From: Polynucleobacter sinensis | GTDB lineage: Bacteria; Pseudomonadota; Gammaproteobacteria; Burkholderiales; Burkholderiaceae | Length of the DNA: 64,000 nt | Reading direction: 5' to 3' | NCBI RefSeq assembly: GCF_001595985.1 | Contig: NZ_LOJJ01000001.1 | Location: forward strand, 124,001 to 188,000 | Notes under the pieces: generated by a model | The model's input: the letters and a program-made list of their open reading frames with translations, nothing else | Databases searched by the model: none | What the model was told of the DNA's origin: nothing | Part shown: piece by piece, positions 1 through 64,000 of the stretch | Layout: each line of letters begins with the position of its first letter | Position numbering within the stretch: the first letter of the stretch is position 1 | Position numbers and translations under genes: made by a program

Positions 1-989
1 CGGGGATGGGCTTTATCGTATGCCTGAGCTAGGTGCTGGAAATCCAAGGAGGTATAAATCTGGGTGCTGGCAATACTAGCGTGCCCCAACATCTCCTGAA
101 CTGCACGCAAATCTTGAGATGACTGCAGGACATGGCTAGCAAAGCTGTGGCGCATCATATGTGGGTGAACATGGGTTGGCAACCCCGCCCTCATCGCCAA
201 GGTGCGTAAGCGTGCCTGAACGGTACGAGGGGATAAGCGGGCGCCTTTAGTTGATATAAACAAGGCATTAGAGGATTGAGCTTGGCCGGCCCGCTGCGCC
301 TGATCTCGAATTTCGCGCCAAACCCTCAAGGATTGCATTGCGGGGCCGCCAATCGGAACTGAGCGACGCTTTCCTCCCTTACCCAAAACAGTCACCTCTG
401 CAGCATCCCAATCGAGCCAGCCCGCCGATTCCTGTTGCCGATCTTTGCTCTGCACTGCATCAATACCCAAGAGCTCCGATAGACGTAGGCCCGAGGAATA
501 CAGCAAATCAATGATGGCTGCATCACGCACAGTTTCTAAATCTTTCTTTTCGTCCGCCTCTTTAACCGCTTGATTAACTAAGGACAGCGCCTGTTCTACA
601 GACAGGGCCTTGGGTAAGGATTTGAGTCGCTTTGGCGCTTTCACATCATCTACCGGATTGGCAGGCAAATTTGCGGTTACGCGCCCCACTTGCGCATCAC
701 GACGCGTATCTTTTTCTGTCAACCAGTCATACCAACCACGCCAAGCAGAAAGTGCCCTAGAAATAGTGCGAGAGGATTTCTCTTTGGAATGCATGCGCCC
801 AGCCCAACGGCGCACGTGAGCATTTGTCACTTTTAATAACTCAACAGAATCGGATTCTGCAAAAGCCTGGAGCTCAGTCAAATCCATCCGATACGCTTTT
901 AGCGTATGCGAAGAGAGCTGCCTTAGAACATGCAGCTCATGCAAATACTCCCGAATCAGGGGGTGCAGCTCAGTTGGCGCTTGACTCAT
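1..989 (-). CDS. xerC: Tyrosine recombinase XerC (3' end cut by window edge)
   Basis: XerC acts with XerD at dif to resolve chromosome dimers at division. The reading frame runs from ATG at 989-987 off the left edge, giving about 329 codons, so only the last few residues can be missing. The N-terminal SAM-like core-binding domain covers roughly residues 1-105. The catalytic domain holds Arg in SSGLRLSELLGID, Lys in LGKGGKRR, the HPHMMRHSFASH box (HxxR), LGHASI and the nucleophile Tyr in TQVYTSLD, so it should be active. Its start overlaps the end of the DUF484 gene by 20 bp; DUF484-xerC is a common proteobacterial pairing, so co-transcription is likely. The housekeeping neighbours distinguish it from the phage-type recombinases of the island. 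Confidence 0.93.
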   Translation of the reverse strand, partial: MSQAPTELHPLIREYLHELHVLRQLSSHTLKAYRMDLTELQAFAESDSVELLKVTNAHVRRWAGRMHSKEKSSRTISRALSAWRGWYDWLTEKDTRRDAQVGRVTANLPANPVDDVKAPKRLKSLPKALSVEQALSLVNQAVKEADEKKDLETVRDAAIIDLLYSSGLRLSELLGIDAVQSKDRQQESAGWLDWDAAEVTVLGKGGKRRSVPIGGPAMQSLRVWREIRDQAQRAGQAQSSNALFISTKGARLSPRTVQARLRTLAMRAGLPTHVHPHMMRHSFASHVLQSSQDLRAVQEMLGHASIASTQIYTSLDFQHLAQAYDKAHP

Positions 990-1644
990 AAGCCTGGATA
1001 CGATCCAAAGCTGCAGCGGTTAATTCGGCAATCTGCCGCAAATAGAATGCGCCCATATCAGCGGTAAAGCGTGATTCATCTTTACTAGCCAAGAGCAAAA
1101 CCGCTGGAGATTGAACCGTTCCAAGACTTTTGCCTAATGGCAATCCAATAGCAACCATACTTTGCCACTCAGAATCAATCTTGACTTGCGTTGCAAGCAA
1201 ATCAACGCTGGCAGAGGTAAGCTCTTTTGCCGAACCACACAACGGCGTATCAACCCACGGTCCAAACGCAGGATTAGGTGCGAGAAGTTGTGCAGATTCC
1301 ACCTCAAATACTTCCGCTAAACCTATTGTTACCGCCGCCTCGACATCAGCCTTATTATTAGCGCGCATTAAACGCAATAGCCAAGCCACCAAACTTTGTT
1401 GCGTTTTATCATTGCGACTACCAAAGTGCAGCATTTCACTGAGACGGCGATTGAGCTCTTGATTTTGCGTGCGCAACATCGTCATTTGTCGCTCCTGCAA
1501 AGAGATCGCACGATCCTCGTGTGGATGCTTTATACGAATCTCATTAAACAGATCGGCATAACGATCAAAGAAGCCTGGTGTGGCGCGCAACCACTCCGCC
1601 ACCAACTCTTCTTGCTCAGCTTGCTTAGGATCAATCGCGCTCAT
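970..1644 (-). CDS. DUF484 family protein
   Basis: This 224-residue protein belongs to DUF484, a GAF-like family usually encoded next to xerC. It opens with the typical segment EWLRATPGFFDRYADLF and then a stretch that looks coiled-coil (ISLQERQMTMLRTQNQELN), followed by an alpha/beta C-terminal domain. No signal peptide or membrane segment is visible. Biochemical function is unknown. The gene lies 23 bp downstream of gatB and overlaps xerC, all on the minus strand, so it may be read from the gat promoter. Family assignment is confident; role is not. Confidence 0.85.
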   Translation of the reverse strand: MSAIDPKQAEQEELVAEWLRATPGFFDRYADLFNEIRIKHPHEDRAISLQERQMTMLRTQNQELNRRLSEMLHFGSRNDKTQQSLVAWLLRLMRANNKADVEAAVTIGLAEVFEVESAQLLAPNPAFGPWVDTPLCGSAKELTSASVDLLATQVKIDSEWQSMVAIGLPLGKSLGTVQSPAVLLLASKDESRFTADMGAFYLRQIAELTAAALDRIQAYESSAN

Positions 1645-1667
1645 GTGTCTCTTTCTTGTTTAAATTC

Positions 1668-3140
1668 TTAGCTCAGCTTTTTGCGAAGCAGCTCGTTGAC
1701 TTGGCCTGGATTAGCCTTACCTTGAGAGGCCTTCATGATTTGCCCCACCAAAGCATTAAAGGCCTTTTCCTTGCCAGAACGGAATTCTTCAACGGATTTC
1801 TCGTTGGCCGCCAACACCTTATCAATCATGGCCTCAAGCTCACCACTATCACTAATTTGCCTTAAACCTTTCGCATCAATGATTTGATCAACTGTGCTTA
1901 TTGCCTTGCCTGCAACAGCCTCTTCCCACAGCATGGCAAAGATGTCTTTTGCAATTTTGTTCGAAATAGTACCGTCAGCCACACGCGTCAACAATGGCGC
2001 CAAATGCCCCGCCTTCAAGGGTGCATCTGCAGTGGCAATGCCCGCTCGATTCAAGGATGAAGCAAATTCACCGGCAATCAAATTCGCAGCGGCCTTTGCC
2101 AAAGGTTTGCCAACAATAGTTAGCAACTCTTCAAATACCTTCGCAGTGTCGCGATCTTGCGTGAGTAATTGCGAATCGTAAGCGCTTAAGCCAAATTCAC
2201 CTTGCCACTGCTCACGAAGCTGTGCTGGTAAAGCGGGCATCTTGCTACGCACATCAGCAATCCATGCGTCATCAATCACAACTGGCAATAAATCCGGATC
2301 CGGGAAATAGCGGTAGTCGTTTGCATCTTCTTTACTACGCATGCTGCGCGTTTCTTGACGATCAGGATCGTACAGGCGTGTTTCTTGCACGACTGTGCCG
2401 CCATCCTCAATCAACTCAATTTGACGACGTACCTCATACTGAATCGCTTCTTCTAAAAAGCGGAATGAATTCAAATTTTTGATCTCACAACGCGTCCCGA
2501 ACTCTTTTTGCCCCATCGGACGAACAGAAACGTTGGCGTCACAACGGAACGATCCTTCCTGCATATTGCCATCGCATACACCAAGCCATACAACTAAGGT
2601 GTGCAAAGCTTTTGCGTAAGCAACTGCCTCGGCAGCGCTACGCATGACTGGCTCAGTGACGATTTCTAACAATGGGGTGCCGGCACGATTTAAATCAATG
2701 CCGCTTGATGCTTCACCATGCGGACCAATAAAACCTTCCTCATGAACAGATTTACCCGCATCCTCTTCCATGTGCGCGCGAGTAAGCTCAACAACCTTGA
2801 CCTCGTCGCCTACCAAAATTTCCACATGGCCACCAATCACCACAGGCTTTTCAAATTGACTAATTTGATATCCCTTGGGTAAGTCAGGATAGAAATAATT
2901 CTTACGCGCAAAAATACTAGCGGGCGAAATCTGTGCGCCAACTGCCAAACCAAATCGGATCGCATGCTCCACCGCTTGACGATTGAGTACTGGCAGCACA
3001 CCCGGTAAAGCCAAATCAACTACACAGGCCTGTGTATTAGGAGCAGCGCCAAAGCGTGTACTAGCGCCACTAAAAATTTTTGATTGCGTTTGCAGTTGCG
3101 CGTGAGTCTCTAGACCAATAACGACTTCCCATTGCATCAT
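1668..3140 (-). CDS. gatB: Asp/Glu-tRNA(Asn/Gln) amidotransferase subunit B
   Basis: GatB binds mischarged Glu-tRNA(Gln) or Asp-tRNA(Asn) and carries the kinase activity of the GatCAB complex, which makes Gln-tRNA and Asn-tRNA in organisms using the indirect pathway. I place the start at ATG 3140-3138 ([13 protein letters not shown]), which overlaps the gatA stop as ATGA; a longer frame back to 3170 would run deep into gatA. Family signatures include [10 protein letters not shown] near residue 10, the [12 protein letters not shown] stretch and the DANVSVRP segment, with a C-terminal YqeY-like domain ([22 protein letters not shown]). At about 490 residues it is full length. The gatC-gatA-gatB order with 4-bp overlaps indicates translational coupling. 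Confidence 0.97.
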
Positions 3141-4650
3141 GCCACCTCGCTTGCTTGACGCAGATGCCAATCACTAGCCTGCTGATATTGATGTGCCACT
3201 TGTAGTAAGCGCGCTTCTGAAAAATAGTTGCCAATTAATTGCATGCCAATAGGTAAATTATTACCACTAAATCCGCAGGGCACACTCATTGCCGGCAATC
3301 CAGCTAAATTAGTTGAGAGCGTATAGATATCCTCTAAATACATCTGCACAGGATCTTTTGATTTCTCACCCAATCGCCATGCAACATCAGGAGCTACAGG
3401 CCCCAGGATCACGTCGCATTTTTCAAACGCCGCCTGAAAATCTGCAGCAATAATTCGACGAATTTTTTGTGCCTGCAGATAGTAGGCGTCGTAATAGCCA
3501 TGGCACAGTACATAAGTGCCAATCATGATGCGACGCTTCACTTCGGCACCGAAACCTTCTGTGCGTGACTTCTTATACATATCCGATAAATCGCGATACT
3601 CATGCGCACGATGTCCGTATCGGACACCATCAAAGCGACTTAAATTACTTGATGCCTCTGCGGGAGCTAATACGTAATAAACCGGTATCGATAGCTTCGT
3701 TTTTGGCAGACTGACATCCACCAACTGCGCACCTAAATCCTGCAAAGCTTTTGCCGCAGCGTTAACCGATTTGGCCACATCCTGCGCCAAACCCTCTGCA
3801 AAAAACTCTTTTGGCAACCCGACGCGAAGACCTTCTAATGGTTTTGCGGAGTTTGTATTGCCTTCTTTCCAAGGCTGAGCAAGATAGCGGCCGTAATCTT
3901 CACCAGAATCTGCTAAAGAAGTTGAATCGCGAGGATCGTGCGAGGACATTGCCGTAAGCAAAAGAGCGCAGTCTTCAGCGGTCTTGCCCATTGGGCCTGC
4001 CTGATCCAAAGAAGAGGCATAGGCAATCATCCCGTAGCGCGAAACGCGTCCATAACTGGGCTTGATACCTGTAAGACCACAGAATGCTGCTGGCTGACGA
4101 ATGGAGCCCCCAGTGTCCGTACCAGTAGCGATTGGAGCCAAACCAGCTGCAACCGCAGCGGCAGAACCGCCTGATGAACCACCAGCTACATATTCAGAAT
4201 TCCAGGGATTTAAGACTGGTCCATAAGCTGAATTTTCATTAGAGGAGCCCATGGCGAACTCGTCCATATTCGTTTTGCCTAAGCAAACCATGCCAGCGCC
4301 ATTTGGATTTTCTGCGCTTGGGATTCCGAGATTGGCAACCACCGTGGCATCAAAAGGGCTGAGATAACCATCGAGCATTTTTGAAGCCGCTGTGGACTTC
4401 CAGCCACGCGTAACAAAAACATCCTTATGCGCAACAGGGATGCCGGTCAATTTGCCGCCTTTTCCAGATGCCAATAGTGCATCAGCTTTAGATGCTTGAT
4501 CTAAGCTTAAGTGAGCACTTACATCAAGGTATGCATTCCAGTGCTTTCCAGCCTCAATCCGGTCTAAAAAGTACTTTGTCAGCTCGGTACTGGAGACCTC
4601 TTTGGCAGCCAGAGCTTTTGCCATTAATGCGATAGGGGTTTGATTCCAGC

Positions 4651-4654
<4 letters not shown>
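3137..4654 (-). CDS. gatA: Asp/Glu-tRNA(Asn/Gln) amidotransferase subunit A
   Basis: GatA is the amidase subunit of GatCAB, releasing ammonia from glutamine for transfer to the mischarged tRNA. The 505-residue protein has the amidase signature with the Ser-cisSer-Lys triad: Lys in [12 protein letters not shown], and the serines in the [14 protein letters not shown] glycine/serine loop and in [15 protein letters not shown]. It starts at 4654 inside the gatC stop (ATGA) and ends inside the gatB start, so the three subunits are tightly coupled. Length and motifs are canonical. Confidence 0.97.
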
Positions 4655-6050
<1,396 letters not shown>

Positions 6051-6075
6051 TTGACTTAAAACGTCGATTAGGGAA

Positions 6076-7005
6076 TTGCAACATAGCGCTCCTCCACTTT
6101 TCAGACAAGGCGTTCCGGCTTTAGTCAAACTGATCGTCTGTCTATCGATCAGCATCGCATTGATGTTGATCGATTTTCGCTTTAAAGCGCTTGATCCAAT
6201 TCGCAATAACGTCAATTGGTTATTGCGTCCACTCGAGTACGTGATGATGATGCCCCGCAATGCATACGAATTCACATCAGAATATTTCACGACTCGTGGA
6301 ACTCTTGATAAAGAAAATCAAGAAATGAAAGTTCGCCAAGCTGAGCTGTCATTGCTTGCAAATCAGTCTGAGTTTCTTCTAGTGGAAAATCAAAACTTGC
6401 GTCAACTGATGGACCTGCAAAAGCACACTCCGTTTAAAACTCTTCCCGTTGAAATCTTATTTAATCCACCAAATCCAATTTCACAACGCATTGTTATCAA
6501 TCGCGGCAGTAATGATGGCCTCAAGCTTGGTAATCCGATTGCAAATGACTCAGGCATCTTGGGTCAAGTCGTGCGGATCTACGACCACTCCGCCGAAGTG
6601 TCACTACTTGAAGATCGCGACTTTGCGGTTCCAGTTCAGGTGGCACGTAACGGCCTGAGAGCAGCTGTATTTGGTGCGGGACGAGGTAACCCACTAGAAC
6701 TTCGCTATCTTCCGGTAGCTAGCGACCTCGAGGTTGGCGATGTGCTCATCACTTCTGGTATCGACGGTGTTTACCCTCCAGGATTTGCAGTTGCCGTCAT
6801 CAGTCGCATTGAGCGTAACGCAGACAAAAATTCTTCTAATGTTTTTTGCGTACCAGTCGCGCCAGTGAATCGCTATCGCCAAGCTTTAGCATTGCTTTAC
6901 GATCCGCAATGGGACGCCAAAGCATCAACAACGCCTGATAAACCAGGAGCATCTCAAACAAATACTCCCGGCCGTCGCCAAACTCGCACGCGAGGTATGC
7001 AATGA
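6076..7005 (+). CDS. mreC: Rod shape-determining protein MreC
   Basis: MreC is the single-pass periplasmic scaffold that links MreB to PBP2 and RodA. The 309-residue protein probably starts at TTG 6076: its opening (MQHSAPPLFRQGVPALVK) matches the start usual in betaproteobacterial MreC, and no ATG or GTG lies just upstream in frame. A membrane helix (LIVCLSISIALMLIDF) is followed by a coiled coil (about residues 75-120) and the beta-rich MreC core. The C-terminus is a low-complexity basic tail. The stop overlaps mreD as ATGA. Confidence 0.93.
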   Translation: MQHSAPPLFRQGVPALVKLIVCLSISIALMLIDFRFKALDPIRNNVNWLLRPLEYVMMMPRNAYEFTSEYFTTRGTLDKENQEMKVRQAELSLLANQSEFLLVENQNLRQLMDLQKHTPFKTLPVEILFNPPNPISQRIVINRGSNDGLKLGNPIANDSGILGQVVRIYDHSAEVSLLEDRDFAVPVQVARNGLRAAVFGAGRGNPLELRYLPVASDLEVGDVLITSGIDGVYPPGFAVAVISRIERNADKNSSNVFCVPVAPVNRYRQALALLYDPQWDAKASTTPDKPGASQTNTPGRRQTRTRGMQ

Positions 7006-7526
7006 TTGATTTTCAGAGCGGCTACATTCTTCGCCCGGTCAACCCCGTCTTTATTTATTTCAGCTTATTGTGCGCATTGCTACTAAACCTTTTGCCAATT
7101 GGCAATTACAGCTGGGCACCAGACTGGCTCATTATTTGCATTATCTTTTGGAATATTCATCAACACCGTTTTGTCGGCGTCATGATCGCCTTTATTCTTG
7201 GCCTACTCATGGACGTCCACAACTCAGACCTTCTAGGTCTTCACGCATTTAGCTACTCATTGGTTGCCTATCTTGCAATTTCGTGGCATCGCCGCATCAT
7301 TGCTCTTTCAGTGCTAACTCAAGCACTGCACCTTTTACCAATCTTCTTATTGGTCTCATTATTTCCAGTGCTTGCCCACTGGATACTGAGTGGCGATATT
7401 TACTGGTGGGCGCTCACAGGCGCAATCCAAGCATGTATTGAGGCAATGTTATGGCCAATTGCAACCCGCATATTGCTATCGCCCCAACGTCGCCCCATTG
7501 ACGTTGATCACAATCGACCTCTGTAG
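7002..7526 (+). CDS. mreD: Rod shape-determining protein MreD
   Basis: This is the small integral membrane member of the elongasome. The 174-residue protein is almost entirely hydrophobic, with about five or six membrane helices and the family feature GLLMDVHNSDLLGLHAFSYS. The ATG overlaps the mreC stop by 4 bp and mrdA begins 8 bp after its stop, so it is translated as part of the operon. Confidence 0.92.
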   Translation: MIDFQSGYILRPVNPVFIYFSLLCALLLNLLPIGNYSWAPDWLIICIIFWNIHQHRFVGVMIAFILGLLMDVHNSDLLGLHAFSYSLVAYLAISWHRRIIALSVLTQALHLLPIFLLVSLFPVLAHWILSGDIYWWALTGAIQACIEAMLWPIATRILLSPQRRPIDVDHNRPL

Positions 7527-7534
7527 GTTGCGGC

Positions 7535-9442
7535 ATGGTTTCTTTTAAAAAACCAGATCTCGACTCTTTTCAAGAGCGTATTCATATTGCAACAGTATTT
7601 GTTACATTTTGTTTTTTATTGCTTGTCACACGACTAGTTTGGCTTCAGCTCGTTAGCCATGGCAAATATGCCTTACTTGCGGAAAACAATCGCATTGCTC
7701 TGGTGCCAGCACCAGCCAACCGAGGCCTTCTGATTGATCGTAATGGCATAGTAATTGGCAGAAACTATTCGGCCCTTACCTTAGATGTCAATGCCGAGGA
7801 AATCAAAGGTAATGTTGATGAGTTAATTGATGAGCTCTCTAAAATTGTGCTGATTTCTCCAAGAGATCGTCGTAATTTCAAGCGTTCTTTGGAAGATTCC
7901 CGAAAAATGGGCACTTTTCCACTTCGATCCATGCTGACAGAGGCGGAAACAGCCCGATTCATGGCCAACCGATACCGCTTTCCAGGTGTAGAAATCAGGG
8001 CCAGGAGCTTCCGAGAGTACCCCTATAACGAACTTGCTTCGCACCTAATTGGCTACATTGGACGCGTCTCCCAAAAAGATAAGGAGCGAATGCAGGCTGA
8101 AATTGAGAACTCAAAAGCAGATGATCCCGATGCATTGCAGACCTCTTTTTTGCCTGGCATCCAGTATGTTGGAAAGATTGGTTTAGAGCAAAGCTACGAA
8201 AATGTTCTGCGCGGAACACCTGGATATGATCAAGTAGAAATTACTGCAGGCGGCAAGCCTGTGCGGACCCTCTCAAGCTCACCTTCAATACCAGGTAAAA
8301 ATATTGTTCTATCCGTTGATATCAAGCTGCAATATTTGGTAGAGCAACTCTACGGAAATTTCCGCGGAGCATTTGTTGCAATCGAGCCCGAAACCGGCGA
8401 TATTCTGGCGTTTGTATCAAAGCCCAATTTCAATCCAAATGATTTTGTTGAAGGCATTGATGCGGTTACCTGGAAAGAACTAAACGACTCTCCACAAAAA
8501 CCACTTTATAACCGCCCACTCAAGGGCATTTATCCGCCTGGATCTACTTACAAACCGTTTATGGCGCTCGCAGCCTTGGAAACAAAAAAGCGCACGCCAT
8601 CGCAAACGATTTCTGATCCAGGTTACTTTGATTTTGGTAATCACACCTTTCGTGATGATAAAAAAGGTGGGCATGGCATTGTCGATATGCAAAAGTCCAT
8701 CGTTGAGTCTTGTGATACCTACTACTACATGCTTGCGCGAGATATGGGCGTGAACATGATGCATGACTTTATGAAACCATTTGGTTTTGGTCAAATCACG
8801 GGCATCGATCTAAAGGGAGAATCCAAAGGCGTGCTCCCATCAACCGAATGGAAAAAAAATACCTTCAAAAAACCAGAGCAACAAAAATGGTATGAAGGAG
8901 AAACGATCTCTCTTGGAATTGGTCAGGGATATAACGCATTCACGATTTTGCAGTTAGCCCATGCGATGGCAAATCTCGCCAACAATGGCATTGTCATGAA
9001 ACCGCATTTGGTTAAGGCAATTGAAGATCCCTTTACTAGACATCGTGCGCTCACCACACCCAAAGAAAGCTATCGTATTGACCTCAACCCTGAAAATATT
9101 GAAGTGATCAAAAAGGCAATGCTAGAAGTAAATAATTCTGGAACCTCTGCAGCTGTTTTCAAAGGTACCGGATATCAAGTTGGCGGAAAGACTGGAACAG
9201 CTCAAGTGTTTAGCTTGAATTCGAAAGAATATAAGCATGGTTCTACTGCTGAGTTTTTGCGTGATCATGCTTTATATATTGCGTTTGCTCCCGTAGATAA
9301 GCCCACCATCGTGATTGCAATGGTGGTAGAGAATGCGGGATTTGGTGCTCAATACGCTGCGCCGATTGCTAGAAAGGCGCTCGATTTTTATATTGAAGGT
9401 AAATGGCCCAAGGAGATTCCTGAATGGAAAAGAGTGCCATAA
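7535..9442 (+). CDS. mrdA: Penicillin-binding protein 2 (peptidoglycan D,D-transpeptidase)
   Basis: PBP2 is the class B transpeptidase of the elongasome, working with RodA. The 635-residue protein has one N-terminal membrane anchor (about residues 19-40), a dimerisation domain and the C-terminal transpeptidase domain. The three active-site motifs are present: STYK in YPPGSTYKPF, SCD in VESCDTYYYM, and KTG in VGGKTGTAQV. It starts at ATG 7535 and its 3' end overlaps rodA by 19 bp. Confidence 0.97.
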   Translation: MVSFKKPDLDSFQERIHIATVFVTFCFLLLVTRLVWLQLVSHGKYALLAENNRIALVPAPANRGLLIDRNGIVIGRNYSALTLDVNAEEIKGNVDELIDELSKIVLISPRDRRNFKRSLEDSRKMGTFPLRSMLTEAETARFMANRYRFPGVEIRARSFREYPYNELASHLIGYIGRVSQKDKERMQAEIENSKADDPDALQTSFLPGIQYVGKIGLEQSYENVLRGTPGYDQVEITAGGKPVRTLSSSPSIPGKNIVLSVDIKLQYLVEQLYGNFRGAFVAIEPETGDILAFVSKPNFNPNDFVEGIDAVTWKELNDSPQKPLYNRPLKGIYPPGSTYKPFMALAALETKKRTPSQTISDPGYFDFGNHTFRDDKKGGHGIVDMQKSIVESCDTYYYMLARDMGVNMMHDFMKPFGFGQITGIDLKGESKGVLPSTEWKKNTFKKPEQQKWYEGETISLGIGQGYNAFTILQLAHAMANLANNGIVMKPHLVKAIEDPFTRHRALTTPKESYRIDLNPENIEVIKKAMLEVNNSGTSAAVFKGTGYQVGGKTGTAQVFSLNSKEYKHGSTAEFLRDHALYIAFAPVDKPTIVIAMVVENAGFGAQYAAPIARKALDFYIEGKWPKEIPEWKRVP

Positions 9443-10575
9443 ATAAAACAAAGCAAATTTTATTCAGTATATTCAGCGGCCTTGATAAACAGCTGGGCCT
9501 TATCCTGCTTGGCTTAGCGGCTATTGGATTTTTTGTATTTTTATCTGCAAGTCAAAATACGCCCGTTCGATTTGAAGATGAGCTACGTAATTTAGCGCTC
9601 TCATTCGCAGTGATGTGGATTGTCTCTCGCATTCCTCCGAAGTGGCTAGAGATGGCAGCCGTTTGGATCTATGGCATTGGCGTTGTTCTTCTGATTGCAG
9701 TAGCCACATTCGGACTTATTAAAAAGGGAGCTAGACGATGGCTCAATATTGGGTTTGTCATTCAACCCTCTGAGATCATGAAGATTGCAATGCCGCTCAT
9801 GCTTGCTTGGTACTTTCAAAAACGCGAGGGCATTCAAAAAACCTGGGACTATGGAGTGGCTGCGATCATTCTAGGGCTTCCTGTTTTTCTAATTGCACGT
9901 CAGCCAGATCTAGGAACTGCATTATTGGTTTTTGCTGCTGGAATGTACGTCATCATTCTGGCGGGTCTACCTTGGAAATGGATTGTGCCGGTCATTGGTG
10001 TCGGCGCCTTTGGCATCCTTCTCATTATTATTTTTGGCAATACGATTTGTGCACATGATGTTGTTTGGCCCTTTGTTCACAATTATCAAAAGCACCGTGT
10101 TTGTACATTACTAGACCCAAGCAGCGATCCGCTTGGAAAAGGATTTCACACCATCCAATCCATGATTGCAATCGGCTCTGGCGGATTTTTTGGCAAAGGC
10201 TGGTTTCAGGGCACGCAAACACACCTTGAATTTATTCCAGAAAAACATACCGACTTTGTCTTCGCTGTTTTCTCTGAAGAATTTGGCTTGCTCGGTAATC
10301 TGGTACTCATAGCGCTATTTTTTGCGCTCATTAAAAGAGGTTTAGCCATCTCGGCTAGTGCGCCTAATTTATTTACTCGCCTACTAGGCGCATCAGTAAC
10401 GCTGATTTTCTTTACCTATGCATTTGTGAATATTGGCATGGTCAGCGGTCTGCTCCCCGTTGTAGGGGTTCCGCTACCATTTATTAGTTACGGAGGCACT
10501 GCCCTAGTTACCCTAGGTTTTGGTGCGGGAATTTTAATGAGCATCCATCGCCACCGACGCTTGGTTCAAAGTTAA
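9424..10575 (+). CDS. rodA: Peptidoglycan glycosyltransferase RodA
   Basis: RodA is the SEDS-family glycan polymerase partnered with PBP2. The 383-residue polytopic membrane protein shows the SEDS features RQPDLGTALLVFAAG and the C-terminal GLLPVVGVPLPFISYGGT. A good AAGGAG Shine-Dalgarno inside the end of mrdA precedes ATG 9424, supporting this start. It closes the operon; a strong hairpin follows 15 bp after the stop. Confidence 0.96.
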   Translation: MEKSAINKTKQILFSIFSGLDKQLGLILLGLAAIGFFVFLSASQNTPVRFEDELRNLALSFAVMWIVSRIPPKWLEMAAVWIYGIGVVLLIAVATFGLIKKGARRWLNIGFVIQPSEIMKIAMPLMLAWYFQKREGIQKTWDYGVAAIILGLPVFLIARQPDLGTALLVFAAGMYVIILAGLPWKWIVPVIGVGAFGILLIIIFGNTICAHDVVWPFVHNYQKHRVCTLLDPSSDPLGKGFHTIQSMIAIGSGGFFGKGWFQGTQTHLEFIPEKHTDFVFAVFSEEFGLLGNLVLIALFFALIKRGLAISASAPNLFTRLLGASVTLIFFTYAFVNIGMVSGLLPVVGVPLPFISYGGTALVTLGFGAGILMSIHRHRRLVQS

Positions 10576-10585
10576 TGCATATCAA

Positions 10586-10614
10586 TAAAAAAGCCCGGCA
10601 TGCCGGGCTTTTTT
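10586..10614. terminator. Bidirectional terminator between rodA and HU
   Basis: A perfect 10-bp inverted repeat (AAGCCCGGCA / TGCCGGGCTT) is flanked by an A-run on the left and a T-run on the right. It can therefore act as a rho-independent terminator for rodA and for the convergent HU gene. Confidence 0.92.
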
Positions 10615-10630
10615 ATCAACAAAGCAAAAA

Positions 10631-10915
10631 TTACTTCTTACGCTTGTTAACTGAATCTTTAAATGCTTTACCAGCAGAAAACTTAACAGTTTTAGCAGCA
10701 GCAATTTTGAGTGGCTCGCCAGTTTTTGGGTTGCGACCCATACGTGCAGCGCGCTTACCAGAAGCAAAAGTACCGAAACCGATCAGTTGAACTGAATCGC
10801 CCTTAGTAACAGCTTTAATGATTTGCTCAATAGCAGAATTCAATGCAAATTCAGCTTTGGCTTTAGAGATCTCAGCATCGTCAGCAATCGCTGCGATTAG
10901 TTCTGCTTTGTTCAA
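10631..10915 (-). CDS. DNA-binding protein HU
   Basis: This is the small nucleoid protein that bends DNA as a dimer. I place the start at TTG 10915-10913 ([18 protein letters not shown]) because AAGGAG at 10927-10922 sits 6 nt upstream and the product then has the usual HU N-terminus and length (94 residues). A longer frame to 10951 adds 12 residues with no family match. The DNA-contact arm [14 protein letters not shown] and the lysine-rich tail are typical. Confidence 0.94.
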
Positions 10916-11027
10916 GTGAAGCTCCTTATAGATATTGATGTCAGCGCACATTACGCTTACATGATTTTAACCACAAAAAATAATAAAAATAAAGCTGCGT
11001 TACAGCAATTTTTTTACCTACTACCCT

Positions 11028-11393
11028 TTACTCTTCCAAAACGGTGATATCCGATACGAAATACTCAGTGTCACCGAAGCAAGTTGTTGGCAGCCCAATG
11101 TGCTGATCATATTTTAATGCGACTTTTTTACCTAAATTCGCATTAATTTTTTGCGCCACAGCATCTTCGCGTACCGTAAAGAGGAACTTTTCAGACATAG
11201 TCCCCGGCATTGATACCATGGCAAGCTCGCCTTCCCAGGTTTTGCATAAATATCCACGATTAGAAAACTTTTGCACATATCCCGCACGCTCACCACTACC
11301 GTAGCTCCAATTAAGCATAATCCAGGTATAGGCCGCCAAACCAGCCAAACCAATCAATACAAGGCTTAAAAGCCATTTTATGAATCCATTCAT
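11028..11393 (-). CDS. Conserved hypothetical membrane-anchored protein
   Basis: The start at ATG 11393-11391 is supported by an AAGGAAA ribosome site and gives 121 residues. An N-terminal helix (WLLSLVLIGLAGLAAYTW) is followed by a periplasmic domain with two cysteines (RGYLCKTWEGEL, LPTTCFGDTEYF) that could form a disulfide. I recall similar short proteins as conserved in Burkholderiales, but no function is known to me. It is probably a single gene, divergent from lpxO. Confidence 0.75.
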   Translation of the reverse strand: MNGFIKWLLSLVLIGLAGLAAYTWIMLNWSYGSGERAGYVQKFSNRGYLCKTWEGELAMVSMPGTMSEKFLFTVREDAVAQKINANLGKKVALKYDQHIGLPTTCFGDTEYFVSDITVLEE

Positions 11394-11523
11394 GCGATTT
11401 TCCTTAACAAATAAGCCATATTTAGCCCTGATCAGTATTTGAGCATAATCATTACAAAAATAGACAGCAATTGGCCTGCCATCCAAATTAAAATATCAGT
11501 ATTAACGCTAATCGGTAACCCCC

Positions 11524-12426
11524 ATGGAACTACGTCACATTATTTTTATAATCTTTGTTGTCTCGGCGGTTTATGTCTATTTCAGGGGCAAAGTGCGTTT
11601 TGGCTTAGTTCGCTCTCTAACGGACTACCAGGTACTCCTGGCACCAATTAATAGCCTCTTGTACATATTCTCAAAAACCAAAGCGGGAGCATTTATCCCC
11701 GTAAGAGAATTTCCCGAAATGCAAGTCCTTCAAGATAATTGGCAAGTTATTCGTGATGAAGCACTTGCTTTAAATGCAGATGGGGCGATTGCTGCGGCAA
11801 CAGGCTATAACGATATTGGCTTTAATTCATTCTTTAGGACCGGCTGGAAGCGTTTTCATCTTTACTGGTATGGCAAAGAGATGCCCTCAGCTCAAACTAA
11901 TTGCCCGAAGACGGTTGCCCTGCTAAAGTCCATTCCATCAGTGAAAGCGGCGATGTTTGCCTCACTCCCGCCAGGCGCCACTTTGGTGCGCCATCGCGAC
12001 CCCTATGCAGGATCTTTACGCTATCACATTGGCCTAGTGACCCCCAATGACCCAAAGTGTTTTATTGATGTTGATGGGGAGCGCTATTTCTGGAAAGACG
12101 GCGAACCAGTGATGTTTGATGAGACATACATTCACTACGCAGCCAATGAAACAGATCACCAACGCATTGTTCTATTTTGCGACGTTGAACGCCCTGTCTA
12201 TACCAAACCAGTGCAACTCCTGAATCGTTGGTTTGGACGCTATGTCATGAGCGCTGCCTCTTCCCAAAACGTGGAAGGTGAAAAAGTGGGCTTTGTGAAT
12301 ATTCTCTTTAAATATTTTTATCATTTACGCGCCCAAGCCAAAAAACTCAAAGCAACACATCGAAGCACCTACTATGTTGGCAAATGGGTACTGATATTAG
12401 GTATTTTGTGGGCAATATTTTGGTAG
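11524..12426 (+). CDS. lpxO: Lipid A hydroxylase LpxO (Fe(II)/2-oxoglutarate dioxygenase)
   Basis: LpxO 2-hydroxylates a secondary acyl chain of lipid A at the inner membrane. The 300-residue protein resembles characterised LpxO along its length: an N-terminal membrane helix (HIIFIIFVVSAVYVYFRGK), the GWKRFHLYWYGKEMPSA region, and the aspartyl/asparaginyl hydroxylase core with HRDPYAGSLRYHIGL and MFDETYIHYA. The iron ligands are probably the His of HRDP, the Asp of HRDP or FDET, and a later His. A second membrane helix closes the C-terminus. With the acyltransferase at 13425 it suggests local lipid A functions. Confidence 0.92.
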   Translation: MELRHIIFIIFVVSAVYVYFRGKVRFGLVRSLTDYQVLLAPINSLLYIFSKTKAGAFIPVREFPEMQVLQDNWQVIRDEALALNADGAIAAATGYNDIGFNSFFRTGWKRFHLYWYGKEMPSAQTNCPKTVALLKSIPSVKAAMFASLPPGATLVRHRDPYAGSLRYHIGLVTPNDPKCFIDVDGERYFWKDGEPVMFDETYIHYAANETDHQRIVLFCDVERPVYTKPVQLLNRWFGRYVMSAASSQNVEGEKVGFVNILFKYFYHLRAQAKKLKATHRSTYYVGKWVLILGILWAIFW

Positions 12427-12431
12427 GAGCC

Positions 12432-12731
12432 CTAAGGATTTAAGGCTTCGATGACTTGCTCTAGAGTGATTGGACCCCAGATTTCTAAGCGCTTTTTACG
12501 ACTATTTTGCCCAGATAAAAACTGAATTTGTTTTTGAGGCACCTTTAATTGCTTCGAAAGCCAGGATAAAAGCATCTCATTGGCCTTATTTTCCAATGCA
12601 GGAGCCTGGAGAGATATTTTGAGGCAGCCATCATGCAATCCAACCACCTTTGTCTGCTTGGCGCCAGGCTGGCAATGTATGTTAACGGCAATGCCGGTGG
12701 GGGTTTGTTTTAACCAAATGGGCATTATCAA
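12432..12731 (-). CDS. DUF167 (YggU) family protein
   Basis: This 99-residue protein of the YggU family has the family hallmarks VNIHCQPGAKQTKVVG, the LKISLQAPALENKANE core and a basic RKKRLEI segment. The fold is known structurally in the family but the role is not. It is convergent with lpxO, 5 bp apart, and divergent from the carbonic anhydrase gene. Confidence 0.88.
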   Translation of the reverse strand: MIMPIWLKQTPTGIAVNIHCQPGAKQTKVVGLHDGCLKISLQAPALENKANEMLLSWLSKQLKVPQKQIQFLSGQNSRKKRLEIWGPITLEQVIEALNP

Positions 12732-12750
12732 AGTACTTTAAACTCAAACC

Positions 12751-13416
12751 ATGATTATGAAGAACTCTAATGCCTTAGACCAGCTATTTGCCAATAATCG
12801 CGAGTGGGCAGAGGCAATGGTTGCTAAAGATGCTCAATTTTTTAAACGTCTCGTTTCTCAACAAGCGCCAGAGTATCTTTGGATAGGCTGTTCAGATAGC
12901 CGCGTTCCCGCCAACGATATCGTCAATCTTCTCCCCGGTGAATTATTTGTGCATCGTAATGTCGCAAATGTTGTAGTTCATACAGACTTGAACTGCCTAT
13001 CTGTTATTCAATTTGCTATTGATTTATTAAAGGTCAAACATATATTGGTAGTGGGTCACTATGGCTGCTCTGGTGTGCATGCAGCCTTGACGGATAGACG
13101 CGTGGGCTTGGCGGACAATTGGCTACGTCATGTAAAAGATGTCCACCAAAAACATGAACGCTATCTTGGAGATGTGCTACCCACACCAAAACGACAAGAT
13201 CGGCTGTGCGAGCTCAATGTAATTGAGCAAGTAGTGAATGTTTGTGAAACCACCATCGTTCAAGATGCATGGGCAAGAGGTCAAGAGTTAACCGTACATG
13301 GCTGGGCCTATCGCCTTGAAACTGGACTGGTCAATGATTTAGGGATGTCCATCAGCTCTACAGAAGAGATGAATATTCGTTACGCCACATCCCTATCTCG
13401 CTACAACGCCGAATAA
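12751..13416 (+). CDS. can: Beta-class carbonic anhydrase
   Basis: It interconverts CO2 and bicarbonate in the cytoplasm. The 221-residue protein matches Can-type enzymes over its length. Zinc ligands are the Cys in IGCSDSRVPAND and the His and Cys in VVGHYGCSGVH, with the Asp-Arg dyad in CSDSR. The HRNVANVV and HGWAYRLETG stretches are also typical. ATG 12751 or 12757 could be used. It lies just upstream of the acyltransferase gene. Confidence 0.95.
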   Translation: MIMKNSNALDQLFANNREWAEAMVAKDAQFFKRLVSQQAPEYLWIGCSDSRVPANDIVNLLPGELFVHRNVANVVVHTDLNCLSVIQFAIDLLKVKHILVVGHYGCSGVHAALTDRRVGLADNWLRHVKDVHQKHERYLGDVLPTPKRQDRLCELNVIEQVVNVCETTIVQDAWARGQELTVHGWAYRLETGLVNDLGMSISSTEEMNIRYATSLSRYNAE

Positions 13417-13424
13417 ACAAGTCC

Positions 13425-14312
13425 TTGCTTAAAACAATTTCTAATTACTCTGGGGTGGTGCTCCTCAGATCTCTGGTCGCTTTACCGTACAAATTGCTAA
13501 TTTCAATTGGCTATGCGCTCGGCTATGCGGCTAGCCTCATTCCCAGCGAGCGGAATCGAGTTGTAAAAACTAATTTGCGCCTGTGCTTTCCTGAGCTTAG
13601 CGCGACTGAGATTGATCGGCTAAGCAAAAAACATTGGCAATTGCTCGGACGCAGTTTAGTTGAGAAAAGCATCATTTGGCTTGGTGACAAAAAACAGCTC
13701 GCTGATATGATCGAAGTGAAATCTGAGGTCGACCTCGCCGATAGGCAGCCTCGGATCTTGGTCAACATGCATTTCGTTGGAATTGAGGGCAGCATTATTT
13801 TGAGCGCCCTTGCAAAAGAAAAGGGTTGGCCACGCACCTCAGGATTTTTTCAGCGAATGAAAAATCCCTTCTTCAATCGAAAGATTATTGAGTGGCGCAA
13901 TCGATTTGGTGGCAACTCCATCGATCGCCAAGGCAACTCTCTTGAACTCATTCGGGAAATTCGTAAGGGCAGCTTTATTATCATCGCGCCCGATATCGAT
14001 CTCGGACTCAAAGACTCGACTTTTGTTCCGTTTTTTGACATTCAAACCAATACAATTACCGCCGTATCTCGACTAGCCAAAATTACTGGCGCACAGGTTT
14101 GCATGATGACTACTACCCTTAAAGGGGATGGGGCTGGCTATGTCTGCACCATTAGCAAACCCCTAGAAAATTTCCCGACTGATGACCCACAAGCGGATAC
14201 AGCGAGACTCAATCTCCTCTTTGAAAAAGAGATCCGGCTCAGGCCGGCAGAATACTACTGGGTCCATAAGCGTTTTAAAAACCGTCCTTTTGACGAGCTA
14301 AGCCCTTATTAG
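13425..14312 (+). CDS. Lysophospholipid / lipid A late acyltransferase (LpxL/HtrB family)
   Basis: These inner-membrane enzymes transfer a secondary acyl chain from acyl-ACP to Kdo2-lipid IVA. The 295-residue protein has a hydrophobic N-terminus, the HX4E catalytic motif (MHFVGIEGS) and the downstream IIIAPDIDLG and STFVPFFDIQTNT blocks. The start appears to be TTG 13425, 9 nt after the carbonic anhydrase stop, with no in-frame ATG near it. Which chain it adds (LpxL or LpxM type) cannot be told. Confidence 0.88.
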   Translation: MLKTISNYSGVVLLRSLVALPYKLLISIGYALGYAASLIPSERNRVVKTNLRLCFPELSATEIDRLSKKHWQLLGRSLVEKSIIWLGDKKQLADMIEVKSEVDLADRQPRILVNMHFVGIEGSIILSALAKEKGWPRTSGFFQRMKNPFFNRKIIEWRNRFGGNSIDRQGNSLELIREIRKGSFIIIAPDIDLGLKDSTFVPFFDIQTNTITAVSRLAKITGAQVCMMTTTLKGDGAGYVCTISKPLENFPTDDPQADTARLNLLFEKEIRLRPAEYYWVHKRFKNRPFDELSPY

Positions 14313-14350
14313 CCCTTCTGCTATTAGCCCTTTTGTCCTATCATTAAAGA

Positions 14351-15103
14351 ATGACTGAGCGTATTGGGTTGTTTGCCGACTTACATAGCAATTTGGAAGC
14401 TTTTGATGCTTGCATGGAGCAAGCCAAAGAGCTTGGGGTAACTCGCATGATTTTTTTAGGGGATATCGTTGGCTATAACGCAGATCCTAGCGCGCTCATT
14501 GATCGTATTGGCGAATTAGTTGCAGCAAATAAGGCAATTGCGCTTCTAGGCAATCATGATGAGGCTATATTCGAAGATAGACAGGCGCGCATGAATGCTA
14601 GTGCGAATGCCGCAATTGAGTGGACTAAGGGTCAACTCAATTCGATGCAAGTGCAGTTCTTAAAAGAGTTGCCTCTAATCGTCAAAGAAGAGGAGATCTG
14701 TTTTGTCCATGCCTCTGCACACAATCCCTCTGATTGGAATTACATTACCGACAGCATGAGCGCATGGCGCTGCGTTCAGCATTCCGGTAAAACATACACC
14801 TTTGCGGGGCATGCCCACGAACAAGCACTTTTCTATCAAAGTGCTGTCGGCAAACTCATCCGCTTTGCTCCGCACCCTGGCGATGAAGTTCCTGTCATGC
14901 GCCATCGTCAGTGGGTTGGCATTGTTGGATCACTGGGTCAACCAAGAGATGGCAATCCAGCGGCCTGCTTCGCTATATTCGAGCCCGCATCAGAAACGCT
15001 CACCTTTCATCGCACTCCATATGACTACTTCACCGCTGCCGATAAAGTACGTCGCGCGGGGCTGCCGGAAGATCTCGCTAATCGCCTAATTACTGGCAAA
15101 TAA
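14351..15103 (+). CDS. Metallophosphoesterase (calcineurin-like)
   Basis: This 250-residue dimetal phosphoesterase shows the ordered motifs LFADLHSN (DxH), FLGDIVGYNADP (GDxxxxG), LLGNHDEA (GNHD), FVHASAH and FAGHAHEQA (GHxH). Substrate is unknown; family members cleave phosphoproteins, nucleotides or phosphodiesters. It sits 7 bp before a Ser/Thr protein kinase, so the two are probably co-transcribed. A kinase/phosphatase pair is possible but unproven. Confidence 0.9.
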   Translation: MTERIGLFADLHSNLEAFDACMEQAKELGVTRMIFLGDIVGYNADPSALIDRIGELVAANKAIALLGNHDEAIFEDRQARMNASANAAIEWTKGQLNSMQVQFLKELPLIVKEEEICFVHASAHNPSDWNYITDSMSAWRCVQHSGKTYTFAGHAHEQALFYQSAVGKLIRFAPHPGDEVPVMRHRQWVGIVGSLGQPRDGNPAACFAIFEPASETLTFHRTPYDYFTAADKVRRAGLPEDLANRLITGK

Positions 15104-15110
15104 TTTCTTT

Positions 15111-16529
15111 ATGTCTATTAATACTGATATTGAAGCCGTTGATGAGATTTTCCAAGAAGGTAAAGTGGTTGATGGATTTGTCTTAGGAAAGGAGGTTCAC
15201 CGTGGCGGCATGGCGAGCCTATTTTCAGCAACAAAAGAGGGCATTGATGTGCCCATTCTTTTAAAAATTCCTAGAGTTGGTAGAGATCAACCAGTAGAAA
15301 GCTTAATTGGCTTTGAAACTGAGTTAACAATATTGCGCTCCCTAAAGAGTCCATATGTGCCTAAATACTTAGGCTCAGGCAATATGGCTACACGACCCTA
15401 TATTGCAATGGAACGCGTTGAGGGTCGCCCACTAGAGGATTTAATTCAAGAGGGTAAAAAATTTAGTATTGATGAAGTCGTGCGAATTGGCGCCGACTTA
15501 GCGCAAGCAGTTCAGTCTTTGCATGCTCAGGATGCTATTCACCTAGATATTAAGCCTGAAAATATTCTCATCAATGACCAGGGCAAGCTGACGCTCATTG
15601 ATTTTGGCCTCTCTCACCACGCCCGCTTTCCTGATTTACTTGCGGAAGAAATGCGTAAAGGTATTGGCTCAGCGCCTTATATTTCGCCCGAACAGGTTGC
15701 CGGTATTCGATCTGACTATCGTAGCGATATTTTCTCTATTGGCGTCATCATGTATGAGATGCTGACTGGTGAACTTCCTTTTGGCAATCCGCAATCCATG
15801 AGCGGGTTACGCAAAAGAATGTGGGCACAGGCATTTCCTCCGCGTGCCATTCGTAAAGAAATTCCTCGCTGGCTGCAAGAGGTTGTGCTGCGCTGTCTTG
15901 AGCCGCGTGCAGCTGACCGCTATCAAAGCGCCGCCCGGTTGCGCCAAGTTTTACGCGACCATGAAAGCGTGACCCTCACTGAGCGCGCCGATCGAGTAGA
16001 CCCTTTAAGCTTCTGGGAAAACCTCAAACGCATGTTTCGAGCAGCTGGGTATGAGCCTTCACCCAGCCCACGGCCCAGCGTGGGTAATCACGACGCACCC
16101 CTAATGATTGCCGCAATCGATACGCGTCAATCTGATGAAGATTTACGGGAGCGTATGCAAACCACAGCCAAAAATTTATTGCACGCCTATCCCGAAAGTC
16201 GCCTTGTCTGCATCAGCACAATCGCAAGCACCCCTACATTTGAAGGCAACCAAGAAAACGAAACTGCCAGCGGTATTGTGCGCGGACATCTTGTTCAGCT
16301 AATGGAGTGGGCTAAACCACTCAAGTTGCCACCAGAAAGAATTTCATATCACGTGCTAGAGGCGCTTGACCCTGCCACCCGCATTGTGGAGTTTGCTAAA
16401 GACAATGATGCGTCGTTGATTTTGATCGGAGCATCCCATAAGCTACCAAACAAGGTGACGCCCTGGAGAACCTCTATGACAAAAATTGTCGAAGAGGCCC
16501 CCTGCAGCGTTCACATTGTTAGAACCTAG
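15111..16529 (+). CDS. Ser/Thr protein kinase fused to a C-terminal universal stress (UspA) domain
   Basis: The 472-residue cytoplasmic protein has a Hanks-type kinase in about residues 20-285: Gly-loop GKEVHRGGMASLF, Lys in ILLKIPRVG, catalytic loop IHLDIKPENIL, DFG in LIDFGLSHH, and the APE-like ISPEQVAG. A proline-rich linker follows, then a UspA-like domain (about 320-472) opening with MIAAIDTR and ending LILIGASHK and APCSVHIVRT. There is no membrane segment or PASTA repeat. The nucleotide loop of the Usp domain looks shortened, so ATP binding there is uncertain. It follows the phosphoesterase by 7 bp. Confidence 0.92.
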   Translation: MSINTDIEAVDEIFQEGKVVDGFVLGKEVHRGGMASLFSATKEGIDVPILLKIPRVGRDQPVESLIGFETELTILRSLKSPYVPKYLGSGNMATRPYIAMERVEGRPLEDLIQEGKKFSIDEVVRIGADLAQAVQSLHAQDAIHLDIKPENILINDQGKLTLIDFGLSHHARFPDLLAEEMRKGIGSAPYISPEQVAGIRSDYRSDIFSIGVIMYEMLTGELPFGNPQSMSGLRKRMWAQAFPPRAIRKEIPRWLQEVVLRCLEPRAADRYQSAARLRQVLRDHESVTLTERADRVDPLSFWENLKRMFRAAGYEPSPSPRPSVGNHDAPLMIAAIDTRQSDEDLRERMQTTAKNLLHAYPESRLVCISTIASTPTFEGNQENETASGIVRGHLVQLMEWAKPLKLPPERISYHVLEALDPATRIVEFAKDNDASLILIGASHKLPNKVTPWRTSMTKIVEEAPCSVHIVRT

Positions 16530-17623
16530 GCTTTTAAACCCAATAACTTTGCCGCGTTACCGCCTAATATAGCAATACGATCAGCATTGCTTAGACCCGG
16601 CGTACTCATGACATGCTCTACCGGATACTCTTCCCAAGGAATTGGGTGATCAGTGCCTATCACAATCTGACTTGCTCCAACTTGGGCAACTAAATGGCGA
16701 AGAGCCTCAGGAGTAAATACCAGCGAATCAAAATACAGCTGATTTAGATATTCCGTAGGTTTTTTCTTAAGGACAATATCTGGGTTGCAATTTTGAGGGG
16801 AAACAAAACAGCTATGATCCATGCGTGGGGCATAAGAGCCTAAGAATCCACCGCCATGTGCCGCCAATACTTTCAATTGCGGATACTTATCTAACACCCC
16901 CTCATAAATTAGATGCTGCAAAGCAATTGTTGTATCTAGAGGATTTCCTACAACATTTGACATCCATCCATTCCCCTTAAATCTTTGGGCTAATTGTGGG
17001 GTGCTTTGTGGGTGAATGAACAGCGTCACATTTAATTCTTGAGCCTTAGCCAATACAGGATGAAATTTTGGATCTGCGAAATCCTGGCCCAAGACACTTC
17101 CGCCAATTGCGGCGCCCCGTAAACCCAATTTCTTGACGGCGTCCTCAAGCTGTTGGACAGCCAAATCTGGATACTGCATCGTTAGAGAAGCAAAGGCTGC
17201 AAACTTATCTGGGCGCATCGCACACAACTCAGCTAGATGCAAATTATTAAGTCTACATATTTCTGCCGCAGTATCCCTATCTTTTCTGTACCAATAAGGA
17301 TTAATACTTAAGACTTGCATATCAATGCCCTGGGCATCCATTGCTTTAATACGCTCGTCTATTTGAATGAAGTGTTCAGGTACGCCCTTTGTTGGTGGCG
17401 GCACTGATTTGGCCTCCTCGCCCATGAGATCAATAGCATCCTGGAAAAGGCAGTGAGAATGCACATCAATTGTCTTAATTCTTTTGCCATTAATAAAAAC
17501 AGGGGTGATACGCTTGGGGCCTTTATTTTGTAGCTCCGCCGCATGCAATAAACCACAGCCACAAAAAGTTAATCCACCGAGTGCTTTTGCTGAAGTTTTT
17601 AAAAACGATCTACGACTATTCAT
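16526..17623 (-). CDS. Tat-exported amidohydrolase-2 family protein
   Basis: The protein (365 residues) opens with a twin-arginine signal (NSRRSFLKTSAKALGG) and a hydrophobic stretch ending near LLHAAEL, implying folded export to the periplasm. The body is an amidohydrolase-2 (ACMSD-like) TIM barrel with metal-ligand candidates DVHSHCLF, FIHPQST, LAAHGGGF and IGTDHPIPW. These enzymes decarboxylate or hydrolyse aromatic or lactone substrates; the real substrate is unknown. Its 3' end overlaps the kinase gene by 4 bp on the opposite strand. Confidence 0.86.
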   Translation of the reverse strand: MNSRRSFLKTSAKALGGLTFCGCGLLHAAELQNKGPKRITPVFINGKRIKTIDVHSHCLFQDAIDLMGEEAKSVPPPTKGVPEHFIQIDERIKAMDAQGIDMQVLSINPYWYRKDRDTAAEICRLNNLHLAELCAMRPDKFAAFASLTMQYPDLAVQQLEDAVKKLGLRGAAIGGSVLGQDFADPKFHPVLAKAQELNVTLFIHPQSTPQLAQRFKGNGWMSNVVGNPLDTTIALQHLIYEGVLDKYPQLKVLAAHGGGFLGSYAPRMDHSCFVSPQNCNPDIVLKKKPTEYLNQLYFDSLVFTPEALRHLVAQVGASQIVIGTDHPIPWEEYPVEHVMSTPGLSNADRIAILGGNAAKLLGLKA

Positions 17624-17833
17624 TTGAGACTCTCCTAAAAGGACTTCTTAAGCTAAATGCGCAACTGAAGCATTCAGAATGGCTTTAATCTCTCGCCCTT
17701 TTCAAGAGGTAGGGTCTAATTTTAAACACTTGTTTAAATTATCAGCTTTAAAATTTACTGTCAAGCAATGCTTATTGTGCAGAGCAAAATAATCTTCAAC
17801 GCAATCAATTGGCTACTGACTGATAATGTGTCT

Positions 17834-18571
17834 ATGGAAGAAAAAATACGCGTATCAAAACTACTCTCCGAGCTAGGCCTTTGCTCTCGCCGTGAAGCTG
17901 ACTCTTATATTGAGCAAGGGTTGGTAACTGTGGATGGCGAAGTAGTGAATGAGCTGGGTTCACGTGCATTCCGTCACCAAAAAATAGAGCTACAGTCTGG
18001 CGCAAAGGCTCAACAAGCTTCTCGAGTCACCGTTATCCTGAACAAGCCAGTTGGATTTATCTCGCATTTTGATGATGAACAGGAATATCAACCTGCAGCG
18101 TCTCTCATTACCCCTGACAACTATTTCCCCAGCCCTTTAGATAAGGGTCGAAATCCACGCTTTAACACCCGAGGCCTGGCTCCTGCTGGTCGTCTAGATA
18201 TAGACTCTACGGGCATGCTGGTATTAACCCAAGATGGTCGCATTGCCAAGCTCCTCATTGGCGAAAATAGTCCTATTGAAAAAGAGTACTTAGTTCGCGT
18301 TGAAGGAGCGCTTTCTTTTGCCGATCTCGATCGCTTAAGACATGGACTTGAGCTAGACGGCGTAGTATTAAAACCTGCCCAAGTAAGCTGGCAAAATGAG
18401 GATCAACTCCGCTTTGTTTTGCGTGAAGGACGTAAGCGTCAAATTCGTCGAATGTGCGAAATGGTAGGACTTAAAGTGCTGGGCTTAAAACGGGTCCGTA
18501 TGGGACGCATCTCATTAGGCGCGCTACCTCCAGGCAAATGGCGATTTGTCAGGCCAGAAGAGCAATTCTGA
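17834..18571 (+). CDS. RsuA/RluB/RluF-type rRNA pseudouridine synthase
   Basis: These enzymes isomerise a specific uridine in rRNA. An S4 RNA-binding domain (RVSKLLSELGLCSRREADSYI) precedes the catalytic domain with the GRLD motif (APAGRLDIDSTGMLVL, catalytic Asp) and LREGRKRQIRRMCE. A 15-20 residue insertion before GRLD resembles RluF more than RsuA. I prefer ATG 17834 (MEEKIRVSK); an in-frame ATG at 17768 would add 22 residues with no family resemblance. It lies 45 bp before prfC. Confidence 0.88.
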   Translation: MEEKIRVSKLLSELGLCSRREADSYIEQGLVTVDGEVVNELGSRAFRHQKIELQSGAKAQQASRVTVILNKPVGFISHFDDEQEYQPAASLITPDNYFPSPLDKGRNPRFNTRGLAPAGRLDIDSTGMLVLTQDGRIAKLLIGENSPIEKEYLVRVEGALSFADLDRLRHGLELDGVVLKPAQVSWQNEDQLRFVLREGRKRQIRRMCEMVGLKVLGLKRVRMGRISLGALPPGKWRFVRPEEQF

Positions 18572-18616
18572 GAGGTCGCTCCGGCTTATAATCCTGTCAA
18601 CTAGATTAGGCGCGGA

Positions 18617-20251
18617 ATTACCATCGATACCATTACCTCCAGCACTCCAGGCGCAGAAGTTTTAAGACGTCGTAGCTTTGCCATCATCTCTCACCCAGAT
18701 GCGGGCAAGACCACCCTTACCGAAAAATTGCTTCTATATGCAGGTGCAATTCAAATTGCTGGGAGTGTTAAAGCTCGCAAAGCGAGCAGGCATGCGACCT
18801 CTGACTGGATGGAGATTGAGAAGCAACGGGGCATTTCAGTAGCCAGCTCTGTCATGCAGATGGAGTATCGCGACTGCATTATTAATCTCTTAGATACTCC
18901 TGGCCACCAAGATTTTTCGGAAGACACGTACCGAGTACTCACCGCAGTAGACTCCGCTCTGATGGTAATTGATGCGGCCAATGGTGTGGAGTCACAAACG
19001 TTACGCCTACTTGAAGTGTGTCGTGCGCGTAATACGCCTATCGTGACATTCATCAACAAGATGGATCGCGAAGTAAAGCCACCCATGGAGTTAATGGATG
19101 AAATTGAATCCGCCTTAGGCATTGAAGTGGTTCCGTTTACCTGGCCAGTTGGCATGGGTAAGTCGTTTGCAGGCGTAATTGATATTGCCAACTCACAAAT
19201 GCGCATGTTTAAAGCGGGTGAAGATCGTGTGACTGAAAGTTCACATGCCATTGTGGATGTCAATGACCCTGCCCTCAAAGTACGCTTAGGCGTTGATCTA
19301 GAGAATGCACTGGCCGAAGTGGATTTAATTAAGAATGCTATGCCAGCATTTAACCTAGAAGCATTTTTGGCGGGACGTCAGTCTCCGGTATTCTTCGGCT
19401 CTGCTATTAATAATTTTGGTGTAAGAGAAATTCTTAACACCCTAGTAGAGCTTGCACCATCACCAGGCTCTCGCAAAGCCTTACAGCGGGAAGTAAGTCC
19501 AGCTGAAAATAAATTCTCGGCAGTTGTTTTCAAGATTCAAGCAAATATGGATCCAGCACATCGCGATCGCGTAGCTTTCCTACGTATTTGTTCGGGACAT
19601 TTTCAGCGCGGCATGAAACTCAAAATTTGTCGAAACGGCAAAGAAGTTCGCACCAACAATGCACTATCTTTCCTATCGCAACGTCGCGATATTTTGGATG
19701 AAGCTTTTCCAGGCGATATCATTGGACTGCCAAACCATGGCCTACTCAGACTTGGCGATACGCTGACTGAAGGGGAGCAACTGCAATTTACAGGCCTGCC
19801 CTTCTTCGCACCAGAAATATTCCGAATGGTTGAATCCGCAGACCCTTTGCGCTCTAAACAACTTCGCACTGGATTGATGCAACTTGGCGAGGAAGGCGCT
19901 ATTCAAGTATTTCGCCCAATGACTGGGGGCACCATGCTACTTGGGGCCTTTGGACAACTACAGTTTGAGGTGGTTAGCCATCGACTACAAACTGAATATG
20001 GCGCAGAAGTTCGTCTTCTACCCGCAAGATATAACCTAGCACGCTGGGTTAGCTCAGATGACCCAGTAGCGCTCAAAAAATTTATCCAAGAAAACATTCA
20101 TCGTATGGCTGAAGATGTTGTGGGTGCATCTGTGTTTTTAGCGTCCCACAAATCCGAACTCGATGTTGCCCAACAGCGCTGGGAGTCTATTCAATTCCAT
20201 GCATTGAGGGAGCATGCAGGCCTGATCTACCAATCCGATCTAGCTGGATAA
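18617..20251 (+). CDS. prfC: Peptide chain release factor 3, apparent ATT start
   Basis: RF3 is the GTPase that removes RF1/RF2 from the ribosome after termination. G1 (SHPDAGKTT), G2-like RGISV, G3 (LDTPGHQD) and G4 (INKMD) are present, followed by EF-G-like domain II and a C-terminal domain. The frame is closed by TAG at 18602-18604, and from there to the P-loop no ATG, GTG or TTG occurs. The first TTG in frame (18728) lies after the P-loop and would destroy the GTPase. ATT at 18617, 6 nt after AGG at 18608-18610, gives MTIDTITSSTPGAEVLRRR and a protein of about 544 residues, close to the family length. ATC 18623 is a weaker alternative. Confidence 0.9.
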   Translation: MTIDTITSSTPGAEVLRRRSFAIISHPDAGKTTLTEKLLLYAGAIQIAGSVKARKASRHATSDWMEIEKQRGISVASSVMQMEYRDCIINLLDTPGHQDFSEDTYRVLTAVDSALMVIDAANGVESQTLRLLEVCRARNTPIVTFINKMDREVKPPMELMDEIESALGIEVVPFTWPVGMGKSFAGVIDIANSQMRMFKAGEDRVTESSHAIVDVNDPALKVRLGVDLENALAEVDLIKNAMPAFNLEAFLAGRQSPVFFGSAINNFGVREILNTLVELAPSPGSRKALQREVSPAENKFSAVVFKIQANMDPAHRDRVAFLRICSGHFQRGMKLKICRNGKEVRTNNALSFLSQRRDILDEAFPGDIIGLPNHGLLRLGDTLTEGEQLQFTGLPFFAPEIFRMVESADPLRSKQLRTGLMQLGEEGAIQVFRPMTGGTMLLGAFGQLQFEVVSHRLQTEYGAEVRLLPARYNLARWVSSDDPVALKKFIQENIHRMAEDVVGASVFLASHKSELDVAQQRWESIQFHALREHAGLIYQSDLAG

Positions 20252-20252
20252 A

Positions 20253-20504
20253 TTAGCGCGAATTCAATTGCGGTAAACGACAATCGAATACAGCCACTAA
20301 AGAAGTGTCGCTCTTTCTAAAGCTTGCGGTTTTTCCGAACTGCGCACAGTAGGCATTTGCTTTTGAGCTTAGGGATTCGATAGATTCACCATCGCTATTG
20401 AGAAATGTCACATGATTCGCATCTGATGCGTCGGTATATACCGCGGCACAGGCGCTCAAACCAAGCGTGATCCAAAAAACTAAAATTGTACGCATCATCA
20501 ACAT
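20253..20504 (-). CDS. Small putative lipoprotein
   Basis: A short signal peptide with lipobox (WITLGLSACAAV) predicts an acylated Cys and membrane anchoring; the mature part has about 65 residues with two further cysteines. The start is uncertain (ATG at 20504, 20498 or 20495). Convergent with prfC, 1 bp apart, and downstream of the DUF2798 gene. No family recognised. Confidence 0.65.
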   Translation of the reverse strand: MLMMRTILVFWITLGLSACAAVYTDASDANHVTFLNSDGESIESLSSKANAYCAQFGKTASFRKSDTSLVAVFDCRLPQLNSR

Positions 20505-20534
20505 TCCATCATTGGTGAAAAATTTGTCTAGCAA

Positions 20535-20762
20535 TTAATTCTTGAGTTTCTCAACTATCTTTTCTGTAAGTCTGCTGGCAAAAGGGCGATAAATGAAGAT
20601 GCAGATTACCGCAATTGGATAGGCAACAAGCCAAGCCTCAAGCCAGAGCCAAAAAAAATTTTGAGCAAGGCCTAGGCGCACTAATGAAGTGGCCAAAGTA
20701 ATGCTTAATGACATCAGCCCGCCCATAATGACTGCAAAAACCATGTTTTGAATTTTTATCAT
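20535..20762 (-). CDS. DUF2798 family membrane protein
   Basis: A 75-residue protein with two membrane helices (MVFAVIMGGLMSLSITLATS and FFWLWLEAWLVAYPIAVICI) and a C-terminal PFASRLTEKIV segment, the pattern of DUF2798. Function unknown. The next gene (small lipoprotein) follows closely on the same strand. Confidence 0.75.
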   Translation of the reverse strand: MIKIQNMVFAVIMGGLMSLSITLATSLVRLGLAQNFFWLWLEAWLVAYPIAVICIFIYRPFASRLTEKIVEKLKN

Positions 20763-20887
20763 TCGCCAATCATAGCGCCTAGACTAGTTAACTGTTATTC
20801 TGATTCGTGATCACTATTCCGCGCCCTAGATAGGGGAGTCTTTGAGCTTGCTCCCAGATTCATCATTCCAATACTCTAGGACACTAT

Positions 20888-21079
20888 ATGGCTGTTGGCC
20901 AAAATCAAAGAAATAGAAAAAATGACTCCATGCTAACTAAAACTGGCAAAGCAAGATTGGGTCCTCTCAACCTGGCTCAACTCACTAAGCTACTTGAAAC
21001 CAGCACCAAGCCCAAGGAGAAGGATAAAATTCAAAGGGCACTTAATAAGCTTGCGCCGGCAACACTCCCGACCGCATGA
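20888..21079 (+). CDS. Small conserved basic protein
   Basis: A 63-residue basic protein with the segment LTKTGKARLGPLNLAQLTKL and charged helices after it. I recall this motif from small uncharacterised bacterial and phage proteins but cannot name a function. A strong terminator follows directly after the stop, supporting a real monocistronic gene. Confidence 0.6.
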   Translation: MAVGQNQRNRKNDSMLTKTGKARLGPLNLAQLTKLLETSTKPKEKDKIQRALNKLAPATLPTA

Positions 21080-21084
21080 CCCTC

Positions 21085-21112
21085 AAGCCCCGAAACAGTC
21101 GGGGCTTTTTCT
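21085..21112 (+). terminator. Rho-independent terminator
   Basis: AAGCCCCGA, loop AACAG, TCGGGGCTT then a T-run: a GC-rich hairpin immediately after the 63-residue gene and before the MOSC gene. Confidence 0.92.
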
Positions 21113-21131
21113 TGTGTAATATTCTTTGTCT

Positions 21132-21632
21132 ATGAACCAGCAACCGCAAATTCACTCTATCTACATTGCAAAATTAGCAGGCGATCCTATGCAGCAAATG
21201 CAGCAAGTCAGCATTATTACTGGCAAGGGAATCGAAGGAGATCGTTACGCTGCTGATATAGGAGCATTTTCAAAAAGCACCCCTAAGATACGACACCTTA
21301 GTCTGATTGCTCTTGCGGGCATTACATCGGCCAACCAGCAGTTGATTCGCCACCAACAACCCACATTCGGTGAGGGCGATACCCGCAGAAACATCATCAT
21401 GAGCAATATCACTGCAGATGAACTCAACGCCTTGGTGGGTAAAATTTTTTACTTGGGCGGCCTCGCTTTCAGGGGAACTGAATTATGTGTGCCCTGTCAA
21501 AGACCTGCCAAGCTTTTATTACGCCCTGACTTTATCGAGGCGTTTGCAACCCGAGGCGGATTAAGGGCTGAAGCTTTAGAGTCAGGCACGTTAAATACTG
21601 GCGCAATGTTTACACTACACCAGACATCATGA
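21132..21632 (+). CDS. MOSC domain protein
   Basis: MOSC domains bind the molybdenum cofactor sulfur carrier site and occur in sulfur-transfer proteins such as YiiM. Here the family pattern GIEGDRYA, IRHLSLIAL, RRNIIM and the conserved Cys in GTELCVPCQRPAKLL are visible. I use ATG 21132; a TTG 6 nt upstream is possible. The stop overlaps the histidine phosphatase start as ATGA. Substrate unknown. Confidence 0.88.
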   Translation: MNQQPQIHSIYIAKLAGDPMQQMQQVSIITGKGIEGDRYAADIGAFSKSTPKIRHLSLIALAGITSANQQLIRHQQPTFGEGDTRRNIIMSNITADELNALVGKIFYLGGLAFRGTELCVPCQRPAKLLLRPDFIEAFATRGGLRAEALESGTLNTGAMFTLHQTS

Positions 21633-22273
21633 TTCAAACTAGACTTTGCTTGATTCGCCATGGAGAAACTACATGGAATACAGAAAAGCGACTTCAAGGC
21701 CATACAGATGTGCCTCTAAATTCTCACGGGGAAGCTCAAGCGGTGCAGATGGCCCAGGCCCTAAAAAATATAGGCCTATCTTTTAACACCCTCTATACCA
21801 GCGATCTGAAAAGAGCGGCTGATACGGCCAATGCTATCGTTCAATTATTCGGGATCAAAGCTATTATTAATAGCGACTTGAGGGAGCGGCATTTTGGAGC
21901 GCTACAAGGACTCACCACTACTGAGGCGCCCATTGCTCAACCCGATATATGGAAGGCTCACATTACTCGGGAGCTTGATCACGACCTCGATGGTGGAGAA
22001 AGCATTGCGCAATTTGCAGCGCGGATTCAACGCGCACTAGAAAACCTACGCCAACAACATCCTGGAGAAACCATTTTGGTAGTAAGCCATGGCGGCGCTT
22101 TGGACATGGCATATCGAATCGCTAGCGGGCAATCTTTAAGTGCCGAGCGAACGGTATCGGTACCCAATGCCTCGTTAAACTGGATTACACATAATGGCAA
22201 TCAATGGGCTATTGAGAGCTGGGCCGATACAAAACATCTTGAAGGGCTTTCGCTAGAAAACATCGACCTCTAA
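21629..22273 (+). CDS. Histidine phosphatase (phosphoglycerate mutase-like)
   Basis: A 214-residue branch-1 histidine phosphatase with the RHGE motif (CLIRHGETTWNTEKRLQGH), YTSDLKRAADTA and the second His in VVSHGGALDMA. Members include GpmB- and CobC-like phosphatases; nothing here picks one. It is translationally coupled to the MOSC gene and followed by a terminator. Confidence 0.88.
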   Translation: MIQTRLCLIRHGETTWNTEKRLQGHTDVPLNSHGEAQAVQMAQALKNIGLSFNTLYTSDLKRAADTANAIVQLFGIKAIINSDLRERHFGALQGLTTTEAPIAQPDIWKAHITRELDHDLDGGESIAQFAARIQRALENLRQQHPGETILVVSHGGALDMAYRIASGQSLSAERTVSVPNASLNWITHNGNQWAIESWADTKHLEGLSLENIDL

Positions 22274-22276
22274 TAA

Positions 22277-22302
22277 AAAAGCCACCCTTAGGTGGCTTTT
22301 GG
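22277..22302. terminator. Bidirectional terminator
   Basis: AAAAGCCACC, loop CTTA, GGTGGCTTTT: a perfect stem with A- and T-runs. It serves the phosphatase gene and the convergent Hc1-like gene. Confidence 0.9.
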
Positions 22303-22316
22303 CTTTCTATCGAAAA

Positions 22317-22556
22317 TTACTTTCGAATATGCGCATGACGCGCAGCATCTTGAGACATGCCCTCAGCTTTTGGCTTTCCCTCAAGGGCCTCTTTCTCCGC
22401 AGTAATTTCTTTGCGGCGCTCTTTACAAGAACCGGCAATCTCCTGCAAAGCCTTACGGGCTCTAGCTGCAGAGGCCTTAATGCCTTTTCCTTGAAACTTT
22501 TCGTTTTCTGACTGATAAGCTTCAAATGCTGCAATTAATTTGTCATGATGGGACAT
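22317..22556 (-). CDS. Small basic protein resembling histone H1-like Hc1 family
   Basis: A 79-residue, lysine- and alanine-rich helical protein. The stretch KASAARARKALQEIAGSCKE resembles the NKAAxxRxRxxxxELxxLxK pattern of Hc1-type histone-like proteins, which bind DNA non-specifically in chlamydiae and other bacteria. The resemblance is by eye and short. Monocistronic, with a terminator at its 3' side. Confidence 0.55.
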   Translation of the reverse strand: MSHHDKLIAAFEAYQSENEKFQGKGIKASAARARKALQEIAGSCKERRKEITAEKEALEGKPKAEGMSQDAARHAHIRK

Positions 22557-22611
22557 ATTTTCCTTTGTGCTCTTGTATTAAAACAAGCATTCACTATAAC
22601 CTGAGCCCCTA

Positions 22612-23364
22612 TCAATGCCAAGGCATTTTTGCGAGGACTGGCTTTAATCCTGACTCTTGAATTTTTTCAGCCACTTTCTCGGATGCCAAAAATTCAATAA
22701 GGTCACGGGCCTGATTTTCTTTTTGAGTATCAGCGCCAATGCCGGCAGAGAAGAAAAATGGGCGCTGCACTTCAGGAGGAAGCTCACCTACGATGGTGAT
22801 TCCAGGAATGGGCAAGAGCTCACTCATTTGCTGAAAACCAAAATCGGCCTCGTTCCTGACTAGGATAGTGCCCACTCTTTCGCTAAATATTTTCCTCGCT
22901 TTAATAGCCATTTCATCGGCAATACCTAGCTGTGGAAATAATTCCGTTGACAAGTATGTTCCGCTAGCACTCGCTGAATATGCAATCCTACCTATGGTTA
23001 GCAAAGTATTTTTTAGGGCGTCTACTGTTTTGATATCAGGGATTGGGTCTCCCGTACGCACAGCGGCACCAATAGTGGAGGCGACTAAATCCACTCTACT
23101 ATCGCTATTAATCTTGCCTTTCTCTGAGAACTCATCCAATGCTGATCTCGCAAGAATGAATACATCAAATGTTTGCCCCTGACTTAATCTAGTAGGAATT
23201 GAATCATGCGCAGCCCCGATCGACGAACCAAAGGCAAGATCTACTTTGCAATTATTGAGGCGCTCATATTCAGGAAGGAGCTTTTGCAGTGCGGCAGCAA
23301 AAGCTCCAGACGTAATGACGCGTAAATTACTACTGTCTTGCAATTTGATATCCGTGGCTGTCAT
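22612..23364 (-). CDS. ModA-like solute-binding protein without signal peptide
   Basis: The 250-residue protein has the extracellular-solute-binding fold of ModA-type molybdate binders (LRVITSGAFAAALQKLLPEYE, FDVFILARSALDEF, AYSASASGTYLSTEL). It begins MTATDIKLQDSSN, with no signal peptide and no upstream in-frame extension before the adjacent stop codon. It may act in the cytoplasm, for example as a sensor, or be a diverged paralogue. It directly abuts the preceding Bug gene (stop next to start) so is co-transcribed with it. No modBC nearby. Confidence 0.82.
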   Translation of the reverse strand: MTATDIKLQDSSNLRVITSGAFAAALQKLLPEYERLNNCKVDLAFGSSIGAAHDSIPTRLSQGQTFDVFILARSALDEFSEKGKINSDSRVDLVASTIGAAVRTGDPIPDIKTVDALKNTLLTIGRIAYSASASGTYLSTELFPQLGIADEMAIKARKIFSERVGTILVRNEADFGFQQMSELLPIPGITIVGELPPEVQRPFFFSAGIGADTQKENQARDLIEFLASEKVAEKIQESGLKPVLAKMPWH

Positions 23365-24339
23365 TTAATCTACTGTAATTTTGGCTGTATCTACAACCTT
23401 CTTCCAACGCACAAGCTCTTTTTGCACCAAGCTCTTTAGTTGCTCAGGCGTGCCTGTCTCAACTTCAGCCCCTTGATCCTCAATTTTCTTTTCGTTTGAT
23501 TTCTCATTTAACGTGAGGTTTAACTCTTTATTTAGGCGCGTAATAATTGGCTTCGGTGTTTTTGCCGGCGCAAATAGTGCATACCATTGAGTGACATTCA
23601 TATTGGGAATGCCTTGCTCTTTAAGTGTTGGAATATTTGGCAGGACTACAGATCGCTTATCGCCAGCAATGCCAAGCGCCTTGAGTTTGCCTCCGGCAAC
23701 CTGTGGATAGGCAGTAAACAGGCTTGGAAACATGATTTGTGTTGTACCGCCAATGGTATCTACGATTGCTGGCGCTGAACCCTTGTATGGAACATGCAAC
23801 ATCTGTGTGCCTGTATTAGCCAGAAATAATTCAGCCGCCAAATGAGGGGCGGTACCCTTTCCAGCGGAGGCATAGCTAATAGTATCTGGCTTAGCTTTGA
23901 GTAAAGCAACTAACTCTTTGGCATTACTAACCGGCAGACTATTTGTGGTGACCAAAAGGGTTGGTGAATTCGCCACCATTCCAATGGGTTCAAAATCGGC
24001 GATAGGATCATATTTCAATTTCTGCAAAGCTGGATTAATTCCATGCGTAGCAATGTACCCAAACAAAATGGTGTAGCCATCTGGTGCTGCGCGAGCAACA
24101 AATTCCGTCGCAATTGCGCCGTTAGCACCAGGCTTGTTGTCAACGATTACAGGCTGTCCCATCTTTTGACTAAGTCCCTGGGCAATGATTCGGGCCATTG
24201 CATCATTTGCGCCGCCTGCCGCAGTAGGCACAACAATAGTGATTGTTTTTGTGGGATAGGCTTGTGCAAAAGCTAGCCCAGAAAATAGGGTGCCAAGGGA
24301 CAAAATCCCCGACATCAGTATTGCATTTAGACTTTTCAT
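23365..24339 (-). CDS. Bug-family (TctC-like) solute-binding protein
   Basis: Periplasmic receptor of the tripartite tricarboxylate transporter family. Start at ATG 24339-24337 (MKSLNAILMSG) follows AAGGAAA by 6 nt and leaves a clean signal peptide ending FAQA. The 324-residue body has ITIVVPTAAGGANDAMARII, VVDNKPGANGAIATEF and the PYKGSAPA region typical of Bug proteins. No TctA/TctB permease is encoded nearby. It precedes the ModA-like gene and is divergent from a LysR regulator that may control it. Confidence 0.9.
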   Translation of the reverse strand: MKSLNAILMSGILSLGTLFSGLAFAQAYPTKTITIVVPTAAGGANDAMARIIAQGLSQKMGQPVIVDNKPGANGAIATEFVARAAPDGYTILFGYIATHGINPALQKLKYDPIADFEPIGMVANSPTLLVTTNSLPVSNAKELVALLKAKPDTISYASAGKGTAPHLAAELFLANTGTQMLHVPYKGSAPAIVDTIGGTTQIMFPSLFTAYPQVAGGKLKALGIAGDKRSVVLPNIPTLKEQGIPNMNVTQWYALFAPAKTPKPIITRLNKELNLTLNEKSNEKKIEDQGAEVETGTPEQLKSLVQKELVRWKKVVDTAKITVD

Positions 24340-24400
24340 TGAAATTTTCCTTGATGTTTTCTTGGATAGCGCAGATTTTGACACTATTTCATAGTTTTGG

Positions 24401-24412
24401 ATATTGCAATAT
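24401..24412. promoter_or_regulatory. Palindrome in LysR/Bug divergent promoter
   Basis: ATATTGCAATAT is a perfect 12-bp palindrome in the 107-bp gap between the Bug gene and the LysR gene. It fits the T-N11-A type half-site symmetry of LysR operators. Position supports, but does not prove, autoregulation. Confidence 0.45.
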
Positions 24413-24446
24413 TATTAAGTATTAATGTGTTCCAAGCATCAATACC

Positions 24447-25376
24447 ATGCCCCTCAACTTTGATCTTCATGATTTACAAGCCTTTTCAGCTGTAGCTGAA
24501 ATTAAAAGCTTTAAGCGCGCTGCTGAGATGATCAATATCTCTCAGCCAGCATTTAGTCGACGAATTGAAAAGCTAGAACTAGCTTTGGGTGTAAAGCTCA
24601 TAGATCGCGATACACGGAATATGGAGCTCACCACTATTGGGCGAGACTTCGCCAAAAAGACCAAGCAACTGCTTGATGGCCTTGATGAGGCCCTATTGGG
24701 CATACAAGGAGTCGGCGGAGCCAGAATGGGAGAAATCACGATTGCCTGCGTTCCCTCCGCTGTTTATTACTTTTTGCCACAGGTGCTAAGAAGCTACCAC
24801 GAAATATTTCCCAAAATTCGCATTAAGGTTCACGATGCTAGCGCTAATGAAGTGCTGTCTGTCGTTGCCAACGGTGAGGCAGATTTTGGGGTTAATTTTG
24901 TTGGTAGCGATGAATCTAATATTGAATTTAAAACTATTTTCGAAGAGCGCTTTGTCGTTGCCTGCAAAAAAGATCATCCACTTAGTAAAAAGAAAAAGCT
25001 CTCCTGGAGCGATTTGGCTGGATATGACTTTATTTCAGTTTCTAAGTCATCTGGCAACAGGATGCTGATCGATCTTGCGCTTGCTGGAAAATCCCAAAGT
25101 CCGAATATTATTTATGAAGCGCAGCACGTAACCACTTCGCTTGGTTTGGTAGAGGCTGGAATGGGCATTGCAGTCGTGCCCTCATTAGCTATGCCAAACA
25201 AAGATCACCCCGTACTAGCAAGCATCCCCTTAGTTGACCCAGTTGTCTCTAGAAAAATTGGTCTCATCAAAAAGAGGGGGCGCAGCCTTATTCCTGCGGC
25301 AGAAAAACTCTACGAGCTTTTATCTGCTCTAACCCCCGAGGAGGGAAAAGCGAAGAAAGCAATCAGTCGACTGTAA
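24447..25376 (+). CDS. LysR-family transcriptional regulator
   Basis: The 309-residue protein has an N-terminal winged helix (FDLHDLQAFSAVAEIKSFKRA, ISQPAFSRRIEKLEL) and a LysR substrate domain beginning IACVPSAVYYFLP. It lies between two Bug genes, divergent from one and overlapping the 3' end of the other by 14 bp, so it may sense the carboxylate they bind. Effector unknown. Confidence 0.92.
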   Translation: MPLNFDLHDLQAFSAVAEIKSFKRAAEMINISQPAFSRRIEKLELALGVKLIDRDTRNMELTTIGRDFAKKTKQLLDGLDEALLGIQGVGGARMGEITIACVPSAVYYFLPQVLRSYHEIFPKIRIKVHDASANEVLSVVANGEADFGVNFVGSDESNIEFKTIFEERFVVACKKDHPLSKKKKLSWSDLAGYDFISVSKSSGNRMLIDLALAGKSQSPNIIYEAQHVTTSLGLVEAGMGIAVVPSLAMPNKDHPVLASIPLVDPVVSRKIGLIKKRGRSLIPAAEKLYELLSALTPEEGKAKKAISRL

Positions 25377-26322
25377 TCTTTGCCTTTTCAACAACCTTTG
25401 CCCAGCGCCCTTGTTCCGACTTAATAAATGCGCCAAATTGTGCCGGCGTATCACCAACTAAAACTGCGCCATCCTCAAGCATTCTCTTTGAGTCTTCTTT
25501 TGACTTCAATCCTTTAGCAATATCTTTTTGCAGTCGATCAATAATCGGCTGTGGAGTTCCAGCCGGAACAATAATTCCATACCACTGAGAAGTTTCAAAG
25601 CCTTTGTAACCAGACTCCGAGATCGTGGGAACGTTGGGCAGAACCTTTGATCTTTCGGCAGATCCAACAGCAAGTGGGCGCAAGGTGCCGCCTTTGATTT
25701 GCCCCATCAATGAAGGTAAGCCATTAAACGTTGCCTGAATTTGACCACCAATCAGATCAGTCAGCATTGGTCCGGATCCCTTATAAGGGACATGTACCAA
25801 ATCAATTCCCGCCTCAGAAGAAAAATATTCCATCGCCAAGTGGCCAGCACTTCCATTGCCCGCTGAGCCGTAATTGATTTTTCCAGGATTCTTTTTGGCA
25901 TCAATGACTAAGTCACCCAGTGTCTTATATGGACTCTTTTCACTCACAGCAATGACGTTGGGCACTTTTGCTACTAAGGTGACGGGAGCAAAATCTTTAT
26001 TTGGATCGTATGGTAATTTTTTACCAAATAGCGCTGGGTTTACCGCCAATGTTCCGACATGGCCCAACATTAAGGTATAGCCGTCTGGATTAGCGCGCTT
26101 GACCTCTTCCATAGCAATATTGCCAGCGCCACCTGGCTTGTTATCAACATATACTGACTGGCCAAGACTGGTGCTCAGGCTGCTAGCAACTGATCTTGCA
26201 ATGATTTCAGAAGTTCCACCCGTAGCGAAAGGAACCACCAAGCGAATTGATCTATCTGGATATGCCGCAGATGCATGACCTGCAAATAACATCAAGCCTA
26301 TAGCCCATATAATTTTTTTCAT
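25363..26322 (-). CDS. Bug-family (TctC-like) solute-binding protein
   Basis: A 319-residue periplasmic receptor with signal peptide (MKKIIWAIGLMLFAGHASA) and Bug motifs IRLVVPFATGGTSEIIARSV, YVDNKPGGAGNIA and VPYKGSGPMLTDLIGG. As with the other two copies there is no TctAB permease beside it. It lies 11 bp downstream of the amino-acid-type binding protein gene. Confidence 0.9.
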   Translation of the reverse strand: MKKIIWAIGLMLFAGHASAAYPDRSIRLVVPFATGGTSEIIARSVASSLSTSLGQSVYVDNKPGGAGNIAMEEVKRANPDGYTLMLGHVGTLAVNPALFGKKLPYDPNKDFAPVTLVAKVPNVIAVSEKSPYKTLGDLVIDAKKNPGKINYGSAGNGSAGHLAMEYFSSEAGIDLVHVPYKGSGPMLTDLIGGQIQATFNGLPSLMGQIKGGTLRPLAVGSAERSKVLPNVPTISESGYKGFETSQWYGIIVPAGTPQPIIDRLQKDIAKGLKSKEDSKRMLEDGAVLVGDTPAQFGAFIKSEQGRWAKVVEKAKITVD

Positions 26323-26333
26323 TACCGTCTCCT

Positions 26334-27086
26334 CTATTTTGTCCAGCGTGAAATAATTTCTTTGAGCTTTTCAGGGCCCAACTCCGTTAAATACAAATTG
26401 AAATCATCGCGTAATTTGGAGCCTCTTTTAAATGCAAACCCTAAATTGTCAAAGCCTACAACCTCGTAACTACTGCTAACTGGTAAATTTAAGGACTTCT
26501 GATAATTCACCAGCATCACGCTGTCTACAAACACTAAATCTACATTTCCGTTTTGTAAGGCAATTAATGCTTCTGCTGGCGATGGGTATAGTTTTACCTG
26601 ATCTACCGAATAGTATCCCTTGGGCTGCAATACGGTTTTCACATATTCATCAAATACGCTACCCGTCGGATATGCGATCGTATATTTTTTTAGCTGGGAT
26701 AAATCCGTTATTTTAATATTGCGACTATTAAGGCCAATTAATTCCCAAGTACTTGTGTAATATGGATTGGAAAAATCCATTACTTCTTTGCGCTTATCGG
26801 TAATGGAGATCCCTGAAAACGCAACATCTGCCTGACCACTAGAGACCGCACCCAGCATTCCTAACCAGTCATAGGCAGTCATCTTAAAAGTACAGCCACG
26901 CGACTTACAGTACCCCTCAAATATTTCTAAATCTACACCGGTGTACTTCCCGTCTTTTTCAAATAGCATGGGAGGGATAGCGGGAGATACGGCAACTTGT
27001 ATCACATTTGTTTGGGACTCTTTGGAGCATCCACTCACAATCATTGCCATTACAAAAAGAATGAAAAATGTTCGTATGAGTTTCAT
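26334..27086 (-). CDS. Amino-acid-type ABC solute-binding lipoprotein (SBP_bac_3)
   Basis: ATG 27086 starts a lipoprotein signal (FILFVMAMIVSGCSKES) followed by the family-3 binding fold: VAVSPAIPPMLFEKDGKYTG, VDLEIFEGYC, GQADVAFSGISITDKR. These bind amino acids or related solutes for ABC importers or as sensors. About 250 residues, full length. No permease or ATPase gene adjoins it. It lies downstream of panD on the same strand. Confidence 0.87.
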   Translation of the reverse strand: MKLIRTFFILFVMAMIVSGCSKESQTNVIQVAVSPAIPPMLFEKDGKYTGVDLEIFEGYCKSRGCTFKMTAYDWLGMLGAVSSGQADVAFSGISITDKRKEVMDFSNPYYTSTWELIGLNSRNIKITDLSQLKKYTIAYPTGSVFDEYVKTVLQPKGYYSVDQVKLYPSPAEALIALQNGNVDLVFVDSVMLVNYQKSLNLPVSSSYEVVGFDNLGFAFKRGSKLRDDFNLYLTELGPEKLKEIISRWTK

Positions 27087-27107
27087 ATTTTTAGCACCCA
27101 AAAAAGA

Positions 27108-27473
27108 TTAAGCTAACTTTTTAATTTCTTTAATCTTATTACCATCATCAAGCAAAACAATCTTTGGGGCATGACTAGCAATCTCGCCATCATTTACTTG
27201 ACCATAAGTGCAAATAATTAAATGGTCTCCAATATGAGCTTTGCGAGCAGCCGCTCCATTTAAAGAGATGATGCCTGTACCCCGCTTTGCTTTAATAATG
27301 TAAGTTGAAAAACGCTCGCCATTATTAATGTTGTACAGCTCAATCTTTTCATACTCTCGCATATCTGCGGCATCAAGCAAATCTTCGTCAATTCCGCAGG
27401 AGCCTTCATAATGCAAATCAGCCTCAGTGACGGTTGCTCGATGAATTTTTCCCAACAACATTATGCGATTCAT
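27108..27473 (-). CDS. panD: Aspartate 1-decarboxylase proenzyme
   Basis: PanD makes beta-alanine for pantothenate and CoA. The 121-residue proenzyme keeps the self-cleavage site Gly-Ser in [11 protein letters not shown]; cleavage converts Ser25 to the pyruvoyl cofactor. [26 protein letters not shown] matches the active-site region. Standalone here, without panBC. Confidence 0.95.
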
Positions 27474-27565
27474 ACTGTTTCCTCAATAATTAAATGCGTG
27501 CCTCTAATAACCTTGGTCAATAAAGTTAAATCTATTTTCTCAAATATTATCGAGCTGACCATATT

Positions 27566-27592
27566 AAAAAACCCCGCAAATACGGGGTTTTT
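27566..27592. terminator. Terminator downstream of phasin gene
   Basis: AAAAACCCCG, loop, CGGGGTTTTT: perfect 10-bp stem with runs on both sides, just 3' of the minus-strand phasin. Confidence 0.9.
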
Positions 27593-27612
27593 GTCCTACT
27601 ATTATCTACTAA

Positions 27613-28170
27613 TTATTTTGCGCGACTTTTCCCTGCTTTTGGGGCTTGACCAAACTGAGTCTGCACATTTTTCATTGCTGTTTCAACACTTTTCTCAAAA
27701 TTTGCAAATGCGTCCTGTGTTGTGGATCGGACTTGATCAAAATTTTGCATTGCAGTGTTGAATGCGCTGGTGAATGCACTTACGTATGCCTCGGAACCAG
27801 CGGGCGCCTTTGAAGTCGCTGTGGCCACAAAGCTTTTTAAATCATCCTGGGATTGATCGATAGCGGCCTCAACAGCTTCAACCAACTCTTGATTGCCACG
27901 GCGCAATACAGCAGCAACTTTCTTTTGATATTCAGCCACTTGCGCAACCGCCTCTTGCACTTCTGGGCTTTGCAGTAGGTCTAGAGCGGCTTTAGCATCT
28001 TTGCCCTTCAATAACTCTGCAGCCTTAGCTTGGGCATTTGCCACAGCCTGTTGAGCTGCCTGATAGTTAATCTCTGCCAACTCTTGAGCATTCTCAAGGG
28101 CTGTTTGACCCAAAGCACGGGCATTTTCTACTGTTTTTGCTTGATTGTCTGCAAACTGGTTCTTAAACAT
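27613..28170 (-). CDS. Phasin (PHB granule-associated protein), copy 1
   Basis: Phasins coat polyhydroxybutyrate granules. I choose ATG 28170 (MFKNQFADNQAKTVENAR), preceded by AAAGGAA; the 185-residue product is alanine-rich and helical, with the phasin block GNQELVEAVEAAIDQSQDDL and GSEAYVSAFTSAFNTA, and a basic tail. A paralogue at 50940 in the island shares most of its layout and upstream motif, which suggests common control. Confidence 0.9.
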   Translation of the reverse strand: MFKNQFADNQAKTVENARALGQTALENAQELAEINYQAAQQAVANAQAKAAELLKGKDAKAALDLLQSPEVQEAVAQVAEYQKKVAAVLRRGNQELVEAVEAAIDQSQDDLKSFVATATSKAPAGSEAYVSAFTSAFNTAMQNFDQVRSTTQDAFANFEKSVETAMKNVQTQFGQAPKAGKSRAK

Positions 28171-28231
28171 GGGAATTCCTTTAGAGGTTAATTTGTTGCA
28201 CTGCACCATATTAGTAGTTTATTTTGGCTAT

Positions 28232-28260
28232 AGCAAGGATTAATTGCTGCAAAGCAACAT
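28232..28260 (-). promoter_or_regulatory. Conserved phasin upstream motif (candidate PhaR operator / promoter)
   Basis: An AAGGATTA block is followed by TTGCTGCAAAGCAA (28244-28257), an inverted repeat with 5-bp arms. The same arrangement occurs upstream of the second phasin (51588-51614). Read toward the gene, TTGCTT and a weak -10 about 18 bp later could be the promoter. TGC-rich sites are known targets of the PHB repressor PhaR; the link here is inference. Confidence 0.55.
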
Positions 28261-28338
28261 ATAACTGCGGTGATTTTGCACATTAATCAAGAAAACCGCA
28301 TTTAGGGGCCTCAGATAGTGCATTCCCGTAAATCGTCG

Positions 28339-28911
28339 TTAAATATTTTTACATGCCGCGGAGGGGGTCGACTTTCTCTGTAACGCCATTTCAGCCATAG
28401 CCTCAAACTGGCGACGAATAATATTTTTAATAAAGTACTCAATGACAAAGGATGGAACGAAAGAATTTGGCTCAACCTGACTTTCGTATTTAAACGTTGT
28501 CAGGTCCTTATCAGAAACTAAACGCCAGCTTCCCTTGTAGTACCTAGTGTCCCCACTCAATTGCTCAAAGAGCAATGCTTTTTTGGGAGTTTCAACATAC
28601 TCTAGTTCAGAGCGCATTTCAAAAGGAATAAATAATATTTTCTCTTCCAATAGGCGGACAACCTTTACTTTATTGCCCGATCTAGAGATCACTTTCGAAT
28701 CTACGATACCTGGTAAATTTTTAGCGCCTTCATAATCCGTAATATAAGCAAAGGCATCGCACACATTGATTGGCACGTCATAACTTGCATTTACTTGAAA
28801 GCGCTCACCGTTCCGCGCTACTACAACCTTCAAGTCAAATGGATTGGCTGCCTCTTGCGCCAAAGCAAACGACGCGATTAGAGTCAAGAAAATGGCAAGA
28901 AATTTTTGCAT
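28339..28911 (-). CDS. Secreted SRPBCC (START/polyketide cyclase-like) protein
   Basis: A 190-residue protein with a signal peptide (MQKFLAIFLTLIASFALAQ) and a hydrophobic-ligand-binding SRPBCC fold: DVPINVCDAFAYITDYEGAK at the start and FVIEYFIKNIIRRQFEAMAE as the long C-terminal helix. Ligand unknown. Single gene between the phasin and the hydrolase-Bug pair. Confidence 0.78.
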   Translation of the reverse strand: MQKFLAIFLTLIASFALAQEAANPFDLKVVVARNGERFQVNASYDVPINVCDAFAYITDYEGAKNLPGIVDSKVISRSGNKVKVVRLLEEKILFIPFEMRSELEYVETPKKALLFEQLSGDTRYYKGSWRLVSDKDLTTFKYESQVEPNSFVPSFVIEYFIKNIIRRQFEAMAEMALQRKSTPSAACKNI

Positions 28912-29011
28912 CTCGCTAGTGTAAGCAATCTACCCAAGCTTTTGTTAGCGGAACCGCTATTTATTAAAGATCGGTCAATTACATCATTAATAGACTCAAT
29001 AGTTTTGAGAT

Positions 29012-29809
29012 CTATATAAAATTGTATTGGCTGTAAAAGCTGAGTAAGTATTGATTAAATATGGCGGGCTGCTCAACATTGGAAATATGCCCTGCATTAG
29101 GAATGATATGGAACTCTGCACTTGGCATCTGCTCTTTCATTGCAATGGCCATCGACGGTGGAGTGCCATGGTCTTGCTCGCCAACCATAATCAATGTCGG
29201 GCAAGTGATCTCCTTTAGCCGATCAAAAGTATTGATATGGGATATCGCTGCACAACATCCAGCAAAACCATTAATTGAAGTGGTTTCAATACCGCTCACA
29301 ATATCCTTTATTACCTCCGGCGAATTCTTCCTAAACTCATCAGAAAACCAGCGCGTCAAGGTGCTCTCAACCATCGCGCCCATACCTTGACTCTTCGCCT
29401 TAGTGATTCGCTCACCCCACATCTGTATCGCATTTTCTGGGCGCCTACTAGTGGTGTCAGCCAAAACAAGCGAGCTAAATATGTTGGGGTATCCCAACAC
29501 CAATGTTTGACCAATCATGCCACCCATTGAAAGCCCCAGCCAATGGGTTTTTTGAATATTCAGATGTTGCAATAATTCAGAAGCATCGCCCGCAAGATCA
29601 TCTAGAGCATATGGATCTATAGGAGCCGAACTTTTACCATGGCCGCGCGTATCAAACCGCAGCACTTTGAAGTGCTTCGTTAAAACAGGCATCTGAAAAT
29701 CCCAGGCGCTCATATTGCTAGCCAATGAATGCGACAAGGTCAACCATGGCCCAGAACCTTCGACCCTATATGCAATTTCAACGCCACTACTTGTGGTGAA
29801 TTTTTTCAT
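29012..29809 (-). CDS. Alpha/beta hydrolase (3-oxoadipate enol-lactonase-like)
   Basis: A 265-residue alpha/beta hydrolase. Nucleophile elbow GLSMGGM (Ser), acid in MVGEQDHGTP (Asp) and His in PNAGHISNVEQP form the triad. The RFDTRGHGKSSAP strand is like PcaD-type lactonases, but the function is not settled by sequence. It follows a Bug binding-protein gene by 11 bp, suggesting uptake and hydrolysis of one carboxylate or lactone. Confidence 0.87.
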   Translation of the reverse strand: MKKFTTSSGVEIAYRVEGSGPWLTLSHSLASNMSAWDFQMPVLTKHFKVLRFDTRGHGKSSAPIDPYALDDLAGDASELLQHLNIQKTHWLGLSMGGMIGQTLVLGYPNIFSSLVLADTTSRRPENAIQMWGERITKAKSQGMGAMVESTLTRWFSDEFRKNSPEVIKDIVSGIETTSINGFAGCCAAISHINTFDRLKEITCPTLIMVGEQDHGTPPSMAIAMKEQMPSAEFHIIPNAGHISNVEQPAIFNQYLLSFYSQYNFI

Positions 29810-29820
29810 GTGAGCAATTA

Positions 29821-30789
29821 TTACTCTGGCTTAATTCCAGAGGCTTTTGCCAGGCGTGAAAACTCTGTAATTTCTGCAGCAATCATTTTGTCAAACTGAT
29901 CAGGTGTACTAGATACCGCAACCGTTCCTAACTCGGCAAATCTCTCTTTGACTTCAGGTAGCTCTAATATGCGCTTTACTTCAGCATAAATTTTTTGCAA
30001 GATAGGTTTTGGGGTTTTACCGGGAGCCAGCAGTCCATACCAAAATTCCCACTTATACCCAGGAATGCCAGACTCGGCCACAGTTGGTAAAGCGGGAAAC
30101 TCTTTAACGCGCTTAGTGCTTGTTACAGCAATTGCACGCACCTTACCAGCACGCACTAAATTCACTGCACTTGCATATGGGCTAATAAAGAAATCCACCC
30201 TTCCAGACATTACCTCAGTGATGCCATCCGGAATTCCTTTAGTCGGAATATGCAACAACTCAACCCCTGCTTTAGCCTGAATTAACTCTGCAGCAAAGTG
30301 CGATCCACTTCCAACACCCGCTGAGCTGTATGTAACCTTACCTGGATTCTTGGCAGCAAACTCAAGCAATTCTTTCACTGTATTCACCTTGAGATTAGGA
30401 GAAATCAATAAGAATGCTGGGCCAGTAGCCGTTAATGTGACTCCAGAAAAATCCCTTAAAGGATCAAATGGCAAAGTTGAATAAATCGATGGGGAAATTG
30501 CAAAGGCCGAAGAAATAGATAGCAATGTGTATCCATCGGCTGGTGCGCCAGCCACTATTTGTGCGGCAATATTACTTCCAGCGCCAGGCTTGTTTTCAAC
30601 GAGAACTGGCTGCTTCCAGCTCTCGCTCATATGCTGGCCGATAACTCGAGCCGCAATGTCAGGAACGCCCCCTGGAGAAAAGCCCACAACAATTTTAATT
30701 GGCTGAGATGGGTAAGTTTGCGCGCAAATGGATGCTGATAACAAACAAAATGCTGCGCACAGTACTGGTTTAATCAGATTATTAATCAC
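29821..30789 (-). CDS. Bug-family (TctC-like) solute-binding protein
   Basis: Third Bug receptor in this window. I prefer the GTG start at 30789-30787, giving MINNLIKPVLCAAFCLL with signal cleavage near SICAQ and a normal 322-residue length; a longer frame to 30909 would overlap the small lipoprotein gene at 30839. Motifs KIVVGFSPGGVPDIAARV and VENKPGAGSNIAA are typical. Co-transcribed with the hydrolase gene. Confidence 0.87.
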   Translation of the reverse strand: MINNLIKPVLCAAFCLLSASICAQTYPSQPIKIVVGFSPGGVPDIAARVIGQHMSESWKQPVLVENKPGAGSNIAAQIVAGAPADGYTLLSISSAFAISPSIYSTLPFDPLRDFSGVTLTATGPAFLLISPNLKVNTVKELLEFAAKNPGKVTYSSAGVGSGSHFAAELIQAKAGVELLHIPTKGIPDGITEVMSGRVDFFISPYASAVNLVRAGKVRAIAVTSTKRVKEFPALPTVAESGIPGYKWEFWYGLLAPGKTPKPILQKIYAEVKRILELPEVKERFAELGTVAVSSTPDQFDKMIAAEITEFSRLAKASGIKPE

Positions 30790-30838
30790 TGAAGTTTCCC
30801 AAAAAGATAAGATTTGTTTGACTCTCATTACTGCCAAA

Positions 30839-30991
30839 TTAGCGGCCCTGGCACACCAAGGGAAGGTCAGTAAAAATAACATCTGAGCTGTAATTGCAAT
30901 TAATACCAACTGTTGGCGTACCAGGCGCTACGCACCCAAGTAAAGCTGAGGTCAGCAATGCTACTAAAGCTAGATTGAATATTTTTTTCAT
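30839..30991 (-). CDS. Very small putative lipoprotein (50 residues)
   Basis: Reading ATG 30991-30989 to TAA 30841-30839 gives a 50-residue protein: a signal peptide (MKKIFNLALVALLTSALLGC) with lipobox LLGC and a short mature part with two more cysteines (VGINCNYSSDV, LPLVCQG). A 50-codon frame with such a clear lipoprotein signal is unlikely by chance. No strong Shine-Dalgarno is visible. It sits upstream of the Bug-hydrolase pair on the same strand. Confidence 0.6.
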   Translation of the reverse strand: MKKIFNLALVALLTSALLGCVAPGTPTVGINCNYSSDVIFTDLPLVCQGR

Positions 30992-31148
30992 GATTTTTTG
31001 TCAAAAGTTTGATGTATCTTCATTCTGCCACAAGGCCGGCCGAGGGTGGGTTTGACGGTAGACTGGGTTGTCACTCAACCATATGCAAAATGCGGAGAGT
31101 CCATGAATAACTTTATAAACAACAAAGCATAGAAGGGCGCATTTTTCT

Positions 31149-31733
31149 CTAAATTTTGGGGCTGGGATAAATTGTGTGAGAAAGATATTCGCCTTTTTTA
31201 TTAACTCTTACTAACACCATATCACCTACGTTAACTATTTTTCCAGTGTAGGCTTGTATGTTGACATGATGAGTAACCAGGATGATTGCGGTTCGATGCT
31301 GCCTAGCTAATTCATTTTTAATAAAAGTTTTAAGCTCTTCTGTATGTTTGGCCTCTATACGCATATCGTCGAAGAATGAGCCAAGTGCAGGCTCAATCTT
31401 TACGGGACCCTTGTTAAGCAGTTTCGCCGTGTCTTGACACCTACACCACGGACTACTAAACACCTCCGCTTTTTGAATTCCTTGATTAGTCAACCATAAG
31501 CCAATCGCCCTAGCCTGACTTTTTCCGTACTCGCCTAAATTTCGCTGAGTTGAGCACTGGCTAATGACATAACCGGCAGGGTCTCCGTAACCAGGGGCAT
31601 CAGCATGCCTCATTAATAAGACATGCTGGCCATCTTGCAAATCATTCACCAAACTTGCCATTGCTTGCTTAGCGCCACACAAACAGCAAATCAAAAAAAT
31701 AGTGCGGGCAATTATTTGTTTAATGGGTTTCAT
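31149..31733 (-). CDS. Exported histidine phosphatase-family protein
   Basis: A 194-residue phosphoglycerate-mutase-like protein with signal peptide (ARTIFLICCLCGAKQAMAS). The catalytic block reads LLMRHADAPG (RHA rather than RHG) and the second His is in LVTHHVNIQAYTG; SSPWCRCQDTAKLL is the third family region. It therefore acts outside the cytoplasm. Substrate unknown. Confidence 0.82.
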   Translation of the reverse strand: MKPIKQIIARTIFLICCLCGAKQAMASLVNDLQDGQHVLLMRHADAPGYGDPAGYVISQCSTQRNLGEYGKSQARAIGLWLTNQGIQKAEVFSSPWCRCQDTAKLLNKGPVKIEPALGSFFDDMRIEAKHTEELKTFIKNELARQHRTAIILVTHHVNIQAYTGKIVNVGDMVLVRVNKKGEYLSHTIYPSPKI

Positions 31734-31787
31734 ATATGAGGGTTATTGACTTCAAGAAGATCATCCTATCGCCTATTGCGATGGATA

Positions 31788-32438
31788 CTACCCCTTACGC
31801 CCCTCTCTTCTTTCTATTTCCCTTGCCATTTCTTGGCTACGGGAATTGTCCATATCTTTTCGCAAGCCATCAATAACCCCTTGCCTGTCTTTAGCAGGAC
31901 GATTCTGGCTAGCCTTCCATTTGGCTTCGATTTTTTCAACCAAAAGCTCCAATCCAACAATATTAGCAAGCATCGTTTTAATGTAGTCCTCTGGGGCATC
32001 TGAAACTGTCCATGGACTTTGTCTATCGCTCTCCATATCGTTGGTGAGGGCTTCAACTATTTGGCGCTTACTTTGCTCGTCATCAATAGCCCTGACTCTC
32101 CCATAAATATGAACACTCACATAGTTGTATGTAGGAACGACTTTATGGGTTTCTTGCTTTGAAGGGTATAGGGATGGGCTAATGTAAGTTTCATATCCAG
32201 AAAACACCAATAAAACTTTTTCATTGGACTCTCCAAGTCTCCAAACGGGATTTGCCTTGGCTGCATGTGAAATTAATTTACTGCCGACTTGTATTTTTTC
32301 ATCTAGCATCGAAAAAGGTAGGTGATTGCCAACAAGCTCGCCCTCGACATTCGCCACCATTAGTCCAAGTGGGTTTGCTCTAATAAATTCAGAAACTCTT
32401 TCTAAATCAGTTTCGGAAAAATGGGATGGGATATACAT
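31788..32438 (-). CDS. PaiB-like FMN-binding negative transcriptional regulator family
   Basis: From ATG 32438 (MYIPSHFSETDLERV) the 216-residue protein matches the PaiB family: NPLGLMVANVEGELVGNHLP, VPTYNYVSVHIYGRVRAI and a C-terminal KASQNRPAKDRQGVIDGL. Members bind FMN with a flavin-reductase-like split barrel and in Bacillus affect sporulation and protease genes; the mechanism is poorly known. It is the last ordinary gene before the tRNA-Phe-associated cassette array. Confidence 0.88.
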   Translation of the reverse strand: MYIPSHFSETDLERVSEFIRANPLGLMVANVEGELVGNHLPFSMLDEKIQVGSKLISHAAKANPVWRLGESNEKVLLVFSGYETYISPSLYPSKQETHKVVPTYNYVSVHIYGRVRAIDDEQSKRQIVEALTNDMESDRQSPWTVSDAPEDYIKTMLANIVGLELLVEKIEAKWKASQNRPAKDRQGVIDGLRKDMDNSRSQEMAREIERREGRKG

Positions 32439-32462
32439 TGAGTGATTAAAGCATTTTAAGGA

Positions 32463-32661
32463 TGAAAAAACCACCCGGAGGTGGCTTTTTCATTTTAGGC
32501 GCCCAGGAGCCAACAAGGAGCGGAACTGCAGGGCTAGTTGATCAATCCACATGCAATTCTGGAGCCAGAATTTCCGGCTGGCTGGGATTTATAGTCATCA
32601 GGATCTCGATGAACAATAGCGCATCCTCCCAATATTTCAGATAGCCCAGGACAGAGAATGG
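32463..32661. repeat. Array repeat R1: decayed tRNA-Phe terminator / 3'-end scar
   Basis: A hairpin (AAAAACCACC, CGGA, GGTGGCTTTTT at 32465-32491) matches the terminator of tRNA-Phe, then loosely similar acceptor- and T-arm-like sequence (GCGCCCAGGAGCC, GGAGCGGAACTG). A tail-like piece AGCCCAGGACAGAGAATGGC at about 32642-32661 abuts the cupin stop. This is the most decayed member of the R1-R5 series; it is recognised mainly through its neighbours. The hairpin probably also terminates transcription. Confidence 0.5.
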
Positions 32662-33108
32662 CTAATCATTTTCTTTAATCACCAAGGGAACTCCAACCTC
32701 TCCCACATAAAACATAATAATTTTTACGGGGATATCGCCTTGATTGATACCGTAATGCCATTTATTAACCAACTCAACAATTGAATCTCCAGAATTGAGA
32801 ATTAGCTGCTTTCCATCTTTGGCAATGACTGTTAGCCTTCCCTGCAACATCACTCCAGCATTGATGACTGGGTGCTTATGCATTGGCAATTTCATGCCCG
32901 ATGGTATTTCATAAGCAAGAATGCTGATTTCTGGATTTTTTAATGGGTAGGGAGGGAGCGGGCTGCCATCCCACTCCTTGGTGGCTTTAAGTATTTGGGT
33001 GACCTTTATATCACCTGAATTTTGATCCGTGCTCGTATCGCCATCTTTTGATTGGGCAAAAACAGATATTGAGAGCCCAACCAATACTATTGAAATTAAA
33101 TACTTCAT
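32662..33108 (-). CDS. Exported cupin-domain protein (cassette 1)
   Basis: ATG 33108 starts a signal peptide (YLISIVLVGLSISVFAQ); the mature part is a small cupin barrel with metal-ligand pattern KLPMHKHPVINAG and a later WHYGINQG. Function unknown. The gene is the sole content between repeats R1 and R2, its stop adjoining R1. Confidence 0.78.
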   Translation of the reverse strand: MKYLISIVLVGLSISVFAQSKDGDTSTDQNSGDIKVTQILKATKEWDGSPLPPYPLKNPEISILAYEIPSGMKLPMHKHPVINAGVMLQGRLTVIAKDGKQLILNSGDSIVELVNKWHYGINQGDIPVKIIMFYVGEVGVPLVIKEND

Positions 33109-33159
33109 CTTTGACTCCAATCGACTCCTGAATGAAAAGAGTCTAGCCCATATCGATCA

Positions 33160-33232
33160 AGCCACCCGAAGGTAATTTTGGTGTTTCTTAGCAGCCTCGG
33201 AGGTGGCTGACCAGAAAGGAGGATGCCCAACT
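33160..33232. repeat. Array repeat R2: tRNA-Phe 3'-end/terminator scar
   Basis: CCACCCGAAGGT, TTTTGGTGTTTCTT and GCC-CGGAGG-like sequence align with the terminator and acceptor stem of tRNA-Phe (37331-37390), followed by a tail (GACCAGAAAGGAGGATGCCC) shared with R4 and R5 but not with the tRNA. It directly follows the methyltransferase stop. Confidence 0.72.
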
Positions 33233-33847
33233 CTAATCCATCCTACAAAAGCAATAAAGAAATTGCTGAGTTGTGCCCATAGGTGTTTTATGGATTTCTG
33301 TAGAGCTATCAATCAGCTTGAAGCTTTTGCCAAATTGCCCATGGAGATTTTCAGAGTCATAACGAACTACATCTAGCCCACTACACTTCTCAGGGCCTTC
33401 GGGGCCAAAGGTGGACATAATTACATAACCACCATGCTTTACTGAGCGTATCACCTGCTCTATATATCTCTTTCGCTGAGCCTCTTCGGTTAAGAAATGA
33501 AATACAGCCCTGTCATGCCAAATATCAAAATAGTTTTGCGGTAATGTTGCTTGAGTAATATCAGCGCAATACCAATGTATCTTGTCTGCTAGATCACCGA
33601 TTCGCGCCCTAGCGACATCAATTGCTTTCTGAGAGATATCTAAAACGCTGATGTCTCTATAACCCTCAGCAATAAGGTCATCAACCAAAGTAGCCTCGCC
33701 ACCACCAATATCAATAATCGCGGCATCCCTATCGCTTGAGGCCTTATGGATAAGATTTAGTGATGTTTCAAGGTGTGGGGCATACCAACTGACTGCGTCA
33801 GGCGCTTTTGTGCCATAGACTCTTTCCCAATGCTCTTTGTTATCCAT
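33233..33847 (-). CDS. Class I SAM-dependent methyltransferase (cassette 2)
   Basis: A 204-residue Rossmann methyltransferase: N-terminal HWERVYGTKAPDAVSWYAPH, motif I AIIDIGGGEATLVDDL, motif II VLDISQKAID, and motif IV-like YCADITQATLP. Similar small enzymes act on small molecules such as thiols; the substrate is not evident. Its stop is at the edge of R2, and a divergent DUF3147 gene lies upstream. Confidence 0.85.
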   Translation of the reverse strand: MDNKEHWERVYGTKAPDAVSWYAPHLETSLNLIHKASSDRDAAIIDIGGGEATLVDDLIAEGYRDISVLDISQKAIDVARARIGDLADKIHWYCADITQATLPQNYFDIWHDRAVFHFLTEEAQRKRYIEQVIRSVKHGGYVIMSTFGPEGPEKCSGLDVVRYDSENLHGQFGKSFKLIDSSTEIHKTPMGTTQQFLYCFCRMD

Positions 33848-33952
33848 AATTACCTTTCACATAATTATTGAATCATTCTATGCCCTTTGGATTGATTTGT
33901 CGTTTTAAATGACATTCCTATAATGGGTTCATTAAAGACACTTGGGGCTTCT

Positions 33953-34303
33953 ATGGCTTGGATCATTACCAAATACCTACTAACAGCCGGAATGGTTGTA
34001 TTCATCTCAGAGGTAGCCAAAAGAAGCGATAGGTTGGGCGGCTTATTTGCGGCTCTGCCCCTAATGACTTTGCTCACGCTCACTTGGCTCTATATTGAGA
34101 ATCAACCGGAAGAGAAAATAGCTAATCACGCTTATTACACTTTTTGGTATGTGATTCCCACACTACCAATGTTTTTACTATTTCCCTACTTGCTTCCAAG
34201 ACTTGGGTTCTGGATGACGATGGGCGCAAGCTTAGCTGTAACAGTTATTTGCTTTGGCCTTTTTGCTCTATTAATGAAAAACTTTGGGGTCGAACTGCTG
34301 TAA
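33953..34303 (+). CDS. DUF3147 family membrane protein (cassette 2)
   Basis: A 116-residue protein starting MAWIITKYLLTAGMVVFI with four membrane helices and the DUF3147 stretch ISEVAKRSDRLGGLFAALPL. An ATG 30 nt upstream is possible. It is the plus-strand member of the cassette between R2 and R3; the stop is 1 bp before R3. Confidence 0.8.
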   Translation: MAWIITKYLLTAGMVVFISEVAKRSDRLGGLFAALPLMTLLTLTWLYIENQPEEKIANHAYYTFWYVIPTLPMFLLFPYLLPRLGFWMTMGASLAVTVICFGLFALLMKNFGVELL

Positions 34304-34304
34304 A

Positions 34305-34387
34305 TGAAAAACCAGCCGAAGGTGGTTCTGGTGCTTTTTGGTGGCCCGGGGCGGAATCTACCGGGACCAAGGACACTTAATCAATCT
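34305..34387. repeat. Array repeat R3: best-preserved tRNA-Phe 3'-end/terminator copy
   Basis: AAAAACCAGCCGAAGGTGGT, a short spacer, then TTGGTGGCCCGGGGCGGAAT (34339-34358) reproduce the tRNA-Phe terminator, CCA end, acceptor strand and T-arm almost exactly, with a few mismatches. Identity stops in the T-loop. The tail continues to the MFS stop codon. Confidence 0.88.
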
Positions 34388-35578
34388 CTAGACCTCTAAT
34401 CTTCTGAAAGCCTTTTTCAAGCCCAGTGTCAGCGGAAATACCAATAATACCGAGCCAGCAATGAGTGCAATGGCATTAGGAACGCCGAGCCTATCACCAG
34501 CAAAGCCATAAACAAGCGGCGAAATAGCTCCGGCACCTATCGTTAACGTATAAAACACGCCGAATGCTCTAGATCGGATATGTTGCGGAACCAACTCAGG
34601 GACTGTTCCATAAAGCCCAGATGATGTTCCATTTAGAGCAACGCCAACTAATGGCAACATCAACATAACAACATCAATGCTTAATGGTATGGTTAGTGCC
34701 ATCAAAATGGTTGTGGCAATTTCGGTTATTAAAGTGGTTTTAATGACGCCAAATCGAGCAGCGATAAACCCACAAACAAATTTGCCTGCGGCACCCCCAG
34801 CAAAAGTTAAGCTCAAAGCAAAGCCAATTTGAGTAACTGTGGCACCTTTAGAGATCAACAGAAAAGGTAGCAAGGTTAAAAAACCCATGCGAGTAGCGCT
34901 ATCAATCACAGCAATTGACGATAAAGAAATAAAGCCTAGATTAAGAAAATTTCTACCCGTGGCCTTGCCGCCCGTATCGACTGAAGCTTTATCTGGCTGG
35001 ACTTTAGAATGATTGGCAACTGTTGCTTTTGGTAGAACGACTGCCAAAAACATTACAACAAGCAATCCCAATAAACCCATTGCACTGGTTACGGCATGCC
35101 AATCCCAAACTGCTAACAAAGCCGCACAGAGAGATGGCAATAACACCTTGCCGATATCGCCAGAAAAGTTATATGTGCCCAGGGCGCCTCTTAATTGTGG
35201 GCCCTCAAAAGCATGGGCAGTTAACGAAGAGGAAAGGGGGTGCTGAACACTGGCGCCAATGCCGCTAAGAACTAAGCAGGCAGCTAAGCCTAAAAAGCCA
35301 GTAGTCCAGCCAGACAATAAAAATCCCATTGCCGCAATTAAAGTGCCGAATAGCAAAAGGCGTTTTTCACCAACCTTCTCTGACAACATACTTGATGGAA
35401 CCTGTAGAGAGGCCATGGCACCTGAATACAAAGTCTTTAAGAATCCTACTTCAGCAAGCGATAAGCCAAACGCCATTTGCCAAATAGGGAACATCACATA
35501 AAGCAGGTCGGTATATCCATCGTGAAGAATGTGGGCGCCACAACAAGCACTGAGAATTCTTTTTTTGAGGGCTTTCAT
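34388..35578 (-). CDS. MFS transporter, Fsr-like (cassette 3)
   Basis: From ATG 35578 the 396-residue protein has about twelve membrane helices, with GAHILHDGYTDLLYVMFPIW near the start and the MFS loop MLSEKVGEKRLLLFGTLIAA. The layout recalls fosmidomycin-resistance (Fsr) type exporters, but substrate cannot be named. It is the only gene between R3 and R4 and ends at R3. Confidence 0.87.
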   Translation of the reverse strand: MKALKKRILSACCGAHILHDGYTDLLYVMFPIWQMAFGLSLAEVGFLKTLYSGAMASLQVPSSMLSEKVGEKRLLLFGTLIAAMGFLLSGWTTGFLGLAACLVLSGIGASVQHPLSSSLTAHAFEGPQLRGALGTYNFSGDIGKVLLPSLCAALLAVWDWHAVTSAMGLLGLLVVMFLAVVLPKATVANHSKVQPDKASVDTGGKATGRNFLNLGFISLSSIAVIDSATRMGFLTLLPFLLISKGATVTQIGFALSLTFAGGAAGKFVCGFIAARFGVIKTTLITEIATTILMALTIPLSIDVVMLMLPLVGVALNGTSSGLYGTVPELVPQHIRSRAFGVFYTLTIGAGAISPLVYGFAGDRLGVPNAIALIAGSVLLVFPLTLGLKKAFRRLEV

Positions 35579-35604
35579 AGCAAGAATGTAACCTAGCCCA
35601 AATG

Positions 35605-35692
35605 AAAAAACCACCCGAAAGTGGTTTTGATGATTATTGGTGGTCCGTGGCGGAATCGACCAGAACTGAGGATGTCTGACTCCATATTGAAA
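35605..35692. repeat. Array repeat R4: tRNA-Phe 3'-end/terminator copy
   Basis: AAAAACCACCCGAAAGTGGT, then ATTGGTGGTCCGTGGCGGAA and TCGACC match terminator, CCA end, acceptor strand and T-arm, followed by the array tail (CAGAACTGAGGATGTCTGAC). The stop of the membrane-protein gene adjoins it. Confidence 0.86.
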
Positions 35693-36298
35693 CTACACAT
35701 CGCTATTTTTGTTTAATCTCTGGATTTGTCGCTGAAGCCACTGGCTATGTTGAATAAAATAAGTCAGCAGTCCAATTACTAACATGTTTCCGAAAAAACC
35801 ACCCATCACAATAATCATGCTTTCACGCATGAAATTATCAAAAGCATAGTTATGAATAGCAAAGATTACATAGGTATAACTAAACCCGTGAGCAATGCTG
35901 GCAAATAATGCCAATGTGACAACATCACGATACTTCAAATTATGGAGATCTTTCGCAACACCTAAGCCCTTTAGCGTTAAGTTCACAACCAGAACGAGAA
36001 CGACGCTACCAATAAGGGCCACGATGAACCACATAAACCAAGGTTGTTCTGGTTGAAATATTATTAATCTAATAAATACCGCAAGTCCAACCCCTATGGC
36101 AGCCATCCAACCAAAAATTAATACAGATAAAACTTTAATGCCAGCAGGCAAATAAACAAAATAGCTAAGTTCGGGATGGTTAACCAGGAAGGGAAAGGCC
36201 TTAACTATATAAAGTGTCAAAAAATATAGGCAAAAAGGTAGCCCTATCTTTTGGAGGATAATCAAGCTTGGTGGTATTTTTCTAGGCAAAATGGGCAC
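35693..36298 (-). CDS. Integral membrane protein of unknown function (cassette 4)
   Basis: A 201-residue protein with about five to six membrane helices (LPFCLYFLTLYIVKAFPFLV, VLSVLIFGWMAAIGVGLAVF, WFIVALIGSVVLVLVVNLTL among them). I do not recognise a family. It is divergent from a small winged-helix gene within the R4-R5 cassette. Confidence 0.72.
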   Translation of the reverse strand: MPILPRKIPPSLIILQKIGLPFCLYFLTLYIVKAFPFLVNHPELSYFVYLPAGIKVLSVLIFGWMAAIGVGLAVFIRLIIFQPEQPWFMWFIVALIGSVVLVLVVNLTLKGLGVAKDLHNLKYRDVVTLALFASIAHGFSYTYVIFAIHNYAFDNFMRESMIIVMGGFFGNMLVIGLLTYFIQHSQWLQRQIQRLNKNSDV

Positions 36299-36334
36299 AG
36301 ACTCATGATACTTAAAAAGAGGGGATAAATCTAA

Positions 36335-36670
36335 ATGACAAATTCTTACTTACGGTTTTTGCATCTCGCAGATGCGCTAACAAAATCATATGAAAAACCC
36401 CTGGACTCTTTGAGCATAGATATTCTTGAGCATATTCTCAAGAGCATGATTCTTAATCAAAACAAAATTGTAGTAGGCGATATTCTCTCACTCAGCAATT
36501 TAGGTTCTCCGGCCACGCTTCACAAAAGACTTCATGGCCTGATAGATGGTGGATATATCAAACTCAAGTCAACTGATGATGGTCGCGTTAAACAAATTGA
36601 ACTCACAAAGAAAGCAGATAAATATTTTGCCAACTTGAGTCAGGCCATTGAAAAGGCCTCAAGGGCTTAA
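36335..36670 (+). CDS. Small MarR-like winged-helix protein (cassette 4)
   Basis: A 111-residue protein with a winged-helix fold: helices around IDILEHILKSMILN, IVVGDILSLSNLGSPATLHK (recognition helix) and the wing DGRVKQIELT. It may regulate the divergent membrane-protein gene 36 bp away. Shorter than usual MarR proteins. Confidence 0.7.
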   Translation: MTNSYLRFLHLADALTKSYEKPLDSLSIDILEHILKSMILNQNKIVVGDILSLSNLGSPATLHKRLHGLIDGGYIKLKSTDDGRVKQIELTKKADKYFANLSQAIEKASRA

Positions 36671-36714
36671 TTAGATTTATCTTTTAAACCAATAGCCGTT
36701 AATAGCCCCAAATT

Positions 36715-36784
36715 AAAAACCACTCGAAGGTGGTTTTGATGTTTCTTGGTGATCCTGGGTGGAATCGACTAGGGCCGAGGATGC
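36715..36784. repeat. Array repeat R5: tRNA-Phe 3'-end/terminator copy
   Basis: AAAAACCACTCGAAGGTGGT and TTTCTTGGTGATCCTGGGTG, GGAATCGACTAGG align with the intact tRNA-Phe region; the tail (GGGCCGAGGATGCTTAGCC) matches those of R2 and R4. It ends at the GNAT stop codon. Confidence 0.86.
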
Positions 36785-37309
36785 TTAGCCAAGTTGTTTT
36801 GTTAACAACACCAGCTTAAGACCACTGATCTTAGGATTTCCAACGCCAGCATTTGCTGGATAGTCTGAGCTTACTTGCGTGGGCTCGTAGCCCCTACGTA
36901 AATAAAAATCGAATAGCTCCCTACGCTCTGAAATAACAAATAAATTAACCTCTGAAGACTCATATTGATTCTCGGCATACTCTTCTGCGAGCTGAAGCAT
37001 TTCTTTGCCCAAGCCAAGATTTTGATATGACGGCTTAACTGTCAGCATAGCGATATAGCTTGCTCCGGCTTCCTCATTAACATTTACGCAAGCCACAATC
37101 TCAGCCTTACTTAAGCCAAGCAATACTGTTGAGCCCTCCCTCTCAAGGAGCTCAGCAAGCTGTTGGGAGTTAATTCTTTCGCCCTCTATAAGTTCTGACT
37201 CATGAGTCCAGCCGGCTTCAGCGCCGTTAGGGCGATATGCTGTATTTATAAGACTAACAAGCTCTGAAACATCCTTGGCTGTAGCGATGCGATATTCGTC
37301 AATATTCAT
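36785..37309 (-). CDS. GNAT-family N-acetyltransferase (cassette 5)
   Basis: I start at ATG 37309 (MNIDEYRIATAKDVSELV), because a longer frame would run into the tRNA. The 174-residue protein has the acetyl-CoA-binding motif A (YIAMLTVKPSYQNLGLGKEM) and motif B-like LFVISERRELFDFYLRRGYE. Substrate unknown. It lies between R5 and the tRNA terminator, thus the cassette nearest the intact tRNA. Confidence 0.88.
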   Translation of the reverse strand: MNIDEYRIATAKDVSELVSLINTAYRPNGAEAGWTHESELIEGERINSQQLAELLEREGSTVLLGLSKAEIVACVNVNEEAGASYIAMLTVKPSYQNLGLGKEMLQLAEEYAENQYESSEVNLFVISERRELFDFYLRRGYEPTQVSSDYPANAGVGNPKISGLKLVLLTKQLG

Positions 37310-37332
37310 AACGATAGTTTCACACAGAGCAA

Positions 37333-37358
37333 TAAAAAACCACCCGAAGGTGGTTTTG
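37333..37358 (-). terminator. tRNA-Phe terminator
   Basis: AAAAACCACC, CGAA, GGTGGTTTT: stem with a GNRA-like loop and, on the minus strand, a T-run, directly 3' of tRNA-Phe. Copies of this element form the first part of repeats R1-R5. Confidence 0.9.
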
Positions 37359-37366
37359 GTGTTTCT

Positions 37367-37442
37367 TGGTGGCCCGGGGCGGAATCGAACCACCGACACA
37401 AGGATTTTCAATCCTCTGCTCTACCGACTGAGCTACCAGGCC
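37367..37442 (-). tRNA. tRNA-Phe (GAA)
   Basis: 76 nt with encoded CCA. Acceptor GGCCTGG pairs with CCGGGCC; the anticodon arm is GAGGA-TTGAAAA-TCCTT with anticodon GAA; the T-arm is GGTGGTTCGATTCCGCC. A TATAAT -10 box lies about 10 bp upstream on the minus strand (37452-37457). The 5' half is duplicated at 57355-57396 and 3'-half copies form R1-R5, so this gene is a recurrent integration target. Confidence 0.97.
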
Positions 37443-37466
37443 AAGACTTGGAATTATAAATGAAAC
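37405..37466. repeat. Island boundary repeat, left (att-like; tRNA-Phe 5' half plus promoter)
   Basis: 37405-37446 is identical over 42 bp to 57355-57396, and after three mismatches the next 17 bp (GGAATTATAAATGAAAC) are again identical. The repeat spans tRNA-Phe from its 5' end to the anticodon loop plus the -10 region. Identity ends exactly at the 3' side of the anticodon loop, a common crossover point of tyrosine integrases. Confidence 0.9.
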
Positions 37467-37595
37467 TGGGAATGGGCTTACTAAATGCGCCTACTGTGGC
37501 TAACTCTATTGATTTATAGGGAAATCCGGCTGGAGTGGGGATGTTTAATCCTACGGGACGGCGGCATTCAAATGAAACATAAGGTTGAAAGTAGG

Positions 37596-38294
37596 CTAAG
37601 CTTGCCAACCATTTGGGCTCATGAATCGATCAAGTGTAGAGAGATTTCTTTGGACATACACCAGCCTTTTTGACCAGGCTACGGACTTATTAAACTCTTG
37701 TACGACTTTTTTCTGAATATCAGCTTTCAGATTTATGAGGTCTTCCTTTATCAATACTGAATCAAACTCAAGCTCTTCAGAAAATTTAATACCTTTTTTA
37801 TTTGGGGAGGATTGAATCACAACTCTGTATTTTGACCCCGAAGAATCCTTATGCGCTGTACACCTTATTGAATATAAGAGGCCTTCTTCAATAAAAGCCG
37901 ATATGCCGCACCCAAAAATCTGATCAACACGATTAAACGCCGAAGTGATAACAACGCTTTTATGAATTTTAGATACACATTTGGTTAGATTGTCTTGAAA
38001 AACCTGAGGGGTCAAAGGGGTTGTAATGACATTCAATTCAGGCAATCCAGCCACAACTTTTCTCATTTTCCCAAAGTGAAATTGAAATTGAGAAAAATCT
38101 ATGCCCTCTGCCATTTCTGAGCCGAATACTCTAATGAAGTTTTTCTCACCAGTAGGATCATCTTGATAGTCGCACTGATCAACCTCATTTTTTGGAAGCT
38201 GCGTAAATTTAATGTCATGCGCCCATTGATTCTGAAGTGTGACCGTATCGCGTTCTGAAATAATTCGAAATTTGGTAAAGATTGGGCTTTCCAT
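37596..38294 (-). CDS. Hypothetical protein, island left end
   Basis: A 232-residue soluble protein with no signal peptide or familiar motif (starts MESPIFTKFRIISERDTV; beta-rich middle, helical C-terminus). It is the first gene inside the left boundary, transcribed toward it. Not recognised. Confidence 0.65.
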   Translation of the reverse strand: MESPIFTKFRIISERDTVTLQNQWAHDIKFTQLPKNEVDQCDYQDDPTGEKNFIRVFGSEMAEGIDFSQFQFHFGKMRKVVAGLPELNVITTPLTPQVFQDNLTKCVSKIHKSVVITSAFNRVDQIFGCGISAFIEEGLLYSIRCTAHKDSSGSKYRVVIQSSPNKKGIKFSEELEFDSVLIKEDLINLKADIQKKVVQEFNKSVAWSKRLVYVQRNLSTLDRFMSPNGWQA

Positions 38295-38326
38295 GGGTCA
38301 CCAAGTATTAATTTCTTACTAAGTTA

Positions 38327-38503
38327 TCACACGGCTTGGTTGTTGCTGACTTTTTTAAGCAGGCTCTGCCCAGCCTTAATCTTCTGCCTAGCCCGCTCAG
38401 CCTTTATAGCCGCCTGATCACGCTTAACGCGATCTTTCATAGATTTAAGCCTTGCTTGTTCGGGACTTAATGGTTTTTGCGGGGCTATTTCATCGAATCT
38501 CAT
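38327..38503 (-). CDS. Small charged coiled-coil protein (58 residues)
   Basis: ATG 38503-38501 to TGA 38329-38327. The product (MRFDEIAPQKPLSPEQARLK and on) is very rich in Lys, Arg, Ala and Gln, one long predicted helix. It follows the 48-residue gene by 2 bp on the same strand. I recall similar short basic proteins in plasmid-like elements; function unknown. Confidence 0.58.
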   Translation of the reverse strand: MRFDEIAPQKPLSPEQARLKSMKDRVKRDQAAIKAERARQKIKAGQSLLKKVSNNQAV

Positions 38504-38505
38504 AA

Positions 38506-38652
38506 TTACCCAATCTGTGACGGTTGATGTGGAACATTACTGTTGCCGAAGATAGCTTGAAACAACTTGTATGCCTGAGCTTGATTTTGGGCATACAGAA
38601 TGGTTTCTACCCACAAGCCCGCCGCATTGACTGTTGCCTTATATCTTTTCAT
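38506..38652 (-). CDS. Small hypothetical protein (48 residues)
   Basis: ATG 38652-38650 to TAA 38508-38506: begins MKRYKATVNAAGLWVETILY, then AQNQAQAYKLFQAIFGNSNV. The pattern (short strand, then a helix) resembles small mobile-element proteins, and its stop lies 2 bp before the next small gene's start. Likely an operon of two small proteins. Low-level evidence only. Confidence 0.55.
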   Translation of the reverse strand: MKRYKATVNAAGLWVETILYAQNQAQAYKLFQAIFGNSNVPHQPSQIG

Positions 38653-38744
38653 AAAGATATTTAGCTTTTCTTAACTAGCCCACCAATTAAATATAAGCGT
38701 CTTGTTATTGGACACTTCTTAATAGCTGAAATAAATCTAGATTT

Positions 38745-39128
38745 TTAACTTTTCCATTTAGTAATTAAAGTGAATTGAGGATTGCCCACTTCTTGTAAGG
38801 CTTTCTTTGCAAAGTCTTCTGGGGTTGCATATATCTTTGATTCTTCGAGTAAAGCCGAATAAAGCACAGGCTTCAAAACGACTAAGGCGGCATTGAAATC
38901 AATAACTCGCTCTATAAATGGAGAGGCCCAGTCTTCAATATTTCCATAATCAAACCCAGCAGAACTGAGAGAATCCCAGGCTAGAGATTCAAAGGCCGAA
39001 ATTGATGGCAGGTTTTCGGGGGAGCACTTTTTTATCTTATCTATTGCATTTTGAAACTGCTCTAACCATCGGGCTTTTAAAGAAACGGCGCAGTGGCAAA
39101 ATGTGATCACATCAAGGGAATTAGTCAT
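38745..39128 (-). CDS. Hypothetical protein
   Basis: A 127-residue, mostly helical soluble protein (MTNSLDVITFCHCAVSLKAR at the start). No motif recognised. Between small island genes on the same strand. Confidence 0.6.
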   Translation of the reverse strand: MTNSLDVITFCHCAVSLKARWLEQFQNAIDKIKKCSPENLPSISAFESLAWDSLSSAGFDYGNIEDWASPFIERVIDFNAALVVLKPVLYSALLEESKIYATPEDFAKKALQEVGNPQFTLITKWKS

Positions 39129-39293
39129 AGCTCTCCTTATTGATTATTTGCCAATAATAATCTCAATATTCTAATAAGCAGCAAGCATACGAATTCGATG
39201 AAGGGCTGAGCAATATCTTCAATCTTCATAGCCTTTAACAGCTAGCGACAGAATAGATATCCTAAAGTGGGGGCGTTGTGCCCCCACAATAAA

Positions 39294-39734
39294 CTAACGC
39301 TTAAACCCGCTACGCAAACTACTACTTGCAGTTTCTATCTGAGCGTCTAATTCCCCGGCCTCAACAGCCGACTTAATAGACTCTAGTGCCTTTACTAGCT
39401 CTAGACCGCTTGCCACTTCTACGCTAGGCTTGCCCTTAGCAAGCTCAATAGTCCAAGAGCCATATTTAACTGAAACACAGACTTTGCCTTGTTCTGATTG
39501 GAACCACCAGGGTTTTAAACGCTTGGGTATTTCTACCTGCTTACGCAACCCAGTCTCTTTATCTTTAACAGTTTTGAACTTTGTCACAACAAAGGGTGTG
39601 CCATCCATTTGACTCTTAGCTAGCTGGATTTGTTCCCACAGCTTGCTAGAAAGCTTATTTCTACGAATGACGATTGCAGGCATATGGGTTGGTTTTTTAA
39701 CTGCTACTAGTTTTAAGTTACTTAATGCGCTCAT
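39294..39734 (-). CDS. DUF6641-like protein
   Basis: The 146-residue protein (MSALSNLKLVAVKKPTHMPA, then VIRRNKLSSKLWEQIQLAKS, KDKETGLRKQVEIPKR and a C-terminal AGELDAQIETASSSL) fits my memory of DUF6641, a family of unknown function found in plasmids and islands of beta- and gammaproteobacteria. Its start overlaps the end of a CPKCG-containing frame at 39718. Confidence 0.72.
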   Translation of the reverse strand: MSALSNLKLVAVKKPTHMPAIVIRRNKLSSKLWEQIQLAKSQMDGTPFVVTKFKTVKDKETGLRKQVEIPKRLKPWWFQSEQGKVCVSVKYGSWTIELAKGKPSVEVASGLELVKALESIKSAVEAGELDAQIETASSSLRSGFKR

Positions 39735-39882
39735 TGTTTTCTCCTATGTTGTTAATGGGCACAAGTAGTTTGTTTTCGATCTGTTTATTTGGTCGACCTC
39801 TTTTTACCAACCCATTTCTTTTGCCGCATTTTGGACAGGAAATTAGCGGTTTTTCTTTAAGAGGGATAAATATTTTTGCGAG
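39718..39882 (-). pseudogene. CPKCG zinc-finger-like reading frame without a start
   Basis: Read on the minus strand, a frame ending at TAA 39720-39718 encodes LISCPKCGKRNGLVKRGRPN and a short tail. No ATG, GTG or TTG occurs between the upstream in-frame TAG and the CPKCG motif, so it is a remnant, uses a non-canonical start, or is chance. The CxxC and the basic RGRP segment suggest a DNA-binding ancestor. Confidence 0.35.
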
Positions 39883-40119
39883 TTGCTTGGTTACAAAGTA
39901 GAAGTCGCAAAAAGAAAAAGAAGTCGCAAGGTTGAGTTTGAGTGGTTGCTAGCAAGTTACTCGTAGTGGCAAATGAGTAGCCCTGACTAAGCAACATAAC
40001 TTCGTAACTCCTCTTTTGAGATCTGCGACCTTTACTGCAACTGATCTCTTCTGATCTCTCTTGTAACCAACAAAGTAACTAGCAACGAGAACTCAATTTA
40101 GAACACAAGGAGAATAAAA
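39883..40119. other. Repeat-rich non-coding region of the island
   Basis: No gene is visible. The stretch repeats GAAGTCGCAA at 39901 and 39921, and holds several GTTAC/GTAAC words, including a near inverted pair GTTGCTAGCAAGTTAC (39945-39960) and GTAACTAGCAAC (about 40075-40086). Candidates are a replication or recombination control region, or the promoter of the 40120 gene (ribosome site AAGGAG just before its ATG). Confidence 0.5.
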
Positions 40120-40575
40120 ATGAGAGAAATTGCAATCAGAGGTTTTATCAACGAGAAGTACAATACTCCATTTGGCAAAGGATTATTTAGACGAGCAATC
40201 TATAACGGATCTGTCGAGCTGCTAAACCCCAACCAAAAGTATCTAGTCGATTTTTATGAATTCGGGACATTTCAACACACAGCTAAATCAAATAGTCAGA
40301 TAGAAATATTGAATAAATTAATCGCGTGTGGTGTAGCCAATACACCTGATCTAGTGATGTCGTGGATTGTGCATTACGAGCCTTTAACCAAATCAAAAGA
40401 ACTAGTTGATGGTTATTGCATCTATTTACAAACAACAGGCGAAGTCCATATTGAAATTGATGATGTTCAAAATGGAACAAAAGATGAGTGGGACTTAAAA
40501 GCCCATCACTGCAAATCTGTAGGCGCAAATAAGCCAGTATTTGTAGCAACAAATGTGGACTTAAACGCTAAGTAG
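40120..40575 (+). CDS. Hypothetical protein
   Basis: A 151-residue soluble protein starting MREIAIRGFINEKYNTPFGK with a good ribosome site. Mixed alpha/beta, no known motif. It precedes a long hairpin at 40595. Function unknown. Confidence 0.65.
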   Translation: MREIAIRGFINEKYNTPFGKGLFRRAIYNGSVELLNPNQKYLVDFYEFGTFQHTAKSNSQIEILNKLIACGVANTPDLVMSWIVHYEPLTKSKELVDGYCIYLQTTGEVHIEIDDVQNGTKDEWDLKAHHCKSVGANKPVFVATNVDLNAK

Positions 40576-40594
40576 TAATAAAGCAAAACCCCTC

Positions 40595-40677
40595 AAAAAA
40601 GCCCTACAAGCAAAGATCTTCAAACATCACAGCGTCTAGTTGCTGAACGCCAAACAAATAGCGTGTAGGGCTTTTTT
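40595..40677. terminator. Long bidirectional hairpin enclosing an island palindrome
   Basis: AAAAAAGCCCTACA (40595-40608) and TGTAGGGCTTTTTT (40664-40677) form a perfect 14-bp stem with A- and T-runs. The 55-nt loop carries AGCGTCTAGTTGCTGAACGC (40631-40650), a variant of the palindrome repeated through the island. It may be a terminator into which a recombination site was inserted. Confidence 0.7.
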
Positions 40678-40883
40678 GACCCCAAAACTCAATTTGTCGT
40701 CTATTTCCTACGAAATACTCATAAATATTAATAACGCAAACCACATAAGAAAAACACACTTTTCTTATGTGGAAGCGTAAGCCATTGATTTTTGGAAGAT
40801 CTTGTCTTGGTAAATTTCGGTCGACCATTTTGCAATAAGAAAACACACTAATAGTGCTTTTTTATTTATGAAAGGTTTTACAA

Positions 40884-41450
40884 ATGGCTCAAGCAAAAAC
40901 CCTTACCCAAGCAGAACTGGATCAAGTGCTGCGTTATGTATCCACCAAAAAATATCCCGAGCGCGATAGAGCATTGCTCATGACAAGTTTTCTTGCAGGA
41001 CTTCGTGTTGCGGAGATTGCATCCTTAACAATGGGCGATGTTTTAAATACAGATGGCACAGTCAAGGCAGAAGTTCGATTATCAGCCGAACAAACCAAAG
41101 GAAAGTATCCGAGGACAGTTTTCTTATCCACTAAATTACGTGCCGAACTGGAAGAATATTTAAAAACCCGTCACGCCAAATATCCCGACATTCCACTGTT
41201 TCACACTAATACACGCCTAAGATTTACTGCTAATTCATTGTGTCAGTGGTTCTATCACACCTATCGTAACGCTGGTATTAGTGGTGCCAGCAGCCATAGT
41301 GGAAGAAGGAACTTTTTAACCTCGCTTGCCTCAAAGGGAGTTGGTGTTCGCGTACTTGCAGCATTAGCAGGACATCGCAATATCGCAGTAACAATGAAAT
41401 ACATAGATGCATCCGATGATATGAAACGCAATGCCGTGGAATTAATTTAG
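40884..41450 (+). CDS. Catalytic-domain-only tyrosine recombinase
   Basis: A 188-residue recombinase with Arg in AGLRVAEIASL, Lys in EQTKGKYPRTV, HSGRRN (HxxR), AGHRNIAV and nucleophile Tyr in TMKYIDAS, so all catalytic residues are present. The N-terminal core-binding domain (about 100 residues in XerC) is absent: it starts almost at the catalytic domain. Such enzymes occur on plasmids and islands as resolvase-like recombinases. It could act on the island palindromes, but that is inference. Confidence 0.9.
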   Translation: MAQAKTLTQAELDQVLRYVSTKKYPERDRALLMTSFLAGLRVAEIASLTMGDVLNTDGTVKAEVRLSAEQTKGKYPRTVFLSTKLRAELEEYLKTRHAKYPDIPLFHTNTRLRFTANSLCQWFYHTYRNAGISGASSHSGRRNFLTSLASKGVGVRVLAALAGHRNIAVTMKYIDASDDMKRNAVELI

Positions 41451-41466
41451 CAAACGCCTAAGAATT

Positions 41467-41509
41467 AAATGACTGCATTTTCTTAATCGCAAAAATACAG
41501 TCATTTTTT
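41467..41509 (+). terminator. Hairpin after the small recombinase
   Basis: AAATGACTG (41467-41475) pairs with CAGTCATTT (41498-41506), followed by Ts. The loop contains AATCGCAAAAATA, which recurs at 41608-41620 in the same intergenic region. Confidence 0.6.
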
Positions 41510-41695
41510 ACAAAACTAAAATCGCATGCAAAGCCTTTATTTATAAGGCTCAAATTTTTCGTATTTTTCTGTCAAGGAAATAAAACAACGCCGTGATTTG
41601 TTCGAAAAATCGCAAAAATATACAGTGACTCCATCAACAAAGCAAACCGACAATTTCGTCACTAACGCTAAGTTGATTTTTAAGGAGTTTTAAAA

Positions 41696-42736
41696 ATGGA
41701 AAATGCAATTGAAGTAACTAACCAAGCAGCAAACCCATCAGCAGCACAATCAACCACTCCTTCTGTGGATATTCGCAATATGAATGCCAATGTCATCACT
41801 GAGGATTCATCGACTTTTGATGAAGTATTTGAGGTGGAAGGTGAAGTCAAACCCTCATCAAAACCTGTAGCACTATCTGAGCCCAAAGAATCGGACAAAG
41901 ATAAAGCGCAGCGTACGCAGGCAAGCTTGGATAAAGCTAAAGTAGCAAAATCTGCCAGCACCAGTCTTGTTCAGTACGAGCGCAAGCTTAGCGTAGAGGC
42001 CGCTACAGCAGACACAACAGCCATCATCCCAAAAGAGCGCAAGGCGTATGTAGCTGCGTTTAAAGCCGGAGTGGAGAAAACTGCTCGTAGCACTTTAGAG
42101 ATGTGCCGCGTGGTTTATGAGGCAGAGCAATCGCTAGATAAGTTTCAATTTAAGACTTTTTGCGAAGAAGTCGGACTTAAGGACTACAGCAGTACTGTTC
42201 GCAAGTTCTCTGCAATTGGTCGGGTATATCCACGCTTTATTCAATATGTGGATCAACTGCCAGCAAGTTGGACCAATATCTACTTGATTACTCAAATTCC
42301 AGCAGATGCATTTGAGGAATGCCTGACAAAAGGGTATGCGTTAAATAAGCTAACAGGCGCAAAGCTTGATGAGCTGGTCAAAAGCACAAAGGACATCAAT
42401 AAGATTGAAGAGCCCTTAAGCTTTGATAGCAAAAACTCTGGCTATGTATTTGCCAAGCTCTTGTTTACCAAAAAGCCCGATGACACTGATTGGCGCGCGA
42501 TGGAAAAGGCGTTAGCTGAAATCTCTGCCCGCTTACCAATCAAGTTTGTTATCAACAAAGAAGCTGGAGAGTTTGTGCAAGCTCGTCGTGAACAACGCTA
42601 TGAGCAAATCAAACAAAGCAGCAAAAATGTCGATCTCAAGCCTGATTTATGGGATTTGGGTGCGGAAGCAAATGCTGTTTATAAAGTCGCGGAACGTGTA
42701 GCCAACCCGACTGACAAGGCAGTTATTACTGTTTAA
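41696..42736 (+). CDS. Hypothetical helical protein, island core
   Basis: A 346-residue soluble protein with an acidic, disordered N-terminus (first about 90 residues rich in Ser, Thr, Glu, Ala), a helical core (KFQFKTFCEEVGLKDYSSTV, ASWTNIYLITQIP) and a C-terminal helix. It resembles plasmid and phage partition or regulatory proteins in build but lacks a clear ParB box or HTH. AAGGAG lies just before ATG 41696. It could be the island regulator. Confidence 0.65.
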   Translation: MENAIEVTNQAANPSAAQSTTPSVDIRNMNANVITEDSSTFDEVFEVEGEVKPSSKPVALSEPKESDKDKAQRTQASLDKAKVAKSASTSLVQYERKLSVEAATADTTAIIPKERKAYVAAFKAGVEKTARSTLEMCRVVYEAEQSLDKFQFKTFCEEVGLKDYSSTVRKFSAIGRVYPRFIQYVDQLPASWTNIYLITQIPADAFEECLTKGYALNKLTGAKLDELVKSTKDINKIEEPLSFDSKNSGYVFAKLLFTKKPDDTDWRAMEKALAEISARLPIKFVINKEAGEFVQARREQRYEQIKQSSKNVDLKPDLWDLGAEANAVYKVAERVANPTDKAVITV

Positions 42737-42737
42737 G

Positions 42738-42769
42738 ACAACCGCTACCACTGCAGGGGTAGCGGTTGT
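42738..42769. terminator. Hairpin after the 41696 gene
   Basis: ACAACCGCTACC pairs with GGTAGCGGTTGT in a 12-bp stem. No long T-run follows, so efficiency as a terminator is uncertain. Confidence 0.6.
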
Positions 42770-42783
42770 TCCAAATAGAACAA
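42766..42783. promoter_or_regulatory. TTGTTC-N6-GAACAA palindrome upstream of the 42815 gene
   Basis: TTGTTCCAAATAGAACAA has perfect 6-bp arms and lies 31 bp before ATG 42815. The same palindrome is found in the island repeat units at 49991, 52394, 53334 (two mismatches) and 56200, suggesting one binding protein. Confidence 0.6.
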
Positions 42784-42814
42784 ATTCCTCAATTCAATTA
42801 AGAAAGAAATTCAA

Positions 42815-43129
42815 ATGAAAAAACTATCTACAACCATGATTCCACACACATCCACTAAAGCCCAAGTAAGTAAGCTACAACATGTGCAAGATGTCTTTGC
42901 CATTGAGGTTATAAATGCCATGTATCGTGGCGCCAAATTTAGCGGTGTATTAGAGCTAGTAAATGGCACAGACAGTATTCGTAAGTACAAAGACTCTTAT
43001 CGCGCTAACGCTAAATTGGCATGGTTTGGCACAGAGCTTAAAAAACGTAATCCCTTTATCAATCTTGATAACGCAGAAGTAACGCTATTGCCTTGCTACA
43101 CAGGCGATGTAGTTGCCTGCTTGGGCTAA
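42815..43129 (+). CDS. Hypothetical protein beside the integrase
   Basis: A 104-residue soluble protein (MKKLSTTMIPHTSTKAQVSK at the start; no motif known). Its 3' end overlaps the integrase gene by 4 bp on the opposite strand. The palindrome at 42766 suggests regulated expression. Confidence 0.6.
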   Translation: MKKLSTTMIPHTSTKAQVSKLQHVQDVFAIEVINAMYRGAKFSGVLELVNGTDSIRKYKDSYRANAKLAWFGTELKKRNPFINLDNAEVTLLPCYTGDVVACLG

Positions 43130-44340
43130 GCCAACTTCTCAGCATTCATCATAGGAGTTAGTTTCGAATAATGACGCTCAATCATGCCAACACTAGTGCC
43201 CATTTGCCTAGCGAGAGTATGGATATCAACCCCTCTTGCTAAGGCGAATGTGGCATAGGTATGACGCAGGCTATACAAGGTTCTATTCTGACCAGAGCCA
43301 TCCACACGCATATTGCTACGAACCATCAAGTTACGAAAGATATTTTCCATATTGCTAATTTGTTCCCCTGTTGGCAATCGAAATATCACCGCATCAACCT
43401 TAGCCTCAATCACAGCATTCAATCCTGAGTAAGGCAACTTCTGCCACTTCATTACTCGTTCCAATACCTTCACCACAGCCGTTCTTGCTATCAAATATCT
43501 AGGGCCCGTCTTGCCTGACACCCAAATCCTCAAGTATTTCTTCCCCCCAATCCAATGCCATTGCAAATGTTTCCACCTAAGCGGCAGGGCTTCTGTTCCA
43601 TGACGAACACCAGTATTGACTAAAAACTCTATGTAATAAGCACACAGCGTTCTCATTAACGCCGTTCTATCTGTATAAGAGCTCTTTTGCCAAGTCTCTG
43701 TATAACTTAGTAAGTCCTTAATTTCTTCTGCTGTAAAAGCAGGGCGGGGCTGGCTCTTTTTGCCTTTGCTATCTAATAACGGCACGGCTTGATTTAATCC
43801 AATATAACCACGATCACGGGCTAGATTAATTACTCTTATATAAGCACTGGCATGATTACGCTTAGTGCTTGCCATAGGGGTCTTACCCATCTCACTAATA
43901 CGCCAAGATTCAAAGTCGCCCAATAGTTCATTGGTAATTTGACTAATCTCATATTGCCCAAAGAAGGGAATAAGGTATTTGTTAATGGCAAAGGCGTAGT
44001 CACGATAAATGCGCTTTCCTAGTTTGTTATGCAGAGCTTGCGCCATATTTGCCAGCTCATCTAAAGCGATTTGCTTAAAGGTCTTAGTGACAACAGCTAA
44101 GCCAGCACCAACTTTGACTTTGACGGTTTCGTAAATGGCTATCGCTTGGGTTTGAGCTAAGTCAGAGTCTTCTGTATTTGTAGAGGCCGCATGCCATTGC
44201 CCATTGGGTAGCTTAAAACGGCATTGCCACTTGTTACTTTTGGCGCGCCGAAACAGAGTTAATTCACCACGCAACAAGGAGATTGTTTTGGGTGATACTT
44301 GGTTTGTATTGGCAGGAAAGAGGTATTGAAAGTTTTGCAA
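43126..44340 (-). CDS. Tyrosine integrase of the tRNA-Phe island
   Basis: A 404-residue integrase with an N-terminal arm-type domain (about 1-80), a core-binding domain and a C-terminal catalytic domain: Arg in VNTGVRHGTEALPL, Lys in GKTGPRYLIA, the LYSLRHTYATFA box and nucleophile Tyr in IERHYSKLTP. In the HxxR box the first His is Tyr, and the second His region reads QMGTSVGMI; both variants recur in a large integrase subfamily. It is the best candidate for inserting the island at the tRNA-Phe anticodon loop. An island palindrome lies 5 bp upstream of its start. Confidence 0.93.
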   Translation of the reverse strand: MQNFQYLFPANTNQVSPKTISLLRGELTLFRRAKSNKWQCRFKLPNGQWHAASTNTEDSDLAQTQAIAIYETVKVKVGAGLAVVTKTFKQIALDELANMAQALHNKLGKRIYRDYAFAINKYLIPFFGQYEISQITNELLGDFESWRISEMGKTPMASTKRNHASAYIRVINLARDRGYIGLNQAVPLLDSKGKKSQPRPAFTAEEIKDLLSYTETWQKSSYTDRTALMRTLCAYYIEFLVNTGVRHGTEALPLRWKHLQWHWIGGKKYLRIWVSGKTGPRYLIARTAVVKVLERVMKWQKLPYSGLNAVIEAKVDAVIFRLPTGEQISNMENIFRNLMVRSNMRVDGSGQNRTLYSLRHTYATFALARGVDIHTLARQMGTSVGMIERHYSKLTPMMNAEKLA

Positions 44341-44344
44341 GTTC

Positions 44345-44366
44345 GGCGTCTAGTTACTGGACGCTT
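44345..44366. repeat. Island palindrome (GCGTC-N9-GACGC) upstream of the integrase
   Basis: GGCGTCTAGTTACTGGACGCTT, preceded by GTTC. Orientation is opposite to the copies at 49961, 52365, 53305 and 56171. It could be an operator or a recombination site. Confidence 0.75.
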
Positions 44367-44499
44367 GCTAGCTTAAATTCAGATTAGGATTTGGGCGACC
44401 TGAAGATGCCCGTCAAACCCCACAATAATTTGAATGAATCGTGTAAATTAGTCATAAATGCTTAATCTCACCACCTATTTAGTTATTCGCGTAAGCCTA

Positions 44500-44898
44500 A
44501 TGGATAAGTTAAATCCAATTGAAGAGATTAATAAGGTATTAAATAAAAATCCTTACTGTTGGTTCGGCAAATACGGAGAACCACTAAAGTCAATTTTGCA
44601 TACCGATCTTAGTGAAAAAAATTATGTGCTATGTCTCGTTTACAGGAATGGCGCCAAATATGAAATGAATTCATATAAAGTCCTCGAAATTTCTGGTGCC
44701 CCCAAGCTTACCAAGAGCAATCATCCACTTTATTACAAATCTTTTATTGGTCGCATCAAATCCTTTGTAAAAATAACCTCCCTTATAGGTCCGCAGCCCG
44801 CCCTCGAAGATCTTTACTTAAAGAAGAGTCTCAATAGCATCCTGAAAGCACTTCAGAAATCCGTTAGGGGCCATTTCATTTGCGCATCTAAAAAATAG
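44500..44898 (+). CDS. Hypothetical protein upstream of the putative nuclease
   Basis: A 132-residue soluble protein from ATG 44500 (MDKLNPIEEINKVLNKNPYC); ATG 44458 would add 14 residues. Beta-rich centre, helical C-terminus. Not recognised. It is 42 bp upstream of the 377-residue candidate restriction enzyme on the same strand, so it might belong to that system. Confidence 0.6.
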   Translation: MDKLNPIEEINKVLNKNPYCWFGKYGEPLKSILHTDLSEKNYVLCLVYRNGAKYEMNSYKVLEISGAPKLTKSNHPLYYKSFIGRIKSFVKITSLIGPQPALEDLYLKKSLNSILKALQKSVRGHFICASKK

Positions 44899-44940
44899 TA
44901 AGGGCCCTGCTATGATCTTCACTTAAACAAGTGAGGAAAC

Positions 44941-46074
44941 ATGTCCTTTGATCAAATCCATCAGGCATTTAATAACGGCAATAATGTCGTTAAATTTCAA
45001 TCTAGCTTTCCTAAGGCAATTGAATATCTACTTATAAGATCAATAGATAAGCCTCAACTGATCGAAATGCTAGAGGCAAATGGGCAGGATGTGAGCTTTG
45101 AAAAGACCCCAAAAATCGAGGAATTGTACAGAAGGGTATTTCTGCTTAACCTTTCAAAAGATACGCTCTCCAAGTTCATTTTGTCGAAATATCCAGAAAT
45201 TAAAGCCTCTCGACTGGCCAATGAATCCGGACTAGAAGCATTGCTGGAAAATTTTGGGAATGTTAGGTGTGGACTTAGAAATGATAGGCTGGATACAGAA
45301 GTTCAAAAAGTAGTTAGAAACAAACGCCTTAGAACATGGGAAGAGCTCTCTTCTGCGTTTGACACATTAGCCATTAAGGCAAGGCAATATGCAGAGTGGT
45401 CTTACGTGAACCAGGCATCCACAGATTTAATTGAGCATTTTGTTAATAATCATAAAAATGTAATTCCTACATTGAGAAAAATTCCCCACATTGATTTTTT
45501 TTATGACTTTAAGGAACATGGCTTGATTCCCTTTGATTTAAAAATTACAAATATTTCAGAGGAATTTTTTGATCAAGAAGAGAAACTAGCAGTTAAGAGT
45601 TCATGCCAAGAAACTCTAAAGGCTTGCTATAAAGAGATTAAGAAAACTGAAAAAAATTTACCGAACCTATCCACCTTTGACACAACCGAAGATCTTTTTG
45701 ATTTTTTGAATACTTTAAAGGTTCAATTCCCAATAATTGAAAAAGTATTTGCACAGGTTTTACATACTCGCCAAACCACCATTCAAAATTTACACGCGGA
45801 TAGAAAAAGGCTTGAAATGTGGAATTACACCAACCAAGGGCCAAGGCTTTTCTGTAATAACAATAGATTTTTCGTATTTCTAGCCCATGAAGGTAGCTTC
45901 GGTGATGCAAGGGGGCTCAAGAAAAAAGTTAAGACAATCGGATCTTTAATTGATACTCACTTAAATAATCTTAAATTTGAATCTTTGAATCAATTTACAT
46001 ATTCTTATGATTTAGAGGCTCAGTTGAAGGGGGATTATTCAACGATATCAACTTCGGTATTGTTATCAGAGTAG
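44941..46074 (+). CDS. Putative type II restriction endonuclease (PD-(D/E)xK-like), unrecognised family
   Basis: A 377-residue soluble protein, convergent with and overlapping a DNA methyltransferase gene by 40 bp. At about residues 183-203 it reads HIDFFYDFKEHGLIPFDLKI: Asp185, then Asp199-Leu-Lys201 matches the D-(x)n-(D/E)xK metal site of restriction nucleases, in the expected strand-turn-strand setting. No other family motif is recognised. Identification rests on this motif and the methyltransferase partner; it could also be another type of defence protein. Confidence 0.62.
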   Translation: MSFDQIHQAFNNGNNVVKFQSSFPKAIEYLLIRSIDKPQLIEMLEANGQDVSFEKTPKIEELYRRVFLLNLSKDTLSKFILSKYPEIKASRLANESGLEALLENFGNVRCGLRNDRLDTEVQKVVRNKRLRTWEELSSAFDTLAIKARQYAEWSYVNQASTDLIEHFVNNHKNVIPTLRKIPHIDFFYDFKEHGLIPFDLKITNISEEFFDQEEKLAVKSSCQETLKACYKEIKKTEKNLPNLSTFDTTEDLFDFLNTLKVQFPIIEKVFAQVLHTRQTTIQNLHADRKRLEMWNYTNQGPRLFCNNNRFFVFLAHEGSFGDARGLKKKVKTIGSLIDTHLNNLKFESLNQFTYSYDLEAQLKGDYSTISTSVLLSE

Positions 46075-47504
46075 TGACTTGGCCACTCTGATTCGAATTC
46101 TTGAAAACTCTTTATATTTTTTCTTTGTTTTGCTCCAAAACCTTTTTTAGAAAACATAAGAATCAAATCGCTTTTTAAACTTCCCTTTCTATTGTCCTGA
46201 ACTACCGATCCAGCCGAATAATAGGCGGGCAAAACCCCAAGGTAATCAAAATAATTTTGGGCAGCCTCGATTGCTTTCCACTCATCTTTTTTTGTAGAGT
46301 TAAATATCAATACAAAATAGCCATCATCAGCCAACTTATTCTTAGCTGCCTCATAAAAACGCAGCATCCGAGATTCATATTCTCTCGAAATCTGTTCCCT
46401 GCCCTTAGCATTCGTTTTAATAATCTCTTTCTCATAATCTACTGAGACATGCAAAATTGAATTCCATAAATCGCTTAATTCAAGATAAGGTATTCGATCC
46501 CCATGTGGCGGGTCAGTAAGAATAAGTTTTATTGACCCTGGCGGAAGCCCATTCATTTGGGTAATTGCATCGTTCAATTCAACAGAGCATTTTGACTTCT
46601 GATTGAGAACGGATTGCACATCTCCGATTCCTATATTGCTGATATCTTTGATCTCGTGAAGTGACTTAATGAGCTTATTAGCCTTATTTTCAAAACAATT
46701 CCAGACATTAATCTCAAAATGAAGTTTAGGTTTCCAGAACCCGATTACCCAGCTTCCAACTTGATAGCTTTTGCCAGGTCCGCCATTGATTGTAAAAACC
46801 ATTTTAGACATTTGGCCAATAGAGCTGGTCAATAAGAGATATAGCGCTCTTTTTATATGATCGTCATATTTGGCAAATGATGAAAGTAAAAGATCTATAT
46901 TTTTAAGCGCCCTACCTGTAAAGATGTCATTTAAATTCATCCCCTTCTTTACATTAATTCTGGAATTTTCCTGAAGATTTAGAGGTCTTAATTGTTTCGA
47001 GCAATATGTCGAATGATTTTCAAAAACTTTTCGGTCAAAGTCAGTCGGAGCCCTCTTAATGTTTTTATTGGGGCCTTTGTGGCGCTCCCTAACCTCAATT
47101 AAATTATCTTGATCCCAGATGTAGTGAGTTGCAACGCCACCTGACTCGGTTTGATAAGTTTCGCAAATCTGAGGATATACGTTTTGTTTTATTTCTTCGA
47201 TGGCCGTAGTCAATTTATTTGCACTCGGCGTCATTACCATTAGCCTTGTCAATTCGATTGCAGCGGGATTCAGATCTGAAGCTATTACCCTTCTTCCCAA
47301 CAACAAAGCTTCTCTTACTAGAACACCAGACCCCACAAATGGGTCAACAACTATGTCATCCTCATTAGTTAATTTTTCAATAAGAGTTGAATAAAGTTCA
47401 GCTGGTTTTTTTCCCCAATACTTATGAAATCCATAGAGGCCATCATAGCTTTTGGGATTATTAATACCTTTTTTATCTTCTAAATCAAACAGTTCTTTTT
47501 GCAT
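46035..47504 (-). CDS. DNA methyltransferase (alpha-type order, DPPH catalytic motif)
   Basis: The 489-residue protein starts near HKYWGKKPAELYSTLIEKL, followed by motif I VDPFVGSGVLVREALLLGRR and ASDLNPAAIEL. A long central region (about 110-310) may be the target recognition domain, and then comes the catalytic motif LTDPPHGDRIPYLELSD (DPPH in place of DPPY). The C-terminus (YYSAGSVVQDNRKGSLKSDL) matches adenine- or cytosine-N4-specific methylases. Convergent with the putative nuclease, it should protect the host sites. Target sequence unknown. Confidence 0.86.
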   Translation of the reverse strand: MQKELFDLEDKKGINNPKSYDGLYGFHKYWGKKPAELYSTLIEKLTNEDDIVVDPFVGSGVLVREALLLGRRVIASDLNPAAIELTRLMVMTPSANKLTTAIEEIKQNVYPQICETYQTESGGVATHYIWDQDNLIEVRERHKGPNKNIKRAPTDFDRKVFENHSTYCSKQLRPLNLQENSRINVKKGMNLNDIFTGRALKNIDLLLSSFAKYDDHIKRALYLLLTSSIGQMSKMVFTINGGPGKSYQVGSWVIGFWKPKLHFEINVWNCFENKANKLIKSLHEIKDISNIGIGDVQSVLNQKSKCSVELNDAITQMNGLPPGSIKLILTDPPHGDRIPYLELSDLWNSILHVSVDYEKEIIKTNAKGREQISREYESRMLRFYEAAKNKLADDGYFVLIFNSTKKDEWKAIEAAQNYFDYLGVLPAYYSAGSVVQDNRKGSLKSDLILMFSKKGFGAKQRKNIKSFQEFESEWPSHYSDNNTEVDIVE

Positions 47505-47677
47505 TGTTTCATTGTAGTGTTCTAAGAAATTTTCTACGACCTTTCAATGGGCCAGCATTTCACATAAACCTTGCCACTCAAAATTTAGCCGGGTAATTAT
47601 TAACTTATCTTATAGCTCATTCTATGAGCCTATGAGCCTCTAAACTCGATTTATACATTCAAACCAAGAGATTAGCC

Positions 47678-47992
47678 ATGAAATATCTACTTACCCTCTT
47701 TTTGCTTGCTCAAGCTGCCCTATATGCACAAAAGAGCTTTGCTCAGGTCACCAATTTAGACAATTCGCCCTACAACATGCAAAACAGCCAATACAACATG
47801 GAAAACTCTCCTTACAACATGCGCAATAGTCCATACAACATGGACAACAGCGCATATAACGCCAGTGCCAAGAATGGGGTTTATGACAATACGGGCAACA
47901 GGATTGGCTATGAAGTTAAAGCCCCAAGTGGCGTCACTAACTACTTTGACAATTCAGGCAATCGAATTGGCTACACGCCTGCAAAGAAGTAG
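47678..47992 (+). CDS. Secreted NSPYNM-repeat protein
   Basis: A 104-residue protein with a signal peptide (MKYLLTLFLLAQAALYAQKS, cleavage near SFAQ). The mature part has five tandem heptads of the form N-S-P-Y-N-M-x, then two copies of a (D)N-(T/S)-G-N-R-I-G-Y motif. I recall Asn/Tyr-rich repeats of this type in secreted proteins of other gammaproteobacteria and betaproteobacteria; function unknown. Possibly a cell-surface or matrix protein. Confidence 0.82.
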   Translation: MKYLLTLFLLAQAALYAQKSFAQVTNLDNSPYNMQNSQYNMENSPYNMRNSPYNMDNSAYNASAKNGVYDNTGNRIGYEVKAPSGVTNYFDNSGNRIGYTPAKK

Positions 47993-47996
47993 TCTC

Positions 47997-48245
47997 ATGC
48001 TTTCAAGTGCAATCATTATTAGCCTCATCCTCCCTTTGCAAATCTCTTATAAAAATCCAAGATTTGAGCTTTTCATTGTTCAGGCAACGATTGATGCTGC
48101 CGTAATTGCAGGCATTCCTTCTTCTAGGTCGGCAAAGAAATATGCCTTAGAAGCCCAAAAACCTGATTACCTAATGACAGAGGCTCATCTTGCTTCTGAA
48201 CCTGTTAGCTGGCGAAGGTTGTACTTTAGAAAGTTCTTTTCTTAA
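47997..48245 (+). CDS. Small hypothetical protein with N-terminal membrane helix
   Basis: ATG 47997, 4 bp after the NSPYNM gene stop, opens an 82-residue frame: a hydrophobic segment (SSAIIISLILPLQISY), then a soluble, basic C-terminus. A longer frame to 47865 would overlap the repeat gene in another phase. Probably co-transcribed with the repeat protein. Unknown role. Confidence 0.55.
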   Translation: MLSSAIIISLILPLQISYKNPRFELFIVQATIDAAVIAGIPSSRSAKKYALEAQKPDYLMTEAHLASEPVSWRRLYFRKFFS

Positions 48246-48306
48246 TAGGCTCATTTTTTGAGCTAGTACAGTAACATTCAAGCATCAAAGCCAATAGAAA
48301 GCCATC

Positions 48307-49275
48307 ATGGGTGACGTAGAGCGACTACACAAAATTAAGTACATGATTCAAGCACGTCAATGTGTCCCACTTAATGACTTTCTAGATGAATTAGAAATCT
48401 CCAAAGCGACCTTTAAAAGAGATCTTGAATATCTAAGAAGCAGAATGAATGCCTCGATTGTTTACGACAGATTTAAAGGGGGCTACTGTTTTGACGGGCA
48501 AAGTATTGGTGAAAAGATTGAACTCCCTGGCTTATGGTTTTCCGAAAAAGAGGCAACTGCTCTTGTTCTTATGCAGCATCTTCTTTCAGGCTTAGATAAG
48601 GGCGGATTGATTGAGCCTCACATTGCGCCGCTAACCTCCATCATTGACGGCATTTTGGGTCAGAGCAATACCCCAGCTAAAGAGCTACGCAAGCGATTAA
48701 AGGTATTTGGAATGTCTGCCCGCAAGGGTTCTATTGAGAACTTCGAAGAGATTGGTAGCGCCCTACTAAAGCGCAACCGATTGCAAATCAGCTACTATGC
48801 CCGCGGCACTGATAAAACTACTGAGCGAGAAATATCACCACAACGCCTGATCTTTTATAGGGATAACTGGTATCTAGATGCTTACTGTCACCTGCGCAAA
48901 GATCTAAGAAGTTTTGCTCTTGACGGAATTAAAAAGGCAATCATCACCAACACAAAGACAGAAGAGATTTCTGAAAAACAATTGCATGAGCACTTTGCAG
49001 AAAGCTATGGAATCTTCTCAGGCAAAGCCAGTCAAAGAGCTAAGTTAAAGTTCTCACCTGAAAAGGCAAGATGGGTGAGCAGCGAAACGTGGCATGGACA
49101 GCAAGTGGGCGCTTTTGATAAAGACGGTAATTACATCTTGGAATTTGATTACAACCAAGATCCTGAGCTTGTCATGGATATATTGAAATATGGCTCAGGT
49201 GTTGAAGTTTTGGCACCAGCTGGCTTACGTAAGCGTGTTAAGGATGAGCTAACTAAGGCTTTAGATAATTACTAA
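48307..49275 (+). CDS. WYL-domain transcriptional regulator
   Basis: A 322-residue regulator with an N-terminal DeoR-type helix-turn-helix (VPLNDFLDELEISKATFKRD), then a WYL domain (LIFYRDNWYLDAYCHLRKDL, RSFALDGIKKAI) and a WCX-like C-terminus. WYL regulators often control defence genes in response to nucleic-acid or nucleotide ligands. Here it is close to the restriction-modification pair and may regulate island genes. Confidence 0.9.
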   Translation: MGDVERLHKIKYMIQARQCVPLNDFLDELEISKATFKRDLEYLRSRMNASIVYDRFKGGYCFDGQSIGEKIELPGLWFSEKEATALVLMQHLLSGLDKGGLIEPHIAPLTSIIDGILGQSNTPAKELRKRLKVFGMSARKGSIENFEEIGSALLKRNRLQISYYARGTDKTTEREISPQRLIFYRDNWYLDAYCHLRKDLRSFALDGIKKAIITNTKTEEISEKQLHEHFAESYGIFSGKASQRAKLKFSPEKARWVSSETWHGQQVGAFDKDGNYILEFDYNQDPELVMDILKYGSGVEVLAPAGLRKRVKDELTKALDNY

Positions 49276-49314
49276 ATGCCCTGTGACTAAGTACTGATGT
49301 TTTCTTCGATAGTC

Positions 49315-49644
49315 TTATCTACCACCATCAGCACTTCCGCCTTGAATGGCACCCGTCATTACATCTATACTTTTCAAAGGAACTATTTTGGTTTTACATT
49401 GCTCACACAATGTCACTAATCCCAAATTTAATGTTTTGTATTCCCATCCATTAATAAATATCGTATTGCATCTATAGCAAACAAATCTGATGTTTCTAAT
49501 TCGCACACCTTTTGTTGGTGTAAATTTAGGCACATTCGGATTTTTGGGATCTTTTGAATCTGTGAACTTCCTAGCTCTGTGCATATTTAAAAGCTCTGAA
49601 TCGGTGGGAGTTTTGGCGGTCCGCCTACTGGTTGATTGACTCAT
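49315..49644 (-). CDS. Zinc-ribbon-like small protein
   Basis: From ATG 49644 (MSQSTSRRTAKTPTDSELLN) the product has 109 residues. Two CxxC pairs (VCYRCNTIF and LCEQCKTK) make a four-cysteine zinc site in the middle. The N-terminus is basic. No family recognised; a nucleic-acid role is plausible. Confidence 0.65.
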   Translation of the reverse strand: MSQSTSRRTAKTPTDSELLNMHRARKFTDSKDPKNPNVPKFTPTKGVRIRNIRFVCYRCNTIFINGWEYKTLNLGLVTLCEQCKTKIVPLKSIDVMTGAIQGGSADGGR

Positions 49645-49751
49645 TAAATTAGCCTCAAACAAGTTTCTAAGATTAAAGTTGTTGTTTTACATAATAGGGC
49701 GCTGAATATGTCATGCTAATAGTATGCAATTTATCAAGCAAAGGGCGCTAA

Positions 49752-49952
49752 GTGAGCAAAAAACAACCATTAAATGAAGAGATTTTTCCCTTATCAGTTA
49801 AATTTAGCGCTCGTAGGGCGCTATTAAATGCTGAAGTACAAGCAAAAATTACTGATGGTACCTACAAATCAAAAATTATTATTTGTCGCTTTCCAAAAGA
49901 TTACTTGGAGAGAATAAGCCACTTATTTTCTGAGATAGAAAATAAAAAATGA
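49752..49952 (+). CDS. Small hypothetical protein (GTG start)
   Basis: GTG 49752 opens a 66-residue frame (MSKKQPLNEEIFPLSVKFSA and on). No motif recognised. It ends 8 bp before repeat unit A. Confidence 0.5.
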   Translation: MSKKQPLNEEIFPLSVKFSARRALLNAEVQAKITDGTYKSKIIICRFPKDYLERISHLFSEIENKK

Positions 49953-49960
49953 ATTCACAC

Positions 49961-50251
49961 AAGCGTCCCATAACTAGACGCCCCTGAAAATTGTTCCATT
50001 TAGAACAGACAATAGCTAATCCTCTATCTATCAAGGTTTGATGGGATGAGGGTGGAGAAGATTGCCTGGAACGATTTGCCCGGCCTGTGGAGGAGCTAAT
50101 GACTGCCAAATGGCTCGGGACAAGAAATGTTGGTGTTTTGATGTTCAAGTGGATAAGAAAAAACTTGAACAAGCACTTAAGGGCAAATCAAAAGATCAAT
50201 GCTTGTGTAGGGATTGCTTGAAGCAGTTAAGCGTCTAGTTATGGGACGCTT
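49961..50251 (+). repeat. Island repeat unit A (palindrome, operator-like site, CWC gene, inverted palindrome)
   Basis: Left palindrome 49961-49981 (AAGCGTC, CCATAACTA, GACGC), then TTGTTCCATTTAGAACAG (49991-50008), a conserved TCCTCTATCTATC block, a CWC reading frame, and the right palindrome 50229-50251, the exact inverse of the left one (loop TAGTTATGG). The unit thus has 21-bp terminal inverted repeats, each itself palindromic. Confidence 0.85.
50062..50238 (+). pseudogene. Cysteine-rich CWC protein, copy A (5' end frameshifted)
   Basis: The frame reads TICPACGGANDCQ, KKCWCFDVQVDKKK, KDQCLCRDCLKQ, the CWC cysteine pattern. The usual ATG (at 50047) is shifted out of phase by 4 extra bases relative to copy D, so only a TTG at 50062 could begin a 58-residue product. 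The stop TAG lies inside the right palindrome. Degenerate or translated at low level. Confidence 0.65.
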
Positions 50252-50537
50252 ATTCTTCTTGGGTAGTAGATGATTTCCTGCTGGCAAGGTATTTAACACC
50301 CTTAGCGCCGTAATTTTCTGTATGAATTTGATTGGGTAGCAAATGAAAGGCATCCCCAGCCAAATAGGCAGTCTTAATTCCATCAATAGTGATATCAATC
50401 TGCCCCTCAATAACCAAAGCATGAACTTCGCAAGCATGAGAATGCAAGTCCAGGAAACCGCCAACTTCCCGCTCAACTAAAACGGGAGCTGGAAATTCTT
50501 CCTTTGCTAACTTCTCTAAAAATGCTTCTGGCTTCAT
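50250..50537 (-). CDS. Small cupin protein
   Basis: From ATG 50537 (MKPEAFLEKLAKEEFPAPVL) a 95-residue single cupin: metal ligands in HSHACEVHALVIEG, and the second motif AYLAGDAFHLLPNQIHTENY. No signal peptide. Its stop codon sits at the edge of the right palindrome of unit A, as if the cassette joint had been tailored to the gene end. Confidence 0.82.
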   Translation of the reverse strand: MKPEAFLEKLAKEEFPAPVLVEREVGGFLDLHSHACEVHALVIEGQIDITIDGIKTAYLAGDAFHLLPNQIHTENYGAKGVKYLASRKSSTTQEE

Positions 50538-50600
50538 TGACTGGCTAACTATTATTTGGAAAGGGCTTATTTTAGCCAATTTGCTGCAATGCAAAAATCT

Positions 50601-50912
50601 TTATTTCAACTTAAACCAAATTCGAGCGGCTTCGTAAGGATCGTCTAAATGCTCGTCGCGAATTTCATATTCTTGGGTGATGCTGCGAATCATTTGCACA
50701 GCTAAATTATGGCGATTGTTATTAAAGTAACGATCTGCATCGTTACCCAATAACCAGTCAATTGCTTGCTCAAGACCGCCTTCTTCATTGGCTTTTTGTA
50801 ACCAGTCGCCAAGAAGAATTTTGCCCTGCTTTAGTATTTGCGCTTGAGCTTGTAATACTTGCTCATCTAAGTCACCTAGTAATACTTTCATATTAATAGG
50901 GACTTTAGACAT
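50601..50912 (-). CDS. Conserved hypothetical protein
   Basis: A 103-residue soluble helical protein (MKVLLGDLDEQVLQAQAQIL after a short N-terminus; ATG 50912 or 50891). The C-terminal LDDPYEAARIWFKLK looks conserved in style. Sits 27 bp after the phasin gene on the same strand. Not recognised. Confidence 0.62.
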   Translation of the reverse strand: MSKVPINMKVLLGDLDEQVLQAQAQILKQGKILLGDWLQKANEEGGLEQAIDWLLGNDADRYFNNNRHNLAVQMIRSITQEYEIRDEHLDDPYEAARIWFKLK

Positions 50913-50939
50913 GAGTGAATACTTACTTAATATGCTTAA

Positions 50940-51515
50940 TTACTTGGCACGAGTCTTCTTTGGAGCAGCTTTAACAGTCTCACCAAATTGACCTTGAGCT
51001 TGGCTTAATACTGACTCAAGGCTCTTTTCAAAGTTAGCAAACGTATCTGCTGCAGAGGCACGAGCTTGATCAAACTGTTGGAGTGAAGTCTCAAAGGCGG
51101 TTTTAAATGCAGATACAAAAGCTTCAGATCCAGCGGGAGCAGCCTTAGTAGCTTCTTTAACAAACTTGACTAAATCTTCACGAGCATCATCAAACGAAGC
51201 ATCAATTACATTAGCAACTTCTTGATTGCCATTGCGAATCACTTTGCTTACTTTGGCCTGATAGGCAGCTGCATACTTAGCAATTTCTTGGGCAGCTTCT
51301 GGCTGAGCCAACTTAGCAAAATCTTGTGGATCTTTAATAGCTGACAATGTGGCGCCAGCTTCTTGCGCTACTGCCAAAGCATCTTTTGCGGCAGCTTGAT
51401 TAATTTCCGCTAACTGTTGTGCGCTTTTGGCGGCAACTTCAGCTAAGTGTTTTGCATTCTCTACTGCCTTGGCTTGGGCATGAGCAATTTGCTCATTCAA
51501 TTGATTCTGAAACAT
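50940..51515 (-). CDS. Phasin, copy 2 (in island)
   Basis: A 191-residue phasin (MFQNQLNEQIAHAQAKAVEN at the start; GNQEVANVIDASFDDARED and GSEAFVSAFKTAFETSL inside), with a KTRAK tail, clearly paralogous to 27613-28170. Its presence in the cassette region implies that PHB-granule functions are carried by the island or that the island inserted around a resident gene. Confidence 0.9.
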   Translation of the reverse strand: MFQNQLNEQIAHAQAKAVENAKHLAEVAAKSAQQLAEINQAAAKDALAVAQEAGATLSAIKDPQDFAKLAQPEAAQEIAKYAAAYQAKVSKVIRNGNQEVANVIDASFDDAREDLVKFVKEATKAAPAGSEAFVSAFKTAFETSLQQFDQARASAADTFANFEKSLESVLSQAQGQFGETVKAAPKKTRAK

Positions 51516-51587
51516 GGCATTTCCTTTATTAGTAAGATAGCTGCATTTTGCTGCGATGCACCATTTTAGGAAGGCTTTATCAACAAT

Positions 51588-51614
51588 ACAAGGATTATTT
51601 GCTGCAAAGCAACA
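51588..51614 (-). promoter_or_regulatory. Conserved phasin upstream motif, copy 2
   Basis: ACAAGGATTATTTGCTGCAA and AGCAACAT repeat, with two or three changes, the block at 28232-28260; a TGCACCAT-TTTAG piece nearer the gene (51557-51569) is shared as well. Conservation in unrelated surroundings points to a functional operator, possibly PhaR-like. Confidence 0.6.
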
Positions 51615-51693
51615 TTATTAGGGTTAAATCCCAATATCTTGGGCATATAGATTCCATATTATGGAATAACTGATTAATCCATAGATAGGTAAT

Positions 51694-52341
51694 ATGCTCA
51701 GAAATACCAATCAATCACCCGTTAAATCTGGCGTGGTTTATATCGTAGATGATGATGCGGCTGTACGAGATTCATTGAGTTGGTTGCTTGAAAACAATGG
51801 TTTTAAAACTAGCTGCCATGAAAGTGCCGAACGCTTTTTAATGGCGCTTACAAACTCAGACACCTCAGTTACAGCATGCGCTTTACTGGATGTCCGACTA
51901 CCAGGGATGTCAGGAATTGAGCTTCAAGAAAAGCTCATTGAACAAGGACATCTTTTACCTGTTGCTTTTGTTTCTGGACACGGGGAGGTCAAGTTAGCCG
52001 TTCAAGCTCTCAAACAAGGCGCACATGATTTCATTCAAAAGCCATTTAAAGAAGAGGCAATTTGTGGCCTGATAAGCCAGATGCTAAACAAGGCTTATTT
52101 AAATCAACAACAAAACTCAGAAGTAAAAAAAGCGCAATCTAAGTTACAAGGATTAACTAAGCGTGAAAAAGAAGTTTTAGAGTGCGTCGTTGCGGGATGC
52201 ACCAATAAGCAAGTGGCGGAGAATTTAAATATCTCACTTAAAACTGTAGAGGCGCATCGAGCCAATGTGATGAATAAGCTGGGAGTAAATAGAGCGACAA
52301 ATTTATTAAAGCTTGCCCTTACTCATGGGCAATTGAATTAA
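51694..52341 (+). CDS. Orphan response regulator, FixJ/NarL type
   Basis: A 215-residue regulator: receiver domain with phospho-acceptor Asp in LLDVRLPGMSG, acidic pair in VYIVDDDAAV and Lys in FIQKPF; a LuxR-type HTH at 150-205 (LTKREKEVLECVVAGCTNKQ, TVEAHRANVMNKLG). No histidine kinase gene is adjacent. Divergent from the phasin, whose promoter it might sense, but that is inference. Confidence 0.92.
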   Translation: MLRNTNQSPVKSGVVYIVDDDAAVRDSLSWLLENNGFKTSCHESAERFLMALTNSDTSVTACALLDVRLPGMSGIELQEKLIEQGHLLPVAFVSGHGEVKLAVQALKQGAHDFIQKPFKEEAICGLISQMLNKAYLNQQQNSEVKKAQSKLQGLTKREKEVLECVVAGCTNKQVAENLNISLKTVEAHRANVMNKLGVNRATNLLKLALTHGQLN

Positions 52342-52364
52342 TTTAAATTCACGCATTTTCCCTT

Positions 52365-52657
52365 GGGGTCCAGTAACTAGACGCTGAATAAATTTGTTCT
52401 AAATAGAACAGACAATAATCGATCCTCTATCTATCCAACCCCGTAGAATCAGGGCATGAGAACGGAAGATATTGGAATGATTTGCCCAGCCTGTGGAAGT
52501 GCGAACAACTGCCAAATAAGTGCTGACAAGATGTGCTGGTGCTTTGATGTTCCCGTAGACAAGGCAAAGCTTGAACAGGTGATCAAAGACAAATCAAAAG
52601 ATCAATGCTTGTGTAGGGCTTGTTTGAGCAAGCTAAGCGTCCAATTACAGGACGCTT
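52365..52657 (+). repeat. Island repeat unit B
   Basis: Left palindrome 52365-52385 (GGGGTC, CAGTAACTA, GACGCT), TTGTTCTAAATAGAACAG (52394-52411), TCCTCTATCTATC, the CWC gene, and right palindrome 52635-52657 (AAGCGTCC, AATTACA, GGACGCTT). Same layout as unit A. Confidence 0.85.
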
Positions 52658-52659
52658 AA
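52456..52659 (+). CDS. Cysteine-rich CWC family protein, copy B
   Basis: A 67-residue protein: MRTEDIGMICPACGSANNCQ, then KMCWCFDVPVDK and DQCLCRACLSKLSVQLQDA. CPxC, CWC and CxCxxC are the family pattern (PF14375 as I recall); a metal-binding fold is likely, function unknown. The last eight codons are made of the right palindrome, so the repeat is part of the coding sequence. Intact in this unit. Confidence 0.85.
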   Translation: MRTEDIGMICPACGSANNCQISADKMCWCFDVPVDKAKLEQVIKDKSKDQCLCRACLSKLSVQLQDA

Positions 52660-52699
52660 GCCCACCTTTCTCATCACCCCCAAGGTTTAACAGCACTTG

Positions 52700-52728
52700 T
52701 TGCTAGATTGAATAATCCCCTATACAAT
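52700..52728 (+). promoter_or_regulatory. Promoter of the toxin-antitoxin pair
   Basis: TTGCTA (52700-52705), a 17-bp spacer, TACAAT (52723-52728). A strong AGGGGG ribosome site follows before ATG 52759. Confidence 0.65.
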
Positions 52729-52758
52729 ACTATTAATCGTGTTATTTAGGGGGTGATT

Positions 52759-53028
52759 ATGGGTGCTGTTGTAGCCAATGATTTAAAGACCAAAGGCATC
52801 AAAGCCATTGAAGACGCATTACTAGGTCAACTAGAGGCGCCTGTAACTGTGCGCGGACAAGTCAAATATGTCGTGATGGATCAGCAGCAATATCAATATC
52901 TGCGCGAATGCGAACTTGAAGCTGCTCTAGCCGAATCCAAAGCCGATTTAGCGGGTGGTCGCTTTGTTAAAGAAACCGTTGCCCAGCACATCAAGCGTCT
53001 AAAGCAAATTAATAAATCTGCCCAATGA
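52759..53028 (+). CDS. Antitoxin, Phd/YefM-like
   Basis: From ATG 52759 (MGAVVANDLKTKGIKAIEDA), an 89-residue antitoxin: N-terminal DNA-binding part including VTVRGQVKYVVMDQQQYQYL, then a helical tail for binding the toxin. ATGA overlap with the toxin gene indicates coupling. The pair is flanked by island palindromes at 52635 and 53305. Confidence 0.85.
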   Translation: MGAVVANDLKTKGIKAIEDALLGQLEAPVTVRGQVKYVVMDQQQYQYLRECELEAALAESKADLAGGRFVKETVAQHIKRLKQINKSAQ

Positions 53029-53300
53029 CCTGGCAGTTAATCTTTACTGAGCAATACAACAGGCGTGCCGCCAAGTTTTTAAAGCGTCATCCTGATGCTG
53101 AGGCTCAATACACCAAAGCTCTTGAACTACTTGAGCTTAATCCACACCATCCCTCGCTTCGTCTTCATGGCTTATCAGGAAAACTGGATGGATTGCAAAG
53201 TATTTCCATCAACTTGAAATATCGCATCGTCATTGAAATGATCATTACTGAAACTGAAATTGTTTTGATCAATGTTGGTGACCATGATGCAGTTTATTAA
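53025..53300 (+). CDS. Toxin, RelE/YafQ-like
   Basis: A 91-residue RelE-superfamily protein (MTWQLIFTEQYNRRAAKFLK, then LRLHGLSGKLDGLQSISINL, KYRIVIEM, NVGDHDAVY). Such toxins cleave mRNA on the ribosome; the YafQ-like C-terminal His-Asp region is visible. Stop lies 4 bp before the next palindrome. Confidence 0.85.
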   Translation: MTWQLIFTEQYNRRAAKFLKRHPDAEAQYTKALELLELNPHHPSLRLHGLSGKLDGLQSISINLKYRIVIEMIITETEIVLINVGDHDAVY

Positions 53301-53304
53301 TCCG

Positions 53305-53400
53305 AGCGTCCCGTAACTAGACGCTTCTGAAAATTGTCCATTTAGAGCAGACAATAACTAATCCTCTATCTAACGAGGCTTGATGAAATGGGGCTTGCAA
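53305..53400 (+). repeat. Island repeat unit C (5' part only, CWC gene lost)
   Basis: Palindrome 53305-53326 (AGCGTC, CCGTAACTA, GACGCTT), a decayed TTGTCC-N6-GAGCAG site, and AATCCTCTATCTA, then the similarity ends near the usual CWC start (GGCTTGATGAAATGGGG). The coding part is missing. Confidence 0.8.
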
Positions 53401-53417
53401 GGCGCCCATTTCGCTAA

Positions 53418-53807
53418 TCACTGGTGATATCTATATTCCTGTGTCTTACCGCCATAGCCATATGAAGCTGCTCTTACATCTTGAACATAGATATAGCTTT
53501 CCTCATGCAGGTTTCCCAAGATTCGCTCAAATCCAGCAAATGCTTCCTTGATGTATTTAGCCTTCTCATCCTTTGTGTTTGTTTCATCAGTAATTTTGAT
53601 GTCGAAGAAGAAGCTGTTTTTTCCTTGCTCACTCAACAAATGACCGCCAACAAACCATTGATCAAGCTCTACATAGTCAATAGCTATTGCTGTGACTTCC
53701 TTTTTCTTCCCCAAGATTCTGTGAGTCAGATCTAAAAGTAGCTCATTAATCCTCTTGGTTGTTTCAATAGATTTTTTACCGCTGACTTTTACATTCAAAA
53801 TTGGCAT
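53418..53807 (-). CDS. Tautomerase-family (4-OT-like) protein
   Basis: A 129-residue protein opening MPILNVKVSGKKSIETTKRI; Pro1 after Met removal is the catalytic base of tautomerases. A basic helix and IAIDYVELDQWFVGG follow. The ligand is unknown. Downstream of a MarR gene on the same strand, with a MarR-type box in its own promoter. Confidence 0.82.
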   Translation of the reverse strand: MPILNVKVSGKKSIETTKRINELLLDLTHRILGKKKEVTAIAIDYVELDQWFVGGHLLSEQGKNSFFFDIKITDETNTKDEKAKYIKEAFAGFERILGNLHEESYIYVQDVRAASYGYGGKTQEYRYHQ

Positions 53808-53821
53808 CTCATTCTCCTAAT

Positions 53822-53842
53822 TAGTTAGCTATACAACTATTA
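53822..53842. promoter_or_regulatory. MarR-type box upstream of the tautomerase gene
   Basis: TAGTTAGCTATACAACTA is repeated, with A/G change, at 54296 before the MarR gene. AGTT and AACT are inverted half-sites. Probable binding site of the MarR protein encoded between the two boxes. Confidence 0.65.
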
Positions 53843-53860
53843 ATACAAAAAATAGAGGGG

Positions 53861-54274
53861 CTATAAAACTTCACTAATTCCCCTCAACTTACCAACAACA
53901 TCTAAAAACTCATTGGCGCCCAATAACTTCTTGAACTTCTTGGTTACTTCACCACTTGCGGCATTGAGGCCGTCTTTGATTGCTTTGGCTTTCTTAGTGG
54001 GATGAACTTCAATCTCACGAGCATCATCGGCCGATGGCAATCTCTCGATTAATCCCAGCCTCTCCAATCCATCCAAACCTCTAGACGCAGTAGGCTTAGT
54101 GATATTCATTTCTTTAGCTAAGGCATTTTGATAAGAGCCAGGTTTGTCCAATATGACTCTCAACATAAATGCTTGTGATGGGGTCAATCCAAACGGCTTA
54201 AACGCCAATGTCCACTCCCGCTCTAATTTACGAGCCAGTGAGGTGGTATTGAAATAGAGGCATTGTTCAAACAT
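53861..54274 (-). CDS. MarR-family transcriptional regulator
   Basis: A 137-residue winged-helix regulator: KPFGLTPSQAFMLRVILDKP, KEMNITKPTASRGLDGLERL (recognition helix), RLPSADDAREIEVHPTKKAK (wing). It lies upstream of the tautomerase gene on the same strand, and both genes have the same operator-like sequence in front. It probably represses itself and the tautomerase. Confidence 0.9.
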   Translation of the reverse strand: MFEQCLYFNTTSLARKLEREWTLAFKPFGLTPSQAFMLRVILDKPGSYQNALAKEMNITKPTASRGLDGLERLGLIERLPSADDAREIEVHPTKKAKAIKDGLNAASGEVTKKFKKLLGANEFLDVVGKLRGISEVL

Positions 54275-54294
54275 GTAAGCACTCTAGCACGTTT

Positions 54295-54316
54295 TAGTTA
54301 GCTATGCAACTATAAA
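54295..54316. promoter_or_regulatory. MarR-type box upstream of marR-like gene
   Basis: TTAGTTAGCTATGCAACTAT, same sequence as 53821-53840 but for one base. Position 21 bp upstream of the MarR start suits autorepression. Confidence 0.65.
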
Positions 54317-54351
54317 TTAGATTTTATTCATAAACCCCGAAGAATCAAGGC

Positions 54352-54546
54352 ATGAGAATGGAAGATATTGGAACGATCTGCCCAGCCTGTGGAACGGCAA
54401 ATGACTGTCAAATGGGCGACGATAAAAAATGCTGGTGTTTTGATGTGCAGGTTGATAAGGCAAAACTCGAGCAAGCACTCAAAGACAAATCAAAAGATCA
54501 ATGCTTGTGTAGGGATTGCTTGAAGAGATTAAGTATCCAATTATGA
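54352..54546 (+). CDS. Cysteine-rich CWC family protein, copy D (unit D, left palindrome absent)
   Basis: A 64-residue protein (MRMEDIGTICPACGTANDCQ, then KKCWCFDVQVDKAK, KDQCLCRDCLKRLSIQL) close to copy B. The 3' palindrome is decayed (AAGTATCC, AATTATG, AAATGCTT at 54531-54553), which moves the stop forward. No left palindrome or TTGTTC site is visible; the similarity starts near the CCCCGAAGAATCAAGGC leader. Coding frame intact. Confidence 0.84.
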   Translation: MRMEDIGTICPACGTANDCQMGDDKKCWCFDVQVDKAKLEQALKDKSKDQCLCRDCLKRLSIQL

Positions 54547-54568
54547 AATGCTTAAAGCAAAATTTTGA

Positions 54569-55015
54569 TTAATCATTTTTATAGCAATACAAAATCATGT
54601 TGTAATCAAAATCCCATTTTTGCTGGCATCTTTGATATTTTGATTTATTAAAATTTGGCTGACTAGATTGGTACTTTAACTCCTCCCACCCATCAATCAT
54701 CTGATTCAGATTAAAGTAAACCATGTTGTCTTGCCTGCTGCCTTTTTTTGTCCAGTTTTTCACGGAAGAATCAATTGCCTTTTGAATCCAAGGCAAGTTG
54801 CCATATTTCTGAACCAAAAATGTTAAGTTTTGATAGCCTTCCGTCTCAATCTTCATACAATAGTTAAACATGTTTTGATCGAGAACTCCTCTCTTTGTCC
54901 ACTCTTCCCTGCAATATGCGGAGTAATTTCCGCTTGCTTGCGAAGGAATTGTTGCTGCACTCGCAATCGAGACAAAAAAGCAAAGGGAAAGAAGTGCGCC
55001 TTTAATCATTCTCAC
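54569..55015 (-). CDS. Small secreted hypothetical protein
   Basis: A 148-residue protein with a signal peptide (MIKGALLSLCFFVSIASA) and five cysteines in the mature part (SAYCREEWTKRG, NYCMKIE, QRCQQKWDFD, LYCYKND), likely disulfide-bonded. Start overlaps the stop of the 55012 gene by 4 bp. Family unknown. Confidence 0.68.
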   Translation of the reverse strand: MRMIKGALLSLCFFVSIASAATIPSQASGNYSAYCREEWTKRGVLDQNMFNYCMKIETEGYQNLTFLVQKYGNLPWIQKAIDSSVKNWTKKGSRQDNMVYFNLNQMIDGWEELKYQSSQPNFNKSKYQRCQQKWDFDYNMILYCYKND

Positions 55016-55479
55016 TTAATTAGCTCCTCATAGCTATCAGTAGCTTTCCAATCCAAATCATTAGAAACAAAATGGCAGTCATCCAACCCAATGTTGCCTG
55101 CCTCTTGAACAAAAGTGCCTACGACTACAATCACTCCTCTTTTATTATGCTGCCCATACTCACTGCCAGGCATCCTGCAAAAAAATCCAGTATTTGCATC
55201 AATCATTTTTGCAGTGGTGCCTTCATCAATAAATTTCTCAACAAACATTTGGGTTTCAATTTTCTTTCCAACAACCTTTTCTCTAATTTCAAAAGGGTTG
55301 GAAGAATTTTTAAACATCAAAATCATATTGTCAGCCCTATAAACCTTAGCAGGAATTGCTGGGGGTGGGGGCTGAACGTTAGCGGCACCCGGGGTGTTAT
55401 CGCCAGATTTTCCGCAACCGCCAATCGAAACTAGCAATGCTATAACCCCAACAGAGATGAGTTTGGTTAAATTTTTCAT
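55012..55479 (-). CDS. Lipoprotein of unknown function
   Basis: A 155-residue lipoprotein: signal MKNLTKLISVGVIALLVSIG then GCGKSG (Cys22). A proline-rich spacer is followed by a beta-rich domain with FFCRMPG and DDCHFVSNDLDW; the build recalls small OB-fold (tRNA_anti-like) periplasmic proteins. Coupled to the next gene. Confidence 0.7.
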   Translation of the reverse strand: MKNLTKLISVGVIALLVSIGGCGKSGDNTPGAANVQPPPPAIPAKVYRADNMILMFKNSSNPFEIREKVVGKKIETQMFVEKFIDEGTTAKMIDANTGFFCRMPGSEYGQHNKRGVIVVVGTFVQEAGNIGLDDCHFVSNDLDWKATDSYEELIK

Positions 55480-55537
55480 AAACTCCTTGTTTTAATTTGC
55501 TGCAACCCTAAGGGGCTAAAGAGCCTCTGGATCGTTT

Positions 55538-55693
55538 TTAAGAAAAGTTGTGCATCTTATTCATACTTTCTTTGACGCCACATTTGGAAACCTTCGAGAC
55601 TCTTGTGCTAACTTTTTCTAAAGATTGTGCGTACAAATTGACGAACATGAATAAAGTCGCAACGAAAAATACAAACTTCAAATATTTAATCAT
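55538..55693 (-). CDS. Small exported protein (51 residues)
   Basis: ATG 55693-55691 to TAA 55540-55538. The first half is a signal peptide (MIKYLKFVFFVATLFMFVNL, cut near YAQS); the mature part (LEKVSTRVSKVSKCGVKESM) has one cysteine and many lysines. The ATGA overlap with the upstream lipoprotein gene supports translation. Confidence 0.6.
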   Translation of the reverse strand: MIKYLKFVFFVATLFMFVNLYAQSLEKVSTRVSKVSKCGVKESMNKMHNFS

Positions 55694-56094
55694 CTAAACA
55701 TTCTTTGCATTTGATTAAGCATCTGCAAATTTCTATAGTCGTCTGGCAAAATCTTTGAAGCAAGCTCACCGCCACACGCAAGCTCAAGACTTAACATCAA
55801 AGAAAATCTAGTTAACTTCTTTTCGCCAGCTATCGAAGCGCCAACTAGGCTAGCTTGATTAATTTTTCCATCTACAGCAAATTGCATTTCTATATTTTTA
55901 TTATTCTTTAAGAGCTTTACATCCACCCCTTTTTGCTGATTATCAAAGGTCATATTTTGTATGTCGAGCGAACCCCCTCCAGCAACACAAGCCATTAAAG
56001 CTCTTCCCGAGTCAGTTTTTGCAAACTCATCTTTTGCACCACCGCAAGCGGAGAGCAAGAGAGATGTCAGAGCAATAGCAAAGATTTTTTTCAT
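55690..56094 (-). CDS. Small lipoprotein
   Basis: A 134-residue lipoprotein (MKKIFAIALTSLLLSACGGA; lipobox LSAC), no recognised domain; the mature part has two further cysteines. Coupled to the 51-residue gene by an ATGA overlap. It belongs to the small-lipoprotein block 54569-57178. Confidence 0.68.
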   Translation of the reverse strand: MKKIFAIALTSLLLSACGGAKDEFAKTDSGRALMACVAGGGSLDIQNMTFDNQQKGVDVKLLKNNKNIEMQFAVDGKINQASLVGASIAGEKKLTRFSLMLSLELACGGELASKILPDDYRNLQMLNQMQRMFR

Positions 56095-56170
56095 AATTTG
56101 AATATAAGCTTATTTTTTAGAATATTAATATCTTTATAAAAACTATACTTAAGTGATTACCCCTACGTTC

Positions 56171-56275
56171 GGCGTCCAATAACTAGACGCTTGTCAAAAT
56201 TGTTCCATTTGGAACAGACAATAAACAGCCCCCTATCTATCGAGGCTTGATGGAATAGTGCTGGGGAGGCGCTTA
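56171..56275 (+). repeat. Island repeat unit E (5' part only, CWC gene lost)
   Basis: Palindrome 56171-56192 (GGCGTC, CAATAACTA, GACGCTT; preceded by GTTC as at 44341), TTGTTCCATTTGGAACAG (56200-56217), CCCCCTATCTATC; then the unit ends, near the stop of the 56273 gene. Like unit C it lacks the CWC part. Confidence 0.8.
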
Positions 56276-57178
56276 ATTTACTAACTTAATAGTCTCAACG
56301 CCAAACCTGTGACCATACTCTGCACATTCGTTATTAATTACATTTCGCATGTTTTGGACCAAGTAAACATTGGCCATATTTCCATTTTGAGCCGTTGCAA
56401 AATAAGTCTGCCCTAAGCCATTACCTATATTCATTGCCTTAACTGCGATTGGCGACCTATCTTTAATATCTTCAAACAAATTCAAGAAATCGTTTGCTTC
56501 CTGTATTAGCCTCTTGTTTGTTTCTGAAAGAGGGTTATTAATTTTTGTATAACCATATAAATACCCCGCACATTTTGCTATTTGATTAATGTCAGGCTTT
56601 GGAAGGCTTGCCTTTCTTTTGGCCTCTGCATCTTTGGCAGCCTGCATTTGGGCCCGCTGCTTGCGCTCATCCTCTGCTATTGCAGCCGCTCTTTTTTTCA
56701 AATCAGCGTCAAGAGCAGCTTTATCCGAAGCTAATTTTGCCTGGTAGTTCGGGTGACCTTGTTGTTGGGCAAATTTATCAAGCTTTGTATAGATATCTGC
56801 AGGAAAACTAAACCCATCACAGCCCGATGACTTTGTTCCGCAACCGGATTTTCCTGAGTTTCTTAAGGCTGCCTCATAGTACTTTTGGGACATTTCTTTA
56901 AAGTTTAAATTTTCTGCCGCAAGTCCCATGTAATAAAAGCCCAAATCATCATAGGAGCCCGTTGTGTATTCTGCGTAGGCTAAGCCATACCAATTTTTTG
57001 CATCATATAAAGATTTAAAGTTGCCGCCGCTACATTGCCTTACGCAAGTAGATATAAAAGTATTTCCAAAGTTTTTTTGGAACTCTTCCTGCGACATGTA
57101 GATGGGCTTATACGATGGGGCGCATCCGCTCAATATAAAGAGTGAAAGATGGACAATACCAAGCATTATATTTTTCAT
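56273..57178 (-). CDS. Lipoprotein with TPR-like region and charged helix
   Basis: A 301-residue lipoprotein (signal LGIVHLSLFILSGCAPSY). The region NWYGLAYAEYTTGSYDDLGF and LNFKEMSQKYYEAALRNSG resembles tetratricopeptide-type helices, then a long charged helix (residues about 155-190) and a Cys-containing C-terminus. Last gene before the right island boundary. Function unknown. Confidence 0.72.
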   Translation of the reverse strand: MKNIMLGIVHLSLFILSGCAPSYKPIYMSQEEFQKNFGNTFISTCVRQCSGGNFKSLYDAKNWYGLAYAEYTTGSYDDLGFYYMGLAAENLNFKEMSQKYYEAALRNSGKSGCGTKSSGCDGFSFPADIYTKLDKFAQQQGHPNYQAKLASDKAALDADLKKRAAAIAEDERKQRAQMQAAKDAEAKRKASLPKPDINQIAKCAGYLYGYTKINNPLSETNKRLIQEANDFLNLFEDIKDRSPIAVKAMNIGNGLGQTYFATAQNGNMANVYLVQNMRNVINNECAEYGHRFGVETIKLVN

Positions 57179-57354
57179 AACTAAAATAGTAACAAAAGAT
57201 AAGGCCGATGCATTGCCTAATTTAAGATTGCTGTCGATGCCATTCGGGAAATATTCGAAACCGCTCGGAGCCAGGAAATTCGGTGCTTGTAGGGCGGTTG
57301 GTCACAACCAGCTTAGACCCAATGTGCAGAACTGTTTTAGTCCTCTATCCTAGC

Positions 57355-57416
57355 TTTTCAATCCTCTGCTCTACCGACTGAGCTACCAGGCCAAGAATGG
57401 GAATTATAAATGAAAC
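57355..57416. repeat. Island boundary repeat, right (displaced tRNA-Phe 5' half plus promoter)
   Basis: On the minus strand this reads as promoter -10 (TATAAT), then tRNA-Phe from its 5' end to the end of the anticodon loop, after which it breaks into unrelated sequence (AGCTAGGATAGAGGAC). It probably marks the original chromosomal 5' half displaced by the island. It cannot make a functional tRNA. The stretch 57179-57354 before it holds no gene I can support. Confidence 0.9.
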
Positions 57417-57440
57417 CTTGTTATGCCTGAGAAAATCCTA

Positions 57441-57472
57441 TAAAGCCCATATAGCTGGGGCTTTATTTATGT
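57441..57472 (-). terminator. Terminator after the OsmC-YcaO gene
   Basis: TAAAGCCC, loop ATATAGCTG region, GGGGCTTTA: a 7-8 bp stem with a T-run on the minus strand, 44 bp after the 57516 stop. Confidence 0.75.
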
Positions 57473-57515
57473 CTAGCAGATTGACTAAGGGAGGCTATCT
57501 AAAGGGCTATGGTCG

Positions 57516-59702
57516 CTATTTTGCCCGAGCAGCATGTAATTTTCTGTAACTATCGATCAGACGGTGATGCCTATCAAGGCCTTCTAATTTTGTACTGGTG
57601 GGAGTCAGTCCATAGAAGCGCACGCTGCCATCTATTGATCCTATTGCCGCATCCATCTTCTCGCCCCCAAACATTCGCCGCAAATTAAGCACATAGTCGT
57701 CAAGCTCTAGATCATCGTTAAGGACAATCTCCAGCACTGCATTTAAGGCCTGATAAAACAATTTTCTCTCGACTGTGTTGTCGTTATATTGCAGAAAGGC
57801 GCCCACTAATTCTTGAGCCTCATCAAACTGCCGTAACGCAAGATGAATCAATAGCTTCAACTCAAGAACCGTGAGTTGACCCCATACAGTATTTTCATCA
57901 AACTCAATACCAATTAATGTGGCGATGTCTCCATACTCGTCGAGCTCGTTATTCTCTAGACGCTCAAGTAGCTGGCTGAGAGTAGCATTATCTAATCGAT
58001 GAAGATTCAAAATGTCGGCACGGAACAATAAGGCTTTATTGGTGTTATCCCAAACCAAATCTTCTATGGGATATATCTCGGAATAGCCAGGCACCAATAT
58101 GCGACATGCAATAGCACCTAGTTGGTCATACACCGCAACATATGACTCTTTATCAATAGACTTGAGGATGTTGAATAAAGTTTCTGCTTCTTGGGCATTG
58201 GAGTTTTCGCCATGACCAGAGAAGTCCCACTCAACAAAATCGTAATCTGATTTAGCACTGAAAAACCGCCACGACACAATGCCGCTAGAATCAATGAAGT
58301 GTTCGACAAAGTTATTGGGCTCAGTCACAGCTTCGCTCGCAAAGGTTGGTGGAGGCAAATCATTCAGGCCTTCCAAGCTACGTCCTTGAAGTAACTCTGT
58401 CAAACTCCGCTCCAGCGCCACCTCTAAACTGGGGTGTGCACCAAAAGAAGCAAATACACCACCCGTTCTGGGGTTCATCAAGGTAACACACATCACTGGA
58501 TAGATGCCGCCCAGCGACGCATCTTTTACCAATACTGGGAAGCCTTGCTCCTCCAGCCCTCGAATACCTTCCAAAATGCTAGGGTACTTGGAGAGCACTT
58601 CCTGCGGCACATCTGGTAAAGCGATTTCACGCTCCAAGATTTCACGCTTTACTGCGCGCTCGAAAATCTCTGATAAACATTGCACCTGCGCTTCGGCCAA
58701 GGTATTGCCTGCACTCATGCCGTTGCTAACATAAAGGTTTTCTATCAAGTTGGAGGGAAAGTAGACGGTCTTGCCATCGGACTGACGCACATAAGGCAAA
58801 GAACAAATGCCGCGCTGCGCATTACCCGAATTGGTATCAATCAAATGCGAGCCACGTAATTCACCATCAGGATTGAAAATACTCAAGCAGTACTCGTCTA
58901 GAATTTCTGTTGGTAATGCATCTTTAGGGCCCGGTTTAAACCAACGCTCATTCGGATAATGAACAAACGCTCCATCCGCAACATCCTCACCCCAAAATGC
59001 GCCTGCATAAAAATGGTTATTGCTCAGCCTCTCGATGTACTCACCCAAGGCAGATGCTAGGGCACTTTCTTTTGTCGAGCCCTTCCCGTTGGTAAAGCAC
59101 ATCGGGGAATGTGCGTCACGGATGTGCAACGACCACACATTAGGAATGAGGTTGCGCCAAGAAGCAATTTCAATCTTAATTCCGAGGTTTGCCAATACAC
59201 CCGACATATTGGCAATGGTTTGCTCAAGCGGCAGATCCTTACCTACAATATAAGTACTGGCATTGGGATCAGCTTTTAAGGACAACAAAGTCTGCGCATC
59301 TGCATCGAGATTGGCCACCACTTCAATGACAAACTCTGGCCCCGCTTGCACAACCTTCTTAACAGTACAGCGCTCAATAGAGCGCAAAATGCCCTGGCGA
59401 TCATTTGCAGAAATATCTTCTGGCAGCTCAACCTGAATTTTGAAAATCTGCTGATAACGATTATCTGGATCGACAATATTGTTCTGTGAAAGACGGATAT
59501 TTTCTGTGGAAATATTACGGGTGTCGCAATACAACTTTACAAAATATGCAGCGCACAAAGCTGATGAAGCCAGAAAATAATCGAAGGGGCCAGGAGCAGA
59601 GCCATCACCCTTATATCGAATGGGTTGATCAGCAATTACCGTGAAATCATCGAACTTGGCCTCAAGGCGGAGTTTGTCGAGAAAGTTGACCTTAATTTCC
59701 AT
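57516..59702 (-). CDS. OsmC domain fused to YcaO domain
   Basis: From ATG 59702 (MEIKVNFLDKLRLEAKFDDF) a 728-residue cytoplasmic protein. The N-terminal OsmC/Ohr-like domain (about 1-135) has SAPGPFDYFLASSALCAAYF. The YcaO domain (about 150-580) has GSTKESALASALGEYIERLS, AQVQCLSEIFERAVKREIL and the ATP-binding Glu-rich motifs. E. coli YcaO acts in beta-methylthiolation of ribosomal protein S12; this OsmC-YcaO fusion is a known proteobacterial architecture. No azole-type precursor peptide gene is nearby. Confidence 0.92.
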   Translation of the reverse strand: MEIKVNFLDKLRLEAKFDDFTVIADQPIRYKGDGSAPGPFDYFLASSALCAAYFVKLYCDTRNISTENIRLSQNNIVDPDNRYQQIFKIQVELPEDISANDRQGILRSIERCTVKKVVQAGPEFVIEVVANLDADAQTLLSLKADPNASTYIVGKDLPLEQTIANMSGVLANLGIKIEIASWRNLIPNVWSLHIRDAHSPMCFTNGKGSTKESALASALGEYIERLSNNHFYAGAFWGEDVADGAFVHYPNERWFKPGPKDALPTEILDEYCLSIFNPDGELRGSHLIDTNSGNAQRGICSLPYVRQSDGKTVYFPSNLIENLYVSNGMSAGNTLAEAQVQCLSEIFERAVKREILEREIALPDVPQEVLSKYPSILEGIRGLEEQGFPVLVKDASLGGIYPVMCVTLMNPRTGGVFASFGAHPSLEVALERSLTELLQGRSLEGLNDLPPPTFASEAVTEPNNFVEHFIDSSGIVSWRFFSAKSDYDFVEWDFSGHGENSNAQEAETLFNILKSIDKESYVAVYDQLGAIACRILVPGYSEIYPIEDLVWDNTNKALLFRADILNLHRLDNATLSQLLERLENNELDEYGDIATLIGIEFDENTVWGQLTVLELKLLIHLALRQFDEAQELVGAFLQYNDNTVERKLFYQALNAVLEIVLNDDLELDDYVLNLRRMFGGEKMDAAIGSIDGSVRFYGLTPTSTKLEGLDRHHRLIDSYRKLHAARAK

Positions 59703-59818
59703 GGGAATAGTTCCGAAAATGCTGCACAAATGTTAAGGGCGCTATTATCCCCTCCAATATTGACTATCCGTAATGGCCAATCCTTTTGCCCAAGCGCAGC
59801 AAAGACTTGCCCGGGACT

Positions 59819-60502
59819 TTATTGTTCGCCCTTATTTCGCGACGTATCGATACCCAAAGCCTTCAGCTTGCGGTACAGGTGAGTTCTCTCAAGCCCCGTG
59901 TACTCGGAAATCTTCGTCATGCTGCCACCCATAATGATCATTTGATGCTCAAAATACGCTTTTTCAAAAAGATCGCGAGCCTCTCTGAGCGGCAAATCAA
60001 AATAGGTTTTTGCAATACCACTAATGTACTCACCCTCGGGGGCGGGTAAGACTTGTTCGCTTGAATTAGTCTTGGGGCTTGGATTGGATGTGGGCGCAGG
60101 CTGAGCAACTTTTTCTTCAACGGGCTCCACAAACTTAGGGGAGCTCTCTAAGGCCTTATTTACTGTCTTTAACAGCTTTTGCAGGGCAATCGGCTTTTCT
60201 AAAAAGTTTAATGCGCCAATTCGGGTTGCCTCTACTGCAGTATCAATGGTTGCGTGCCCAGACATCATCACCACCGGCATCGTCAACTGCCCTGTTTTGG
60301 ACCACTCCTTCAACAAGGTTATGCCATCAACGTCAGGCATCCAAATATCGAGCAAAACTAAATCTGGCCGCATTTGCTCACGAATTGTGCGCGCCTGAAT
60401 AGCACTCTCCGCGGCATACACGGTATGGCCCTCATCCGTCAAAATCTCATTGAGAAGTTCTCGGATTCCCATCTCATCATCGACCACCAAAATACTTGCC
60501 AT
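59819..60502 (-). CDS. NtrX-like response regulator without AAA+ domain
   Basis: A 227-residue regulator: receiver domain (SILVVDDEMGIRELLNEILT, phospho-Asp in LLDIWMPDVDG, Lys in FLEKPI), a Pro/Ser/Thr-rich linker, then a Fis-type helix-turn-helix (GGSMTKISEYTGLERTHLYR). The central sigma-54-activating AAA+ domain of classic NtrX (about 240 residues) is absent. It follows its kinase gene by 2 bp. Confidence 0.9.
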   Translation of the reverse strand: MASILVVDDEMGIRELLNEILTDEGHTVYAAESAIQARTIREQMRPDLVLLDIWMPDVDGITLLKEWSKTGQLTMPVVMMSGHATIDTAVEATRIGALNFLEKPIALQKLLKTVNKALESSPKFVEPVEEKVAQPAPTSNPSPKTNSSEQVLPAPEGEYISGIAKTYFDLPLREARDLFEKAYFEHQMIIMGGSMTKISEYTGLERTHLYRKLKALGIDTSRNKGEQ

Positions 60503-60504
60503 AC

Positions 60505-62817
60505 CTATGCTGCCTCGTTTGCCAGATTCATAAACAAAATTGATACTTGCGCACCTACCACTTGATCTTCCTGCATCCGGTTGCGGATTTCAATTTTGGC
60601 ACCATGATCATCAACTATCTTCTTAACCACCGCCAACCCCAAACCCGTACCCTTACTCTTAGTTGTAACATAAGGTTCAAACGCTCTTGCCAATATCTTA
60701 GCTGGAAACCCAGATCCAGAATCACTTATTGTTAGCCGTACTGCATTCTGCTTCACGCCACTTAACTCACCATAAGCTAGTAACTCTGTTTTGACTTCCA
60801 CTGGAGCACTTTGATGATCCCCCTCAAGAGTGGCATCTTGTGCATTTTGTAACAAGTTATGAATGACCTGCCTTAACTGCGTTGAATCGCCCAGAATGTT
60901 TGGGCAGCGTGGATCTAGCTGGGTTTTTATTGGGCTACCTTCATAAAGACCAAGAATTTCTTGAATCAAAGTATTAATAGATACCGACTTTAGCTGAGGG
61001 CTTGGAGTTTTAGCAAAGTCTCTAAAGTCATTGACCATCTCCTTCATTGCTTGCACCTGGCCAATGATTGTTTCAGTACTCCGATTGATCATCTCTTCTT
61101 GCTCGTGACTGAGCTTGCCTGCAAGCTTGTGTTGAAGTCGCTCCGCTGAGAGCTGTATAGGCGTTAATGGGTTCTTAATCTCATGCGCTAATCTTCTTGC
61201 GACCTCGCTCCAAGCAATAGAACGCTGAGCACTCACGACATCAGTAATGTCATCAAAGACAACCATGCGCAGGTCAGCCGTTAACTTTGTGCCGCGAACA
61301 AACAACGTGACCCCTAATTCGTTTTCAAACTCATTGGTACTATGAAGCTGAACCTGCTTTTGCCATATGGGGGCAGCTTGTTGTCCTAATTGGGCCTCAG
61401 GACTGGGCTCGCCTTCCGCAACACCAAGCTTCATGGTGGCAAAACCCTCCTTGATGGCTTCCTCAAACTCCAAAAGCGCTGGGTTGCTGCTTAAGGGCTT
61501 GCCATCTAATAAGGTGAGGTCCTGCCCAAAAATACGGTCTGCGCCAGCATTGCTAGATACGATGTTGTAGTGCTTATCAAAAATACATACGCCGGCCGTT
61601 AAACTTCCCAGCACTTTTTCCAAAAAGGCCTTAGATTCTTGTAAGGAGGTGCGTGTATCAGCCAACTGCCTTGTCATCACATTAAATTGTCGCGTGAGCA
61701 TTCCTAGTTCATCGCCGGTATCTAGTTCTGGCTTAGGCGATAAATCGCCCTGAGCAACGGCTTGCGTTCCCTTGAGCAACATTAAGAGTGGCCTAGCCAA
61801 CTGGCGCCCTAACAACAAAGCCAAAATCACGGCGACAAATAAAGCGAAGAAGAGCGTCAGCGTTAAAGTGCCCACAAACATTTTGCGCAATCCCGTCCGC
61901 CCCAATGACTTTTCTTGATACTCACTGTAGGCTGATTCCACGGCAAAAATATTCTTTGCTAGCGGGGCTGGGATATAGCGAACTAGCTGCAGAAAGTATC
62001 GATCTTCTGCAGTTTTGCCGGAATCTAACTTTCCTTGAGCGGGCTTTTTGCGCACGATCGGCACAATTGCCCTAACCCGGTAACCGCGCTGGCCGCCTTC
62101 CATTTCAACTTGATCTAAAGCGGTAAGACCCTTCTTTTTAAATGCCTCAGAAACCACCTCGGCACTGGGAGGCGGTAAATATTTTTTTGGCTTCAACTCG
62201 CTCGACAGAATCAAGTTCCGCTGCATATTAAAAAGGCTGACCTCTTGAATGCCGAATTGATTGCGAATCTTCATCACCATAGCGCCAACCTGCTCAGAGC
62301 TTGTTCCCGAAGGAACCTGAGTGATTTGTTCGGCAATAAAATTGCCTTCGGCCAAAATTTCTTCTTGAGCAATTTGTAAAGTAACTCGCCCCAGCTCTAA
62401 ACCGGAGTTCAGCGCAGACTCGACCTTCACATCAAACCAGGTCTCAATACTACGAGAAACGAATTGCAAGGATACGCCATACAAAATTAATCCTGGTACC
62501 ACCCCAACCAAAGCAAAAATCATTGCCAACTTCGCAATCAGGCGGGTACCAAAACGCCCCTTATGCCAGCGAATAGCAATTACAGACACCAACACCAGAA
62601 TCACCAAGATCAGACAAACACCAATCACTACATTAGCTGCGTAGAGCCAAATAAAATATTTATCAAAAAATTCTGTATTGGAGGAGGCAATTGAAAGAAG
62701 AACCAATAAGCACAGGGCAAAGGTTCCTATAACTCCCATTGCGATCGGCAGGGCGCGCCTTTTCCAAACCTCTTTGTCAAAAGAGTGTGGCTTAGAGAAG
62801 GCGAAAGAACGCATCAT
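60505..62817 (-). CDS. NtrY-like membrane histidine kinase
   Basis: A 770-residue kinase: about four membrane helices (two at 25-90, one near 110, one near 325), a periplasmic loop, HAMP (about 350-400), PAS (400-520), HisKA with VARRLAHEIKNPLTPIQLSA (phospho-His) and the ATPase domain (N box NLLQNAQDA, DSGSGFP, KGTGLGLAVVKKIV). With the 59819 regulator it forms a NtrYX-like pair. The signal is unknown. It overlaps the DUF4390 gene by 4 bp. Confidence 0.93.
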   Translation of the reverse strand: MMRSFAFSKPHSFDKEVWKRRALPIAMGVIGTFALCLLVLLSIASSNTEFFDKYFIWLYAANVVIGVCLILVILVLVSVIAIRWHKGRFGTRLIAKLAMIFALVGVVPGLILYGVSLQFVSRSIETWFDVKVESALNSGLELGRVTLQIAQEEILAEGNFIAEQITQVPSGTSSEQVGAMVMKIRNQFGIQEVSLFNMQRNLILSSELKPKKYLPPPSAEVVSEAFKKKGLTALDQVEMEGGQRGYRVRAIVPIVRKKPAQGKLDSGKTAEDRYFLQLVRYIPAPLAKNIFAVESAYSEYQEKSLGRTGLRKMFVGTLTLTLFFALFVAVILALLLGRQLARPLLMLLKGTQAVAQGDLSPKPELDTGDELGMLTRQFNVMTRQLADTRTSLQESKAFLEKVLGSLTAGVCIFDKHYNIVSSNAGADRIFGQDLTLLDGKPLSSNPALLEFEEAIKEGFATMKLGVAEGEPSPEAQLGQQAAPIWQKQVQLHSTNEFENELGVTLFVRGTKLTADLRMVVFDDITDVVSAQRSIAWSEVARRLAHEIKNPLTPIQLSAERLQHKLAGKLSHEQEEMINRSTETIIGQVQAMKEMVNDFRDFAKTPSPQLKSVSINTLIQEILGLYEGSPIKTQLDPRCPNILGDSTQLRQVIHNLLQNAQDATLEGDHQSAPVEVKTELLAYGELSGVKQNAVRLTISDSGSGFPAKILARAFEPYVTTKSKGTGLGLAVVKKIVDDHGAKIEIRNRMQEDQVVGAQVSILFMNLANEAA

Positions 62818-63395
62818 CGCTTAATAACATTAGGGCCGGTCGGTGAGAATGGAAATCTCAACCAGTCACTCGAAACATTCCAGTCGCGATTATTTAGTGC
62901 ATTCACCTGGAAAGGTTTAGGCAGCTTACTTAAGTCAAGCGTCATTCTAAGCGCAGCAATATAAGATTTGCTCGCATCTATTTGACTGTTATCTATTACC
63001 CGCCAGCCACCAACACTGCCAACCGTTTGCAAGGCCTCAGAAATGGTTTTTGCTGAAAAGGTAAGACCCTCTGATGCAATTCGATATTGCTGAGTAAGCG
63101 GTTGATAAGAAAGGCGGGTTTGACGTTGTGCAAGCGCCGGTTTTTCATCAAACCAATACCAACGTGAACGCGTTAAATCAAACTCAGTTTGAAAATACAA
63201 AACAATTCCTTTTTGAACTGCATCCTCAAGTCCCGGGGTAAGTTCAATCTGGAATGTAGCATTTAGAAGCCAATCATTATCTATCCGCTCTAACTCCACG
63301 GATTTAATCTTGATTCCCTCTGCGCTGACGGCCGCTGAAAATGTACACAGGGTCAACAACACGCAAAAGATAAATTGTTTAATGCATTGGCTCAT
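62814..63395 (-). CDS. DUF4390 exported protein
   Basis: A 193-residue protein with a signal peptide (KQFIFCVLLTLCTFSAAVSA) and the DUF4390 pattern (IKSVELERIDNDWLLNATFQ, SRWYWFDEKPALAQRQTRLS, LRMTLDLSKLPKPFQVNAL). It lies between rsmB and the ntrY-like gene with 4-bp overlaps on both sides, a conserved betaproteobacterial layout. It might feed the kinase with an envelope signal. Confidence 0.88.
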   Translation of the reverse strand: MSQCIKQFIFCVLLTLCTFSAAVSAEGIKIKSVELERIDNDWLLNATFQIELTPGLEDAVQKGIVLYFQTEFDLTRSRWYWFDEKPALAQRQTRLSYQPLTQQYRIASEGLTFSAKTISEALQTVGSVGGWRVIDNSQIDASKSYIAALRMTLDLSKLPKPFQVNALNNRDWNVSSDWLRFPFSPTGPNVIKR

Positions 63396-64000
63396 GGCCC
63401 ATTTTTCTTAAACAAAGCATAGTAGAAACCATCGTTAACCTCGGTCGGCAATATTTGCCCCGGGGCGCTTAATCGTAACGCATCAGGGCACTCATCAGCA
63501 AACCAAACAGCCTGCATTTCACCCTCTTCGGGAAATACCGAGCAGGTAACATACAAAAGCAAGCCGCCAGGTTTAAGCATTTTCCAAGCTTGGGTCATGA
63601 TTGCTCGTTGCCGTTGCTGCAAGGCAGGAATATCAGCTTCGCGCCTTAAAAAAGGAATATCAGGATGCCTTGCGACAATGCCAGAAGCTGAACATGGCGC
63701 ATCAAGCAAAATTTTGTCAAATAACTTTCCATCCCACCAAGCTGCCTTCGAAGCATCACCCCTGACTACCTTAACTTCATCACGCTGAAGGCGTAAACGA
63801 TCTAAATTACCACTAATCTTTCCTAGACGCGCCCCATCAAGCTCCAAAGCAGTCATCTCACACTCTGCCAACTCCAGCAGGTGAGCAGTCTTGCCACCTG
63901 GGGCGGCGCAAGCATCCAATATGCTCTCTCCTGGCTGGGGATCAAGCAGGACAGCTGCAATTTGAGCGCCCACATCCTGAACCGAAACGGCGCCGCTATA
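63392..64000 (-). CDS. rsmB: 16S rRNA m5C967 methyltransferase RsmB (5' part cut by window end)
   Basis: The C-terminal 203 codons are present, running off the right edge. Visible features: SVQDVGAQIAAVLLDPQPG, motif I LDACAAPGGKTAHLLE, the catalytic cysteines in LLDAPCSASG and YVTCSVFPEE. RsmB methylates C967 of 16S rRNA. First of a four-gene minus-strand run with 62814, the ntrY-like kinase and the ntrX-like regulator. Confidence 0.93.
   Translation of the reverse strand, partial: YSGAVSVQDVGAQIAAVLLDPQPGESILDACAAPGGKTAHLLELAECEMTALELDGARLGKISGNLDRLRLQRDEVKVVRGDASKAAWWDGKLFDKILLDAPCSASGIVARHPDIPFLRREADIPALQQRQRAIMTQAWKMLKPGGLLLYVTCSVFPEEGEMQAVWFADECPDALRLSAPGQILPTEVNDGFYYALFKKNGP

Follow-up and report, generated by a model that had tools for sequence, protein, structure and literature searches.

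The 64-kb window (the whole stretch of DNA that was analysed) contains a tRNA-Phe-anchored array, which we regard, with a probability of about 0.55, as a row of non-autonomous, integron-like cassettes moved by a recombinase acting in trans. The Polynucleobacter tRNA-Phe gene seems to be a docking site at which genes are traded one by one among species. In the window, the head of the array and its docking site is tRNA-Phe (GAA) at positions 37367–37442 of the minus strand (ARAGORN; Rfam E 1.1e-13), with a terminator of family D2 on its 3′ side (37331–37357, minus strand), which is of the same type as the terminators of the repeats. An ARAGORN scan found this tRNA intact in the window and in seven further array loci.

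Five units and five repeats, all assigned to the minus strand, follow the tRNA, and the unit boundaries were observed. Unit 1 (36769–37391, bounds computed from joint offsets) carries a GNAT acetyltransferase gene (36785–37309; Pfam) and has a whole-unit homologue in locus L034 (87.8% over 698 bp). Repeat R5 (36711–36795) is made up of a tail, the tRNA-Phe sequence from the T-loop to CCA, and a terminator. Unit 2 (35660–36768) holds ORFs 35693–36298 (minus) and 36335–36670 (plus), both without a Pfam match, and is followed by the composite repeat R4 (35602–35688). Unit 3 (34361–35659) encodes an MFS transporter (Pfam) and has a whole-unit homologue in L071 (83%); R3 (34303–34388), again a composite with a tail, comes next. 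Unit 4 (33211–34360) contains a methyltransferase gene (33233–33847, minus; Pfam), a plus-strand ORF (33923–34303) and, at 33898–33914, a near-palindrome of the TGTCGTTTAAAACGACA type with no strand assigned; it is followed by R2 (33153–33240), a composite repeat whose core is degenerate. Unit 5 (32500–33210, the far bound at R1 being approximate) encodes a cupin protein (32662–33105; Pfam). Three ORFs of the array region had no Pfam match at E 0.001.

The genus repeat profile, built from 144 seeds among which the window's own repeats may be included, matched R5, R4, R3 and R2 with E-values of 4e-19, 2e-19, 2e-18 and 3e-8, respectively. Free of this seed bias, each of R1–R5 outscored all 400 of 400 random non-array stretches of the window when aligned to the 3′ half of the tRNA plus terminator. 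R1 (32462–32510, minus strand) comprises a terminator hairpin and a weak acceptor remnant; its profile match (E 0.007, the runner-up place in the window reaching 0.07) is restricted to the terminator part, a separate alignment gave 74% over 47 nt (E 0.006), and it is certain solely as a hairpin (22 of 24 bases). R1 is probably a decayed old site, and the FMN-binding domain gene beyond it (31788–32435, minus strand; Pfam) is possibly an older unit.

The first-pass annotation had described all five repeats as composites of terminator, CCA, acceptor and T-arm, which holds for R2–R5 (profile E 3e-8 to 2e-19) and, in the case of R1, for the hairpin only; the refuting conditions named there, a similarity limited to the hairpin or the lack of a clean joint, likewise apply to R1 and to none of R2–R5. 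The non-tRNA tail noted in R2, R4 and R5 was recovered, but R3, which was not listed there, carries it as well. Nor does every repeat lie at the stop of a single minus-strand gene, since R3 sits between the stops of the plus-strand gene 33923–34303 and the MFS gene, and the unit between R5 and R4 contains two divergent genes. The assignments of the cupin, methyltransferase, MFS and GNAT genes were confirmed by Pfam, and that of the FMN-binding gene likewise.

The survey of the genus covered 61 tRNA-Phe loci, namely those of 60 hand-picked Polynucleobacter genomes and the window, with one genome per species in the sets compared. Units were present at 51 of these loci (268 units in total) and ten loci had none. 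The median unit length was 1.04 kb, with 236 of the 268 shorter than 3 kb and 19 of at least 4 kb. All 348 profile matches (tRNA-Phe included) were on the strand of the tRNA, which also carried the longest ORF in 148 of 185 units below 1.6 kb; in units of this size the median distance from the gene stop to the joint was 28 nt. Outside the array of the window, the 112 kb of strand searched gave no match to the tail motif at a threshold of at least 14 bits, and palindromes occurred at 0.40 per kb inside the units versus one in 104 kb upstream. A common left end was shared by 43 of the 268 units and, in one genome, also follows directly on tRNA-Ser plus a terminator. A search of L190 and L232 for a displaced end of tRNA-Ser was negative.

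Among 173 classified joints, 151 were of the T-loop type, 21 of the anticodon type and one lay between. Identity was profiled in homologous units at least 92% identical with different neighbours, sites without a CCA anchor being dropped, and joint positions could be observed directly. At the left joint, the median identity of tail, core and terminator was 0.56, 0.89 and 0.82 in cassette–cassette pairs (n = 33) and 0.53, 0.93 and 0.93 in tRNA–cassette pairs (n = 24), whereas at the right joint (n = 64) it was 0.83, 0.93 and 0.62, falling to 0.48 beyond; these pairs are non-independent, many of them coming from one family. As judged from such alignments, the joints of the units fall within the T-loop/acceptor core. 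In the empty-site alignment of L052 with L068/L070 the presence or absence of the unit is directly visible, and the right joint is without a second core.

The movement of single units is apparent from their distribution between genomes. The 132 units that could be grouped form 42 families, each present in at least two genomes, and the ordinal position differs in 35 of these 42. A flanking unit was common to just 4 of 218 cross-genome homologous pairs; therefore, units move singly. Near-identical units were observed across species: for a 1330-bp unit with 99.5–99.8% identity among four genomes, the downstream neighbour is a different one in each of the four and the upstream neighbour is of three kinds (the tRNA in two genomes), with the cut at the T-loop, while a 576-bp unit, compared over 446 bp, shows 100% identity among three species, its flanks on both sides aligning at just 49–55%. 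Differences by one unit (A-X-B versus A-B) were observed in four family cases, and in certain families the bodies are alike only from an internal palindrome onward. As regards a possible entry of new units at the tRNA-proximal end, comparable to insertion at attI, site quality declines the farther a site lies from the tRNA (rho −0.26, negative in 30 of 34 loci), but the best foreign homologues show no such trend in their identity (rho −0.09, p 0.30).

The most serious rival explanation, a live though less probable one, is that RecA-dependent homologous recombination after DNA uptake shuffles the cassettes, with the copies of tRNA, core and terminator (some 60–110 bp) serving as short homologies, so that a special recombinase is unneeded today. 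Core and terminator are indeed identical across nearly 60 bp in many units, some array-bearing genomes have no dedicated resident recombinase, internal exchange distinguishes some homologous units, and an r/m of 7.4 is given for P. asymbioticus in the excerpt of PMC5644125. Crossovers in the terminator should then be common, yet near-identical units keep their own terminators: at an identity of at least 95%, 21 of 27 pairs agreed in the unit's own terminator type and 4 of 26 in that of the next unit. This test is clear at that level of identity only, the left and right terminators being the same in 62 of 114 and 45 of 110 pairs, respectively, at 85–95% identity, and in 35 of 76 and 37 of 71 below 85%; the 74 of 268 units that were unclassified in terminator typing were counted as a separate type. 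Homologous recombination is further opposed by the movement of single units rather than blocks and by the lack of homology upstream of the tRNA in six of seven pairs compared, and it leaves unexplained the conserved tail and the left end joined to tRNA-Ser.

According to the cassette reading, each unit would consist of a tRNA 3′ part (T-loop to CCA) with terminator, one or more genes, and the conserved tail. A circular intermediate, which we infer, would bear a single composite site in which the tail abuts T-loop, acceptor, CCA and terminator. Recombination of this site with the T-loop of tRNA-Phe, or with a resident copy, would insert the cassette and provide the tRNA with a new 3′ end and terminator, while the old tRNA 3′ end would be displaced downstream, where it would close the new cassette. 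The enzyme would be site-specific, probably a tyrosine recombinase provided in trans by other mobile elements, and the integrase-bearing elements at the same tRNA-Phe might conceivably be a candidate source of it. Other genomes lend good support to the first-pass proposal that single genes were inserted repeatedly at one tRNA, a tRNA 3′ half being left each time, namely by the presence or absence of single units between common neighbours, by the switch inside the T-loop/acceptor core and by the identical unit in three species; the first-pass remark that the array has no recombinase is true of the window and of 264 of the 268 units. The more general view, that Polynucleobacter has a tRNA-based, integron-like capture platform, in which any gene with a composite site may become a mobile cassette, the recombinases being those of visiting elements, the tRNA an entry port and the terminator an insulator, is put forward tentatively, with somewhat less than even confidence.

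In the seven genomes checked, the only recombinases common to all were XerC/XerD-like, and a dedicated resident recombinase for the array was not found; the two-unit genome G036 has only two tyrosine recombinases, one XerC-like and one XerD-like. With a tyrosine recombinase profile of 33 sequences picked by eye, such enzymes were found inside 4 of the 268 units, at four of the 61 loci. These four units measure 6.8–16 kb, encode a recombinase of 418–424 aa or a fragment, and all end in an anticodon-type joint; three of them also encode a recombinase of 188–232 aa, one has the common left end and two have palindromes near both ends. For the T-loop joint, the units and genomes checked yielded no recombinase. 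The 188-aa recombinase was rejected as the mover: 79 of 151 genomes have it, but the array-bearing G004, G024, G036 and G038 have no match to it at E ≤ 1e-25. A serine recombinase, present in only one of seven genomes, was rejected too. Free cassette circles were sought by way of terminal overlaps of 15–200 bp, which all ten of the whole small contigs lacked; such an overlap is present in one contig from the genome of the window itself.

It is improbable that the units are worn remnants of full integrative islands accreted in tandem, with integrase and other genes lost, although the recombinase-bearing units at the same tRNA, one of them with the common left end, are in line with such an origin. 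Identical short units recur whole across many genomes, those shared by different species at 99.5–100% identity are small already and have no integrase, and their joint class differs from that of the integrase-bearing units; the recent transfer of intact 0.6–1.3 kb units weakens this explanation as well. A relic of a true integron, with attC cassettes and IntI, is very improbable. The units are mostly short and on the same strand, with a recombination site just past the gene, as an integron would have them, but integron membership is refuted by the absence of the integron integrase (TIGR02249) above its curated cut-off from all 151 genomes, and by a GGCCC/GGGCC dyad without covariation (one pair changed on both sides versus 2.0 in shuffles). 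Folding of the attC-like single strand was likewise rejected (91.1% paired, covariation no more than in shuffles; consensus DNA fold z −1.3). That the repeats are terminator-like hairpins alone, unrelated to tRNA, is valid for R1 and otherwise hardly credible, as R2–R5 and 100 aligned sites from other genomes extend from tail through acceptor to CCA.

A kinship with tycheposons, suggested in the first-pass annotation, found no support, most units being far below 4 kb and without a recombinase. The excerpt of PMC10872708 describes tycheposons as cargo transposons of 4–200 kb that are bordered by a tRNA and have a tyrosine recombinase; tRNA border and tRNA-linked cargo are shared with that description, while the median length and the scarcity of tyrosine recombinases given above depart from it. 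An integron cassette array minus its integrase is the functionally closer parallel. CALINs, as portrayed in the excerpt of PMC11389934, resemble the array in that small units stand in a row, each gene being followed by a recombination site, that an integrase is not resident, and that genomes share units in different order. Unlike them, the Polynucleobacter array is headed by a tRNA gene and not by attI, its site derives from tRNA-Phe and terminator and not from attC, and it has neither an integron integrase above the cut-off nor a covarying hairpin. Cassettes which target a tRNA gene, the insert ending in a repeat of part of that tRNA, have been reported for the additive flexible islands of Alteromonas, Actinomarinales and Methylopumilus (excerpts of PMC4119200, PMC7771536 and PMC10872708), the last of these sources mentioning 20-nt repeats of tRNA-Lys that recur, and islands of 330 bp upward. 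Variable occupancy of a conserved tRNA (10 of 61 loci empty here) and a direct repeat of a tRNA fragment at the insert end are common features; the composite site with its conserved non-tRNA tail, the travelling terminator and the genus-wide single-unit shuffling counted here set Polynucleobacter apart from those islands, as far as the excerpted descriptions go. Four of the 61 loci contain, as bounded units at this tRNA-Phe, islands that integrate into tRNA genes by a tyrosine integrase; these differ from typical units in their recombinases and anticodon-type joint. The composite site and the shuffling of single units look like a novel form of the small tRNA-linked cassettes already known elsewhere. 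If true, the cassette reading would mean that a tRNA attachment site, with no integrase in residence, can give rise to the capture of one-gene cassettes, which is seen as a speciality of integrons; the reading would also provide a countable interspecies route for metabolic and stress genes in abundant freshwater bacteria. The joints, units and donor–recipient pairs found make the mechanism testable in culturable strains.

As for the distribution outside the genus, exact site patterns had no match in viral contigs, and the 93-nt consensus had none in plasmids or phages. In a survey of Burkholderiaceae, 46 of 299 genomes gave a match; among the matches listed, those reaching the tail were all in Polynucleobacter, and six genomes of other genera matched from the tRNA-like part on only. 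A pattern with 22 fixed bases matched 61 stretches in the genome contig collection, 37 of which are titled Polynucleobacter and 21 stem from beta-proteobacterium, Burkholderiales or Burkholderiaceae MAGs; one stretch each is titled Thermoflexus, Rhodobacteraceae and Alcaligenaceae MAG, and these three are taken for putative misbinned contigs.

Along the strand of tRNA-Phe (37367-37442, minus strand), the window array consists of tRNA-Phe, a terminator and one or more genes, followed, again and again, by a tail, the tRNA-Phe sequence from T-loop to CCA, a terminator and further gene(s). Of the five tRNA-Phe-derived repeats claimed by the first-pass annotation, four are supported by matches to the genus repeat profile (R5, E 4e-19; R4, 2e-19; R3, 2e-18; R2, 3e-8), whereas R1 was matched in the hairpin only (E 0.007). 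The contents of the units were assigned by Pfam. Whole-unit homologues were found for unit 1, the GNAT unit next to the tRNA (87.8% identity in locus L034, where the copy sits behind an anticodon-type joint), and for the MFS unit 3 (83% in L071).

Of 151 genomes of the genus, 150 contain the tRNA-Phe stretch. For 60 of them, a non-random set hand-picked because the match was good and the contig long, some 20 kb of surrounding sequence was taken, which together with the window makes 61 loci. BLAST revealed 236 partial copies 3' of tRNA-Phe in 51 of these, and the profile, at E 0.01 and with the tRNA itself counted, gave 348 matches, all of them on the tRNA strand. When matches starting at model position 45 or later were removed and a unit was defined as the interval between consecutive sites, 268 units were obtained in 51 loci (1 to 13 per locus), with a median length of 1040 bp (quartiles 670 and 1841); 236 are shorter than 3 kb and 19 measure at least 4 kb. 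According to mechanical ORF calls in units below 1.6 kb, the longest ORF is co-directional with the tRNA in 148 of the 185 units having one, and its stop lies a median of 28 nt ahead of the joint. Under the above definition of a unit, 10 of the 61 loci lack units. In one of them, L063, the DNA upstream of the tRNA is 94% identical to that of L034, which carries five units. In L052 the tRNA terminator is followed directly by a gene that other loci have at a greater distance downstream, and this gene could be an old cassette itself. For the cargo, 98 of 155 cluster representatives were scanned, giving 110 Pfam families, and among the 25 families listed the commonest, GNAT, occurs in only three members, the others including transporters, carbonic anhydrases, Cu/Zn superoxide dismutase, cupin and FMN-binding protein.

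The consensus of 100 aligned T-loop-type sites, chosen by score and excluding anticodon-type sites, reads TAGGATNAGNCATCCTCGGCCCTGG | TCGATTCCGCCCCGGGCCACCAAGAA plus terminator; the tail, left of the bar, is unlike tRNA-Phe, and the part to the right is tRNA-Phe. At least two terminator types alternate at the sites, and covariation is absent from the GGCCC/GGGCC dyad. Since the likeness to tRNA-Phe extends to the T-stem only in 151 of 173 classified sites and back to the anticodon in 21 (one lies in between), two crossover classes can be distinguished: the T-loop joint is used by cassettes and the anticodon arm by larger islands.

Comparison of the sequences indicates that units move singly. 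Nearly half of them (132 of 268) fall into 42 families, each occurring in at least two genomes; position varies in 35 families, and a flanking unit is shared in only 4 of 218 cross-genome homologous pairs. When homologous units with different neighbours are aligned, the sequences to the left of the core and those past the terminator are no more alike than random DNA. In pairs at least 95% identical, the unit's own terminator type is kept in 21 of 27 cases and the following type is the same in 4 of 26, a contrast that weakens below 95%. The presence or absence of single cassettes among Polynucleobacter tRNA-Phe loci, on which the earlier proposal of single-gene insertion could be checked, was observed in four family cases in total. 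Families F7 and F0 are adjacent in one genome and separated by F8 in another, the 1330-bp F7 unit having exact joints and 99.5-99.8% identity in four genomes; F9 and F1 are likewise separated by F4, with unit bodies only 78-81% identical. Three genomes carry the F5 unit with 100% identity over the compared 446 bp, one of them differing by a single base in the tRNA/terminator stretch, while neither the DNA upstream of tRNA-Phe nor that beyond the unit is related among them (49-55% in global alignments).

Homologous recombination via the repeats would yield much of the observed pattern too, and PMC5644125 reports strong recombination in P. asymbioticus. Site quality falls with distance from the tRNA (rho -0.26; negative in 30 of 34 loci), which fits insertion beside the tRNA, but the best foreign homologues are not more or less identical the further a unit lies from it. 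Site-specific recombination is preferred, mainly because a shared left end points to an element family using more than one tRNA. The palindromes TGTCGTTTAAAACGACA and TGTCCTTTAAAAGGACA have 173 matches in 433 kb of units (88 of 268 units), one in 104 kb upstream of the tRNA and none in the 56 kb of the window outside the array. In an alignment of nine, both palindromes, with a tail-like motif between them, form a 76-bp left end. Of the 268 units, 43 have it, usually some 100 bp past the joint; it occurs in 59 of the 151 genomes, and a good number of the places listed are near tRNA-Phe. At L190:8985-9230 (G106), such a left end, with terminator and two palindromes 46 bp apart, lies directly behind tRNA-Ser(TGA), which hints at a single family of elements not confined to one tRNA; a displaced tRNA-Ser copy was not found in 11 kb downstream.

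Four of the 268 units contain tyrosine recombinases, and each of these units ends in an anticodon-type joint. Since the left end is found in just one of them (L034), and palindromes near both ends in L034 and L074, these integrase-bearing elements are only candidates for a helper role. Seven genomes examined carry 2 to 4 tyrosine recombinases each, and a serine resolvase was found in one. Only two tyrosine recombinases, presumably XerC and XerD, are common to all seven (each 88-96% identical to its G036 counterpart), and G036 has no others. Apart from Xer, then, no fixed resident can be the enzyme, if there is one. The window's own genome gives 19 tyrosine recombinase family matches. A short tyrosine recombinase (about 188 aa), with little beyond the catalytic domain, is found in 79 of 151 genomes, in up to six copies per genome.

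PMC4119200, PMC7771536 and PMC10872708 describe cassettes that are located at tRNA genes and have repeats of tRNA fragments, so the general kind is known. A literature search of partial coverage returned no account of such arrays in Polynucleobacter, and we file them as a variant, apparently new, form of tRNA-linked additive islands. On this reading, the array works like that of an integron, but without the integrase.

Several related structures were also observed. The 5' end of tRNA-Phe, with 3 upstream bases, recurs as a perfect 41-nt copy 20 kb upstream (57355-57395, minus strand), which has a promoter-like stretch similar to that of tRNA-Phe. Between the two 5' ends lies an island (37443-57354) encoding two tyrosine recombinases (40884-41450, 43126-44340); it apparently inserted at the anticodon loop and gave tRNA-Phe a new 5' half and promoter. 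In the same genome, the 7052-bp contig G000:C16 (L185) has a perfect 130-bp terminal overlap, as expected of either a 6922-bp circle or a head-to-tail repeat. It carries one anticodon-type tRNA-Phe site, palindromes and genes for dehalogenase-like, FlK-type thioesterase, AraC, AAA and esterase proteins; no replication, transfer or recombinase family was detected among 7 ORFs scanned, and 66 bp match contig C4 at 98%. In other genomes, tRNA-Phe-type cassettes preceded by a tRNA-Phe fragment starting GCTAGAGCAGAGG occur elsewhere in the chromosome, at L224:6430-7740 (G145) and near tmRNA in L203 (G072). Rows of tRNA-Phe-type sites distant from tRNA-Phe lie at L188:15316-19689 (G061, with no such sites at its tRNA-Phe) and L228:9591-13577 (G098), and a 73-nt tRNA-Phe-like gene, also distant from the main one, precedes a cassette site at L225:10327-10399 (G082). 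Finally, of 7 genome pairs compared (L031, L034, L042, L043, L058-L060, L071, L081), 6 have unrelated DNA upstream of the tRNA-Phe promoter, and the 5' side of tRNA-Phe may therefore be an exchange hot spot too.
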